This document shows, one piece after another, positions 1-34,430 of a DNA stretch of 34,430 nucleotides. Where the stretch lies: contig JASHNW010000010.1 in assembly GCA_030041435.1 (NCBI GenBank), positions 1 through 34,430 of the forward strand, written 5' to 3'. Origin of the DNA: Acidobacteriaceae bacterium (GTDB taxonomy: Bacteria; Acidobacteriota; Terriglobia; Terriglobales; Acidobacteriaceae). Each line of letters opens with the position of its first letter. Within the stretch, counting starts at the first letter, position 1. The notes beneath the pieces were generated by a model that saw only the letters and a list, made by a program, of their open reading frames with translations, was not told the DNA's origin and searched no databases. Made by a program: the position numbers and the translations under genes.

Positions 1-872
1 GCGAGCGGGAGGCGCGCATCACGGGGAGCTACGAGCGACTAGTTCCGCTGCTCATCGAGCGAAAAGTTTACGACGACGCTGAGCTCTGGGCGACAGAAGG
101 TATTCAAAAAACCGTCAAAGACGCTCCCGGAATTGCAGACCAACTTGCCAAAGCAATGGGCGAAATTGCCCGGCTGCGGGGGCAATGGAACGTGGTCGCC
201 GCGCACGCCGCATGGGAGTTTTTCGGGCGCCCCGGACGCGAAAAGTTCGCCGCGTTGGTCGCCGCCACCGAGCGTGCGGGGTGCCGGGAGGCGGTGGAAC
301 GTCTGGCCTTGGAATTCCTCGAAACCGGCAAGCTGCCCTTCTCGGTCGCGGTAAAGAAAGACGGAGCACGCAGCGTGACTCTTTATCCGGTCTGGCCGCT
401 GCCGCTCCCTGATTATTTGCTGCCTTTGTTGCAAACCGGAGACGCTCGTCCGCACTACGACGTGCTGATCGACATGGCGATTGCCGGGCACCGACCCGAT
501 GATGTTCTGAGGTGGTTCGACACCTGGCGCACGGCACAAAAAGGTCAGCGTGCCGGCTGGCATTTCGGGGCTGGCAGCTATGCCGACAAGGTGGCTGCAG
601 CCGTTGCCGAGTCGCATCCTGAGCGCACACTGGATGTCTATCGGGGCTGCGTCGACCAGAACCTGACGCGGGCAGAGGTCTCAGCATATGAAACGGTGGC
701 CGCTTACCTGAAGAAGATGCGCCCGATTCTGAAATCGCTGGACAGGGGTTGGGAGTGGAACGAGCTGGTGACGGAGATCCGCACGAACTACCGCAACCGC
801 CCTCGGTTCATGGAGATTCTGGACCGGCTGGAGGCCCTGCCAATCGTTCAGAAGTCCAGCGCACGGAAATGA
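1..872 (+). CDS. SWIM zinc finger-type protein, C-terminal part (5' truncated by window)
   Basis: The reading frame is open from base 3 to the stop at 870-872, so the gene starts upstream of the window and about 289 residues are visible. The visible part is an all-helical, repeat-rich C-terminal region. It starts with a segment of the type SYERLVPLLIERKVYDDAE and ends in a conserved-looking tail (YRNRPRFMEILDRLEAL). In known SWIM zinc-finger proteins of bacteria this kind of tail follows an N-terminal CxCxnCxH zinc finger; that finger would lie outside the window, so the family call rests on the tail alone. The zinc finger in the family is thought to bind nucleic acid or protein. An internal ATG at 156 could start a shorter 238-residue product, but the similarity continues upstream of it. 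The gene is transcribed towards, and convergent with, the SIR2 gene. Confidence 0.55.
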   Translation, partial: EREARITGSYERLVPLLIERKVYDDAELWATEGIQKTVKDAPGIADQLAKAMGEIARLRGQWNVVAAHAAWEFFGRPGREKFAALVAATERAGCREAVERLALEFLETGKLPFSVAVKKDGARSVTLYPVWPLPLPDYLLPLLQTGDARPHYDVLIDMAIAGHRPDDVLRWFDTWRTAQKGQRAGWHFGAGSYADKVAAAVAESHPERTLDVYRGCVDQNLTRAEVSAYETVAAYLKKMRPILKSLDRGWEWNELVTEIRTNYRNRPRFMEILDRLEALPIVQKSSARK

Positions 873-1022
873 CAACGTCGGACGCAACGTACCAGACACG
901 AAGTTGCCAGAAACATCCTCGGAGGGGGCAAATAGCAAGAGTCAGTGCACAGCACAAAGCCGCCGAACGAAAGCCCACAACCAGCCATACGGAAACCTGG
1001 CACAACGCCGAATCTTAATTAT

Positions 1023-4000
1023 TCATTCGCCTGCGGGCTCGATGAGGCGCCTCAGCTCCGCCGCTTCGGTCGGATACCCCAGCACGCTTAGTCGCTCGCA
1101 GACCTGGATCAGGACTACCCGCTCCGCGGCACTCGCGGCCAAGCGCCGTACGACCGTATCGATTGGGTCGAGGTAAGGAGCCCCTGTCTCTGAGTTGAGG
1201 AGATAGCCGAGAAAGAGTGCGACCTCTTGCGGGTATTGCGCGTCGATGCGCAATTCATTGAGTTGCATATAAAGGAATGAGTTGGCGTAATTGTCCCTCG
1301 GAACTGGCTTCGGACCTTGCAACAACAGCTGTAAAGCTTCCGGCATTGCGCTTCCGAGATTAAGTAACCAGTGCGTCATCAGCGAAACTTCGAGGCCAGA
1401 CGGCAATGATGGCTGACCTTGATTCCGCAAAGCCCAATAGGTTTTCATCCATTTATCCCATACGAACTGCTTTTTGTCGCTTGGCACTTGTCGCAGCGCC
1501 ATTTCAACCGAGGACGCCCATGATGCTCGATCTTCGTCATCAACCGTCCTGATGAAGTCGGAAAGCCAGCCATCACTAAGTGGATTCTTGGCACCGAATA
1601 CGGCGATCCACGCGATGTGTTCACAAAATCGTGCGCGATGCTTACCCAGGTTTGAGCGCAAGTATGGAAACGTAGCCGTATAGCAGCTAAGAAAGCACTT
1701 CAAAAGCTCATCACTCCAACGTCCCCACCCCAAATATCCGTGCCAGGCTTGCTCCGCTGCTACCAAACGACCGTCCCAAGCAAATACGTCGGGCATTTCA
1801 GCAGACGTCCAATCTTGATCCATCGCAAATAGAACGTGAACTTGCGATGCGAGGAGCGTACGGCCCATACCGGAGGTCCAGGAATCATCGCGAATTACGT
1901 TTTGCCAATGTGAACGCCAATCAGCGGGGATGCCGGTCCAACGATCACCGGCGCCCTTCCATAGCCGGTTTAGTGCGCGAATTTCGAATTGCATTACGAT
2001 ACCGGCCGGATCATTTATCGCAGTGGATAGCCAGTCGTCAGATTGCGCCTTGGGCCATTCCCGGGGCGTCAAGCCATTCCAAACCAGTCGACCGACAGCT
2101 GCCGCAAGTTGCAACTCCTCATGAGGTATCACTCCACTTTCTCGTGAGACGCCCTGTTCGAGAAGGTAAGCAGCTTCGTAGGTCGCGACCTCGGCGATTC
2201 GTGGGTGACTTGCCAGGAGGTTTAGGACGACAGACCAGTTTTCTGCGCTGATTTCAGTTTGGGCGAGGCCCGCAATAATACCCCGCCAGAGGTAGGTACC
2301 AAAGATCCCTCGCTCCTGAAGGATGCTCGCAATCTCGATGCCCCATTGGGGCTCGGCTTCGGCGGCCCGTTGGAGGATGGCCACCACGTCATCCTCGCCG
2401 ATATCCCTAGTGTCGTCTGGTTCAAACGCGAGTAGCTGGTCCAATGCTTCAGCCGCGGACAGAGCCATCAGTGAGGTCGTGCTGAATGGTGGGGTCACCC
2501 AGGGAGGTTCGCCCCGAAGATACGCTCCTCCTTTGATCTCAGTCGGCGCTTCGGGCGGTCTGAATTCGGGGTGTGCCTGTGCGATGGCGGTGAGCGCGTC
2601 AGCCGCCCCTGAATGATTTGGGCAGCATGCGTGCAGCTTCGAAAGAAGGCTATAGATTCGGTGCTCTCTGTAAGGCGACTCCATTTCCTGTGGAGGGCCT
2701 TCCATGACGCGGTCCACGACGCGCAGTTGCACATCTGCGGCAGCCGCCGGGAAAGCTGCCTCCAAGACTTGCGGCACCTCAGTGTAAAAGCCTGGCTGAT
2801 AGATAAGATCGTTGGAAAGTAACCAGGAGAGCTTCTCATCCGCTGTCCATTCGCTTGTAAGCGCGACCCCAAGTAGTGCTATTCGCCTGAGGGTAATGCT
2901 CTGCCCCCTGGACCAGCTTTGAATCAGACCTATTCCGCAGCTCGGCTCGTTTTCGATGAGCCATTTGAAGCTGTCAAGCGCTACCCTTACCAAAACAGCG
3001 AGTCCGCTGTGTGAGAGTACGATGTTCGGTGTCTCCAGGTCTGGAAGATGAATTGAAATTGGATCCCACGAATCATGGTCCATTCCGTACGACCTGAAGA
3101 GATGTGTCGCTTCCTCTAAATGTGCAACGGCAATCGAAATGAGCTGATGGACATGTTTCGAAAAATCGTTTTCCAAGAAACGCTGCCACGCTGTCTCTAA
3201 GAACGTGTGATCTCCATGCGTTTCACATTCGATCGTCACTCGTGGTTCTTCCAAATGTGTGATTCCGTCAGGGCCAAGCTTCTCGGTGGGAATTCCGCTT
3301 GTAAGCTTGATTTCCGGCCGAACAAGATGGCTGAACAGGAGAATGGCGGACGCAGAATCTTCCGGAAGCCGGCATTCCGAAAGGATGTATTCAAGAAAAT
3401 CGAACCCACGAGAAGGTTGAGTTGCAATTAGGAGCGGCACCCACCTGTCCACGCAGCCAGCTGAATCGCCTGTCTTCATGCCCATCCACACCTGCCGCGC
3501 TGTCTCACTCCACAAGGTCCCGGGCAATGCAGAGCCGTTTCTTCTGACGAAATCCAAGGCGATACTGGCATGCGCGACACAAAACCTATGAGCAAACCAA
3601 TGGGCCAGCTCTTGATGACACTTGGTTGCCTGTATTTCACGGTTGAAAAGTTGTTTGAAAGTGTCCCGACCTGATACCCATTCGAGCCACTCCAGGCTTG
3701 AGGCATGCTCTTTGAAGAACCGCAGCAGGACGACGTCTGTCAGCGCTGTTTCGATCAGGTCAATGTCCTCGCCCGCTGGCTGAGGAGGTTGTGAGACTAT
3801 CCTCCTGATTCTCTCCCTCTTTTCGAGCGGCGTCGCTATTACCAATTCCGCCCATTTCGTGCAAGCTACACGAAGTTGTTCGTGCCCGTCGGCCGCGGAA
3901 TAAGAGATTGGATGAATTCCTCGGTTTTCCCAAGACGACCTCGACCCGGGTTCGTCGCTTGCCAGCGCGAAACGTCGCCTTCCGAATTCCGAGGGAGGAA

Positions 4001-4625
4001 GTCCGCGCGCGAGATAGTGCATCACAGGATCATTGTGGCTGTATCCGACAAACAGAACTGTGAAGCTCAGGAACAAATCCTGTATGAATCGGCGCGCCCA
4101 GCCTTCCGTCAGATACGCCCTGCCAAAGTCCTTGTCGGTCAGTACCATCCTGCGGGGGTCTTTCCGAACGCTTCCATGGACATGCACGATGCCGTTGAAG
4201 TTATTCCCGACTGGCAATGCCGGAGCAAAGAAAAGCTCTGGACAGCTTCCGGAGAACACCTCAACAGCTGCAGAAGCAAAATGGTCATCAAAATTGGTAG
4301 TCACGAGCCGTACCGATGGATGGCCCGAGAACACCCTTATCAGGTCCCGATGCAATGAATTCGGCTTCGACGAGGGATCAGAGAGGCAGAGCCGCGTCCT
4401 CTCGTAAATGTTGAGGTTCTCTGGCAATTTACCGAGGAATCGATCCACATCTTCATCCTGCTTTAGCGTGGCAGTGCCATTTGCAAGATTGTTGGCTAAA
4501 GTGGGGAAGTCCGGAAGATCCGAAGGCGAGGCCATCGAGACTCCAGCTCCAGCAAAGATCACAAGCTCGCCCTTAGCTTGGGCTTCCAAGAGCGCGCTCG
4601 GAAAGTCAACTCCCCCAAATCTCAT
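1023..4625 (-). CDS. SIR2-domain protein, probable anti-phage NADase effector (1200 aa)
   Basis: This is a large protein with an N-terminal SIR2-like NAD-binding domain. Visible motifs are GAGVS (26-30), TTNFD (109-113, with the Asn expected for NAD hydrolysis), HVHGS (148-152, with the catalytic-type His150) and GYSHNDP (194-200). Residues from about 280 to the end are helical, Trp-rich and without a domain I recognise firmly; a DUF4020-like C-terminus is possible. Long SIR2 proteins with helical C-terminal sensor regions (DSR1/DSR2 type) are known to deplete NAD when they detect phage proteins, causing abortive infection. The gene stands alone, with no HerA, Argonaute or TIR partner next to it. 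Base composition is visibly poorer in GC than the housekeeping genes further right, which fits horizontal transfer. There is no clear Shine-Dalgarno sequence before the ATG. The defence function is inferred from the family and the neighbourhood. Confidence 0.8.
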   Translation of the reverse strand: MRFGGVDFPSALLEAQAKGELVIFAGAGVSMASPSDLPDFPTLANNLANGTATLKQDEDVDRFLGKLPENLNIYERTRLCLSDPSSKPNSLHRDLIRVFSGHPSVRLVTTNFDDHFASAAVEVFSGSCPELFFAPALPVGNNFNGIVHVHGSVRKDPRRMVLTDKDFGRAYLTEGWARRFIQDLFLSFTVLFVGYSHNDPVMHYLARGLPPSEFGRRRFALASDEPGSRSSWENRGIHPISYSAADGHEQLRVACTKWAELVIATPLEKRERIRRIVSQPPQPAGEDIDLIETALTDVVLLRFFKEHASSLEWLEWVSGRDTFKQLFNREIQATKCHQELAHWFAHRFCVAHASIALDFVRRNGSALPGTLWSETARQVWMGMKTGDSAGCVDRWVPLLIATQPSRGFDFLEYILSECRLPEDSASAILLFSHLVRPEIKLTSGIPTEKLGPDGITHLEEPRVTIECETHGDHTFLETAWQRFLENDFSKHVHQLISIAVAHLEEATHLFRSYGMDHDSWDPISIHLPDLETPNIVLSHSGLAVLVRVALDSFKWLIENEPSCGIGLIQSWSRGQSITLRRIALLGVALTSEWTADEKLSWLLSNDLIYQPGFYTEVPQVLEAAFPAAAADVQLRVVDRVMEGPPQEMESPYREHRIYSLLSKLHACCPNHSGAADALTAIAQAHPEFRPPEAPTEIKGGAYLRGEPPWVTPPFSTTSLMALSAAEALDQLLAFEPDDTRDIGEDDVVAILQRAAEAEPQWGIEIASILQERGIFGTYLWRGIIAGLAQTEISAENWSVVLNLLASHPRIAEVATYEAAYLLEQGVSRESGVIPHEELQLAAAVGRLVWNGLTPREWPKAQSDDWLSTAINDPAGIVMQFEIRALNRLWKGAGDRWTGIPADWRSHWQNVIRDDSWTSGMGRTLLASQVHVLFAMDQDWTSAEMPDVFAWDGRLVAAEQAWHGYLGWGRWSDELLKCFLSCYTATFPYLRSNLGKHRARFCEHIAWIAVFGAKNPLSDGWLSDFIRTVDDEDRASWASSVEMALRQVPSDKKQFVWDKWMKTYWALRNQGQPSLPSGLEVSLMTHWLLNLGSAMPEALQLLLQGPKPVPRDNYANSFLYMQLNELRIDAQYPQEVALFLGYLLNSETGAPYLDPIDTVVRRLAASAAERVVLIQVCERLSVLGYPTEAAELRRLIEPAGE

Positions 4626-4750
4626 GGCGGTAATTATTAGCGGTGAATCAGTCTGATCATATCTCGAAATCTACAATGGATGCTGCGAAACGGGGTAGTA
4701 ATCAATGTGGCGCGCTCACTGATGCACACAATGCGGACCCGAGGCATTGA

Positions 4751-5227
4751 TCAACTGTGGTGTGATTCGTCGTGAAGAAGTTCGGGGTGGGTTTCCTTCA
4801 GCCATGCCTCTACCTGCTCCCGCAAGGCCACTAGATCTTTCATCACCTGCGCAAGTTCGGTGGGCGAGACGCCGCCGGCCAAATCGTAGCTCGTGGTGTT
4901 GCGCTTTTGCGAATGAGATTTGATCTTGCGCACCCATTTCTCGCGCGCGGTGGCATCCTGCGTTGTCAGCGTATATTCGAGGCTCTCGATCACGCGCTGG
5001 TGATGGCCCTGGCCGAGAGAGACGCGAAAACCGCTGGCGCGGAGAGCAATGTTGGCCAGCGTGAGGATGCCATTGTAGGCGGCCTGGAAGCGCAGATCGT
5101 CGGAGATGCCTTCCACCCTGGAGTCCGCCTGCGAGCGGTCCACGATGCTGAAGAGATCGGCGATTTCTTTCGGGCTGCTGGGTTCAGCCTTGTACCAGCC
5201 GAGTTGTGCCAGCTTTTCTAAACTCAT
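4751..5227 (-). CDS. HEPN-domain protein, partner of the adjacent nucleotidyltransferase
   Basis: This 158-residue all-helical protein is of the HEPN type. The signature near its C-terminal half is KRNTTSYD (108-115). Classical HepT toxins carry R-X4-H-X-Y, whereas here the position of the histidine is taken by Tyr114 (R109-N-T-T-S-Y114), so RNase activity is doubtful. Its start lies inside the 3' end of the upstream nucleotidyltransferase gene (44-nt overlap), so the two are translationally coupled. In MNT-HEPN modules the nucleotidyltransferase modifies the HEPN tyrosine and so neutralises it. Tyr114 is a candidate target here by analogy. It could instead be a structural partner in a non-toxic complex. 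The family assignment rests on motif and gene pairing. Confidence 0.75.
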   Translation of the reverse strand: MSLEKLAQLGWYKAEPSSPKEIADLFSIVDRSQADSRVEGISDDLRFQAAYNGILTLANIALRASGFRVSLGQGHHQRVIESLEYTLTTQDATAREKWVRKIKSHSQKRNTTSYDLAGGVSPTELAQVMKDLVALREQVEAWLKETHPELLHDESHHS

Positions 5228-5807
5228 CCTCGTCGCCGATCAGGAAGACTTTTTTGCTCTTCTTCAATGATTGCAGAAAGTGGTTGCCGGAGCGAAGCCG
5301 CGTCTTCAGGTCCTCAATGGTGTAAATGGTCGGATTCACGGGACGCCCCAACTGCTTTTCCACGGGACCCACGGCGTCCAGCACCTCGTCGAGCGAGGCG
5401 GCTCCGATCACCATGAGGTCGATGTCGCTGGTCGCCTTCTCCTCGCCGCGTGCCACCGAACCATATACAAAGGCAACATCGATCCGGGACGAGAGCGGCG
5501 CAAGCGCCCTCTTGATCATCTGAAATACCCCCGCCGTTTTTGCGAGCAGTGCCCGCAGCTCCGGATATTCCGGGTGCTCCTGGTTGGCCTGGTAAAACAC
5601 CTGATTGCCAACTGTGGAGCGCTTGATCAGTCCTGCATCGGCGAGCAAGTTAAGCTCCCGCTGCACGGTCCCCACGCTGGTCTCCACCTGGCGGGCGATT
5701 TGACGAACGAAGAGGGTTTCGTCGGGCGCACCATACAGGAGCGCCAGGACTCTTCCTCTGGTCTGGCCAAAGAGCAGATCGCCGACGGACGTGAGCGTCG
5801 TTCTCAT
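5184..5807 (-). CDS. Winged-helix/minimal nucleotidyltransferase fusion (MNT partner of HEPN)
   Basis: This 207-residue protein has two domains. Residues about 10-80 form an ArsR/MarR-like winged helix (the stretch with SVGTVQRELNLLADAGLIKR). Residues about 105-190 form a minimal nucleotidyltransferase with the GS-X10-D-X-D motif (G116-S117, D128, D130). The usual third acidic residue of the active site appears as VNPT rather than VDxT, as in several relatives of this fused family. I chose the ATG at 5807 because the similarity to the family begins there. Extension to a TTG at 5870 would translate the operator palindromes. No ribosome binding site precedes 5807, so the message may be leaderless or have a short leader. 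The winged helix makes this the likely autoregulator of the pair. The gene overlaps the HEPN gene by 44 nt. Confidence 0.8.
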   Translation of the reverse strand: MRTTLTSVGDLLFGQTRGRVLALLYGAPDETLFVRQIARQVETSVGTVQRELNLLADAGLIKRSTVGNQVFYQANQEHPEYPELRALLAKTAGVFQMIKRALAPLSSRIDVAFVYGSVARGEEKATSDIDLMVIGAASLDEVLDAVGPVEKQLGRPVNPTIYTIEDLKTRLRSGNHFLQSLKKSKKVFLIGDEDEFRKAGTTRLVQG

Positions 5808-5837
5808 TTCGAGAACAATTGTACTCAAAATGAGTAC
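5800..5837 (-). promoter_or_regulatory. Tandem palindromic operator over the nucleotidyltransferase start codon
   Basis: Two 17-nt palindromes lie side by side: GTTCTCATTTCGAGAAC at 5800-5816 and GTACTCAAAATGAGTAC at 5821-5837. They share the consensus GTWCTCAWWWYGAGWAC. Their centres are 21 bp apart, about two helical turns, so both would face the same side of the DNA. The first contains the start codon (5805-5807) of the winged-helix protein. This is what an autorepressor site would look like. Binding itself is inferred. Confidence 0.7.
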
Positions 5838-5905
5838 AGGCGGGCAAACGGTGCGCATCCATCTCGCCAACGCCGCAACTGGGCAGCGTGAGCCCTGATC
5901 GTGCC

Positions 5906-6502
5906 TCAGATCCCGATTTCCTGGTCGTAGGCGGCCAAATCGGCAAGGGCCGCGCGGCGTTCCGCCTGGCTTGCCGATTCCCGCGCCCTTGCCTTGGCCT
6001 GCATCACGGACTGGATTTCGTCAAAATGCCATGGGCGAAACTCGTGAGTATCAACCCCAACATCAAGGGAGAGTGCCAGCGGCTCATCCGGCAGGTTGCC
6101 GTGCGAATGTCCATAGAGGTGCCACGCGCCTTGAGCGTGATGCGGCCACACCCTCGTCGCATAATGACAAAGCACGATTCTCTGCTTTGCTTTGAGGATC
6201 TCGGACAGCAAATTCCAGGATGCAAAGAGATGCTGAAGCTTGCGCGCAGTCCTGTCGTGGTTGCCTTCGATAAAGTGGATGGTCCGGCAAGCCAGCCGCT
6301 TTCGATAGGCGGTCACACGTTCCGGTCCTCCCAGGCAGAAGTCCCCGAGGAAATAGAGAATATCGTTCGGTTTGGCGCAAGCGTTGACACGCTCGCAGAT
6401 CGCTTCGTCCATCTCCTGCGAGTTCGCAAACGGACGATTGCAGTACCGAATGATGTTGAAGTGGCCGAAATGAAAATCGGCGGTGAACCAGACACTGCTC
6501 AT
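5906..6502 (-). CDS. Calcineurin-like metallophosphoesterase
   Basis: This 198-residue single-domain metallophosphoesterase shows all five family motifs: DFHFGH (D9, H11), GDF (53-55), EGNHD (79-83), LCHY (111-114) and YGHSHG (130-135). These residues bind two metal ions and hydrolyse phosphomonoesters or phosphodiesters. The compact form with FTADFHFGHxNI at the very N-terminus is common on phages and mobile elements. A GTG at 6541 would add 13 residues, but the ATG at 6502 starts directly at the first strand of the fold. The substrate cannot be told from the sequence. It lies downstream, on the same strand, of a decayed DUF6088 copy and is followed by the nucleotidyltransferase-HEPN pair. 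A role in defence or nucleotide metabolism of the element is only a guess. Confidence 0.85.
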   Translation of the reverse strand: MSSVWFTADFHFGHFNIIRYCNRPFANSQEMDEAICERVNACAKPNDILYFLGDFCLGGPERVTAYRKRLACRTIHFIEGNHDRTARKLQHLFASWNLLSEILKAKQRIVLCHYATRVWPHHAQGAWHLYGHSHGNLPDEPLALSLDVGVDTHEFRPWHFDEIQSVMQAKARARESASQAERRAALADLAAYDQEIGI

Positions 6503-6556
6503 ACATTGATTCTCGTTGATCTCGGGGCTTGCCGTCGCCACCTCTCAAAAACATTC

Positions 6557-6690
6557 TCATCGCAACTCGTGACGCAGGCCGCGTACGATCACGCATCCAA
6601 TCGAGCGTCTGTACAAAGCGCATACCGCGTGGCTCGCCAGGTAAAGGCCGCTGGGCGCGGCGGCTGACAGATACCATGATTTCCCCAATA
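6557..6690 (-). pseudogene. Decayed fragment of a DUF6088/AbiEi-like gene
   Basis: Short pieces of the neighbouring intact DUF6088 gene can be read here on the same strand but in two frames. APSGLYLA matches APSRLYWA, then after a frameshift RGMRFVQTLDWMRD matches PAMRFVQALDWLRD, and after an internal deletion VRGL matches the end of the intact protein. There is no start codon and the central and N-terminal parts are missing. It is therefore the relic of a second antitoxin-like copy, probably left by recombination or deletion within the element. Confidence 0.7.
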
Positions 6691-6722
6691 ACTGCGCTTT
6701 AAATGCGCTATAACTGCGCTTT
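6688..6722. repeat. 13-nt direct repeat with 22-bp period (ATAACTGCGCTTT)
   Basis: ATAACTGCGCTTT occurs at 6688-6700 and again, identical, at 6710-6722. A half-copy (AAATGCGCT) lies between them. The 22-bp spacing is close to two helical turns. It lies upstream of the unknown gene at 6832 and at the end of the DUF6088 relic, so it may be a protein-binding site. The function is not known. Confidence 0.5.
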
Positions 6723-6831
6723 TTGTAATCTTTGCGGGAACTTTTCCCTAATTCGATTGATCCAGCACATGAACAGCGGCACAATCATTACAAGCTAAGG
6801 ACCGGGAGACTTAAGCGGAAGGAGAATTCCC

Positions 6832-7161
6832 GTGTCAAATCAGAAGGCACAATTGACCGCGGCATTAGATGAGCTGAGAGCGCAGGCTTTAGAAATGGCA
6901 TTGAACACCCCGCCGCAAGTTGCGGCGAAGCTCAGGCAGAACGCCGCGTTGCGTCCCTCAAAATACGATTTCAATTCAGAGATTGAATGGAAATACCGGC
7001 TTGATGTGAATGATGTTTCGGCCTATTCGGATGCGGCGACGCTGATTGATGATATGAGAGCCTTGAGGCAGTCCATAAACAACCTCGAGTTTGTGGAAGC
7101 CCAAGGCGTCGGTCCCCACAACACGGTCAAGGTAAGTGACGAAAGCGAATTCGACTACTAG
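6832..7161 (+). CDS. Hypothetical protein (109 aa)
   Basis: I do not recognise this protein. It is soluble, acidic and mostly helical by composition, with an N-terminal helix rich in Ala, Leu and Gln (residues 1-40) and a C-terminal tail ending in DESEFDY. No Cys pair, signal peptide or membrane segment is visible. The start is GTG at 6832, supported by a good Shine-Dalgarno sequence (GGAAGGAG) ending 7 nt before it. It is the only rightward gene between the metallophosphoesterase and the DUF6088 gene, and is convergent with the latter. Its position inside the putative element, facing an antitoxin-like gene without a toxin, makes it worth testing as a cargo or toxin gene, but nothing in the sequence says so. 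Confidence 0.6.
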   Translation: MSNQKAQLTAALDELRAQALEMALNTPPQVAAKLRQNAALRPSKYDFNSEIEWKYRLDVNDVSAYSDAATLIDDMRALRQSINNLEFVEAQGVGPHNTVKVSDESEFDY

Positions 7162-7290
7162 CCAGGTCCGATTTCAGGGGCCTACCTGCGCAGGCTGCTC
7201 TCCGCATGATGGCTATCGACGCGATTTGAGTGTTCTGACCATGATGGGAATCGGGCCCACGTCCTTTAGTCCGACGGCATCCGACTTGGA

Positions 7291-7923
7291 TCACGGGAGC
7301 AGGCCGCGTACGATCTCGCGCATCCACTCCGGAAGCGCGGAAAGATTGGTACGGAGGTCATCACGAATTGCCTTCCCATGCTGCGAGTCTCGAAGGATGG
7401 AGAGAAGGCGACGCCGCAACTGTCCGTCGTCCGAGGGGAGCATGTCCCGCAGCCAGTCGAGCGCCTGGACGAAGCGCATGGCGGGCCGGCCCGCCCAGTA
7501 AAGGCGGCTGGGCGCTGCATGGCGAAAGTTGATGACGAGTTTCCCGAGACTGACAGGGCGGAGGCGTGCATCGGTCAGTACGGTGATGCGCGCCGGGACA
7601 GCGTTGGTCAATCCGAGGTCATTGGCCGCCGTGATGCCGTCCACGAGGACTCGAACGCTATTCTTGCGGGCGAGCGTGTCGATTACGGCGCGGGGGTCGG
7701 GAGAGGTGGGTTTTCCGGTAAGGCGATTGGTGCTTGGAACATCGTAGAGACCACGAGCGATGCGGCGCAGTTTCCCGGAAGCGACCAAACGGTGCACGGC
7801 TTGGTCCACGGCAGTGCGGGGTCCGAGGTCGGCGAAGTCATCCGGGGTCCAGACGTGGATCGTCCGTCCAGCGGCAACACGACTGCGGATAGCGGCGGCG
7901 ATGCTGGGTGAAGGAACTGGCAT
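7291..7923 (-). CDS. DUF6088 family protein, AbiEi-like antitoxin without visible toxin
   Basis: This 210-residue protein has an N-terminal winged-helix-like segment (about 1-65: AAAIRSRVAAGRTIHVWTPDDF and LVASGKLRRIARGLYDVP) followed by the DUF6088/AbiEi-type C-terminal domain (about 75-205, with DGITAANDLGLTNAVP and RPAMRFVQALDWLRDML). AbiEi proteins are transcriptional autorepressors and antitoxins that counter a downstream nucleotidyltransferase toxin, AbiEii. No AbiEii follows here: beyond the stop there are about 130 nt of non-coding DNA and then a convergent unknown gene. A decayed second copy lies at 6557-6690. The gene may be an orphan regulator or the survivor of a module that lost its toxin. 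The start ATG at 7921-7923 sits 8 nt from a palindrome that could be its operator. Confidence 0.75.
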   Translation of the reverse strand: MPVPSPSIAAAIRSRVAAGRTIHVWTPDDFADLGPRTAVDQAVHRLVASGKLRRIARGLYDVPSTNRLTGKPTSPDPRAVIDTLARKNSVRVLVDGITAANDLGLTNAVPARITVLTDARLRPVSLGKLVINFRHAAPSRLYWAGRPAMRFVQALDWLRDMLPSDDGQLRRRLLSILRDSQHGKAIRDDLRTNLSALPEWMREIVRGLLP

Positions 7924-7931
7924 ACTTCTAT

Positions 7932-7958
7932 GTCAGAAAATTGTAGCAATTCTCTGAC
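7932..7958 (-). promoter_or_regulatory. Palindromic operator upstream of the DUF6088 gene
   Basis: GTCAGAAAATTG at 7932-7943, a 3-nt spacer TAG, and CAATTCTCTGAC at 7947-7958 form a 27-nt inverted repeat with 11 of 12 positions paired. It ends 8 nt upstream of the start codon. AbiEi-type regulators are known to bind inverted repeats in their own promoters, so this is the likely autoregulatory site. Binding is inferred. Confidence 0.6.
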
Positions 7959-8155
7959 TCGCAAACGAGCCTCCGGAATCGGCTTTTCAAGCTGGAGGCG
8001 GCGGGCGGCGACCAGGGTTCCGCAGATTTTCGATGCGCAGGGCCCGTGGTCGAGTATGCTGATCAGCGAGTCGGGAGGCGGTGGCTCCTTCGGTTGCACT
8101 CCGCGAGATCGTACGAGAATGTACGTACAAACTCAAACCCGGTTCAGAGGGGCGG

Positions 8156-8194
8156 TTTTGTACAATTCGCGGATTTTTGTACAGATTTTGTAAT
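8156..8194. repeat. TTTTGTACA direct repeats near the attachment site
   Basis: TTTTGTACA occurs at 8156-8164 and 8175-8183, with a degenerate third copy TTTTGTAAT at 8186-8194. A palindrome TGTACGTACA lies at 8120-8129. The surrounding AT-rich DNA (about 7960-8276, over 300 nt) holds no gene I can support. Short direct repeats beside an att site are typical of integrase arm-binding sites, which is a possible but unproven reading. Confidence 0.35.
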
Positions 8195-8276
8195 TCCACC
8201 CAGCATTGTGGACTTTGTGGCAATTTGTAAGTTTTAGAAATGATTGATACTTAATGACTTATCCTGTGGAAAAAGC

Positions 8277-8300
8277 GTTCGACTCCCGCCGCCTCCACCA
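8277..8300 (+). other. tmRNA/tRNA 3'-end fragment, probable attachment site (att)
   Basis: The 24 nt consist of a T-loop (TTCGACT), the 3' T-stem strand (CCCGC), an acceptor strand (CGCCTCC) and ACCA. This is exactly the layout of the 3' end of a tmRNA, or of a tRNA with an encoded CCA. The 5' T-stem strand is absent, since AAGCG stands where GCGGG would be needed, so it is not part of a complete RNA gene. Such displaced 3' ends mark one end of elements that integrate into ssrA or tRNA genes. The accessory genes lie to its left and chromosomal-looking genes to its right, which fits. Confidence 0.65.
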
Positions 8301-8563
8301 GAACATTTTTCGCAAACACGGTTAGCGATTGCGTTTGATTTGCTGTGAAAAGCGAGACCAACCTTCGATTCGGCCCTTCGATTCCTGGAGCACGGATCCT
8401 TGCCGTGCCGAGGCGCCCAACGATCCCGCATATCGTGCCGAGGGCCGTATGCAGGCGCTCGACACAACGCGGCGATGAAACGTATCGGCGATTCCGAGAG
8501 CTTGCCCCGGTGATGGCCCAGATGCAGCCGGATCTTGCGCTACAGCTTGCGGCATGACCGAGA
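8301..8563. other. Intergenic stretch without a supported gene
   Basis: I see no convincing gene between the att-like site and the next gene. A 70-codon frame on the + strand (8345-8557, GTG start) ends in a protein-like tail (FRELAPVMAQMQPDLALQLAA would be its last residues), so it might be the worn-down C-terminus of an older gene. It has no ribosome binding site and I do not call it. Confidence 0.4.
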
Positions 8564-8809
8564 TCAGGGCTGGTACCCGTCCTTCATCCATTGCGAAAAA
8601 CGATCCAGCATATCCTGAGTCCAGAAAGGGCCCCCGGGTGGCATGCTTTGCGTGATGAGCGAGTTGAGCACATCCTGAGCGTTCCTGTAATTGTTGTACG
8701 GGTCCGACATCCAGGAGTAGCTGTCAAGCGGCATACCGTAAGCCTGCATGTGTTCTACATCGATTTCCCGGAATAGGGGCCTGATGTCGTTTGCGAAAGA
8801 TACGGCCAT
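8564..8809 (-). CDS. Small conserved-type protein of unknown function (81 aa)
   Basis: The protein is short, aromatic-rich and soluble: MAVSFANDIRPLFREIDVEH at the start, a middle with MSDPYNNYRNAQDV, and a C-terminus with MPPGGPFWTQDMLDRFSQWM. The SFANDIRPLFR opening followed by a later MPPGGPxW resembles the small proteins or cytochrome-like segments found next to tyrosinase-type oxidases in other bacteria, but it has no CxxCH haem motif, so I give no function. The start at 8809 is chosen over one 8 codons upstream because GAGAGGAG, a strong ribosome binding site, ends about 5 nt before it. The first gene right of the att-like site, it is probably ordinary chromosome. Confidence 0.7.
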   Translation of the reverse strand: MAVSFANDIRPLFREIDVEHMQAYGMPLDSYSWMSDPYNNYRNAQDVLNSLITQSMPPGGPFWTQDMLDRFSQWMKDGYQP

Positions 8810-8823
8810 GATCACTCCTCTCA

Positions 8824-8848
8824 GGCGCCACAACCAGCCGGTGGCGCC
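8824..8848 (-). other. Hairpin in the leader of the 81-aa protein gene
   Basis: GGCGCCAC (8824-8831) and GTGGCGCC (8841-8848) are perfect inverted copies around a 9-nt loop. They lie just upstream of the ribosome binding site of the gene starting at 8809. No T-run follows, so it is not a standard terminator. Confidence 0.45.
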
Positions 8849-9021
8849 GACATGTCGATCCGGAATTGCGTTCCGTGGCTGACAGGTCGGGCCGGGACAG
8901 CTGCCTGCTCACGGAACTGGCAGCCGTCGGAGTCTGGGACCGCATGACTCCAATTGCCCTGCGACTCCACCATTCTTCTTCATTCCGCTGCAACCGTCCA
9001 TCCCTGTGAAACCTCCTCCAC

Positions 9022-10176
9022 TTATTTCGGGCTCAGGCCAGTTTGGGGCTGGTTCGCTCCGACATTCCCGGGGCCGCCGACGATCTCGAGGGTGGGGATG
9101 CGGTCGTCCATGGAAGGCAGCGGCGGAAAGGGCATGTGCGGTTCGGTCTGGTACCAGTAGGCGACGGAGTAGAAGTTGTCGGAGCGGTCGTTGGCATGTC
9201 CGTGCTCGATGGTCGCCTTCATGTACTTCGTAAACGTGATGGGCGAGTCAAGGTGAAAGCGGTAGACGCTCCAGCGTTCGCCGGCGAGTTCTCTGCCCAC
9301 GACGGGAGCGCCGTAGAGCGGATAGGAAAAGGGCGCGCCGCCGAAATCCCACGCTCCGAGGAAGTAATCCTCTGAGCCGGTTCCGCCCGGGACCAGCGGC
9401 TTGTCCGGGTCGTCGATGAAGAACATGGGGTCGCCCTCGCCCCACCAGCCATCCTGATTCTGCAGGACCGACATGGTGACGCCCACGAACTGGCCGCGGC
9501 CCTTCGCCTCGAACCAGACATAGTTGTTCTTGCCGTCGAGATTGCGCTTGAAATTGACGAGTGGATCGCCGTTCTCGTACCACTGATTCGTCCAGCCGTG
9601 ATTCGGCTGCGCCTGGCGGTACTCGGCGTGAAAATACAGCGTGCCGGCGGGCAGCGGGTGCGGATAACTGCGGTATTCGATGTTGTAGTAGAGGTTGGAG
9701 AGGGTCATCTTCCCCTCATTGGTTATGGTGATGCGCGCGTGATGCTGGAAGGGCATGGGGAAAAAGCAGTTGAGCGCGTTGCGATTGCCGACGGAGAGCA
9801 TCTTAGAGGACCAGCTGACGTACTCGCCGAACCCAAGGCCGAAGAAATCGCCGATGGGCGTCTCGACGCTGGGGTCCTGCTCCCCATCCCAGTACATGCG
9901 CAGCACGATGCGCTTGAGGTGGTAGGGCTCGGGATCGCCAATGGTGAACCAGATATGCGAGATCACGCCTGGGCCGTCGGCGTCGAAGATGGTGAGGGTT
10001 TGACCGGGAGTGACGGTGCGGTAATCGGCGTTGCCGCCGGTGGTTTCGGCGCTCGACACCAGGCGCCAGGTGTAGTCCTGCTCGCGCGTCGGGTCGGGCC
10101 ACTGGGTGACACTTTGTGCCACGAGGCTGGTGGCTGCGCCCGCCAGCAACAGGATGATCCACGGGGATCGCCGCAT
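9022..10176 (-). CDS. DUF2961 / glycoside hydrolase family 172 protein, secreted
   Basis: This 384-residue protein has an N-terminal signal peptide (MRRSPWIILLLAGAATSLVAQ) and a DUF2961 beta-sandwich domain covering the rest. Landmarks are GPGVISHIWFT, the segment MYWDGEQDPSVETPIGDFFG, NCFFPMPF, GGTGSEDYF (with the acidic SED) and FYSVAYWYQ. Family members classed as GH172 act on fructofuranosides or arabinofuranosides, with the acidic residues in the Gly-Ser-Glu-Asp region taking part in catalysis. The exact sugar is not predictable here. The start at 10176 is supported by GGAGGAGAGAG just upstream and by the signal peptide. It is expected to act in the periplasm or outside the cell on plant or microbial polysaccharide. 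It is downstream of trpD on the same strand but separated by 155 nt. Confidence 0.88.
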   Translation of the reverse strand: MRRSPWIILLLAGAATSLVAQSVTQWPDPTREQDYTWRLVSSAETTGGNADYRTVTPGQTLTIFDADGPGVISHIWFTIGDPEPYHLKRIVLRMYWDGEQDPSVETPIGDFFGLGFGEYVSWSSKMLSVGNRNALNCFFPMPFQHHARITITNEGKMTLSNLYYNIEYRSYPHPLPAGTLYFHAEYRQAQPNHGWTNQWYENGDPLVNFKRNLDGKNNYVWFEAKGRGQFVGVTMSVLQNQDGWWGEGDPMFFIDDPDKPLVPGGTGSEDYFLGAWDFGGAPFSYPLYGAPVVGRELAGERWSVYRFHLDSPITFTKYMKATIEHGHANDRSDNFYSVAYWYQTEPHMPFPPLPSMDDRIPTLEIVGGPGNVGANQPQTGLSPK

Positions 10177-10331
10177 CGTCTCTCTCCTCCCATTCTGCGC
10201 GGCAACCGGTGGAATTGGTGCGCGGAGCCGCCCCTGTATTTGTAACGCGGGAAGAGCGCTTCGTAAAAGGGACCTTTGCACGCGGCCACTTTTGCCGTGC
10301 AGCCTCTGGCATCCCGGCGCGACAAAGGAGC

Positions 10332-11396
10332 TCAGCGCGGGAGTGAGGCGCCGAAGTCGCGCAGCGCTTCGAGGGTTTTGCGGCCTTCGCCGGAGTCGAT
10401 GGCCGCGGCAGTGCGATCGACCCCATCTTTCAGGCCGGCGACGAGGCCGGCGGCTTCCAGAGCAGCTGCGGCGTTGATGAGGACCACGTCACGTCTGGGT
10501 CCGCGATCGTCGCCGCTGAGGATGTCTTCCAGGATCGTGGCATTGTCGAGCGGTGTGCCGCCGCTCTGGAGCTGACTGATGTCGGCGGTCAGCAAGCCGG
10601 CATTTTCAGGCCGAATGAGGGTACGCACCAGGGGGTCGGGCGACGAGACCAGGATGGCGTCGGTCTCCGAGAGGTCGATTTCGTCGATGCCGCTGCGGGA
10701 GTGGACCACGCGGCCGCGGCGGATGCCGAGCTGGTCCATGGCGCCGGCAACGGTTTCCAGCTTTTCCGGAGCGAAGACGCCCACGATTTGTGCGGGAGCG
10801 CAGGCAGGGTTGGTGAGCGGTCCGGCCAGATTGAAGATGGTGCGGAAGCCGAGGGCGCGGCGGATGGGCTGCACGCGCTTCATGGCCGGATGGAGCGCGG
10901 GCGCGTAGAGAAAGGTGAATCCGGTAGCGCGCAGGCAGACTGCGGATTGTTCGGGGGTAAGCGCAACAGGAACGCCCATGGCCTCGAGGACGTCGGCGGA
11001 GCCGCATCTGGATGTGACGCTGCGATTGCCGTGTTTGGCGACTTTGGCTCCGGCCGCCGCCGCCGCGAGAGCAGCGCCGGTGGAGATATTGAACGTGCCG
11101 CGGCCGTCGCCTCCAGTGCCGCAGGTATCGACGAGAGCGGCGCGCTCCTCGGCAGTGAGTGGGATGGGGAGGGCGAGGGAGCGCATGGCCTGGGCGAAGC
11201 CGGCGAGCTCGTCGGCAGTTTCGCCGCGAGTGGCCATCGCGGTCAGCAGCGCAGCGATCAGCAAGTCGCCGCCCTCTTCCGGTTCGCTGGTGAGGATGGC
11301 AAACAGAGCCGCGCGGGCTTCGTCGCGAGTGAGCGTGCGCCGCTCATCTGCGACAGCTTTCAGGAGGTCTTTCAGCTCCGGCATGGATGGTTCCAT
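10332..11396 (-). CDS. trpD: Anthranilate phosphoribosyltransferase
   Basis: This enzyme transfers phosphoribose from PRPP to anthranilate, the second committed step of tryptophan synthesis. The 354-residue length fits the family. Visible landmarks are the PRPP-binding GTGGDG loop followed by NISTG, the KHGNRSVTSRCGSADVLE segment, and the RALGFRTIFNLAGPLTNP stretch of the C-terminal domain. The start is either ATG 11396 or ATG 11384; neither has a strong Shine-Dalgarno sequence. No other trp gene is adjacent, so the pathway is split in this genome. A very stable hairpin (11421-11462) lies immediately upstream, between aqpZ and trpD, and could insulate or regulate it. Confidence 0.95.
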   Translation of the reverse strand: MEPSMPELKDLLKAVADERRTLTRDEARAALFAILTSEPEEGGDLLIAALLTAMATRGETADELAGFAQAMRSLALPIPLTAEERAALVDTCGTGGDGRGTFNISTGAALAAAAAGAKVAKHGNRSVTSRCGSADVLEAMGVPVALTPEQSAVCLRATGFTFLYAPALHPAMKRVQPIRRALGFRTIFNLAGPLTNPACAPAQIVGVFAPEKLETVAGAMDQLGIRRGRVVHSRSGIDEIDLSETDAILVSSPDPLVRTLIRPENAGLLTADISQLQSGGTPLDNATILEDILSGDDRGPRRDVVLINAAAALEAAGLVAGLKDGVDRTAAAIDSGEGRKTLEALRDFGASLPR

Positions 11397-11419
11397 GCTA
11401 CCCGACAGAGACGCAGCGC

Positions 11420-11463
11420 GAGGAGGAGGCGTCCACGCGAGACCGCGTGGACGCTTCCTCCTG
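11420..11463 (-). other. Very stable hairpin between aqpZ and trpD
   Basis: AGGAGGAGGCGTCCACGC (11421-11438) and GCGTGGACGCTTCCTCCT (11445-11462) pair along 18 bp with only one G-T position; one more G-C pair leaves a 4-nt loop. No T-run follows in the leftward transcript, so it is not a textbook intrinsic terminator. It sits 24 nt before the trpD start and could block read-through from aqpZ or protect an mRNA end. Confidence 0.6.
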
Positions 11464-11476
11464 AACGCGTGAGGAG

Positions 11477-12241
11477 TCAGTCGCCCGCAGCAGTTCCGGG
11501 CAGCGCCTCGTATTCCGGTTTGGCGGGAACTGCGCGCACGCTTAGGTCCGGCTTTTCCGCAAACACAAGTCGATAGAGAAGCCCCGCAAGGATGCCTCCC
11601 AAAATGGGAGCCACCCAGAAGAGCCAGAGCTGCGCCAGGGCCCATCCGTGCACAAACAGAGCCTGGCTGGTGCTGCGTGCGGGGTTGACCGAAGTGTTCG
11701 TGACCGGGATGCCGACCAGATGGATCAGGGTGAGACCCAGTCCGATGGCGATAGGCGCGAGGCCCTTCGGCGCCCGCACATCGGTGGATCCCAGAATGAT
11801 GAGCAGAAAGAAGAAGGTCAACACGACTTCGGCTACGAAGCAGGACAGGAGAGAGTAGCCGCCCGGCGAATGAGCGCCGTAACCGTTGGCAGCGAAGCCG
11901 CCGAGCACAAAGCCGGGCTTGCCGCTGGCGATGATGTACAGAACCCACGCCCCGGCCGTCGCGCCCGCCACCTGGGCGATGATGTACGGCAGCAGATGAG
12001 CGAGAGGAAAGCGCTTGCCGACGGCCAGTCCGACCGAGACAGCCGGGTTGATGTGGCATCCGGAAATGTGGCCGATGGCGAACGCCATGGTGAGGAGGGT
12101 CAGGCCGAAGGCCAGTGCGACACCGAGAAAGCCGATGCCAAGGTTGGGATAAGCGGCGGCGAGCACGGCCGCGCCGCATCCGCCGAAGACCAGCCAGCCG
12201 GTGCCGAAGAATTCGGCGACGAGAGATTTGCTGAGATTCAT
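11477..12241 (-). CDS. aqpZ: Aquaporin Z family water channel
   Basis: This 254-residue inner-membrane protein has six expected membrane helices and two NPA boxes (GCHINPAVS in the first half, NTSVNPARS in the second). The residues that shape the selectivity filter in AqpZ are recognisable: Phe in the LAFGLT helix, His in [12 protein letters not shown], Thr, and Arg after the second NPA. This argues for a water-selective channel and not a glycerol facilitator. AGGAGG ends 6 nt before the ATG. The C-terminal 25 residues are polar and cytoplasmic. It is transcribed divergently from sucC across a 305-nt intergenic region. Confidence 0.95.
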
Positions 12242-12372
12242 GGTTTCCTCCTGGTAGAACTGAGAGGATTCGCGACCGACGGCGAACCAGGCGACCGGAA
12301 CAACCCGGATCCGGTCAAGGAGGAATCAGGGAGCGGAGAACCAGGGAGAGCCCTGACTCGGGGGAGAGCGCC

Positions 12373-12465
12373 AGTGTAGCGCAAGCGTGCTGCAACGGTT
12401 GTGTACGCGAAAAATGCGCGGCAGGCGCGGCAGGTTTGCTCCCGGTTCGATGCGTTCGCTACACT
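12373..12465. promoter_or_regulatory. Divergent aqpZ/sucC control region with inverted AGTGTAGCG boxes
   Basis: The 305 nt between aqpZ and sucC contain no gene. A likely sigma-70-type promoter for sucC is TTGCTC (12436-12441), an 18-nt spacer and TACACT (12460-12465). The same CGCTACACT sequence appears inverted as AGTGTAGCG at 12373-12381, pointing at aqpZ, though no good -35 box accompanies it there. The two boxes could be paired -10 elements or sites for one regulator. Promoter calls are by eye. Confidence 0.4.
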
Positions 12466-12546
12466 GAATATTCGGCCTTGAGACGATTTCACGCGCAGGG
12501 GCGCGGCTGTCCGATCCGGTTACAAGTTTTCTGCTGAAAATCTCTT

Positions 12547-13725
12547 ATGAAAATTCACGAATATCAGGCGAAAGACATCCTGGCGAAGTATGGCGTCGCA
12601 ATTCCGCACGGTGAAGTGGCCAACACGCTGGATGAGGCGCTGGAAGTGGCCAAGCGGCTGTTCAGCGACGGCGCGAAAGGCGTGGTGGTGAAGGCGCAGA
12701 TTCACGCCGGCGGACGCGGTAAGGGCGGCGGTGTGAAGGTGGCGAAGACGCTGGACGAAGCCGAGCAGTATGCCAAGCAGATCCTGGGCATGCAGCTGGT
12801 GACACACCAGACCGGGCCGCAGGGACAGAAGGTGCAGCGGCTGCTGATCGAGGAGACGGCGGCGATCGACCGCGAGCTGTATCTGGGCATCGTGCTGGAT
12901 CGCGCTGCGGCAAAGCTGGTGTTCATGGCGTCGCAGGCCGGCGGCATGGAGATTGAGGAAGTCGCCGCGAAGGATCCGAAGGCCATCCACAAGGCGTACA
13001 TCGATCCGGCGGTGGGATTCCAGGCGTACCAGGCACGCGAGCTGGCGTTTGCGCTGGGGCTGAAGCCGGCGCAGATTGGCGATGCGGTGAAGTTCATGAT
13101 GGGGCTGTACCGGGCCTACATTGAGACGGATGCGTCGCTGCTGGAGATCAACCCGTTCATCACCACGAAGGACGACAAGCTGTTTGCCCTGGACTGCAAG
13201 ATCAACTTCGACGACAACGCCATGTTCCGCCACAAGGATCTGAAGGAGCTGCGCGATGTGGCGGAGGAGGATCCCCTCGAAGTCGAGGCGTCGAAGTACG
13301 CGCTGAACTACATCAAGCTCGACGGCAACATCGCGTGCATGGTGAACGGCGCCGGGCTGGCCATGGCGACCATGGACATCATCCAGTATGCGGGCGGCAT
13401 GCCGGCGAACTTTCTGGATGTGGGCGGCGGAGCCAACCAGCAGCAGATCGAGCACGCGTTTGAGATCCTGCTCTCGGACAAGAACGTGCAGGCGGTGTTC
13501 ATCAACATCTTCGGCGGCATTCTGCGCGTGGATACGCTGGCCCAGGGCGTTGTGCAGGCAGCGAAGAATCTGAACGTGAAGGTGCCGGTGGTGCTGCGGC
13601 TGGAAGGCACGAATGTGGAAGAGGGGCGAAAGATTCTGAAGGAGTCGGGATTGAAGTTCATTGTCGGCGACACGATGCAGGACGCGGCGCAAAAGGTGGT
13701 CGCTGCGGCGAAAGGAGCTGCGTAG
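12547..13725 (+). CDS. sucC: Succinate-CoA ligase (ADP-forming) subunit beta
   Basis: The beta subunit of succinyl-CoA synthetase makes ATP or GTP from succinyl-CoA in the TCA cycle. At 392 residues it has the normal size. It opens with the ATP-grasp start [17 protein letters not shown], followed by the nucleotide-binding segment [17 protein letters not shown], the metal-binding EINPF, and the ligase domain with FLDVGGGAN and [11 protein letters not shown]. It is followed after 2 nt by sucD, so the two are one operon. No clear ribosome binding site precedes the ATG. Confidence 0.98.
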
Positions 13726-13727
13726 AG

Positions 13728-14603
13728 ATGGCTGTTCTGGTGAACAAGGAGACGCGCCTCATCGTGCAGGGCATTACCGGACGCGAAGGGACTTTTCACG
13801 CCAAAGGCTGTGCCGAATACGGCACAAAGGTCGTCGGCGGAGTAACGCCGGGCAAGGGCGGAACCATCCACGAAGGCTGGCCGGTCTTCGACACCGTGCA
13901 CAAGGCCGTCGAGGAGACGGGCGCGAATGTCACAGTGATCTTCGTGCCGCCGCCGTTTGCCGCCGACGCGATTCTGGAAGCCAACGACGCCGGCGTGCCG
14001 CTCATTATCTGCATCACGGAAGGCATTCCTATCAACGACATGGTGAAAGTGTGGACCGTGCTGAAGCAGTCGAAGTCGCGGCTGATTGGGCCAAACTGCC
14101 CAGGCGTAATTTCGCCGGGGAAAGCGAAGGTCGGCATCATGCCGGGGCGCATTCACAAGGAAGGCTCCATCGGGATTGTCTCGCGCTCAGGCACGCTGAC
14201 CTATGAGGCTGTGTATCAGCTTACTCAGCGCGGGATTGGACAGTCGACGGCCATCGGCATCGGCGGCGATCCGATTATCGGGACGACCCACGTGGACGCG
14301 CTGAAGCTGCTGAACGAGGATTCGGAGACGGAAGCCATCATCCTCATTGGCGAGATTGGGGGCACGGCGGAGGAAACCGCAGCGGCGTACGTGAAGGCGC
14401 ACGTGAAGAAGCCGGTGGTGGGATTCATCGCCGGGCAGACGGCGCCTCCAGGGCGCCGCATGGGGCACGCAGGGGCGATTATCTCCGGCGGCCAGGGAAC
14501 CGCGGCGGAGAAGATGAAGGCGCTGACCGCCGCAGGGATTCAGGTTGTGGAGACGCCGGCCGCTATTGGGGAGACGGTGGCGAGAGTGATTGGCAAGGCG
14601 TAA
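13728..14603 (+). CDS. sucD: Succinate-CoA ligase (ADP-forming) subunit alpha
   Basis: The alpha subunit binds CoA and carries the phosphorylated active-site histidine. Visible are the CoA-binding Rossmann start ([20 protein letters not shown]), the [11 protein letters not shown] segment, and [10 protein letters not shown], whose His is the phosphohistidine. At 291 residues it is of normal length. Its ribosome binding site (AAAGGAG) lies in the end of sucC. The operon seems to end here, as heptamer repeats and ndk follow. Confidence 0.98.
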
Positions 14604-14612
14604 AGGCAGCCT

Positions 14613-14640
14613 TTAGCTATTAGCTTTTAGCTACTAGCTC
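14613..14640. repeat. Heptamer repeat array after sucD (TTAGCTA units)
   Basis: Four tandem 7-nt units can be read: TTAGCTA, TTAGCTT, TTAGCTA, CTAGCTC. They begin 9 nt after the sucD stop. They are inverted relative to the array at 14706-14740, so the two could pair into a long stem spanning the sucD-ndk gap. Confidence 0.7.
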
Positions 14641-14705
14641 GTTCTTCTGCCATTTCGAAAGGTTCTCGGCCTGTTTGGGCCCGGAAGTTCAACTGCCTCA
14701 CATGA

Positions 14706-14740
14706 GGCTAAAAGTTAGAAGCCAGAGGCTAAAAGCTAAC
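14706..14740. repeat. Heptamer repeat array abutting ndk (GGCTAAA/AGCTAAC units)
   Basis: Five tandem 7-nt units can be read: GGCTAAA, AGTTAGA, AGCCAGA, GGCTAAA, AGCTAAC. The array ends one base before the ndk start codon and takes the place where a ribosome binding site would be. It is complementary in sense to the array at 14613. Confidence 0.7.
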
Positions 14741-14741
14741 T

Positions 14742-15155
14742 ATGCAGCGGACTTTCAGCATCATTAAGCCGGACGCATTTCGCAAGGGTTATGCCGGAGC
14801 CATTCTCGCCGAGATCGAGAAGGCCGGGTTCCAGATTATCGCCATCAAAAAGCTGTCAATTTCGAAGACCCAGGCGGAAGGCTTCTACTACGTCCACAAG
14901 GAGCGACCGTTCTTTGCGTCGCTGACGACGTTCATGTCCTCGGGCCCGATCATCGCAATGGTGCTCGAGAAAGACGACGCCATTGCCGATCTGCGCAAGC
15001 TGATGGGCGCGACGAACCCGGCGAATGCCGAAGAGGGCACGATCCGCAAAAAGTACGCCGGCTCCATCGAGGAGAACGCGATTCACGGATCGGACGGCGA
15101 GGACACCGCGCAGTTCGAGATCGGGTACTTCTTTGCCGGCTACGAACTGGCTTAG
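14742..15155 (+). CDS. ndk: Nucleoside diphosphate kinase
   Basis: This 137-residue enzyme transfers the terminal phosphate between nucleoside tri- and diphosphates. The start [16 protein letters not shown] and the active-site segment [11 protein letters not shown], whose His is phosphorylated, are typical. No Shine-Dalgarno sequence is visible, because a heptamer repeat array runs up to the ATG. Its stop codon overlaps the stop of the convergent CBS-domain gene (15152-15155). Confidence 0.97.
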
Positions 15156-15601
15156 TGTCCCGGCGTGCCGGCGATCCAGGCCTCCAGGTGGCGAATGGTT
15201 TCCCGCTGTTCGGTGACCACCCAGTTCACCAGATCGCCTATGGAGACCATGCCCGTAACTTTGCCGCTCTCGACAACCGGCAGGTGACGGAAACGGTGTT
15301 CGGTGACGATCCGCATGCACTCATCGATGCTGTGATCGGGCGTGACCGTGATCACGGGGCTGCTCATGATTTCCGAGACGGGCGTGTCGCGCGACGACCG
15401 GCCCTGCAGGATAACCTTGCGCGCGTAGTCGCGCTCGGAGACGATGCCGAGCAACTGGTCCTTCTCCATCACCAGCAGCGCGCCGACCCGCTTGTCCGCC
15501 ATCATCGCGACGGCATCGTAGACCGTGGCCGATGGAGCGAGCGACCAAACTTCGCCGCCTTTGCGACGCATCAGGGAGCCGACAGTGCCGGGGATTTCCA
15601 T
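15152..15601 (-). CDS. Two-CBS-domain protein
   Basis: This 149-residue protein is made almost only of two CBS motifs, about residues 15-68 ([32 protein letters not shown]) and 80-138 ([32 protein letters not shown]). Such Bateman modules bind adenine nucleotides such as AMP, ATP or NADH and sense energy state. Free-standing versions are of unknown partner. The [12 protein letters not shown] sequence is typical of the inosine-monophosphate-dehydrogenase-like CBS-pair proteins. It is convergent with ndk, sharing 4 nt. Confidence 0.9.
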
Positions 15602-15635
15602 GGGGTGCGAGCATAGCTCCGCCGGGAAATAACCG

Positions 15636-17348
15636 TCAACCCGTGGGACCGGTTTTGGCGATTTCGAGCAGGAGCGATTCGCCGTGCGACTGCATCATGC
15701 GGTCGACATTCGCGAGCACGCGCAGATAAGCGAACGCCGAGGCGGCGGCCAAAGCCAGCAGCACCGGCGTCGCCAGCCAGGGATGCCCGAAAGCGTTGCA
15801 GGGGATAAAGACCAGCGCCCCAACGCCCAGCGTGGCGGCCTGGATGAGGGTGCTGAGCAGGCTGTTGCCGAGCGCGCCCGGTTCGTTGCGCATCCGCGTC
15901 ATGCTCATGCGATAGGGCATCGCGATGGAAAGCGTATTGCCGAGTGCAAAATTGGCGGGAACGGCAAAGAGAACCCAGGCGGCGGTGGCGGCCGTTACGC
16001 TGGCCGCGGGGATCCCGAAACGGAACAAGACCAGACCGGAAATCAGAATTGCTTCGATTCCGAACAGAAGGCCGTAAAGGGCGTTCTTGCCGAGGATTAC
16101 GGCCCGCAGCGGCGTGGGCGACAGGTAATAAAAGCCGATGCCCGGGCCTTCCGCGCCGAGGCTGTTGTTCACCAGCCGGGTGAGGCCCGTGAACGCCCAG
16201 ACAATGCCGAGCGGCAGGGCGTAGGCGGAGCGCAGGGCGGAGGTGTTTCCGATGCGGAACGCGCTGCCAAACAGGAACACTAGCACCAGGGGAGCTGCCA
16301 GCGCGTAGAGCATGGGGCCGCTGCGCAGCAGATAGTGCAGGTCCTTCTCGAAGACAGCGCCCACCGGACCTGCCAGATCGAGGATGGCCCGCCCCTGCGT
16401 CTTTCCCGGAGCCAGGCGCCGCGGCGCTTCACTGAGGTTTTCGCCGCGGCTTTCCGACTGCAGCCGGAGAGCGAGCAGCCCTCCGATCGTCAGGGTGTAG
16501 AGGGCGAGTCCGCCGAGCGAAAGCGCACCGCTTTGGCGATGCTGCATGGGCAGCGCGATCGCGTTGGCGGCCAGACCGGGAGGAAAGACGGCCTGTACAT
16601 CCCAGACGCGAGGGGAGATGCGGGCGCTCTCATGGTGCGCGAGGGTGCCGGGTAAGTTGTTTCCGTAGTGGTGGAAGGCCGGATTAAAGGCCTGGGCGCC
16701 CAGTCCCAGAAACAGAAGGATTGCAGTGATGATCTCGCGCGTGCGCCGCTGCGCCATCCAGCGCTCCACCCAGGCGAGGATGGCGCGGGAAAGCAGCAGG
16801 TTGAAGAGCGCGAAGATGGCCAGCGTCGCGGCGGTGGCCAGCCAGAGATCCGGGCGCGCTGCGATGACGCCGATGCCGATGCCCAAGACCCAGAGCAGGC
16901 CGATCAGCGTCGAGGGCGCAGCGACGCCGTGGGCGAGATAGAGTGCGATCCACGAGCCGAAGCTGACGGGAAAGCGCAGCAGATAGCTGAGGTCGGGATT
17001 CTGACCGGCGAGCGCCGGCGCCAGCGTGGAAAAGAACTGCCACAGCGCGCATACCACCCAGAGCAGGATCGCAACAGCCAGGCGACGGCTGTGCGCAACC
17101 CCCTCCCACGCGGCAAAACCCATGCCCACGGCTGGTCCAAAGGCCATAGCGAAAAAGATGAAACCGGTGAGAACGCGTGCGCCCAGCTCGAAGCTGCCGC
17201 GCACGGTGCGCAGGGAGTTGACGAAGATGCGGCTTTGCATCCACACGAGGGCCGCGTACTGGCCGCGTGCAAGGGGGGACCAGATGCCACCGGAGCGGGC
17301 GGATGGCTGGGTCCCGGCGCTGCCCGGGCGGGCGCTCAGGCCAGCCAC
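15636..17348 (-). CDS. ABC-2 type exporter permease
   Basis: This 570-residue protein is strongly hydrophobic with about 10-12 possible membrane helices, divided by a polar stretch around residues 310-345 (the part containing RLQSESRGENLSEAPRR). It is the membrane partner of the ATPase encoded just upstream: its GTG start (17346-17348) lies inside the end of that gene, a 13-nt overlap showing translational coupling. EcsB-like and other large ABC-2 exporters have this arrangement. The cargo is unknown, and there is no neighbouring biosynthetic or resistance gene to suggest one. The first 30 residues, rich in Gly, Ser and Arg, look non-conserved, so a start at a later codon is possible. Confidence 0.85.
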   Translation of the reverse strand: MAGLSARPGSAGTQPSARSGGIWSPLARGQYAALVWMQSRIFVNSLRTVRGSFELGARVLTGFIFFAMAFGPAVGMGFAAWEGVAHSRRLAVAILLWVVCALWQFFSTLAPALAGQNPDLSYLLRFPVSFGSWIALYLAHGVAAPSTLIGLLWVLGIGIGVIAARPDLWLATAATLAIFALFNLLLSRAILAWVERWMAQRRTREIITAILLFLGLGAQAFNPAFHHYGNNLPGTLAHHESARISPRVWDVQAVFPPGLAANAIALPMQHRQSGALSLGGLALYTLTIGGLLALRLQSESRGENLSEAPRRLAPGKTQGRAILDLAGPVGAVFEKDLHYLLRSGPMLYALAAPLVLVFLFGSAFRIGNTSALRSAYALPLGIVWAFTGLTRLVNNSLGAEGPGIGFYYLSPTPLRAVILGKNALYGLLFGIEAILISGLVLFRFGIPAASVTAATAAWVLFAVPANFALGNTLSIAMPYRMSMTRMRNEPGALGNSLLSTLIQAATLGVGALVFIPCNAFGHPWLATPVLLALAAASAFAYLRVLANVDRMMQSHGESLLLEIAKTGPTG

Positions 17349-18139
17349 GAAAGCTCCGGCACCGCCTCCGCCTTCGCCTCGGGACCGGCGCCGCCGACCA
17401 CGCGCAGGAAGATCTCTTCGAGCGTGAGCTTTTCGCTGGCCTGGTCGCCGGCGAGCGCGACACCCGTGCGCAGCTCATCGAGCGAGCCGTTAGCGACAAG
17501 GCGGCCCTGGTGGATGATGGCGACGTGGCTGCAGAGGCGTTCGACGATCTCCAGCACATGCGAGGTGAGGAAGATGGTGGCGCCGCGCTCGGTCATGCGC
17601 TGCAGCATGGCTTTCAGCGTGCCGGCGGCGATGGCGTCCACGCCCTCGAAAGGCTCGTCGAGAAACAGCACGCGGGGCCCGTGAATGACGGCGGCGGCGA
17701 GGGCCAGCTTCTTCTGCATGCCGTGGGAGAAATCGGTAGCGAGCTTTTTGGGCTCGTCGGCCAGGTTCATAAAGTCGAGCAGCTCGCCGGTGCGGCGGTT
17801 GGTGGTCTCGCGGTCGAGGCCGTACATGCGGCCCACGAAGCGGAGGTACTCGGAGGCAGTGAGGCGCCCGAACAGCGCCAGTCCTTCGGGGACCACGCCG
17901 ATCTGGCGCTTGATTTCGATGGGGTGCGCGGCGAAATCGAAGCCGAGGAGCTGCACCTGGCCGGAGGTGGGCGCGAGCAGCCCGGTGAGCATCCTGATGG
18001 TGGTGGACTTGCCGGCTCCGTTGGGCCCGAGAAAGCCGAAGAACTGGCCCTGCGCGACGCTGAAGGTGAGGTTGTCGACAGCGGTGAACTGGCCGAAGCG
18101 GCGAGTCAGGTCGCGGGTGGCGATGGCCGGAGCGTCCAT
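17336..18139 (-). CDS. ABC transporter ATP-binding protein
   Basis: This 267-residue ATPase shows the Walker A motif GPNGAGKST (38-46), the signature-like loop FSHGMQKKLALAAA, the Walker B segment VLFLDEPFEGVD and the switch His in FLTSHVLEIVE. The FSHGMQKK form of the signature is common in the EcsA-like and ABC-2 exporter ATPases. It energises the permease encoded directly downstream. No strong ribosome binding site is seen before ATG 18139. The relic of a YdeI-like gene begins about 50 nt upstream on the other strand. Confidence 0.95.
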   Translation of the reverse strand: MDAPAIATRDLTRRFGQFTAVDNLTFSVAQGQFFGFLGPNGAGKSTTIRMLTGLLAPTSGQVQLLGFDFAAHPIEIKRQIGVVPEGLALFGRLTASEYLRFVGRMYGLDRETTNRRTGELLDFMNLADEPKKLATDFSHGMQKKLALAAAVIHGPRVLFLDEPFEGVDAIAAGTLKAMLQRMTERGATIFLTSHVLEIVERLCSHVAIIHQGRLVANGSLDELRTGVALAGDQASEKLTLEEIFLRVVGGAGPEAKAEAVPELSWLA

Positions 18140-18183
18140 TTGCAGGCAAGGATAGCACTGGGGCGGACGAACTCAGCGGATAG

Positions 18184-18298
18184 CTGGCTCGATGAATTGC
18201 CGGCCTGGACCGAGCTGGCAAAAAAGCCCGCAACCCGCGCCAGGCGCATCGCCAAATGCCTGACCCTGCTCGCCACAAAGCCAACCCCGAAGGGCTAA
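18184..18298 (+). pseudogene. C-terminal fragment of a YdeI/OmdA-like gene
   Basis: The frame reads WLDELPAWTELAKKPATRAR and continues RIAKCLTLLATK to a stop, matching the end of the intact gene at 23112-23582 (DWVEQAKKPETRASRIAKCL). There is no start codon or N-terminal domain. It is the ydeI-like end of the inverted ~500-bp duplication and is preceded by two heptamer-like units (AGCGGAT, AGCTGGC). Confidence 0.85.
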
Positions 18299-18692
18299 TT
18301 CCCTCGGGGCTTCCACGTTTCGCGCTGCATTGCGCCGACCGGCCACCAGCTCCCGGCTACCAGCTATCCGCTAGTAGTACAGATACTTCCTCCACTTCAG
18401 ATCCGAGTGCCCGATCATCCGCATAATGTGCCGGCTGGTGTGCAGCGTGAAGGGCCGCGGCTCCCGCTGCAGCTTCATGTGCTCCAGCTCGTGCAGCAGA
18501 TGATTGCCCTTGCGCCGGTTGCAGCTGTGGCAGGCTGCCACCAGGTTCTCCCACGTCGAGGCGCCGCCGCGCGACCGCGGCACCACGTGGTCCAGCGTCA
18601 GCTCCGCGGAAGGCAGCACCACCCCGCAGTACTGGCACGTATTCCGGTCCCGCAGCAAGATGTTCTTCCGGCTCAGCGCCCGCGTCTGGTGC
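18191..18692. repeat. Inverted duplication, copy 1 (HNH end + YdeI end)
   Basis: This ~500-bp block is repeated in inverted orientation at about 22690-23217. It covers the ydeI-like fragment, the intergenic DNA with heptamers, and the 3' half of the HNH gene. In this copy HNH is intact and ydeI is truncated. Boundaries are estimated by eye from the last alignable bases. Confidence 0.85.
18347..18374. repeat. Heptamer repeat array at the HNH stop codon
   Basis: Four 7-nt units can be read: CAGCTCC, CGGCTAC, CAGCTAT, CCGCTAG. They run into the stop codon of the HNH gene (18371-18373). The corresponding position in the second copy of the block carries about eight units. Confidence 0.65.
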
Positions 18693-18988
18693 GGAATCCT
18701 CCGGTACTCCAGCAGCCGGATTACGGACGGCAGCGAGATCCGCACGCGCGCCGAATGCAGCTCCGTCCCCTGCTCCTCTTCGGTGCGCGCCACGCCCTTC
18801 AGCACCAGCACCAGCGCCCGCCGCGCCCCGCAAATATTAATCGGCTCGTAGGAGGCGTTCAGCACCAGCACCGGAGTCTGCATCGCGTGCGTGGTGGTCA
18901 CCACGCGCACCCCGTCGTCTCCGGGGGCCGTCTGCGGCCGCCCCAGTGTCTGCCTGCGCGCGTGCACTCCAGCTTTCCCCAGCGACAT
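18371..18988 (-). CDS. HNH endonuclease
   Basis: This 205-residue protein has a C-terminal HNH domain: zinc ligands C118/C121 (CQYC) and C153/C156 (CHSCN), the catalytic-type D133-H134 ([13 protein letters not shown]), and Asn148 in TWENLV. Standalone proteins with the opening [14 protein letters not shown] and this HNH are widespread in bacteria; their role is unsettled. ATG 18988 has an excellent ribosome binding site (GGGGGAGGAACA). The alternative ATG at 18883, where the conserved sequence begins, has none, so I use the longer form. A second, damaged copy of the HNH part lies inverted at 22690-23075. Confidence 0.9.
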
Positions 18989-19062
18989 TGTTCCTCCCCC
19001 ATCGGATTTTGTCGTTGTGTCCGGATTGCCAGACCAGACTGGTTATCGTGCTGTGCCGCGGG

Positions 19063-20127
19063 TCAGCGGCCTTCCTCCCAAAACGCAATATCGTCTGTCA
19101 TCGGAAGCTCAGCAACAATCGCCGGCTCCGCGTTCTGCACTCTGTGTGCCGCATCCTCTCTCTGCGCCCGCGCCAGTGTCGCCACCCACACTCGCGCCGC
19201 ACCAGCGCTCCTGAGGGCCTTCGCGCACGCGCGCGACGTCGCGCCGGTAGTGTAAATGTCGTCGATCACCAGCACGTCGCGCCCATCGACCGCCAGCGGC
19301 TTCGGCGCAAAAAAAGCACCACGGACATTCTCGCGGCGCCCGTGTGGGCTCAGGCCCGCCTGACTTTCGGTCGCGCGCCGTCTCTCCAGCGCGTTCTCCG
19401 CCAGTGTCAGCCCCATTTCCGGCCGCCGCCGCCGCATGGTCCGCACGGCGCCTTGCGCCAGCAGTTGCGACTGGTTAAAACCCCTCTGCCGCCACTTGCC
19501 GCTAAACAGCGGAACCGGCACCACCACGATATTGCCGGGCAATCCCGGAATCGCCAGCACCTGCTCCGCCACCAGCACGCCCAGCCGCTGCGCCACCGGC
19601 TCCATCCCGTCGTACTTCAGCAGATGCACCAGGGCCTTCAGCGTCCCGGCGTACACGCCGTGCGCGACTGCTTTCTCGAATGGAGGCGGCGCCGCCCGGC
19701 AAACCCGGCACAACATCTCCGCTTCGCTGGGTGCCCCATCCTGGTCGCTCCGGCCGTCCGAAGCGGCAGGCTGGGCGAGAGCTTCGCCGCAGCGCACGCA
19801 CAGCGCCCCGGCTTGCGCCGGCAAATCGTTCCAGCAGGAATCGCAGACAGGCAGGAGAGTAAATCCGGAAAGCGGCAGGCCGCACACGCGGCAATCGGCG
19901 GGGAAGATAACGGAGGTGAGACTGTGCAGGGAGCCCGTCGCCGTACTTCGCAACACGCGCACCACGGCGCGCCACGCGGTCAGATCGGAGGAAGGGATGT
20001 GAGGGCCGCGCGCTTTCCGCTGAACCCGCTTCGGGTTCACAGCATGGCTCGTCAGCGAAACGCTCTGACTACGGAAGACGCACCTCACTGCGGAAGCCGC
20101 AATCCGCTCCCGGCTCCCGTTGGCCAT
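19063..20127 (-). CDS. comF: ComF family phosphoribosyltransferase-like protein
   Basis: The protein has an N-terminal double zinc ribbon (CRVCG, CDSCW, CVRCG, CRVCR) and a C-terminal phosphoribosyltransferase-type domain with the PRPP-loop-like VLVIDDIYTTGAT. The segment VVPVPLFSGKWRQRGFNQSQ is typical of ComF. In naturally transformable bacteria ComF helps process imported single-stranded DNA; elsewhere its role is unclear. At 354 residues it is about 100 longer than usual because of a basic N-terminal extension without similarity I recognise. The true start may be an internal GTG about 55 residues downstream. It is encoded just upstream of the HNH gene on the same strand. Confidence 0.9.
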   Translation of the reverse strand: MANGSRERIAASAVRCVFRSQSVSLTSHAVNPKRVQRKARGPHIPSSDLTAWRAVVRVLRSTATGSLHSLTSVIFPADCRVCGLPLSGFTLLPVCDSCWNDLPAQAGALCVRCGEALAQPAASDGRSDQDGAPSEAEMLCRVCRAAPPPFEKAVAHGVYAGTLKALVHLLKYDGMEPVAQRLGVLVAEQVLAIPGLPGNIVVVPVPLFSGKWRQRGFNQSQLLAQGAVRTMRRRRPEMGLTLAENALERRRATESQAGLSPHGRRENVRGAFFAPKPLAVDGRDVLVIDDIYTTGATSRACAKALRSAGAARVWVATLARAQREDAAHRVQNAEPAIVAELPMTDDIAFWEEGR

Positions 20128-20222
20128 TAGTATAAGCGCACGCCCGCGGCCTGGCAATCGCCCTCGTCCTGCCCACATTCTGACGCGGCTATCCGCTGCG
20201 CAACGCCGCGGCAGCCCTGGCG

Positions 20223-21602
20223 CTACCGCCTGTAGACCACCCCACCCTTCATCACAAAGCTCACCCGCTCCACCGCGGCGATGTCTTCCAGCGGATTTCC
20301 GGGTACCGCAATCATATCCGCGTAGTATCCCGGTTTCAGCCGGCCCACCTTATCCCCCATCATGAGAATGTTCGCCCCGTTCCGATAATCCGCCTCCAGC
20401 ACGGCCAAAGGGGTCATCCCGTACTGCACCATCAGCTCGAACTCGCGCGCCTGGGTGCCATGCGGAAAAGGGCCCACGTCCGACCCCACCGCAAACGGAA
20501 TCCCCGCCGCCACCTGGCGCTTGAACTCGTGAATCTTGTAGTCCAGCATCGCGTGCTCCCGCGCCGCGGCGGCCGGCGAAGGAGCATGGTCGGCGAAGTA
20601 CTCGAAAATCGTGAACGTCGGCACCGCCGGAATGTGCTTTTCCTTCATCAGCTGCATGGTCGCGTCGCTCAGCTGCGTCGCGTGGTCGATTGACGCTACC
20701 CCCGCCTCCGCCGCAAACAACGCCCCCGGCTCGCCCTGATCGTGAACGCCCACATTCGTCCCCAGCCGCGCCGCCTCCCCGATCGCCGTCTTCAACTCGT
20801 CCACTGTGTATTGATACGGCGTATGAAAATCCCAGAACTCGGCATCGCCCGGCTGCGGCCCCAGCGGAAGGTGCTCGCAGATCGGATCGCCCAGACACGG
20901 AGCCGTGCCCGGCGGGACCATCCGGTCCGGCCCCGTCTCATAGATCTTCACGAAGCTCGACCCCTCTTTGTGCTGCTCGCGGATCGTTTCCACCAGCTGC
21001 TCCGCGTCGTTGGCGTAATCGGCATTCCCCAGCACATGCTGCGCCGGGTTGAACCCGATCGCGTCCTCATGCCCGCCCAGTATCGAGATGGCATTCCCGC
21101 TGATGCGCAGTCGCGGCCCCGGAATCAGCCCCGCGTCGATGGCATTCCGCACGGCCGTGTCTGCCGAGCCCGCACCCTCCGTCCCCATATCGCGCTCGGC
21201 CGTAAATCCCGCCATCAGATCCGCCTTCGCCGCCAGCGTCGCCTGAATCGTCCGTTCCGGCACAGATTCAACCACCGTCTGCAAATCCTCCGCCGTCCCC
21301 GGATGTAGAAACAGGTGTACGTGCGCGTCGATGAGCCCCGGCATCAGCGTCGTGTCGCCCAAGTCGATCAGTTCTGCGCCCGCCGGGCGATCGACCGACG
21401 TCCCTGCCGCCACAATCCGTTCGCCCTCGACCAGCACCTCGCCGGGGGCGACGATCTTTCCGGCATCCACATCGAACAGCCGCGCCGCATGCAGCACGAT
21501 CGGATGGTTCGCAGGCGCGGCAGGCGTCTCCTGCGCAGGCGCGCCCAGCGTACCAGCCAACCCCACCAGCAAAGTAAAGAACCACAGTCGACAATCCTGC
21601 AC
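20223..21602 (-). CDS. Secreted amidohydrolase (imidazolonepropionase/prolidase-like)
   Basis: This 459-residue protein has an N-terminal signal peptide (QDCRLWFFTLLVGLAGTLGA) and an amidohydrolase-superfamily metal-dependent hydrolase. Expected metal ligands are visible: HVH in GLIDAHVHLF, the Lys in FVKIYE, His in NVGVHDQG, His in SIDHATQ and Asp in AVGSDVGPFP. The Ile-Lys/Glu-type site and length fit the imidazolonepropionase-like exported peptidases or lactonases. The substrate is not predictable. I place the start at GTG 21602, because GGAGGGAG lies 4 nt upstream and the resulting N-terminus is a clean signal peptide; an upstream start at 21641 would bury it. Confidence 0.88.
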   Translation of the reverse strand: MQDCRLWFFTLLVGLAGTLGAPAQETPAAPANHPIVLHAARLFDVDAGKIVAPGEVLVEGERIVAAGTSVDRPAGAELIDLGDTTLMPGLIDAHVHLFLHPGTAEDLQTVVESVPERTIQATLAAKADLMAGFTAERDMGTEGAGSADTAVRNAIDAGLIPGPRLRISGNAISILGGHEDAIGFNPAQHVLGNADYANDAEQLVETIREQHKEGSSFVKIYETGPDRMVPPGTAPCLGDPICEHLPLGPQPGDAEFWDFHTPYQYTVDELKTAIGEAARLGTNVGVHDQGEPGALFAAEAGVASIDHATQLSDATMQLMKEKHIPAVPTFTIFEYFADHAPSPAAAAREHAMLDYKIHEFKRQVAAGIPFAVGSDVGPFPHGTQAREFELMVQYGMTPLAVLEADYRNGANILMMGDKVGRLKPGYYADMIAVPGNPLEDIAAVERVSFVMKGGVVYRR

Positions 21603-21650
21603 GGGGCTCCCTCCAAACGGCTTCCCAGAATAGCAGAGCACCGGCGGCGC

Positions 21651-22439
21651 TCACCGCCCAAACGCATACGTCAGCTGAAACAACCCGTTGTCGATTCCCG
21701 GATTCTCCTCGGCCGTGCCGGCATTCGAGATGTGATGATAGCGGTACTCCAGCCGAAACGAACGCGTCGTGCTCTGAAACCACTCCACCCCTGCGCCCAG
21801 ATCGAAAGTGAAGTTGAACGAGCCCGCGTAGGCTACCGGGATCGCCTGCGTCGCGTACATATACCCGCCGTGGCCGGCCATGAACGGCTGCAGACGCCGG
21901 CGGGGCAGAAAATTCCATTGCATCCCCACTGGCGAGATTGCCTGCCCAATCGTCCACCGCCGTCCGTGGCAGAACTGATAAACCGTCCCCGCAGCGGCCA
22001 CACCATTACTCGTGTAGGAGTAGGTTCTCTCCGTGACCGCGCAGGAAACCAGTGGTCCTGCGTTGTAATCCACGGTCTGCACGGTGGGCTCAGTCTCGGC
22101 GATCTTTTCCTGGCCCTGTGGATCGCTCTCCAGCGCAACCGGCAGGATCTCTGCGCTGTACTGCCAGTTCGCAATCCGGCCGATCCAGAGCCGCCGGTCA
22201 TAGGCAGCGCCAAGACTCAGCAGCTTCCGATTCTCCGCGTATCCCAGCAGCATATGGCTGGAGTCGTTTGAGTATGCCGCGAAGACGCCGAAGGTATTAG
22301 CTCGGCCGTAGAAAGGGTGCTCCGCAGCGGTCTGCGCAAGACCGCGCCCATGCAGAGCCGACAGAAAGAGGAAAGCGAGGAGGCAAACAGCGCGGCCGGC
22401 GCGGGACGGGCATTGAACTCCGTGCTTCAGCATCAACAT
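21651..22439 (-). CDS. Acyloxyacyl hydrolase / PagL-like lipid A deacylase
   Basis: This 262-residue protein has a signal peptide (MLMLKHGVQCPSRAGRAVCL and following hydrophobic stretch ending ALHGRGLAQ) and a beta-barrel-like remainder with alternating aromatic residues ending in YAFGR, as outer-membrane proteins do. The segment LEYRYHHISNAG, followed by NPGIDN, matches the PagL active-site region, where His and Ser (HIS) act with an acidic residue. PagL removes the 3-O-acyl chain of lipid A and so alters the outer surface. It is larger than PagL itself (about 150-190 residues), so the substrate may differ. AGAGG lies upstream of ATG 22439. It is on the same strand as, and just upstream of, the amidohydrolase gene. 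Confidence 0.8.
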   Translation of the reverse strand: MLMLKHGVQCPSRAGRAVCLLAFLFLSALHGRGLAQTAAEHPFYGRANTFGVFAAYSNDSSHMLLGYAENRKLLSLGAAYDRRLWIGRIANWQYSAEILPVALESDPQGQEKIAETEPTVQTVDYNAGPLVSCAVTERTYSYTSNGVAAAGTVYQFCHGRRWTIGQAISPVGMQWNFLPRRRLQPFMAGHGGYMYATQAIPVAYAGSFNFTFDLGAGVEWFQSTTRSFRLEYRYHHISNAGTAEENPGIDNGLFQLTYAFGR

Positions 22440-22633
22440 CGCGCTTACGGCCTCTTGGGAGACTGCCCGCCCGGTCCGACGTGCCGCGGAGAAGGCCAGT
22501 GTACGGCAATTCCTGAGTTCCTGTGGCCTTGCGGATGCAGTGCAAGGTTGCCGCTCCCTGAGGTCGCGTCGACTTGAGTGCAGCGGCTTCGGGATGCGCC
22601 GACTCAGGAATTGCGATAGTGCACGCCCGGGAG

Positions 22634-22673
22634 TGTATCGAGCTGTGCGAACGCGCCCGCACAGGTCGATACA
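22634..22673. other. 16-bp hairpin upstream of the PagL-like gene
   Basis: TGTATCGAGCTGTGCG (22634-22649) and CGCACAGGTCGATACA (22658-22673) pair over 16 bp with one mismatch around an 8-nt loop. It lies in a 250-nt non-coding stretch between the PagL-like gene and the damaged HNH copy, about 15 nt from the edge of the inverted duplication. No T-run is present. Confidence 0.5.
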
Positions 22674-22689
22674 CCCCAGGCCCGGAGAA

Positions 22690-23075
22690 GGAAGCCACCG
22701 CAGACGCGAGCGCCGAACCGGAAGAACATCTTGCTGCGGGACCGGAATACGTGCCAGTACTGCAGGGTGGTGCTGCCTTCGGCGGAGCTGACGCTGGAAC
22801 CCGTGGTGCCGCGGTCGCGCGGCGGCGCGTCGACGTGGGAGAACCTGGTGGCAGCGTGCCACAGCTGCAACCGGCGCAAGGGCAATCATCTGCTGCACGA
22901 ACTGGAGCACATGAAGCTGCAGCGGGAGCCGCGGCCCTTCACGCTGCACACCAGCCGGCACATTATGCGGATGATCGGGCACTCGGATCTGAAGTGGAGG
23001 AAGTATCTGTACTACCAGCTGATAGTGGATAGCGGACAGCGGATAGCTGGTTGCCAGGAACTGGTGGCCGGTTGA
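22690..23075 (+). pseudogene. Truncated and mutated copy of the HNH endonuclease gene
   Basis: The frame from about 22731 reads the HNH part of the gene at 18371-18988 with near identity, but the first half is missing and the copy is inverted relative to it. The active site is damaged: the intact LTLDHVV reads LTLEPVV here (Asp-His to Glu-Pro), and CQYCG reads CQYCR. The stop of the intact gene is lost, so the frame runs on through the heptamer repeats to 23075. It is a relic, not a working nuclease. Confidence 0.85.
23017..23072. repeat. Heptamer repeat array in duplication copy 2
   Basis: Eight 7-nt units can be read: AGCTGAT, AGTGGAT, AGCGGAC, AGCGGAT, AGCTGGT, TGCCAGG, AACTGGT, GGCCGGT. 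The homologous place in copy 1 (18347-18374) has four. Expansion or loss of units occurred after the duplication. Confidence 0.7.
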
Positions 23076-23111
23076 CGCAACGCGGCGCGAAACGTGGAAG
23101 CCCCGAGGGGA

Positions 23112-23582
23112 TTAGCCCTTCGTGGTTTGCTTTGTGGCGAGCAGGGTGAGGCATTTGGCGATACGGCTGGCGCGGGTTTCGGGTTTTTTTGCCTGCTCGA
23201 CCCAGTCCACCAGTTCCTTGCGATGGGAATAGGACAAGGCCGTGAAGGCTTTTTCTTCGCGCGGGGATTGCTGCAACACTTTTTTGAGATCGGCGGGGAC
23301 GGCTACGGTGCGCGGAGCGGTATCCGGCTCCATGACCACGGAGACGGTGTCGCCGGTTTTGGCTTTGGCGCCTTCCTGCATCTGCTTGTTGAAGGCCATG
23401 TAGAAGACGCCCTGGCCGCGCGGCATGAGGGAGCTGCGGAAGGGAAATCCATTCAGGGTGCCGCGAACGGCGATGCGAGCTTTGGTGCCGAAGGCTTTTT
23501 CGACGCTGAAGGGGACGTCGAGGTGCGTCCACGCGCCGTTGGGGCCGCGGCCGATGAGTTTGGCTGTGAATTTTTGCTTCAC
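23112..23582 (-). CDS. YdeI/OmpD-associated (DUF1905 + OmdA) family protein
   Basis: This 156-residue cytoplasmic protein has a DUF1905-like beta-rich N-terminal domain (about 1-90, with KARIAVRGTLNGFPFRSSLM) and an OmdA/YdeI-type helical C-terminus (about 110-150, with FTALSYSHRKELVDWVEQAK and RIAKCL). YdeI-like proteins are linked to stress or antimicrobial-peptide tolerance in some bacteria, but their biochemistry is not known. The start is GTG 23582, with AGGAG 7 nt upstream. The C-terminal part is duplicated as a fragment at 18184-18298. Confidence 0.85.
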   Translation of the reverse strand: MKQKFTAKLIGRGPNGAWTHLDVPFSVEKAFGTKARIAVRGTLNGFPFRSSLMPRGQGVFYMAFNKQMQEGAKAKTGDTVSVVMEPDTAPRTVAVPADLKKVLQQSPREEKAFTALSYSHRKELVDWVEQAKKPETRASRIAKCLTLLATKQTTKG

Positions 23583-23621
23583 GATGTCTCCTGGAGTGAT
23601 GTCGGGAGTTGTGATCTGCCG

Positions 23622-24008
23622 TCAGCAGGGTGGATCGGCCCAGGCGGTATCGCAGAAGACGCTCCAGCTCCTGATCTTTCCGGATTCCACTTCGGCCAGC
23701 CATGCGGCGGCAACCTGCCAGGTTCCGGGCAGGATCCGGTCGGCGACTCGCCACCCTCCGCCCGCTTCGCCAAACAGGGCGGCGTGGTTTTCTGCAGCGA
23801 AGCTTTGATGGATGCGGATCCAGTAGCCGGGGTAGGCGCGAAAGAAGTGCTGCCAGCCGGCGATCAGCTTCTCTGCGCCGGAGAAGCTGTTGCCGCGCGC
23901 GTCGGTGAAGGTGTGGTCGTCTGTCATGAGGGCGCGCAAGGCGACGAGGTCGGCCGCGTTAATGGCAGCGACGAAGGCACCGGCAACTTCAAGGCTCGCA
24001 GCGGTCAC
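23622..24008 (-). CDS. SnoaL/NTF2-like protein, copy A
   Basis: This 128-residue single-domain protein has the cone-shaped NTF2 fold by sequence: AFVAAINAADLVALRALMTDDHTF at the start (helix and Asp-His), then GWQHFFRAYPGYWIR and AALFGEAGGGWR. Such proteins often bind small molecules, or are isomerase-like or polyketide-cyclase-like; no function can be assigned. The start is taken as GTG 24008, with GGGAG upstream. The protein is clearly paralogous to the one at 27517-27945, with the tricorn-like gene between. It may share a transcript with the tricorn-like gene, which ends 52 nt upstream. Confidence 0.75.
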   Translation of the reverse strand: MTAASLEVAGAFVAAINAADLVALRALMTDDHTFTDARGNSFSGAEKLIAGWQHFFRAYPGYWIRIHQSFAAENHAALFGEAGGGWRVADRILPGTWQVAAAWLAEVESGKIRSWSVFCDTAWADPPC

Positions 24009-24060
24009 GGACCGAGCTCCCGATGGACGCAATGTACCATCGGGCGCCGGCGCACCTGCG

Positions 24061-27000
24061 TTATTTTTTCGCGTCCAATTGGTTGAGGAGCACAGCCACG
24101 GCTTTGGCGAGTTGTGAGTCGGTGCCTTCTTCCGTCTCTCCGGGCTGGCGGGTGACCTCGACGTCGACAGGGCGGGGATGCATTTCCATGTTCTCGCGAT
24201 CGGTGGTCTGGATGCGGGTGCCGGGGACGCGGACGACGGAGCCGTCGATGAGCTGGCGGCCGCCGGTGTAGATGATCCAGCCGGCGGTGGGCGTGCCGAC
24301 GACTTTGCCAAGGTGGAGGGCGCGGTAGCCCTGGGTGAAGTCCTCGGCGTCGGAGAGCGAAGACTCGTTGGTGAGCAGGACGGTGGGCTTGCCGAGGGCG
24401 CGCTGGCCCAGCTCCTGGCGCGAGGGGAAGGTGGGCAGGCCGCGGGTGGTCATGAGCAGATAGTTCTGTCGTGTGAAGACGTCGAGGGCGTAGCCGTTGA
24501 CGTAGCCGCCGTTGTTGTTGCGGACGTCGACGATGACGCCGTCCCTGGCTTCGTTCTGCGCGTCGAGGTCGATATAGAGCTGGCGCAGAGAGCCATCGCC
24601 CATATCGGGGAGGTGGACGTAGCCGAGCCGGCCGTGGCTGAGCTTGTCGACGAGGGCACGGTTCTGATCGACCCAGGAGCGATAGAGCAGGCCCTCTTCG
24701 GCGGCAGTGTCGATGGGCTGAACGACGGCGTCGCGCTGTTTGCCGTCTTTGTCGGCGACGCGAAGGACGACGCGACGGCCAACCTGATCTTCGAGGAGCT
24801 GATCGAGGTTGGTGTGCTCGCCAATCTGCTGGCTGTTGACGGCGACCAGGGTTTCGCCGGGTTTGATGGTGCCCTCGACGGCGGCCGGGCCGAGGGGGAC
24901 GACTTCGCGGATGACGAGGCCCTTGCCGGATTCGTAGTCGGCGCGGTCGAAGCGCAGGCCGAGGCGGCCGGTGCGGACAGCGGGCTCGGACATGTGGTTG
25001 ATGCCGGAGTGCGAGGAGTTGAGCTCGCCGATCATCAGGTTGATGTCGCGCCGCATCTCGTCGCCGGTGCGCGCGCCTTCGATGAAGGGCTCGAACTCAT
25101 CGTGCAGCGCGGCCCAGTTGTGACCGTTGAAGTGGTCGTCGTAGAAGTAGCGGTTCAGCGTCTCCCAGGCTTCGTCGAAGGCGACCTGCTTGTCCTGGTC
25201 GAAGTCGACTTCGTACGTGGCGGTGACGGGGATGGGCTTGATATCGCGGCTCTCGATCGTGAGGCTGCGAGGCTGGCCGTTGTCGAGATAGATTAGCTCT
25301 TTCGAGTCGGGCGTGAAGTAGTACGAGTCCTTGCGCGTCGCGGAACTGGTGAGCTGGCGCGGGACGGGCGGCTCTTTGGGATTCTCCTCAAGCGACCAGG
25401 CGTAGAGGTTCACGTGGTTGGCGACGTTGGCGAGGAAGACGACGGTCTTGCCGTCGGGACTGATAACGGGGTCGAGAACGCTGAGGCCGACGGGGACAAA
25501 GGTGAGGCGGTCGCGGATACCGTCGAAGGCGATGGGCTCGTCCTTCTTCGGCTGTTCAGGTTTTTCTTTGCCGGCGGCGGGAGGCTGTGCGCTCTCCGGG
25601 GCGGGTTCGGATTTCTTTTCGGGTGCGGCAGGAGCGGGTTCGCCAGGTTTGGTTTGCGGCTCTTTCGGCGTGGTAGCCGGCGTGCCGGGCGTGTGGAAGA
25701 GATCGCTCAGCTCGTCCTCGCGGTATTTGGGGATGTGGGGCGTGAGGTCGACCCGAGCCAGGTCGAAGTTCTCGCTGCGCTGCGCGGTTGCAAAGAGGAG
25801 ATATTTGCCATCGGGCGACCAGGCGATGTGAAAGCCGGTTTCGCCGTTGGCGAGGAAGGTGATGGGCTGCGGATCGCCGCCCGCGGCCGCGACGACCTTC
25901 AGATTGCGGAAGCCGTCGACACCCACGGCGGTGTAAACGATCCACTGGCTGTTGGGCGACCACTCGACCTCAGCGTCACGGAGGAGATCGCGAGCAAGGA
26001 CTTTGTCGGTGATGGCGTCGGCTTTGTCTGCGAGGGTGAGCAGGTGCAGCTCGCGGTCGCCGCGCGTGTAGGCGATGGACTTGCCGTCGGGGGAGTAGCG
26101 GGGATTCTCGTTTTCCTCGTCGCCGGTGGTGAGGCCGCGCTCCTTGTTGGTGGTGAAGTCGTATTCGTAGAGGTTGTTGTGACCGCCGCGCTCCGAGACG
26201 TAGACGATGCGATTCGAGTCAGGCGACCAGCGGACGTCTTCTTCGCGCTCGGGGGTGCGGGTGACGCGGAAGGCTTCGCCCCCGTCTTTGGCGGGCGCGG
26301 CGAAGATATCGCCGTGGGCAACGACTGCGAGTTTCCTGCCGTCGGGCGAGAGCGCCATTTCGTCGTAACGATCGTCGTGGCGAAGCTGCGGATGCGGCGA
26401 CGACGGGACACCGAGAAGGGTAATGGGGACTTCAGCAGCGTGGCCGGAGGCGAGATCGAGGCTCCAAATCGTCAAGTCACGCTCAAAGACGATGGTCTTG
26501 CCGTCGTAGGCGATGGAGGGAAAGAGCACGCGGCCGTGGTTGAAATGCGTGATCTGTTTCGGCTCGCCGGAGGGGAGCGCGATGGACCAGATGTTTTCCG
26601 CCCCGCTGCGATCGCTCATGAAGTAGAGCGTCTTGCCGTTGGGGGACCACATCGGCCATGCGTGTTTGGAGTCGGCAGGGACGATGACGCTGGCCTGCTG
26701 TTCGCCGGCGAGGGGCTTGAGCCAGATTTCGGTTTCGTCGATGTGGGCGTGGCCGTTGCGCCACCACTGGGCGAAGCTGATGCCCCTGGCGCAGAGAGCG
26801 ACGGACTGGCCGTCAGGCGAGGGTGCGCTCTCGAATTCGGCGAGGTAGCGTTCGCGGCTGACTTCGAGGGGCGTGCCGCCCGCAGAAGAGACGCGGAAGA
26901 CGTCGGGCAGGTGGCCGATGTCGTCGGCGGAGGAGGAGAAGTAGATCCACTTCCCGTCGCGGGACCAGGCATCGAGCTGATCGGGCTGATCGCTCCAGGT

Positions 27001-27348
27001 GAGGCGGCGCAGCTCGCCGGTGGCGAAGGTGAGGATGTAGATGTCGCCGGCGCCGGTGCGGGTGGAGACGAAGGCGAGCTGGGAACCGTCGGGCGACCAG
27101 AGGGGGCGCGACTCGGTGGCAGGGTCGGAGATGAGCAGGCGCGCCTCGCCGCCGGCAGCGGGAACGGTCCAGATATCGCCACCGGAGGCAAAGGCGATCT
27201 GGTGGCCGTCGGGCGAGAGCGCCGGCTCAGCGAGCGAAGGCTTTGGGGCGGGCTTGCTTTGCGTCTGGGTGAAGGCGGGAACGGCGAGCGCGAAAACGGC
27301 GAGAGACGAGGCGAAGAGAGACGGCTGCCGGCGGAGGATGGTCGTCAT
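24061..27348 (-). CDS. Tricorn protease-like S41 peptidase, exported
   Basis: This 1095-residue protein has a signal peptide (residues about 1-27). It is followed by WD40/PD40-type beta-propeller repeats (about 35-540, with many SPDGxxI/V blocks), a Pro/Lys/Glu-rich linker (about 555-610), a second short propeller part with ISPDGKTVVFLA, a helical bundle, a PDZ domain (about 800-870, VPLGPAAVEGTIKPGETLVA) and an S41 serine-peptidase core. The catalytic His is in NSSHSGI and the nucleophile is Ser999 in NESSLSDAE. Tricorn enzymes trim peptides passed through the propeller channel, and many Acidobacteria carry exported versions. The gene is preceded by an intrinsic terminator of the upstream NTF2-like gene, so it likely has its own promoter. 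Confidence 0.93.
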   Translation of the reverse strand: MTTILRRQPSLFASSLAVFALAVPAFTQTQSKPAPKPSLAEPALSPDGHQIAFASGGDIWTVPAAGGEARLLISDPATESRPLWSPDGSQLAFVSTRTGAGDIYILTFATGELRRLTWSDQPDQLDAWSRDGKWIYFSSSADDIGHLPDVFRVSSAGGTPLEVSRERYLAEFESAPSPDGQSVALCARGISFAQWWRNGHAHIDETEIWLKPLAGEQQASVIVPADSKHAWPMWSPNGKTLYFMSDRSGAENIWSIALPSGEPKQITHFNHGRVLFPSIAYDGKTIVFERDLTIWSLDLASGHAAEVPITLLGVPSSPHPQLRHDDRYDEMALSPDGRKLAVVAHGDIFAAPAKDGGEAFRVTRTPEREEDVRWSPDSNRIVYVSERGGHNNLYEYDFTTNKERGLTTGDEENENPRYSPDGKSIAYTRGDRELHLLTLADKADAITDKVLARDLLRDAEVEWSPNSQWIVYTAVGVDGFRNLKVVAAAGGDPQPITFLANGETGFHIAWSPDGKYLLFATAQRSENFDLARVDLTPHIPKYREDELSDLFHTPGTPATTPKEPQTKPGEPAPAAPEKKSEPAPESAQPPAAGKEKPEQPKKDEPIAFDGIRDRLTFVPVGLSVLDPVISPDGKTVVFLANVANHVNLYAWSLEENPKEPPVPRQLTSSATRKDSYYFTPDSKELIYLDNGQPRSLTIESRDIKPIPVTATYEVDFDQDKQVAFDEAWETLNRYFYDDHFNGHNWAALHDEFEPFIEGARTGDEMRRDINLMIGELNSSHSGINHMSEPAVRTGRLGLRFDRADYESGKGLVIREVVPLGPAAVEGTIKPGETLVAVNSQQIGEHTNLDQLLEDQVGRRVVLRVADKDGKQRDAVVQPIDTAAEEGLLYRSWVDQNRALVDKLSHGRLGYVHLPDMGDGSLRQLYIDLDAQNEARDGVIVDVRNNNGGYVNGYALDVFTRQNYLLMTTRGLPTFPSRQELGQRALGKPTVLLTNESSLSDAEDFTQGYRALHLGKVVGTPTAGWIIYTGGRQLIDGSVVRVPGTRIQTTDRENMEMHPRPVDVEVTRQPGETEEGTDSQLAKAVAVLLNQLDAKK

Positions 27349-27446
27349 CGGTGCACAGATTTTCCTTTGCGGGCTTTTTTGTTGCCAACAAGGATACAGG
27401 CAGACAGGGCCCGGGCGGTCCGGCGGCGGCGATTCTTCAGGAAGGC

Positions 27447-27488
27447 AAAAAAAGCCGAACCGGAGCCGCTGGTGAGCCCCGGTTCGGC
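27447..27488 (-). terminator. Intrinsic terminator of the NTF2-like gene (copy B)
   Basis: On the minus strand GCCGAACCGG pairs with CCGGTTCGGC over 10 bp (27454-27463 with 27479-27488), followed by seven T. It starts about 28 nt after the stop codon of the gene at 27517, the classical layout. It separates that gene from the tricorn-like gene. Confidence 0.9.
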
Positions 27489-27516
27489 GGGAGGTTTAGA
27501 TGAAGCAGTATTTCGA

Positions 27517-27945
27517 TCAGGCTTCGAGAATGGCCATCTTTGGCGGCGGGATGAAGCGAAACATCGGTGGAGTGGACCACTCGGTCTCGCAGTAGATGTT
27601 CCAGCGGCGGACTTTTCCGTGGGCAACTTCAGCGAGCCAGGAGGCGGAGATTTTCCAGGAGCCGGGCTGAATGCGGCCGTCGATGCGCCACTTGCCGCCG
27701 GTTTCGCCAAAGAGCGCGACGCGATTGCCGTTGGTAAAGCTGGAGTCGATGCGAATCCAGTATTGGGGGTAGGAGTTGAAGAAACACACCCAGTTTTCGA
27801 TCATGTTGTCGGCACCCATGAATTTGGTGCCGCGGGCATCGGTGAAGATATGGTCGTCCGTCATGAGAGAGCGAAGAGCAGTAAGGTCCCGGGCATTGAT
27901 AGCAGAAATGAAGGCGCCAGTAACTTCAAGGGGCGAGCGGGCCAT
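27517..27945 (-). CDS. SnoaL/NTF2-like protein, copy B
   Basis: This 142-residue paralogue of the protein at 23622-24008 shares the opening LEVTGAFISAINARDLTALR, the segment MTDDHIFTDARGT and the ISASWLAEVAHGKVRRW tail. It is 14 residues longer at the C-terminus. The AAAGGAA ribosome binding site precedes ATG 27945. The two copies on one strand, flanking the tricorn-like gene, suggest a local duplication. The function is unknown; the NTF2 fold suggests ligand binding or catalysis on a small molecule. Confidence 0.78.
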   Translation of the reverse strand: MARSPLEVTGAFISAINARDLTALRSLMTDDHIFTDARGTKFMGADNMIENWVCFFNSYPQYWIRIDSSFTNGNRVALFGETGGKWRIDGRIQPGSWKISASWLAEVAHGKVRRWNIYCETEWSTPPMFRFIPPPKMAILEA

Positions 27946-28118
27946 CGGTAATTCCTTTCAATGGTGCAAGCGTACCATCGTTTGGAAGCCGGGAAACTGG
28001 CGGAAACGCGGAGTCGTTACCCACGAAAGTTGTAATTTGCGCGCGATTTCCACTGGGAGTTACCGAGGTGAGTTACCGCAGAGACCTGGTTCCGGCAACG
28101 GGGCATGAAAGGCGCGTG

Positions 28119-28400
28119 TTATTCGGCGCGGGCCGCGCTCATTGGATCGACGGAGACGGCGCGGCGCATGGGGAGGAAACCGGCCACCGCACAGACGGCG
28201 AGTGAAAGGAAAACGCTTCCGGCGAACATCCTTGCCGGGTTACCGCTGAGAGTCTCCATTGGATTCAGCCCGCGTTTTGCAGCCCATGCGAGGGGGATGG
28301 ACGCGGCGATGCCGGCTGCGGCGAGGAGCGCAAGGTGTAGCAGGACCAGCGCGGCGAGATTCCTGCGCGTGCGCTGGCTTTTGCTCTTTAAATTGCGATC
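28119..28400 (-). pseudogene. Permease (MacB/FtsX, ADOP-like) C-terminal fragment
   Basis: After the fabF stop, the same strand encodes a hydrophobic stretch with two to three membrane segments ending in GFLPMRRAVSVDPMSAARAE. This is the hallmark C-terminus of FtsX/MacB-type ABC permeases such as the ADOP proteins abundant in Acidobacteria. Only about 90 residues remain and no start codon or ribosome binding site is evident. It is probably a truncated relic, though a short coupled membrane protein cannot be excluded. Nothing further is seen in the 170 nt between it and the NTF2-like gene. Confidence 0.6.
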
Positions 28401-28408
28401 GACGGAGA

Positions 28409-29653
28409 TTATTCCCAGCGGCGGAAGATGAGCGAGCCGTTGGTGCCGCCGAAGCCGAAGGAGTTGGAGAGGGCGATGTGCATCTCCGCCTTCTGCGGAT
28501 GATTCGGGACGTAGTTCAGCACGCACTCGGGGTCGAGGTTGTCGAGGTTGGCCGTGGGCGGAGCGGTCTGGTTCTGCAGGGCGAGGATGGTGATGCCTGC
28601 TTCGAGGCCTCCCGCGCCGCCGAGCAGATGGCCGGTCATCGATTTAGTGGAGCTGATGAGCAGCCTGTGGCTGGTGGCATGTTCGCCGAAGAGGCGCTGC
28701 ATGGCCTTCGACTCGGTGACGTCGCCGACCGGGGTGGAAGTGGCGTGGGCGTTGACGTAATCGATCTGGTGCGGCTCGAGCTTCGCGCTGTTCAACGCAT
28801 TCTTCATGGCGCGGAAGCAGCCGTCGCCGTCTTCGGGCATGCTGGTGATGTGGTAGGCATCGGCGCTCATGCCGTAGCCGATGATTTCGGCGAGGATGTT
28901 CGCGCCGCGGGCTTTGGCGTGCTCCAGATCTTCAAGGATGAGGATGCCGGCGCCTTCGCCGACGACGAAGCCGTCGCGATCGCGGTCGAAGGGGCGGCAG
29001 GCGTGTGCTGGATCGTCGTTGCGCGTGGACAGCGCGCGCATGGCGGCGAATCCGCCAATTCCCATGGGGGTGATGGCGGCTTCGGATCCGCCGGCGATCA
29101 TCACGTCGGCGTCGCCGCGCTCGATGATGCGGTAGGCGTCGCCGACGGAGTGGGCGCTGGTGGTGCAGGCGGTGGCTGTGGCCTCGTTGGGACCTTTGGC
29201 GCCGTAGCGGATGCTCACCTGTCCGGCGGCAAGGTTGATGATGGCCGCCGGAATGAAGAAGGGCGAGATCTTGCGCGGGCCGCCCTGCAGCATGTTGGAG
29301 TGCTCGCGCTCGATGATGTCGAACCCCCCGATGCCGGAGCCGATGAAGACGCCAACGCGCTCGGCGTTGGCCGGGGTGATGTCCAGGCCGGAGCTGCGCA
29401 TCGCCTCGTCGGTGGCCGCGAGCGCCAGGTGGATGAAGCGCGCCATTTTGCGCGATTCCTTTTTATCCACGAACTGGAGCGGGTCGAAGTTTTTCACTTC
29501 GGCGGCGAAGGTGACGGGGAAGCCGGTGGTGTCGAAGTGGGTGATGGTGGCGATCCCACTCCTGCCGGCGAGCAGGTTGTTCCAGACCTCGGGCGCGGTA
29601 TGGCCGACGGCCGACACCAAACCGAGCCCTGTTACAACAACGCGACGCTGCAA
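28409..29653 (-). CDS. fabF: Beta-ketoacyl-ACP synthase II
   Basis: This 414-residue condensing enzyme of fatty-acid synthesis extends acyl-ACP with malonyl-ACP. The catalytic triad is visible: Cys in TATACTTSAHSVGD, His in NAHATSTPVGD, and His in STKSMTGHLLGGAGG. The N-terminus RRVVVTGLGLVSAVG and the terminal FGFGGTNGSLIFRR are typical. The start is TTG 29653, two bases after the acpP stop, so the two genes are an operon. An unusual start codon and close coupling suggest production depends on acpP translation. Confidence 0.97.
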   Translation of the reverse strand: MQRRVVVTGLGLVSAVGHTAPEVWNNLLAGRSGIATITHFDTTGFPVTFAAEVKNFDPLQFVDKKESRKMARFIHLALAATDEAMRSSGLDITPANAERVGVFIGSGIGGFDIIEREHSNMLQGGPRKISPFFIPAAIINLAAGQVSIRYGAKGPNEATATACTTSAHSVGDAYRIIERGDADVMIAGGSEAAITPMGIGGFAAMRALSTRNDDPAHACRPFDRDRDGFVVGEGAGILILEDLEHAKARGANILAEIIGYGMSADAYHITSMPEDGDGCFRAMKNALNSAKLEPHQIDYVNAHATSTPVGDVTESKAMQRLFGEHATSHRLLISSTKSMTGHLLGGAGGLEAGITILALQNQTAPPTANLDNLDPECVLNYVPNHPQKAEMHIALSNSFGFGGTNGSLIFRRWE

Positions 29654-29655
29654 AG

Positions 29656-29904
29656 CTACTTGCCGCCTTTCGCGTTCTTTTCGATGTATTCGATGGCGTC
29701 CTTGACGGTCTTGATCTTCTCGGCGTCCTCGTCGGGGATTTCGAGGTCGAAGGCTTCCTCAAACTGCATGACCAGCTCGACGACGTCGAGGGAGTCAGCG
29801 CCGAGGTCCTCCTGGAAGGAAGCAGTAGGGGTCACCTCGGCTTCGTCGACCTGCAGCTGTTCGACGATGATCTGTTTGACTTTGTCTTCCACACCTGATG
29901 CCAT
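29656..29904 (-). CDS. acpP: Acyl carrier protein
   Basis: The 82-residue carrier has the phosphopantetheine attachment site [17 protein letters not shown] (Ser in DSL) and the usual acidic four-helix composition. It carries the growing acyl chain for FabF and the other FAS II enzymes. AGGAGA lies before the ATG at 29904. It is followed after 2 nt by fabF. The rest of the usual fab cluster (fabH, fabD, fabG, plsX) is not in this window. Confidence 0.97.
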
Positions 29905-30066
29905 GCGTATCTCCTGTGTACCGCGATATGGATGCTGAAAACCGGAGGGCGGGATGCGAGGCCGGTTCCGGGCGAGGCAATGAGCCAGGGTGCAGACACA
30001 CCCCGACTTTGCTCCGAAATTCCAAGTCTACTGAGGGTACTGGGTGGTGTAAAGCGGCACAGGAAT

Positions 30067-30139
30067 CAGCATTCAGCGATCAGCGATCAGGGTACTGCCA
30101 GCGGACAGCGGTCAGCGATCAGCAGGCAGCGAGCAGCAG
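30067..30139. repeat. Heptamer repeat array between acpP and the gamma-glutamyltransferase
   Basis: About nine 7-nt units of the CAGCGAT type can be read (CAGCATT, CAGCGAT, CAGCGAT, an 11-nt interruption, CAGCGGA, CAGCGGT, CAGCGAT, CAGCAGG, CAGCGAG, CAGCAGC). The remaining 307-nt gap between acpP and the next gene holds no other gene. The divergent promoters of acpP and the gamma-glutamyltransferase must lie here, but I cannot pick them out safely. Confidence 0.7.
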
Positions 30140-30211
30140 CGCGCCGCCAGGATTTTGGTAGGGTGAAGGCTCCCGGGTTTCCGGTGACTCCTGTGATCGG
30201 AGGGCGTGCGA

Positions 30212-31900
30212 ATGTCGGTTGTGCGATGGGGCGTGGTTTGTATGCTGAGTGCGATGACGATGGCAGCAGCGATGGGGCAGGACCGCAGCCATGGGCGGTC
30301 GGTGGTATCCAGCCAGAACGGCATTGTTGCGACAACATGGGTGCAGGCGTCGCAGGCGGGCGCGCGGGTGCTGGAGGAGGGCGGCTCGGCGGTCGATGCG
30401 GGGATTGCGGCGAACGCGGTGCTGAACGTGAGCGAGCCCATGATGAACGGCATGGGCGGCGACCTGTTCGCGATCTACTGGGACGCAAAGACGGGCAAGC
30501 TGTACGGGCTGAATGCGAGCGGATGGGCTCCGCAAGGGCTGACAATCTCGCATCTGCGAGCGAAGGGGGAGACGACGATGCCGCAGTTCGGCATCGATGC
30601 GGTGACCGTGCCCGGGGTGGTGGACGGATGGTCGAAGCTGCACGAGCGCTGGGGGCGGCTGCCTTGGGCATCGCTCTTTCAGCCGGCGATCTTCTACGCG
30701 GAGAACGGCGTCCCGGTGCCGGAGATGATTCACGACTACTGGGCGGCAGCGGCGACGGGGCTGGAGGCGAATGCGGAGAGCCGCCGCGTGTTCCTGCCGG
30801 ACGGCAAGGTTCCGGCGATGGGTCAGATCTTCCGCGACCCGGACCTGGCGAAGGCGCTGCGGATCGTGGCTGAGCAAGGCGAAGCGGCGTTCTACAGGGG
30901 AACGATTGCCCAGGCGATCCTGAAGACGAGCGCGGAGCAGGGCGGCACGATGACGGCCGACGATCTGGCGCAGTATGCGGCGGAGTGGGTGGAGCCGGTG
31001 TCGACGCAGTACCGCGACTGGACGGTGTACGAGCTGCCGCCGAACGGCGACGGCATCGCGGCGCTGGAAATGCTGAACATCATGGCGCAGTTTCCGCCGG
31101 CGGCAGGTGGGCCGCACAGCGCGGCGGAGCTGCACACGCGCATCGAGGCGATGAAGCTGGCCTATGCGGACGTGAAGCGGTACGACGGCGATCCGCGGTT
31201 TGGGAAGATTCCAGTAGCGGAGCTGATCTCGAAAGAGTGGGCGGCGCAGCGGGCGAAGCTGATCGATCCGGCGAAGGCGAATTGCGATGTGGCGCCGGGC
31301 GCGCTGGGCAAGAGCGACACGACGTATTTGAGCGTGGTGGATAGCGAGGGGAACATTCTGTCGCTAATCCAGAGCAACTACGAGGCATTTGGGTCGGGCA
31401 TCACGGTGGATGGGATGGGATTTGTGCTGCAGGATCGCGGGGGGCTGTTCTCGCTCGATCCGCAGTCGCCCAACGCGCTGGCGGGGCGCAAGCGTCCGTT
31501 TCACACCATTATTCCGGCATTCATGCAGCGCGGAGACGAGCATATCGGCTTTGGGATCATGGGAGGGATGAATCAGCCGCTGGCGCACGCGCAGTTCGTA
31601 TCGAATGTGGTGGATTACGGGATGAACATCCAGGCGGCGATGGAGGAGCCGCGGTTCACGGTGCATCCGCAGCTGGGGTGCCACATCGTGATCGAGTCGC
31701 GGGTGGGTCAGGCGTCGATCGACGAGCTGACGAAGATGGGGCATGAGCTTGAAGTCCGTGGGGCGTACACGACGCGCATGGGACGCGGGCAGGCGGTGCT
31801 GCACGACAGCGCGATGGGCGTGAACTATGGGGCATCGGATCCGCGCGCGGACGGGGCGGCGGTGCCGGAGTCGCCCAGGGGGCTGCTGGGGAAGCCGTAA
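30212..31900 (+). CDS. Secreted gamma-glutamyltransferase-like protein
   Basis: This 562-residue protein has a signal peptide (MSVVRWGVVCMLSAMTMAAA) and the GGT fold: GGSAVDAGIAANAVLNV at the start, GMGGDLF, then the autoprocessing site with the nucleophilic Thr in KSDTTYLSVVDSEGN (Thr370 by the chosen start), and the small-subunit segment GIMGGMNQPLAHAQ. GGTs cleave themselves at this Thr and hydrolyse or transfer gamma-glutamyl groups from glutathione. Here TTH of the classical TTHYSV is TTY, as in some relatives acting on other acyl groups, so glutathione may not be the substrate. ATG 30212 is preferred over GTG 30206 because GGAGGG is 8 nt upstream of it. Confidence 0.9.
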   Translation: MSVVRWGVVCMLSAMTMAAAMGQDRSHGRSVVSSQNGIVATTWVQASQAGARVLEEGGSAVDAGIAANAVLNVSEPMMNGMGGDLFAIYWDAKTGKLYGLNASGWAPQGLTISHLRAKGETTMPQFGIDAVTVPGVVDGWSKLHERWGRLPWASLFQPAIFYAENGVPVPEMIHDYWAAAATGLEANAESRRVFLPDGKVPAMGQIFRDPDLAKALRIVAEQGEAAFYRGTIAQAILKTSAEQGGTMTADDLAQYAAEWVEPVSTQYRDWTVYELPPNGDGIAALEMLNIMAQFPPAAGGPHSAAELHTRIEAMKLAYADVKRYDGDPRFGKIPVAELISKEWAAQRAKLIDPAKANCDVAPGALGKSDTTYLSVVDSEGNILSLIQSNYEAFGSGITVDGMGFVLQDRGGLFSLDPQSPNALAGRKRPFHTIIPAFMQRGDEHIGFGIMGGMNQPLAHAQFVSNVVDYGMNIQAAMEEPRFTVHPQLGCHIVIESRVGQASIDELTKMGHELEVRGAYTTRMGRGQAVLHDSAMGVNYGASDPRADGAAVPESPRGLLGKP

Positions 31901-31989
31901 GAGGCTGAGCGCGTGCGGGCTCGATCCTGCTGTAAACGGCTCTGGAAAAGCTGGGCTTTCCGGGGGCGTGGCGGGGGTAGACTCAGGCC

Positions 31990-33453
31990 ATGCTTGTGAT
32001 GGGTGCGGTTGTTTTGCTGGTCGGGCTGGCCGTTGGCGCGGTGCTGGCGTGGATTCTGATTGGGAGCCGGGGAGGCACGGCCAGCGGCGACCTGCAGGCG
32101 CGGTTGCAGGCTGCTGCGGCGGAGATCGCGGAGAAAAATCGGCTGCTGGAGACGGCTCGGGAACGCGATGCGAGCCAGCGGGAGCAGGTGGCACGGCTGG
32201 AGGCCACGGCGACGCAGCTGACGGGGCAGATCGCGGAGTTGCGGGAGGCTGCCGAGAAGGCGCGCATTGAGAGCGAGCGGCTGCTCGACGAAGGGCAGGC
32301 GGCGCGCGTGGAAGCTGCGGAGGTGCGGACGGCGCTGGAAAGCGAGCGCACGAAGGTCGAGGAGAAGATCGCGATGCTGACGGCGGCGCGCGAAGAGCTG
32401 AGCAATCAGTTCAAGGCGCTGGCCAACGAGATCCTGGAGCAGAAAGCGAAGGCCTTCACGGAGCAGAACCAGGCGAATCTGACGAATCTGCTGACGCCGC
32501 TCAGGGAAAAGTTCGGGGAATTTCAGCAGAAGGTGGAGTCGCTCGAGAAGGACGGCATCACGGGGCGCACGGAGCTGCGGGCGCAGATCGACAACCTGCG
32601 CACGCTGAACGAACGGTTGTCAGCGGACGCGGCGAATTTGGTGACGGCGCTGAAGGGTTCGTCGAAGACGCAGGGCGACTGGGGCGAGTTCGTGCTGGAG
32701 AAGCTGCTGGAATCGGCGGGGCTGCGCGAGGGGCAGGAGTATCGGGTGCAGTCGAGCTTTACGCGCGACGATCGCACGCGGGCGCGGCCGGACGTGATTC
32801 TGGATTTGCCAGGCGGGCGGCATCTGGTGATCGACGCGAAGGTGTCGCTGAGTGACTACGACGCGTACTGCGCGGCGGACGACGAGGGCGCGCGCGAGGC
32901 GGCGCTGAAGCAGCACATCGCGTCGATGCGAGCGCACATCCGGGATTTGTCGACGCGGAATTATCAGTCGCTGTACGGGCTGAACTCGCTGGATTTCACC
33001 GTGATGTTTGTGCCGATCGAACCGGCCTTCATGCTGGCGCTGGCGCACGAGGGCGGGCTGTGGCAGGAAGCCTGGGACCGGAATGTGCTGCTTGTGAGCC
33101 GGACCGCGCTGCTGTTTGTGCTGCGCACGGTGGCGCAGCTGTGGCGGCAGGAACAGCAGACGCGGAACGTGCAGGAGATTGTGCGGCGCGGCGGCGAGCT
33201 GTATGACAAGCTGGCGGCGTTTGCAAAGGATTTGACGGATGTGGGGCGGAGCCTGGAGGCCGCGCGGGCGAGCTATGACGAGGCGTACAAGAAACTGGCG
33301 ACGGGGAGGGGCAACGCAATCCGGCAGGCGGAGCTGCTGAAGGGACTGGGCGTTCGGCCAGCGAAGGCGATTCCACTGGTTCTGGTGGAACAGGCGATGG
33401 ATGGGGAGCCGCTGGAACTGGCGGCGGAGGCGGAGGAGGATCGGGAAGGGTAA
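31990..33453 (+). CDS. rmuC: DNA recombination protein RmuC family
   Basis: This 487-residue protein is built as RmuC: an N-terminal membrane anchor (residues 1-26: VVLLVGLAVGAVLAWILIG), a long coiled coil (about 32-150, rich in Ala, Glu, Lys and Arg), and the RmuC nuclease-like domain (about 200-400, with GDWGEFVLEKLLE, GRHLVIDAKVSLSDYDAYC and NSLDFTVMFVPIEPAF). RmuC is thought to limit DNA inversions in Escherichia coli; the exact activity is unresolved. It is preceded by 89 nt after the gamma-glutamyltransferase on the same strand. Confidence 0.93.
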   Translation: MLVMGAVVLLVGLAVGAVLAWILIGSRGGTASGDLQARLQAAAAEIAEKNRLLETARERDASQREQVARLEATATQLTGQIAELREAAEKARIESERLLDEGQAARVEAAEVRTALESERTKVEEKIAMLTAAREELSNQFKALANEILEQKAKAFTEQNQANLTNLLTPLREKFGEFQQKVESLEKDGITGRTELRAQIDNLRTLNERLSADAANLVTALKGSSKTQGDWGEFVLEKLLESAGLREGQEYRVQSSFTRDDRTRARPDVILDLPGGRHLVIDAKVSLSDYDAYCAADDEGAREAALKQHIASMRAHIRDLSTRNYQSLYGLNSLDFTVMFVPIEPAFMLALAHEGGLWQEAWDRNVLLVSRTALLFVLRTVAQLWRQEQQTRNVQEIVRRGGELYDKLAAFAKDLTDVGRSLEAARASYDEAYKKLATGRGNAIRQAELLKGLGVRPAKAIPLVLVEQAMDGEPLELAAEAEEDREG

Positions 33454-33568
33454 TTGCGAGTGCCATTGCGTGCCGACACAAAGGCCGAGACCGAACAGAC
33501 CCACCCAGACAACACCGGCTTGCGTGGGGCACTCCATTTTGCTTGAACGGAGCGTTGGTGGCAGCCGA

Positions 33569-33602
33569 CCCTGTCTCCTCGAACAGCGCGAGGAGACAAG
33601 GG
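33569..33602. terminator. Hairpin between convergent rmuC and the DUF6314 gene
   Basis: CCCTGTCTCCTCG (33569-33581) pairs with CGAGGAGACAAGGG (33589-33602) with a single bulge around a 7-nt loop. It lies between two gene ends that face each other and is symmetrical enough to stop transcription from both sides. It lacks a T-run on either strand. Confidence 0.45.
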
Positions 33603-33615
33603 CGAGGCACCCGGA

Positions 33616-34122
33616 TTAATGGCTGCGATCCGGAGACTTGCCGACTTTGCGATAGGCGGTGCGGACTACGTAGTTCTTGCCGGGGCCGTTGACGGTGTGC
33701 TGCACGGTCAGCCGGTCTTCGGGGTCGAGCGTGAAGATCGAGACGTAGCGGTCGGGTGGGCAGTGGTGCTCGGCGTCGGCGCGCAGGCTGCCATCGGGGG
33801 TGGGGCGAAAATCGAGGCGCTCGAAGAGCTCTCCGGTCTCGGCGAAGAGAACGTCGAAGCCGTTGGCGGGCGCCGGCAGACGGCGATAGCGATAGCTCCG
33901 GCTGCCGGTGAGCGTTTTTCCATCGGCGAGGCGAACGCGGGCGGACTCGTCGTAGCGGGCCTGGGCCTGGCCGGTGGGCGCGATGCGGGCACGGCCGGTC
34001 ATGGTGGCTTTGCCGGGAACTTCGCGAACGAAGGTCCACTCGCCCTGGAGGCGATCGAGGATATCCGGACTCCGATCTGGGCTGCGATCCGGGGTGGGAT
34101 GCTTGCTGCCTGCAGGTGTCAT
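33616..34122 (-). CDS. DUF6314 family protein
   Basis: This 168-residue soluble beta-rich protein contains ILDRLQGEWTFVREVPGKAT near the start, then SRSYRYRRL, FDVLFAETGELFERLDF, HCPPDRYVS and YVVRTAYRK. It fits the DUF6314 family, whose function is not known; the fold is probably lipocalin-like with a ligand-binding barrel. Its ATG overlaps the stop of the upstream HIT-like gene (ATGA at 34119-34122), so the two are translated together. Confidence 0.7.
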   Translation of the reverse strand: MTPAGSKHPTPDRSPDRSPDILDRLQGEWTFVREVPGKATMTGRARIAPTGQAQARYDESARVRLADGKTLTGSRSYRYRRLPAPANGFDVLFAETGELFERLDFRPTPDGSLRADAEHHCPPDRYVSIFTLDPEDRLTVQHTVNGPGKNYVVRTAYRKVGKSPDRSH

Positions 34123-34430
34123 GATGTCGATTGCCTTTCGTGCGCCGCGTTGGACGCATGGGCCGCAAAAGCGGCACGCAGGCGCTCCCAGGTGACGGTG
34201 AGGTCTTCAGGGAGGACGCGGGTTTCGCCGGTGACGGTGATGAAGTTGGTGTCGCCGAGCCAGCGCGGGAGAGCGTGCAGGTGGAGGTGTCCGGCGACGC
34301 CGGCGCCGGCGGCTTTGCCGAGGTTGAGGCCGAAGTTGAATCCGTCGGGATGGTAGACGGCGGCCAGAACGCGTTCGGCGCGGCGGGAGAGGTCCATCAT
34401 TTCGGCGGCGGCGGGGGCGGACAGGTCGGC
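34119..34430 (-). CDS. HIT family hydrolase, C-terminal part (5' end beyond window)
   Basis: The frame is open to the right edge of the window, so the N-terminus is missing and about 103 residues are seen. The HIT motif is present as GHLHLHALPRW (His-X-His-X-His-like), followed by GDTNFITVTGETRVLPEDL, a sequence found in the Ap4A phosphorylase/hydrolase-like HIT proteins. Such enzymes cleave dinucleoside polyphosphates or nucleotide conjugates. The sequence before it (ADLSAPAAAEMMDLSRRAER) fits the family and shows that the ATG at 34400 is internal. Confidence 0.85.
   Translation of the reverse strand, partial: ADLSAPAAAEMMDLSRRAERVLAAVYHPDGFNFGLNLGKAAGAGVAGHLHLHALPRWLGDTNFITVTGETRVLPEDLTVTWERLRAAFAAHASNAAHERQSTS

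Follow-up and report, generated by a model that had tools for sequence, protein, structure and literature searches.

Genes for tmRNA are classic targets of integration (PMC4383910, available in part). In Pseudomonas, the tmRNA-downstream islands I23, I44 and I55 carry a tyrosine integrase, AlpA and predicted phage-defence genes, with no recognized transfer genes in the available part of the published account (PMC12595487), and in Dehalococcoides tandem ssrA islands are described, again in an account available in part, as driven by the serine recombinase DsiB (PMC3146451). Among the best-ranked results of a partial literature search, no title was devoted to such islands in Acidobacteria. Integration at the tmRNA gene is a well-known route, and the element proposed here for an Acidobacteriaceae genome is a new example of it: positions 8277-8302 of the window (the whole stretch of DNA analysed, 34,430 bases, which makes up the entire contig C25) very probably represent the right border (attR) of an integrative element in ssrA that is probably mobilizable.

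The sequence GTTCGACTCCCGCCGCCTCCACCA sits exactly at 8277-8300 on the forward strand of the window, which is its single match there with up to three mismatches, and none of 100 dinucleotide shuffles gives any match. Within the window ARAGORN detected no tRNA or tmRNA gene and no Rfam family reached its gathering score. As the window is the whole of C25, the search for an upstream RNA gene had to use the rest of the genome (5,769,352 bases, or 5.77 Mb, in 134 contigs, rated 99.7% complete). Throughout this genome the 24-mer matches twice at up to two mismatches, at window 8277-8300 and at C26:3729-3752 on the reverse strand, the latter being the last 24 nt of an intact tmRNA gene (ssrA, C26:3729-4080; Rfam RF00023, E 1.6e-80; ARAGORN tag ANTNQLAYAA), the sole tmRNA match over the family cut-off in the genome. 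The identical block extends to 26 nt, from the T-loop to the CCA plus the GA that follows the 24-mer. The 5' T-stem strand is GCGGG in ssrA and AAGCG in the window, where the last stem base alone is kept, and this alignment bears out the anatomy proposed in the preliminary description, namely T-loop, 3' T-stem strand, acceptor strand and CCA with the 5' T-stem partner missing. That description also preferred a tmRNA to a tRNA gene as parent, rightly: apart from the window copy, the genome matches the 24-mer at ssrA alone, with identity at 24 of 24 positions, which rules out origin from a tRNA gene. It is hardly conceivable that the fragment is a chance match or a piece of a tRNA gene, given this identity, the empty shuffles, and the absence of the reversed pattern from all 120 genomes compared, of which 60 hold the exact pattern (GTTCRACTCC...).

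An intact RNA gene with the same 3' end, followed by an integrase gene, had been anticipated upstream of the window, and both were found, but on another contig, C26. The integrase gene starts 95 nt past ssrA (C26, locus L011, 2458-3633, reverse strand) and encodes a tyrosine integrase of 391 aa (Phage_integrase PF00589, E 2.6e-17). Of the features by which Islander recognizes genomic islands, an intact tRNA or tmRNA gene, a displaced identical 3' fragment elsewhere and an integrase within the interval are present. Beyond the integrase, C26 encodes a 332-aa protein with weak TIR-like matches to ThsB (E 0.005) and ThcB4 (E 0.007), a 191-aa protein without match, and a 108-aa protein with no Pfam family and weak matches only, which we read as a helix-turn-helix (HTH) protein; it is kept near related integrases and is possibly an excision factor. 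The start side of C26 holds the C-terminal end of a TraA/TraI-like relaxase-helicase, and the frame of a TrwC relaxase on C67 (PF08751, E 3.7e-83) continues into C26 with a single stop, at its end, so that the relaxase expected of an integrative and mobilizable element is provided by C67 and C26 together. No type IV secretion genes were named by family scans of the parts scanned, C100 having been read at its two ends only.

Islander also asks that gene and fragment share a replicon, in the correct orientation and at a suitable distance; here they lie on separate contigs, and their orientation agrees if the chain C26-C67-C100 leads to C25. The end of C67 equals the start of C26 and the start of C67 pairs with the start of C100, each over 197 nt at 100%; 14 pairs among the 141 contig ends compared (of 268) overlap by exactly 197 nt, and the remaining ends might offer rival partners for these two overlaps. 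The overlaps between the ends of C33, C53 and C54 proved to be runs of N and were dropped. A diverged paralogue of the window's first gene ends C100: the last 300 nt of this contig match window 336-634 with 84% identity along 299 nt, and their orientation is the one predicted for a C100 that continues into C25. The left end of C25 has no exact overlap of at least 26 nt among the 141 of 268 contig ends compared, and a gap remains between C100 and C25. We infer that C26 and C25 carry the two ends of one element, the pieces of which (3728 + 3647 + 3080 + 8302) sum to about 18.8 kb plus the gap; the element is therefore most likely at least about 18.8 kb long.

Other mobile sequences are also visible in this genome. 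On the other side of ssrA (C26, L011, 4587-6180), the 3' end of a tRNA-Leu(CAG) gene at a distance of about 0.5 kb points towards a different Phage_integrase gene (457 aa), and a second island is probable there. Besides C67 and C26, TraA-like relaxase-helicase matches occur on four more contigs (C27, C64, C93 and C111), and several mobilizable elements may thus live in this genome. Within the window, the ORF at 18371-18988, which we take to be HNH-like, has a partial near-copy in the ORF list at 22731-23075, on the opposite strand and about 4 kb apart.

Table 1. Features of the window around the displaced ssrA 3' end, in window coordinates.
Feature	Position	Strand	Basis or remark
Protein cut by contig start, C-terminal 289 aa; weak PDC-S62 match	3..872	+	PADLOC
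1200-aa SIR2-like protein (SIR2_2); N-terminal part resembles Dsr1 models, DUF4020 in C-terminal part	1023..4625	-	Profiles
PDC-M05B-like partner (labelled HEPN in the preliminary description); no Pfam match at E 0.001	4751..5227	-	Profiles
HTH and MNT-type nucleotidyltransferase, PDC-M05A-like	5184..5870	-	Profiles
Calcineurin-like metallophosphoesterase	5906..6541	-	Profile
Small ORF without family match	6832..7161	+	Profile scans
DUF6088 / AbiEi-like protein	7291..7923	-	Profiles
TTTTGTACA, putative arm-type integrase site 1	8156..8164	+	Motif search
TTTTGTACA, putative arm-type integrase site 2	8175..8183	+	Motif search
TTTTGTAA, putative degenerate copy 3, 11 bp beyond site 2	8186..8193	+	Read by eye
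CTGTGGAAAA, sub-terminal motif, sole window copy	8264..8273	+	Motif search
Very probable attR core: displaced ssrA 3' end (T-loop, 3' T-stem, acceptor strand, ACCA) plus GA	8277..8302	+	26 nt identical to C26 ssrA end
89-aa ORF, first ORF taken as outside the element	8564..8833	-	16 of 120 searched genomes (with our own) have a match
DUF2961 protein, right flank	9022..10281	-	Not beside trpD in the relatives read
Conserved chromosomal block trpD - MIP channel - sucC - sucD	10332..14603		MIP from Pfam; comparison with relatives

The DNA flanking the two copies of the core provides a further connection between the contigs. The two window copies of TTTTGTACA (Table 1) compare with 0.04 expected, and C26 has a single copy, at 3654-3662, 66 nt past ssrA; CTGTGGAAAA is likewise single on C26 (3688-3697, reverse strand, 31 nt past the ssrA end), and all copies of both motifs are on the core-carrying strand. 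The window arm and the DNA past ssrA share motifs that are absent from the rest of both contigs, as expected of one attP split in two. The motifs were first spotted by eye and then tested, and the argument rests on the match between the arms: the C26 arm (93 nt) and the window arm (130 nt) have eight octamers in common, a number reached by none of 8540 other segments of both contigs (both strands) and by one of 5000 shuffles. At words of 9 the match is reached by none of the 8540 segments and by 11 of 5000 shuffles; it is weaker at words of 10, where two words are common to the arms and 12 of the 8540 segments and 30 of the 5000 shuffles do as well. Within single arms, the repeats of our left arm have weak statistics, as 42 of 1000 shuffles do equally well at spacings 9-12 and 119 of 1000 at 9-23, and the window arm gives no signal at spacings 9-12 (404 of 1000 shuffles) and 12 of 1000 at 9-23.

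Similar repeats are found beside related integrases. In all eight integrase-side arms compared (L011, L184, L321, L177, L051, L320, L171 and L170, of which L011, our own, and L184, from JOPF197, are near-identical), the best direct repeat at spacings 9-12 is spaced at exactly 11 bp and begins 41-58 nt away from the core. Significance within single arms is modest: between 0 and 51 of 1000 shuffles do as well at spacings 9-12, and between 4 and 208 at 9-23. The repeated words differ between elements (TTTGTAC, CTGTACC, TGCGCCAAA, GTACGATA, CTGTACAG, TTTGTACGT and others). We read these direct repeats as putative arm-type sites of the integrase. Operators of its promoter would be an alternative, but the presence of similar repeats at the opposite end of the element speaks against it.

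The genes to the left of the fragment (Table 1) are likely to serve anti-phage defence, as suggested by profile matches to Dsr1, PDC-M05A/B and AbiEi. The SIR2 gene and the MNT nucleotidyltransferase gene named in the preliminary description are both supported by profile matches, but its two DUF6088 genes reduce to one intact gene and a 17-residue remnant-like match at 6588-6638 (E 0.001). The PDC-S62 profile matched the window's own fragment alone in this genome. In base composition, the DNA left of the fragment has 56.3% G+C, compared with 60.7% for 8303-10300 and 64.4% beyond, and C26 from its start to ssrA has 54.7%.

The right flank is conserved in part. The sucC-sucD block is conserved in the relatives, and trpD adjoins sucC in nine of ten loci read, the tenth ending at a contig end; the names trpD, sucC and sucD are our own assignments, that of MIP coming from Pfam. 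In the relatives read, the DUF2961 gene and the gene at 8564 sit elsewhere, not by trpD or ssrA, and the right flank may therefore have changed for other reasons. The placing of core genes on the right, as first described, holds from trpD (about 10.3 kb) onward. ARAGORN detected no tRNA or tmRNA gene in the trpD-sucCD loci fetched from 10 of 11 same-genus relatives or in the DUF2961 loci of six relatives. The fragment was not seen in relatives lacking the accessory genes, the ten trpD/sucCD contigs being free of exact pattern matches.

The ssrA loci of nine same-genus relatives revealed no empty site; eight of these loci extend downstream of ssrA, by 170 nt in G010, by 1.4 kb in G003 and by up to about 15 kb in the others. 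The genome set holds one genome per species, and since all relatives are thus other species, the lack of an empty site does not disprove an island. The comparison first suggested, in which the RNA gene would join the gene at 8564 directly, gave no positive case: ssrA never runs into that gene in the relatives read. A tRNA-Leu(CAG) gene lies left of ssrA on the other strand in seven of the nine same-genus loci (ARAGORN), the exceptions being G003 and G008, the contig of which starts at ssrA, and the right flanks of these loci vary. The sole match there to a right-flank protein of the window, an ABC ATPase 7 kb past ssrA in G005 (41% identical), was judged generic and rejected. In another genus (G054), a protein 51% identical to the product of window 30206-31897 is encoded about 5.7 kb past ssrA, a single distant match.

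The integrase, with homologues at the ssrA genes of further Acidobacteria, has matches at E <=0.001 in 85 of 120 genomes searched, own included, and 7 of 19 matches of at least 150 bits adjoin ssrA or an exact 24-nt copy (own, G057, G018, G105, G112, G032 and G048, the last at a 24-nt copy near the contig start). In G020 an integrase cut by the contig end (89 bits) is also beside ssrA. Among 17 loci of named records, six are at a tmRNA gene or 24-nt copy, nine within 200 nt of a tRNA gene and two at neither, one of the two (L193) being a 17-residue match. Ten of 120 genomes have two or more exact copies of the 24-mer (own, G008, G010, G017, G018, G020, G039, G040, G044 and G058), with three copies each in G040 and G017; G057, the closest complete-genome integrase homologue at ssrA, has no second exact copy. 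Between the copies of G039 (24.6 kb) and G044 (16.3 kb), no tyrosine integrase was detected in a scan of 12 genomes (PF00589, E 0.001). A scan of IMG/VR for the 24-mer gave at least 120 stretches. In JOPF197 (L184), the ssrA tag differs (ANDNLALAA) and the first 46 integrase residues are 98% identical to those of the C26 integrase, which fits recent movement between hosts, although only about 0.2 kb past the core is comparable. Two further loci are recorded here as observations: in G017 (C23, 818000-833854, L165), three ssrA-end copies share one orientation, the last lying 5 nt before the contig end, and no tmRNA match over the family cut-off occurs in that genome; in bog_218 (L177 9765-9902, L323), a 5'-truncated second ssrA comprising about 135 nt of the 3' part precedes the integrase, the intact ssrA being on another contig.

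A closed element of the same kind is present in Acidicapsa dinghuensis 4GSKX (NZ_JAGSYH010000004.1), which has three copies of the 24-mer on one contig. The copy at 119542 ends ssrA and has an integrase beside it, and the copies at 319607 and 335552 bound a 15,969-nt (15.97-kb) element between exact 24-nt repeats. This element resembles ours in its integrase (78% identical), its HTH-like protein (82% over 79 aa) and the 24-nt core at both ends. Its arms, read by eye, hold CTGTACCA-type pairs on both sides, with CTGTGGAAAA on the right and TTGTGGAAAA on the left, a layout similar to that of our element with TTTTGTACA. The cargo is different, consisting of an RT-like protein (28.9 bits, below the Pfam cut-off of 29.6), type I restriction-modification, a HipA-like kinase and RusA, and tblastn with the C67 relaxase found no match in the A. 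dinghuensis element. Its attR is followed on the right by a decayed second left end that closely resembles its own, and the element therefore belongs to a tandem array; its distance of about 200 kb from the intact ssrA indicates that a position directly at ssrA is not required for elements of this family.

In the mechanism proposed here, the tyrosine integrase would recombine the 26-bp core of a circular attP (T-loop to CCA plus GA) with the core at the ssrA 3' end. The element would bring a matching ssrA 3' end, by which ssrA would be rebuilt intact at the left border (attL, on C26), and the original 3' end of the host gene would be pushed to the right border, now at window 8277-8302, with the repeats on both sides of the core as proposed arm sites. 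The predicted order is ssrA, integrase, weakly TIR-like protein, 191-aa protein, HTH-like protein, TrwC/MobF relaxase (C26 and C67), C100 and the gap, followed by the window genes (SIR2/Dsr1-like, MNT pair, phosphoesterase and AbiEi-like), attR and chromosome. The two cores, the intact ssrA, the integrase, the common arm motifs, the relaxase and the two contig overlaps are seen directly in the sequence; we infer arm-site function, excision, mobilization and a role in defence for this element. The reading of the fragment as a trace of integration at an ssrA or tRNA gene, as originally suggested, is supported by the intact ssrA with its integrase, the common arm motifs, the contig overlaps and the step in G+C.

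Two other histories deserve consideration. The integrase on C26 might belong to an inner element and the window fragment mark the outer border of a different, perhaps dead, element in tandem with it at ssrA. Such arrays do occur, as indicated by the three 24-mers and the decayed left end of A. dinghuensis, by the three copies in G040 and G017, and by the tandem ssrA islands of Dehalococcoides in the available part of that account (PMC3146451). A tandem arrangement needs a third core between the elements, however, whereas this nearly complete genome has only the two described above; in addition, the same rare motifs are present in both arms, and the gene that closes the C26 chain is paralogous to the first gene of the window and points the same way. 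A tandem pair is therefore considered unlikely.

Less probable still, and in our judgement very improbable, is that the fragment is a footprint of an older insertion or rearrangement, next to which accessory genes gathered otherwise, with no functional relation to the C26 integrase. Displaced copies without a detected tyrosine integrase between them, such as those of G039 and G044, would fit such a history, as would the gene at 8564 and the DUF2961 gene, which are not syntenic in relatives; against it, the integrase frame is full-length, the 26-nt core is exact and the arms match on both sides. A single element with its right border at the fragment remains the preferred explanation.

More tentatively, and with rather low confidence, it might be supposed that in Acidobacteriota one clade of tyrosine integrases drives elements having a common core at ssrA or tRNA 3' ends and element-specific arms. 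If this were true, several elements could accumulate at one ssrA without excising each other, because the arms would change in sequence but keep a fixed register, and the arm-site reading, if right, would offer a directly testable rule on the sharing of one attachment site by related elements. With regard to detection, a 24-nt scar in raw sequence can be enough to predict a mobile element, even one that has its other end on a different contig.

Compared with described systems, the present element is a further case of integration at a tmRNA gene, here in Acidobacteriota, in which a relaxase accompanies the likely defence cargo. As far as the available parts of the respective accounts extend, it agrees with I23, I44 and I55 in its position directly downstream of the tmRNA gene, the direct repeats of the tmRNA 3' end, the nearby tyrosine integrase, the predicted defence cargo and a small regulator (AlpA there, a putative HTH-like one here), and differs in the length of the repeat (14 bp there, 26 bp here) and in the TrwC/MobF relaxase of its contig chain, recognized transfer genes being absent there (PMC12595487). 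The Dehalococcoides islands likewise lie downstream of ssrA with direct repeats of its 3' end (20 bp), integrate at the T-loop and show tandem accretion and variable cargo, but they use the serine recombinase DsiB, in place of which a tyrosine integrase (PF00589) is found here (PMC3146451). The Islander genomic islands in tDNAs show the same regenerated target gene, displaced 3' fragment and integrase; as the identical block starts at the T-loop, the present case is placed in their T-stem region class, and, within the available part of that account, it differs from them not in principle but in being split over contigs (PMC4383910).
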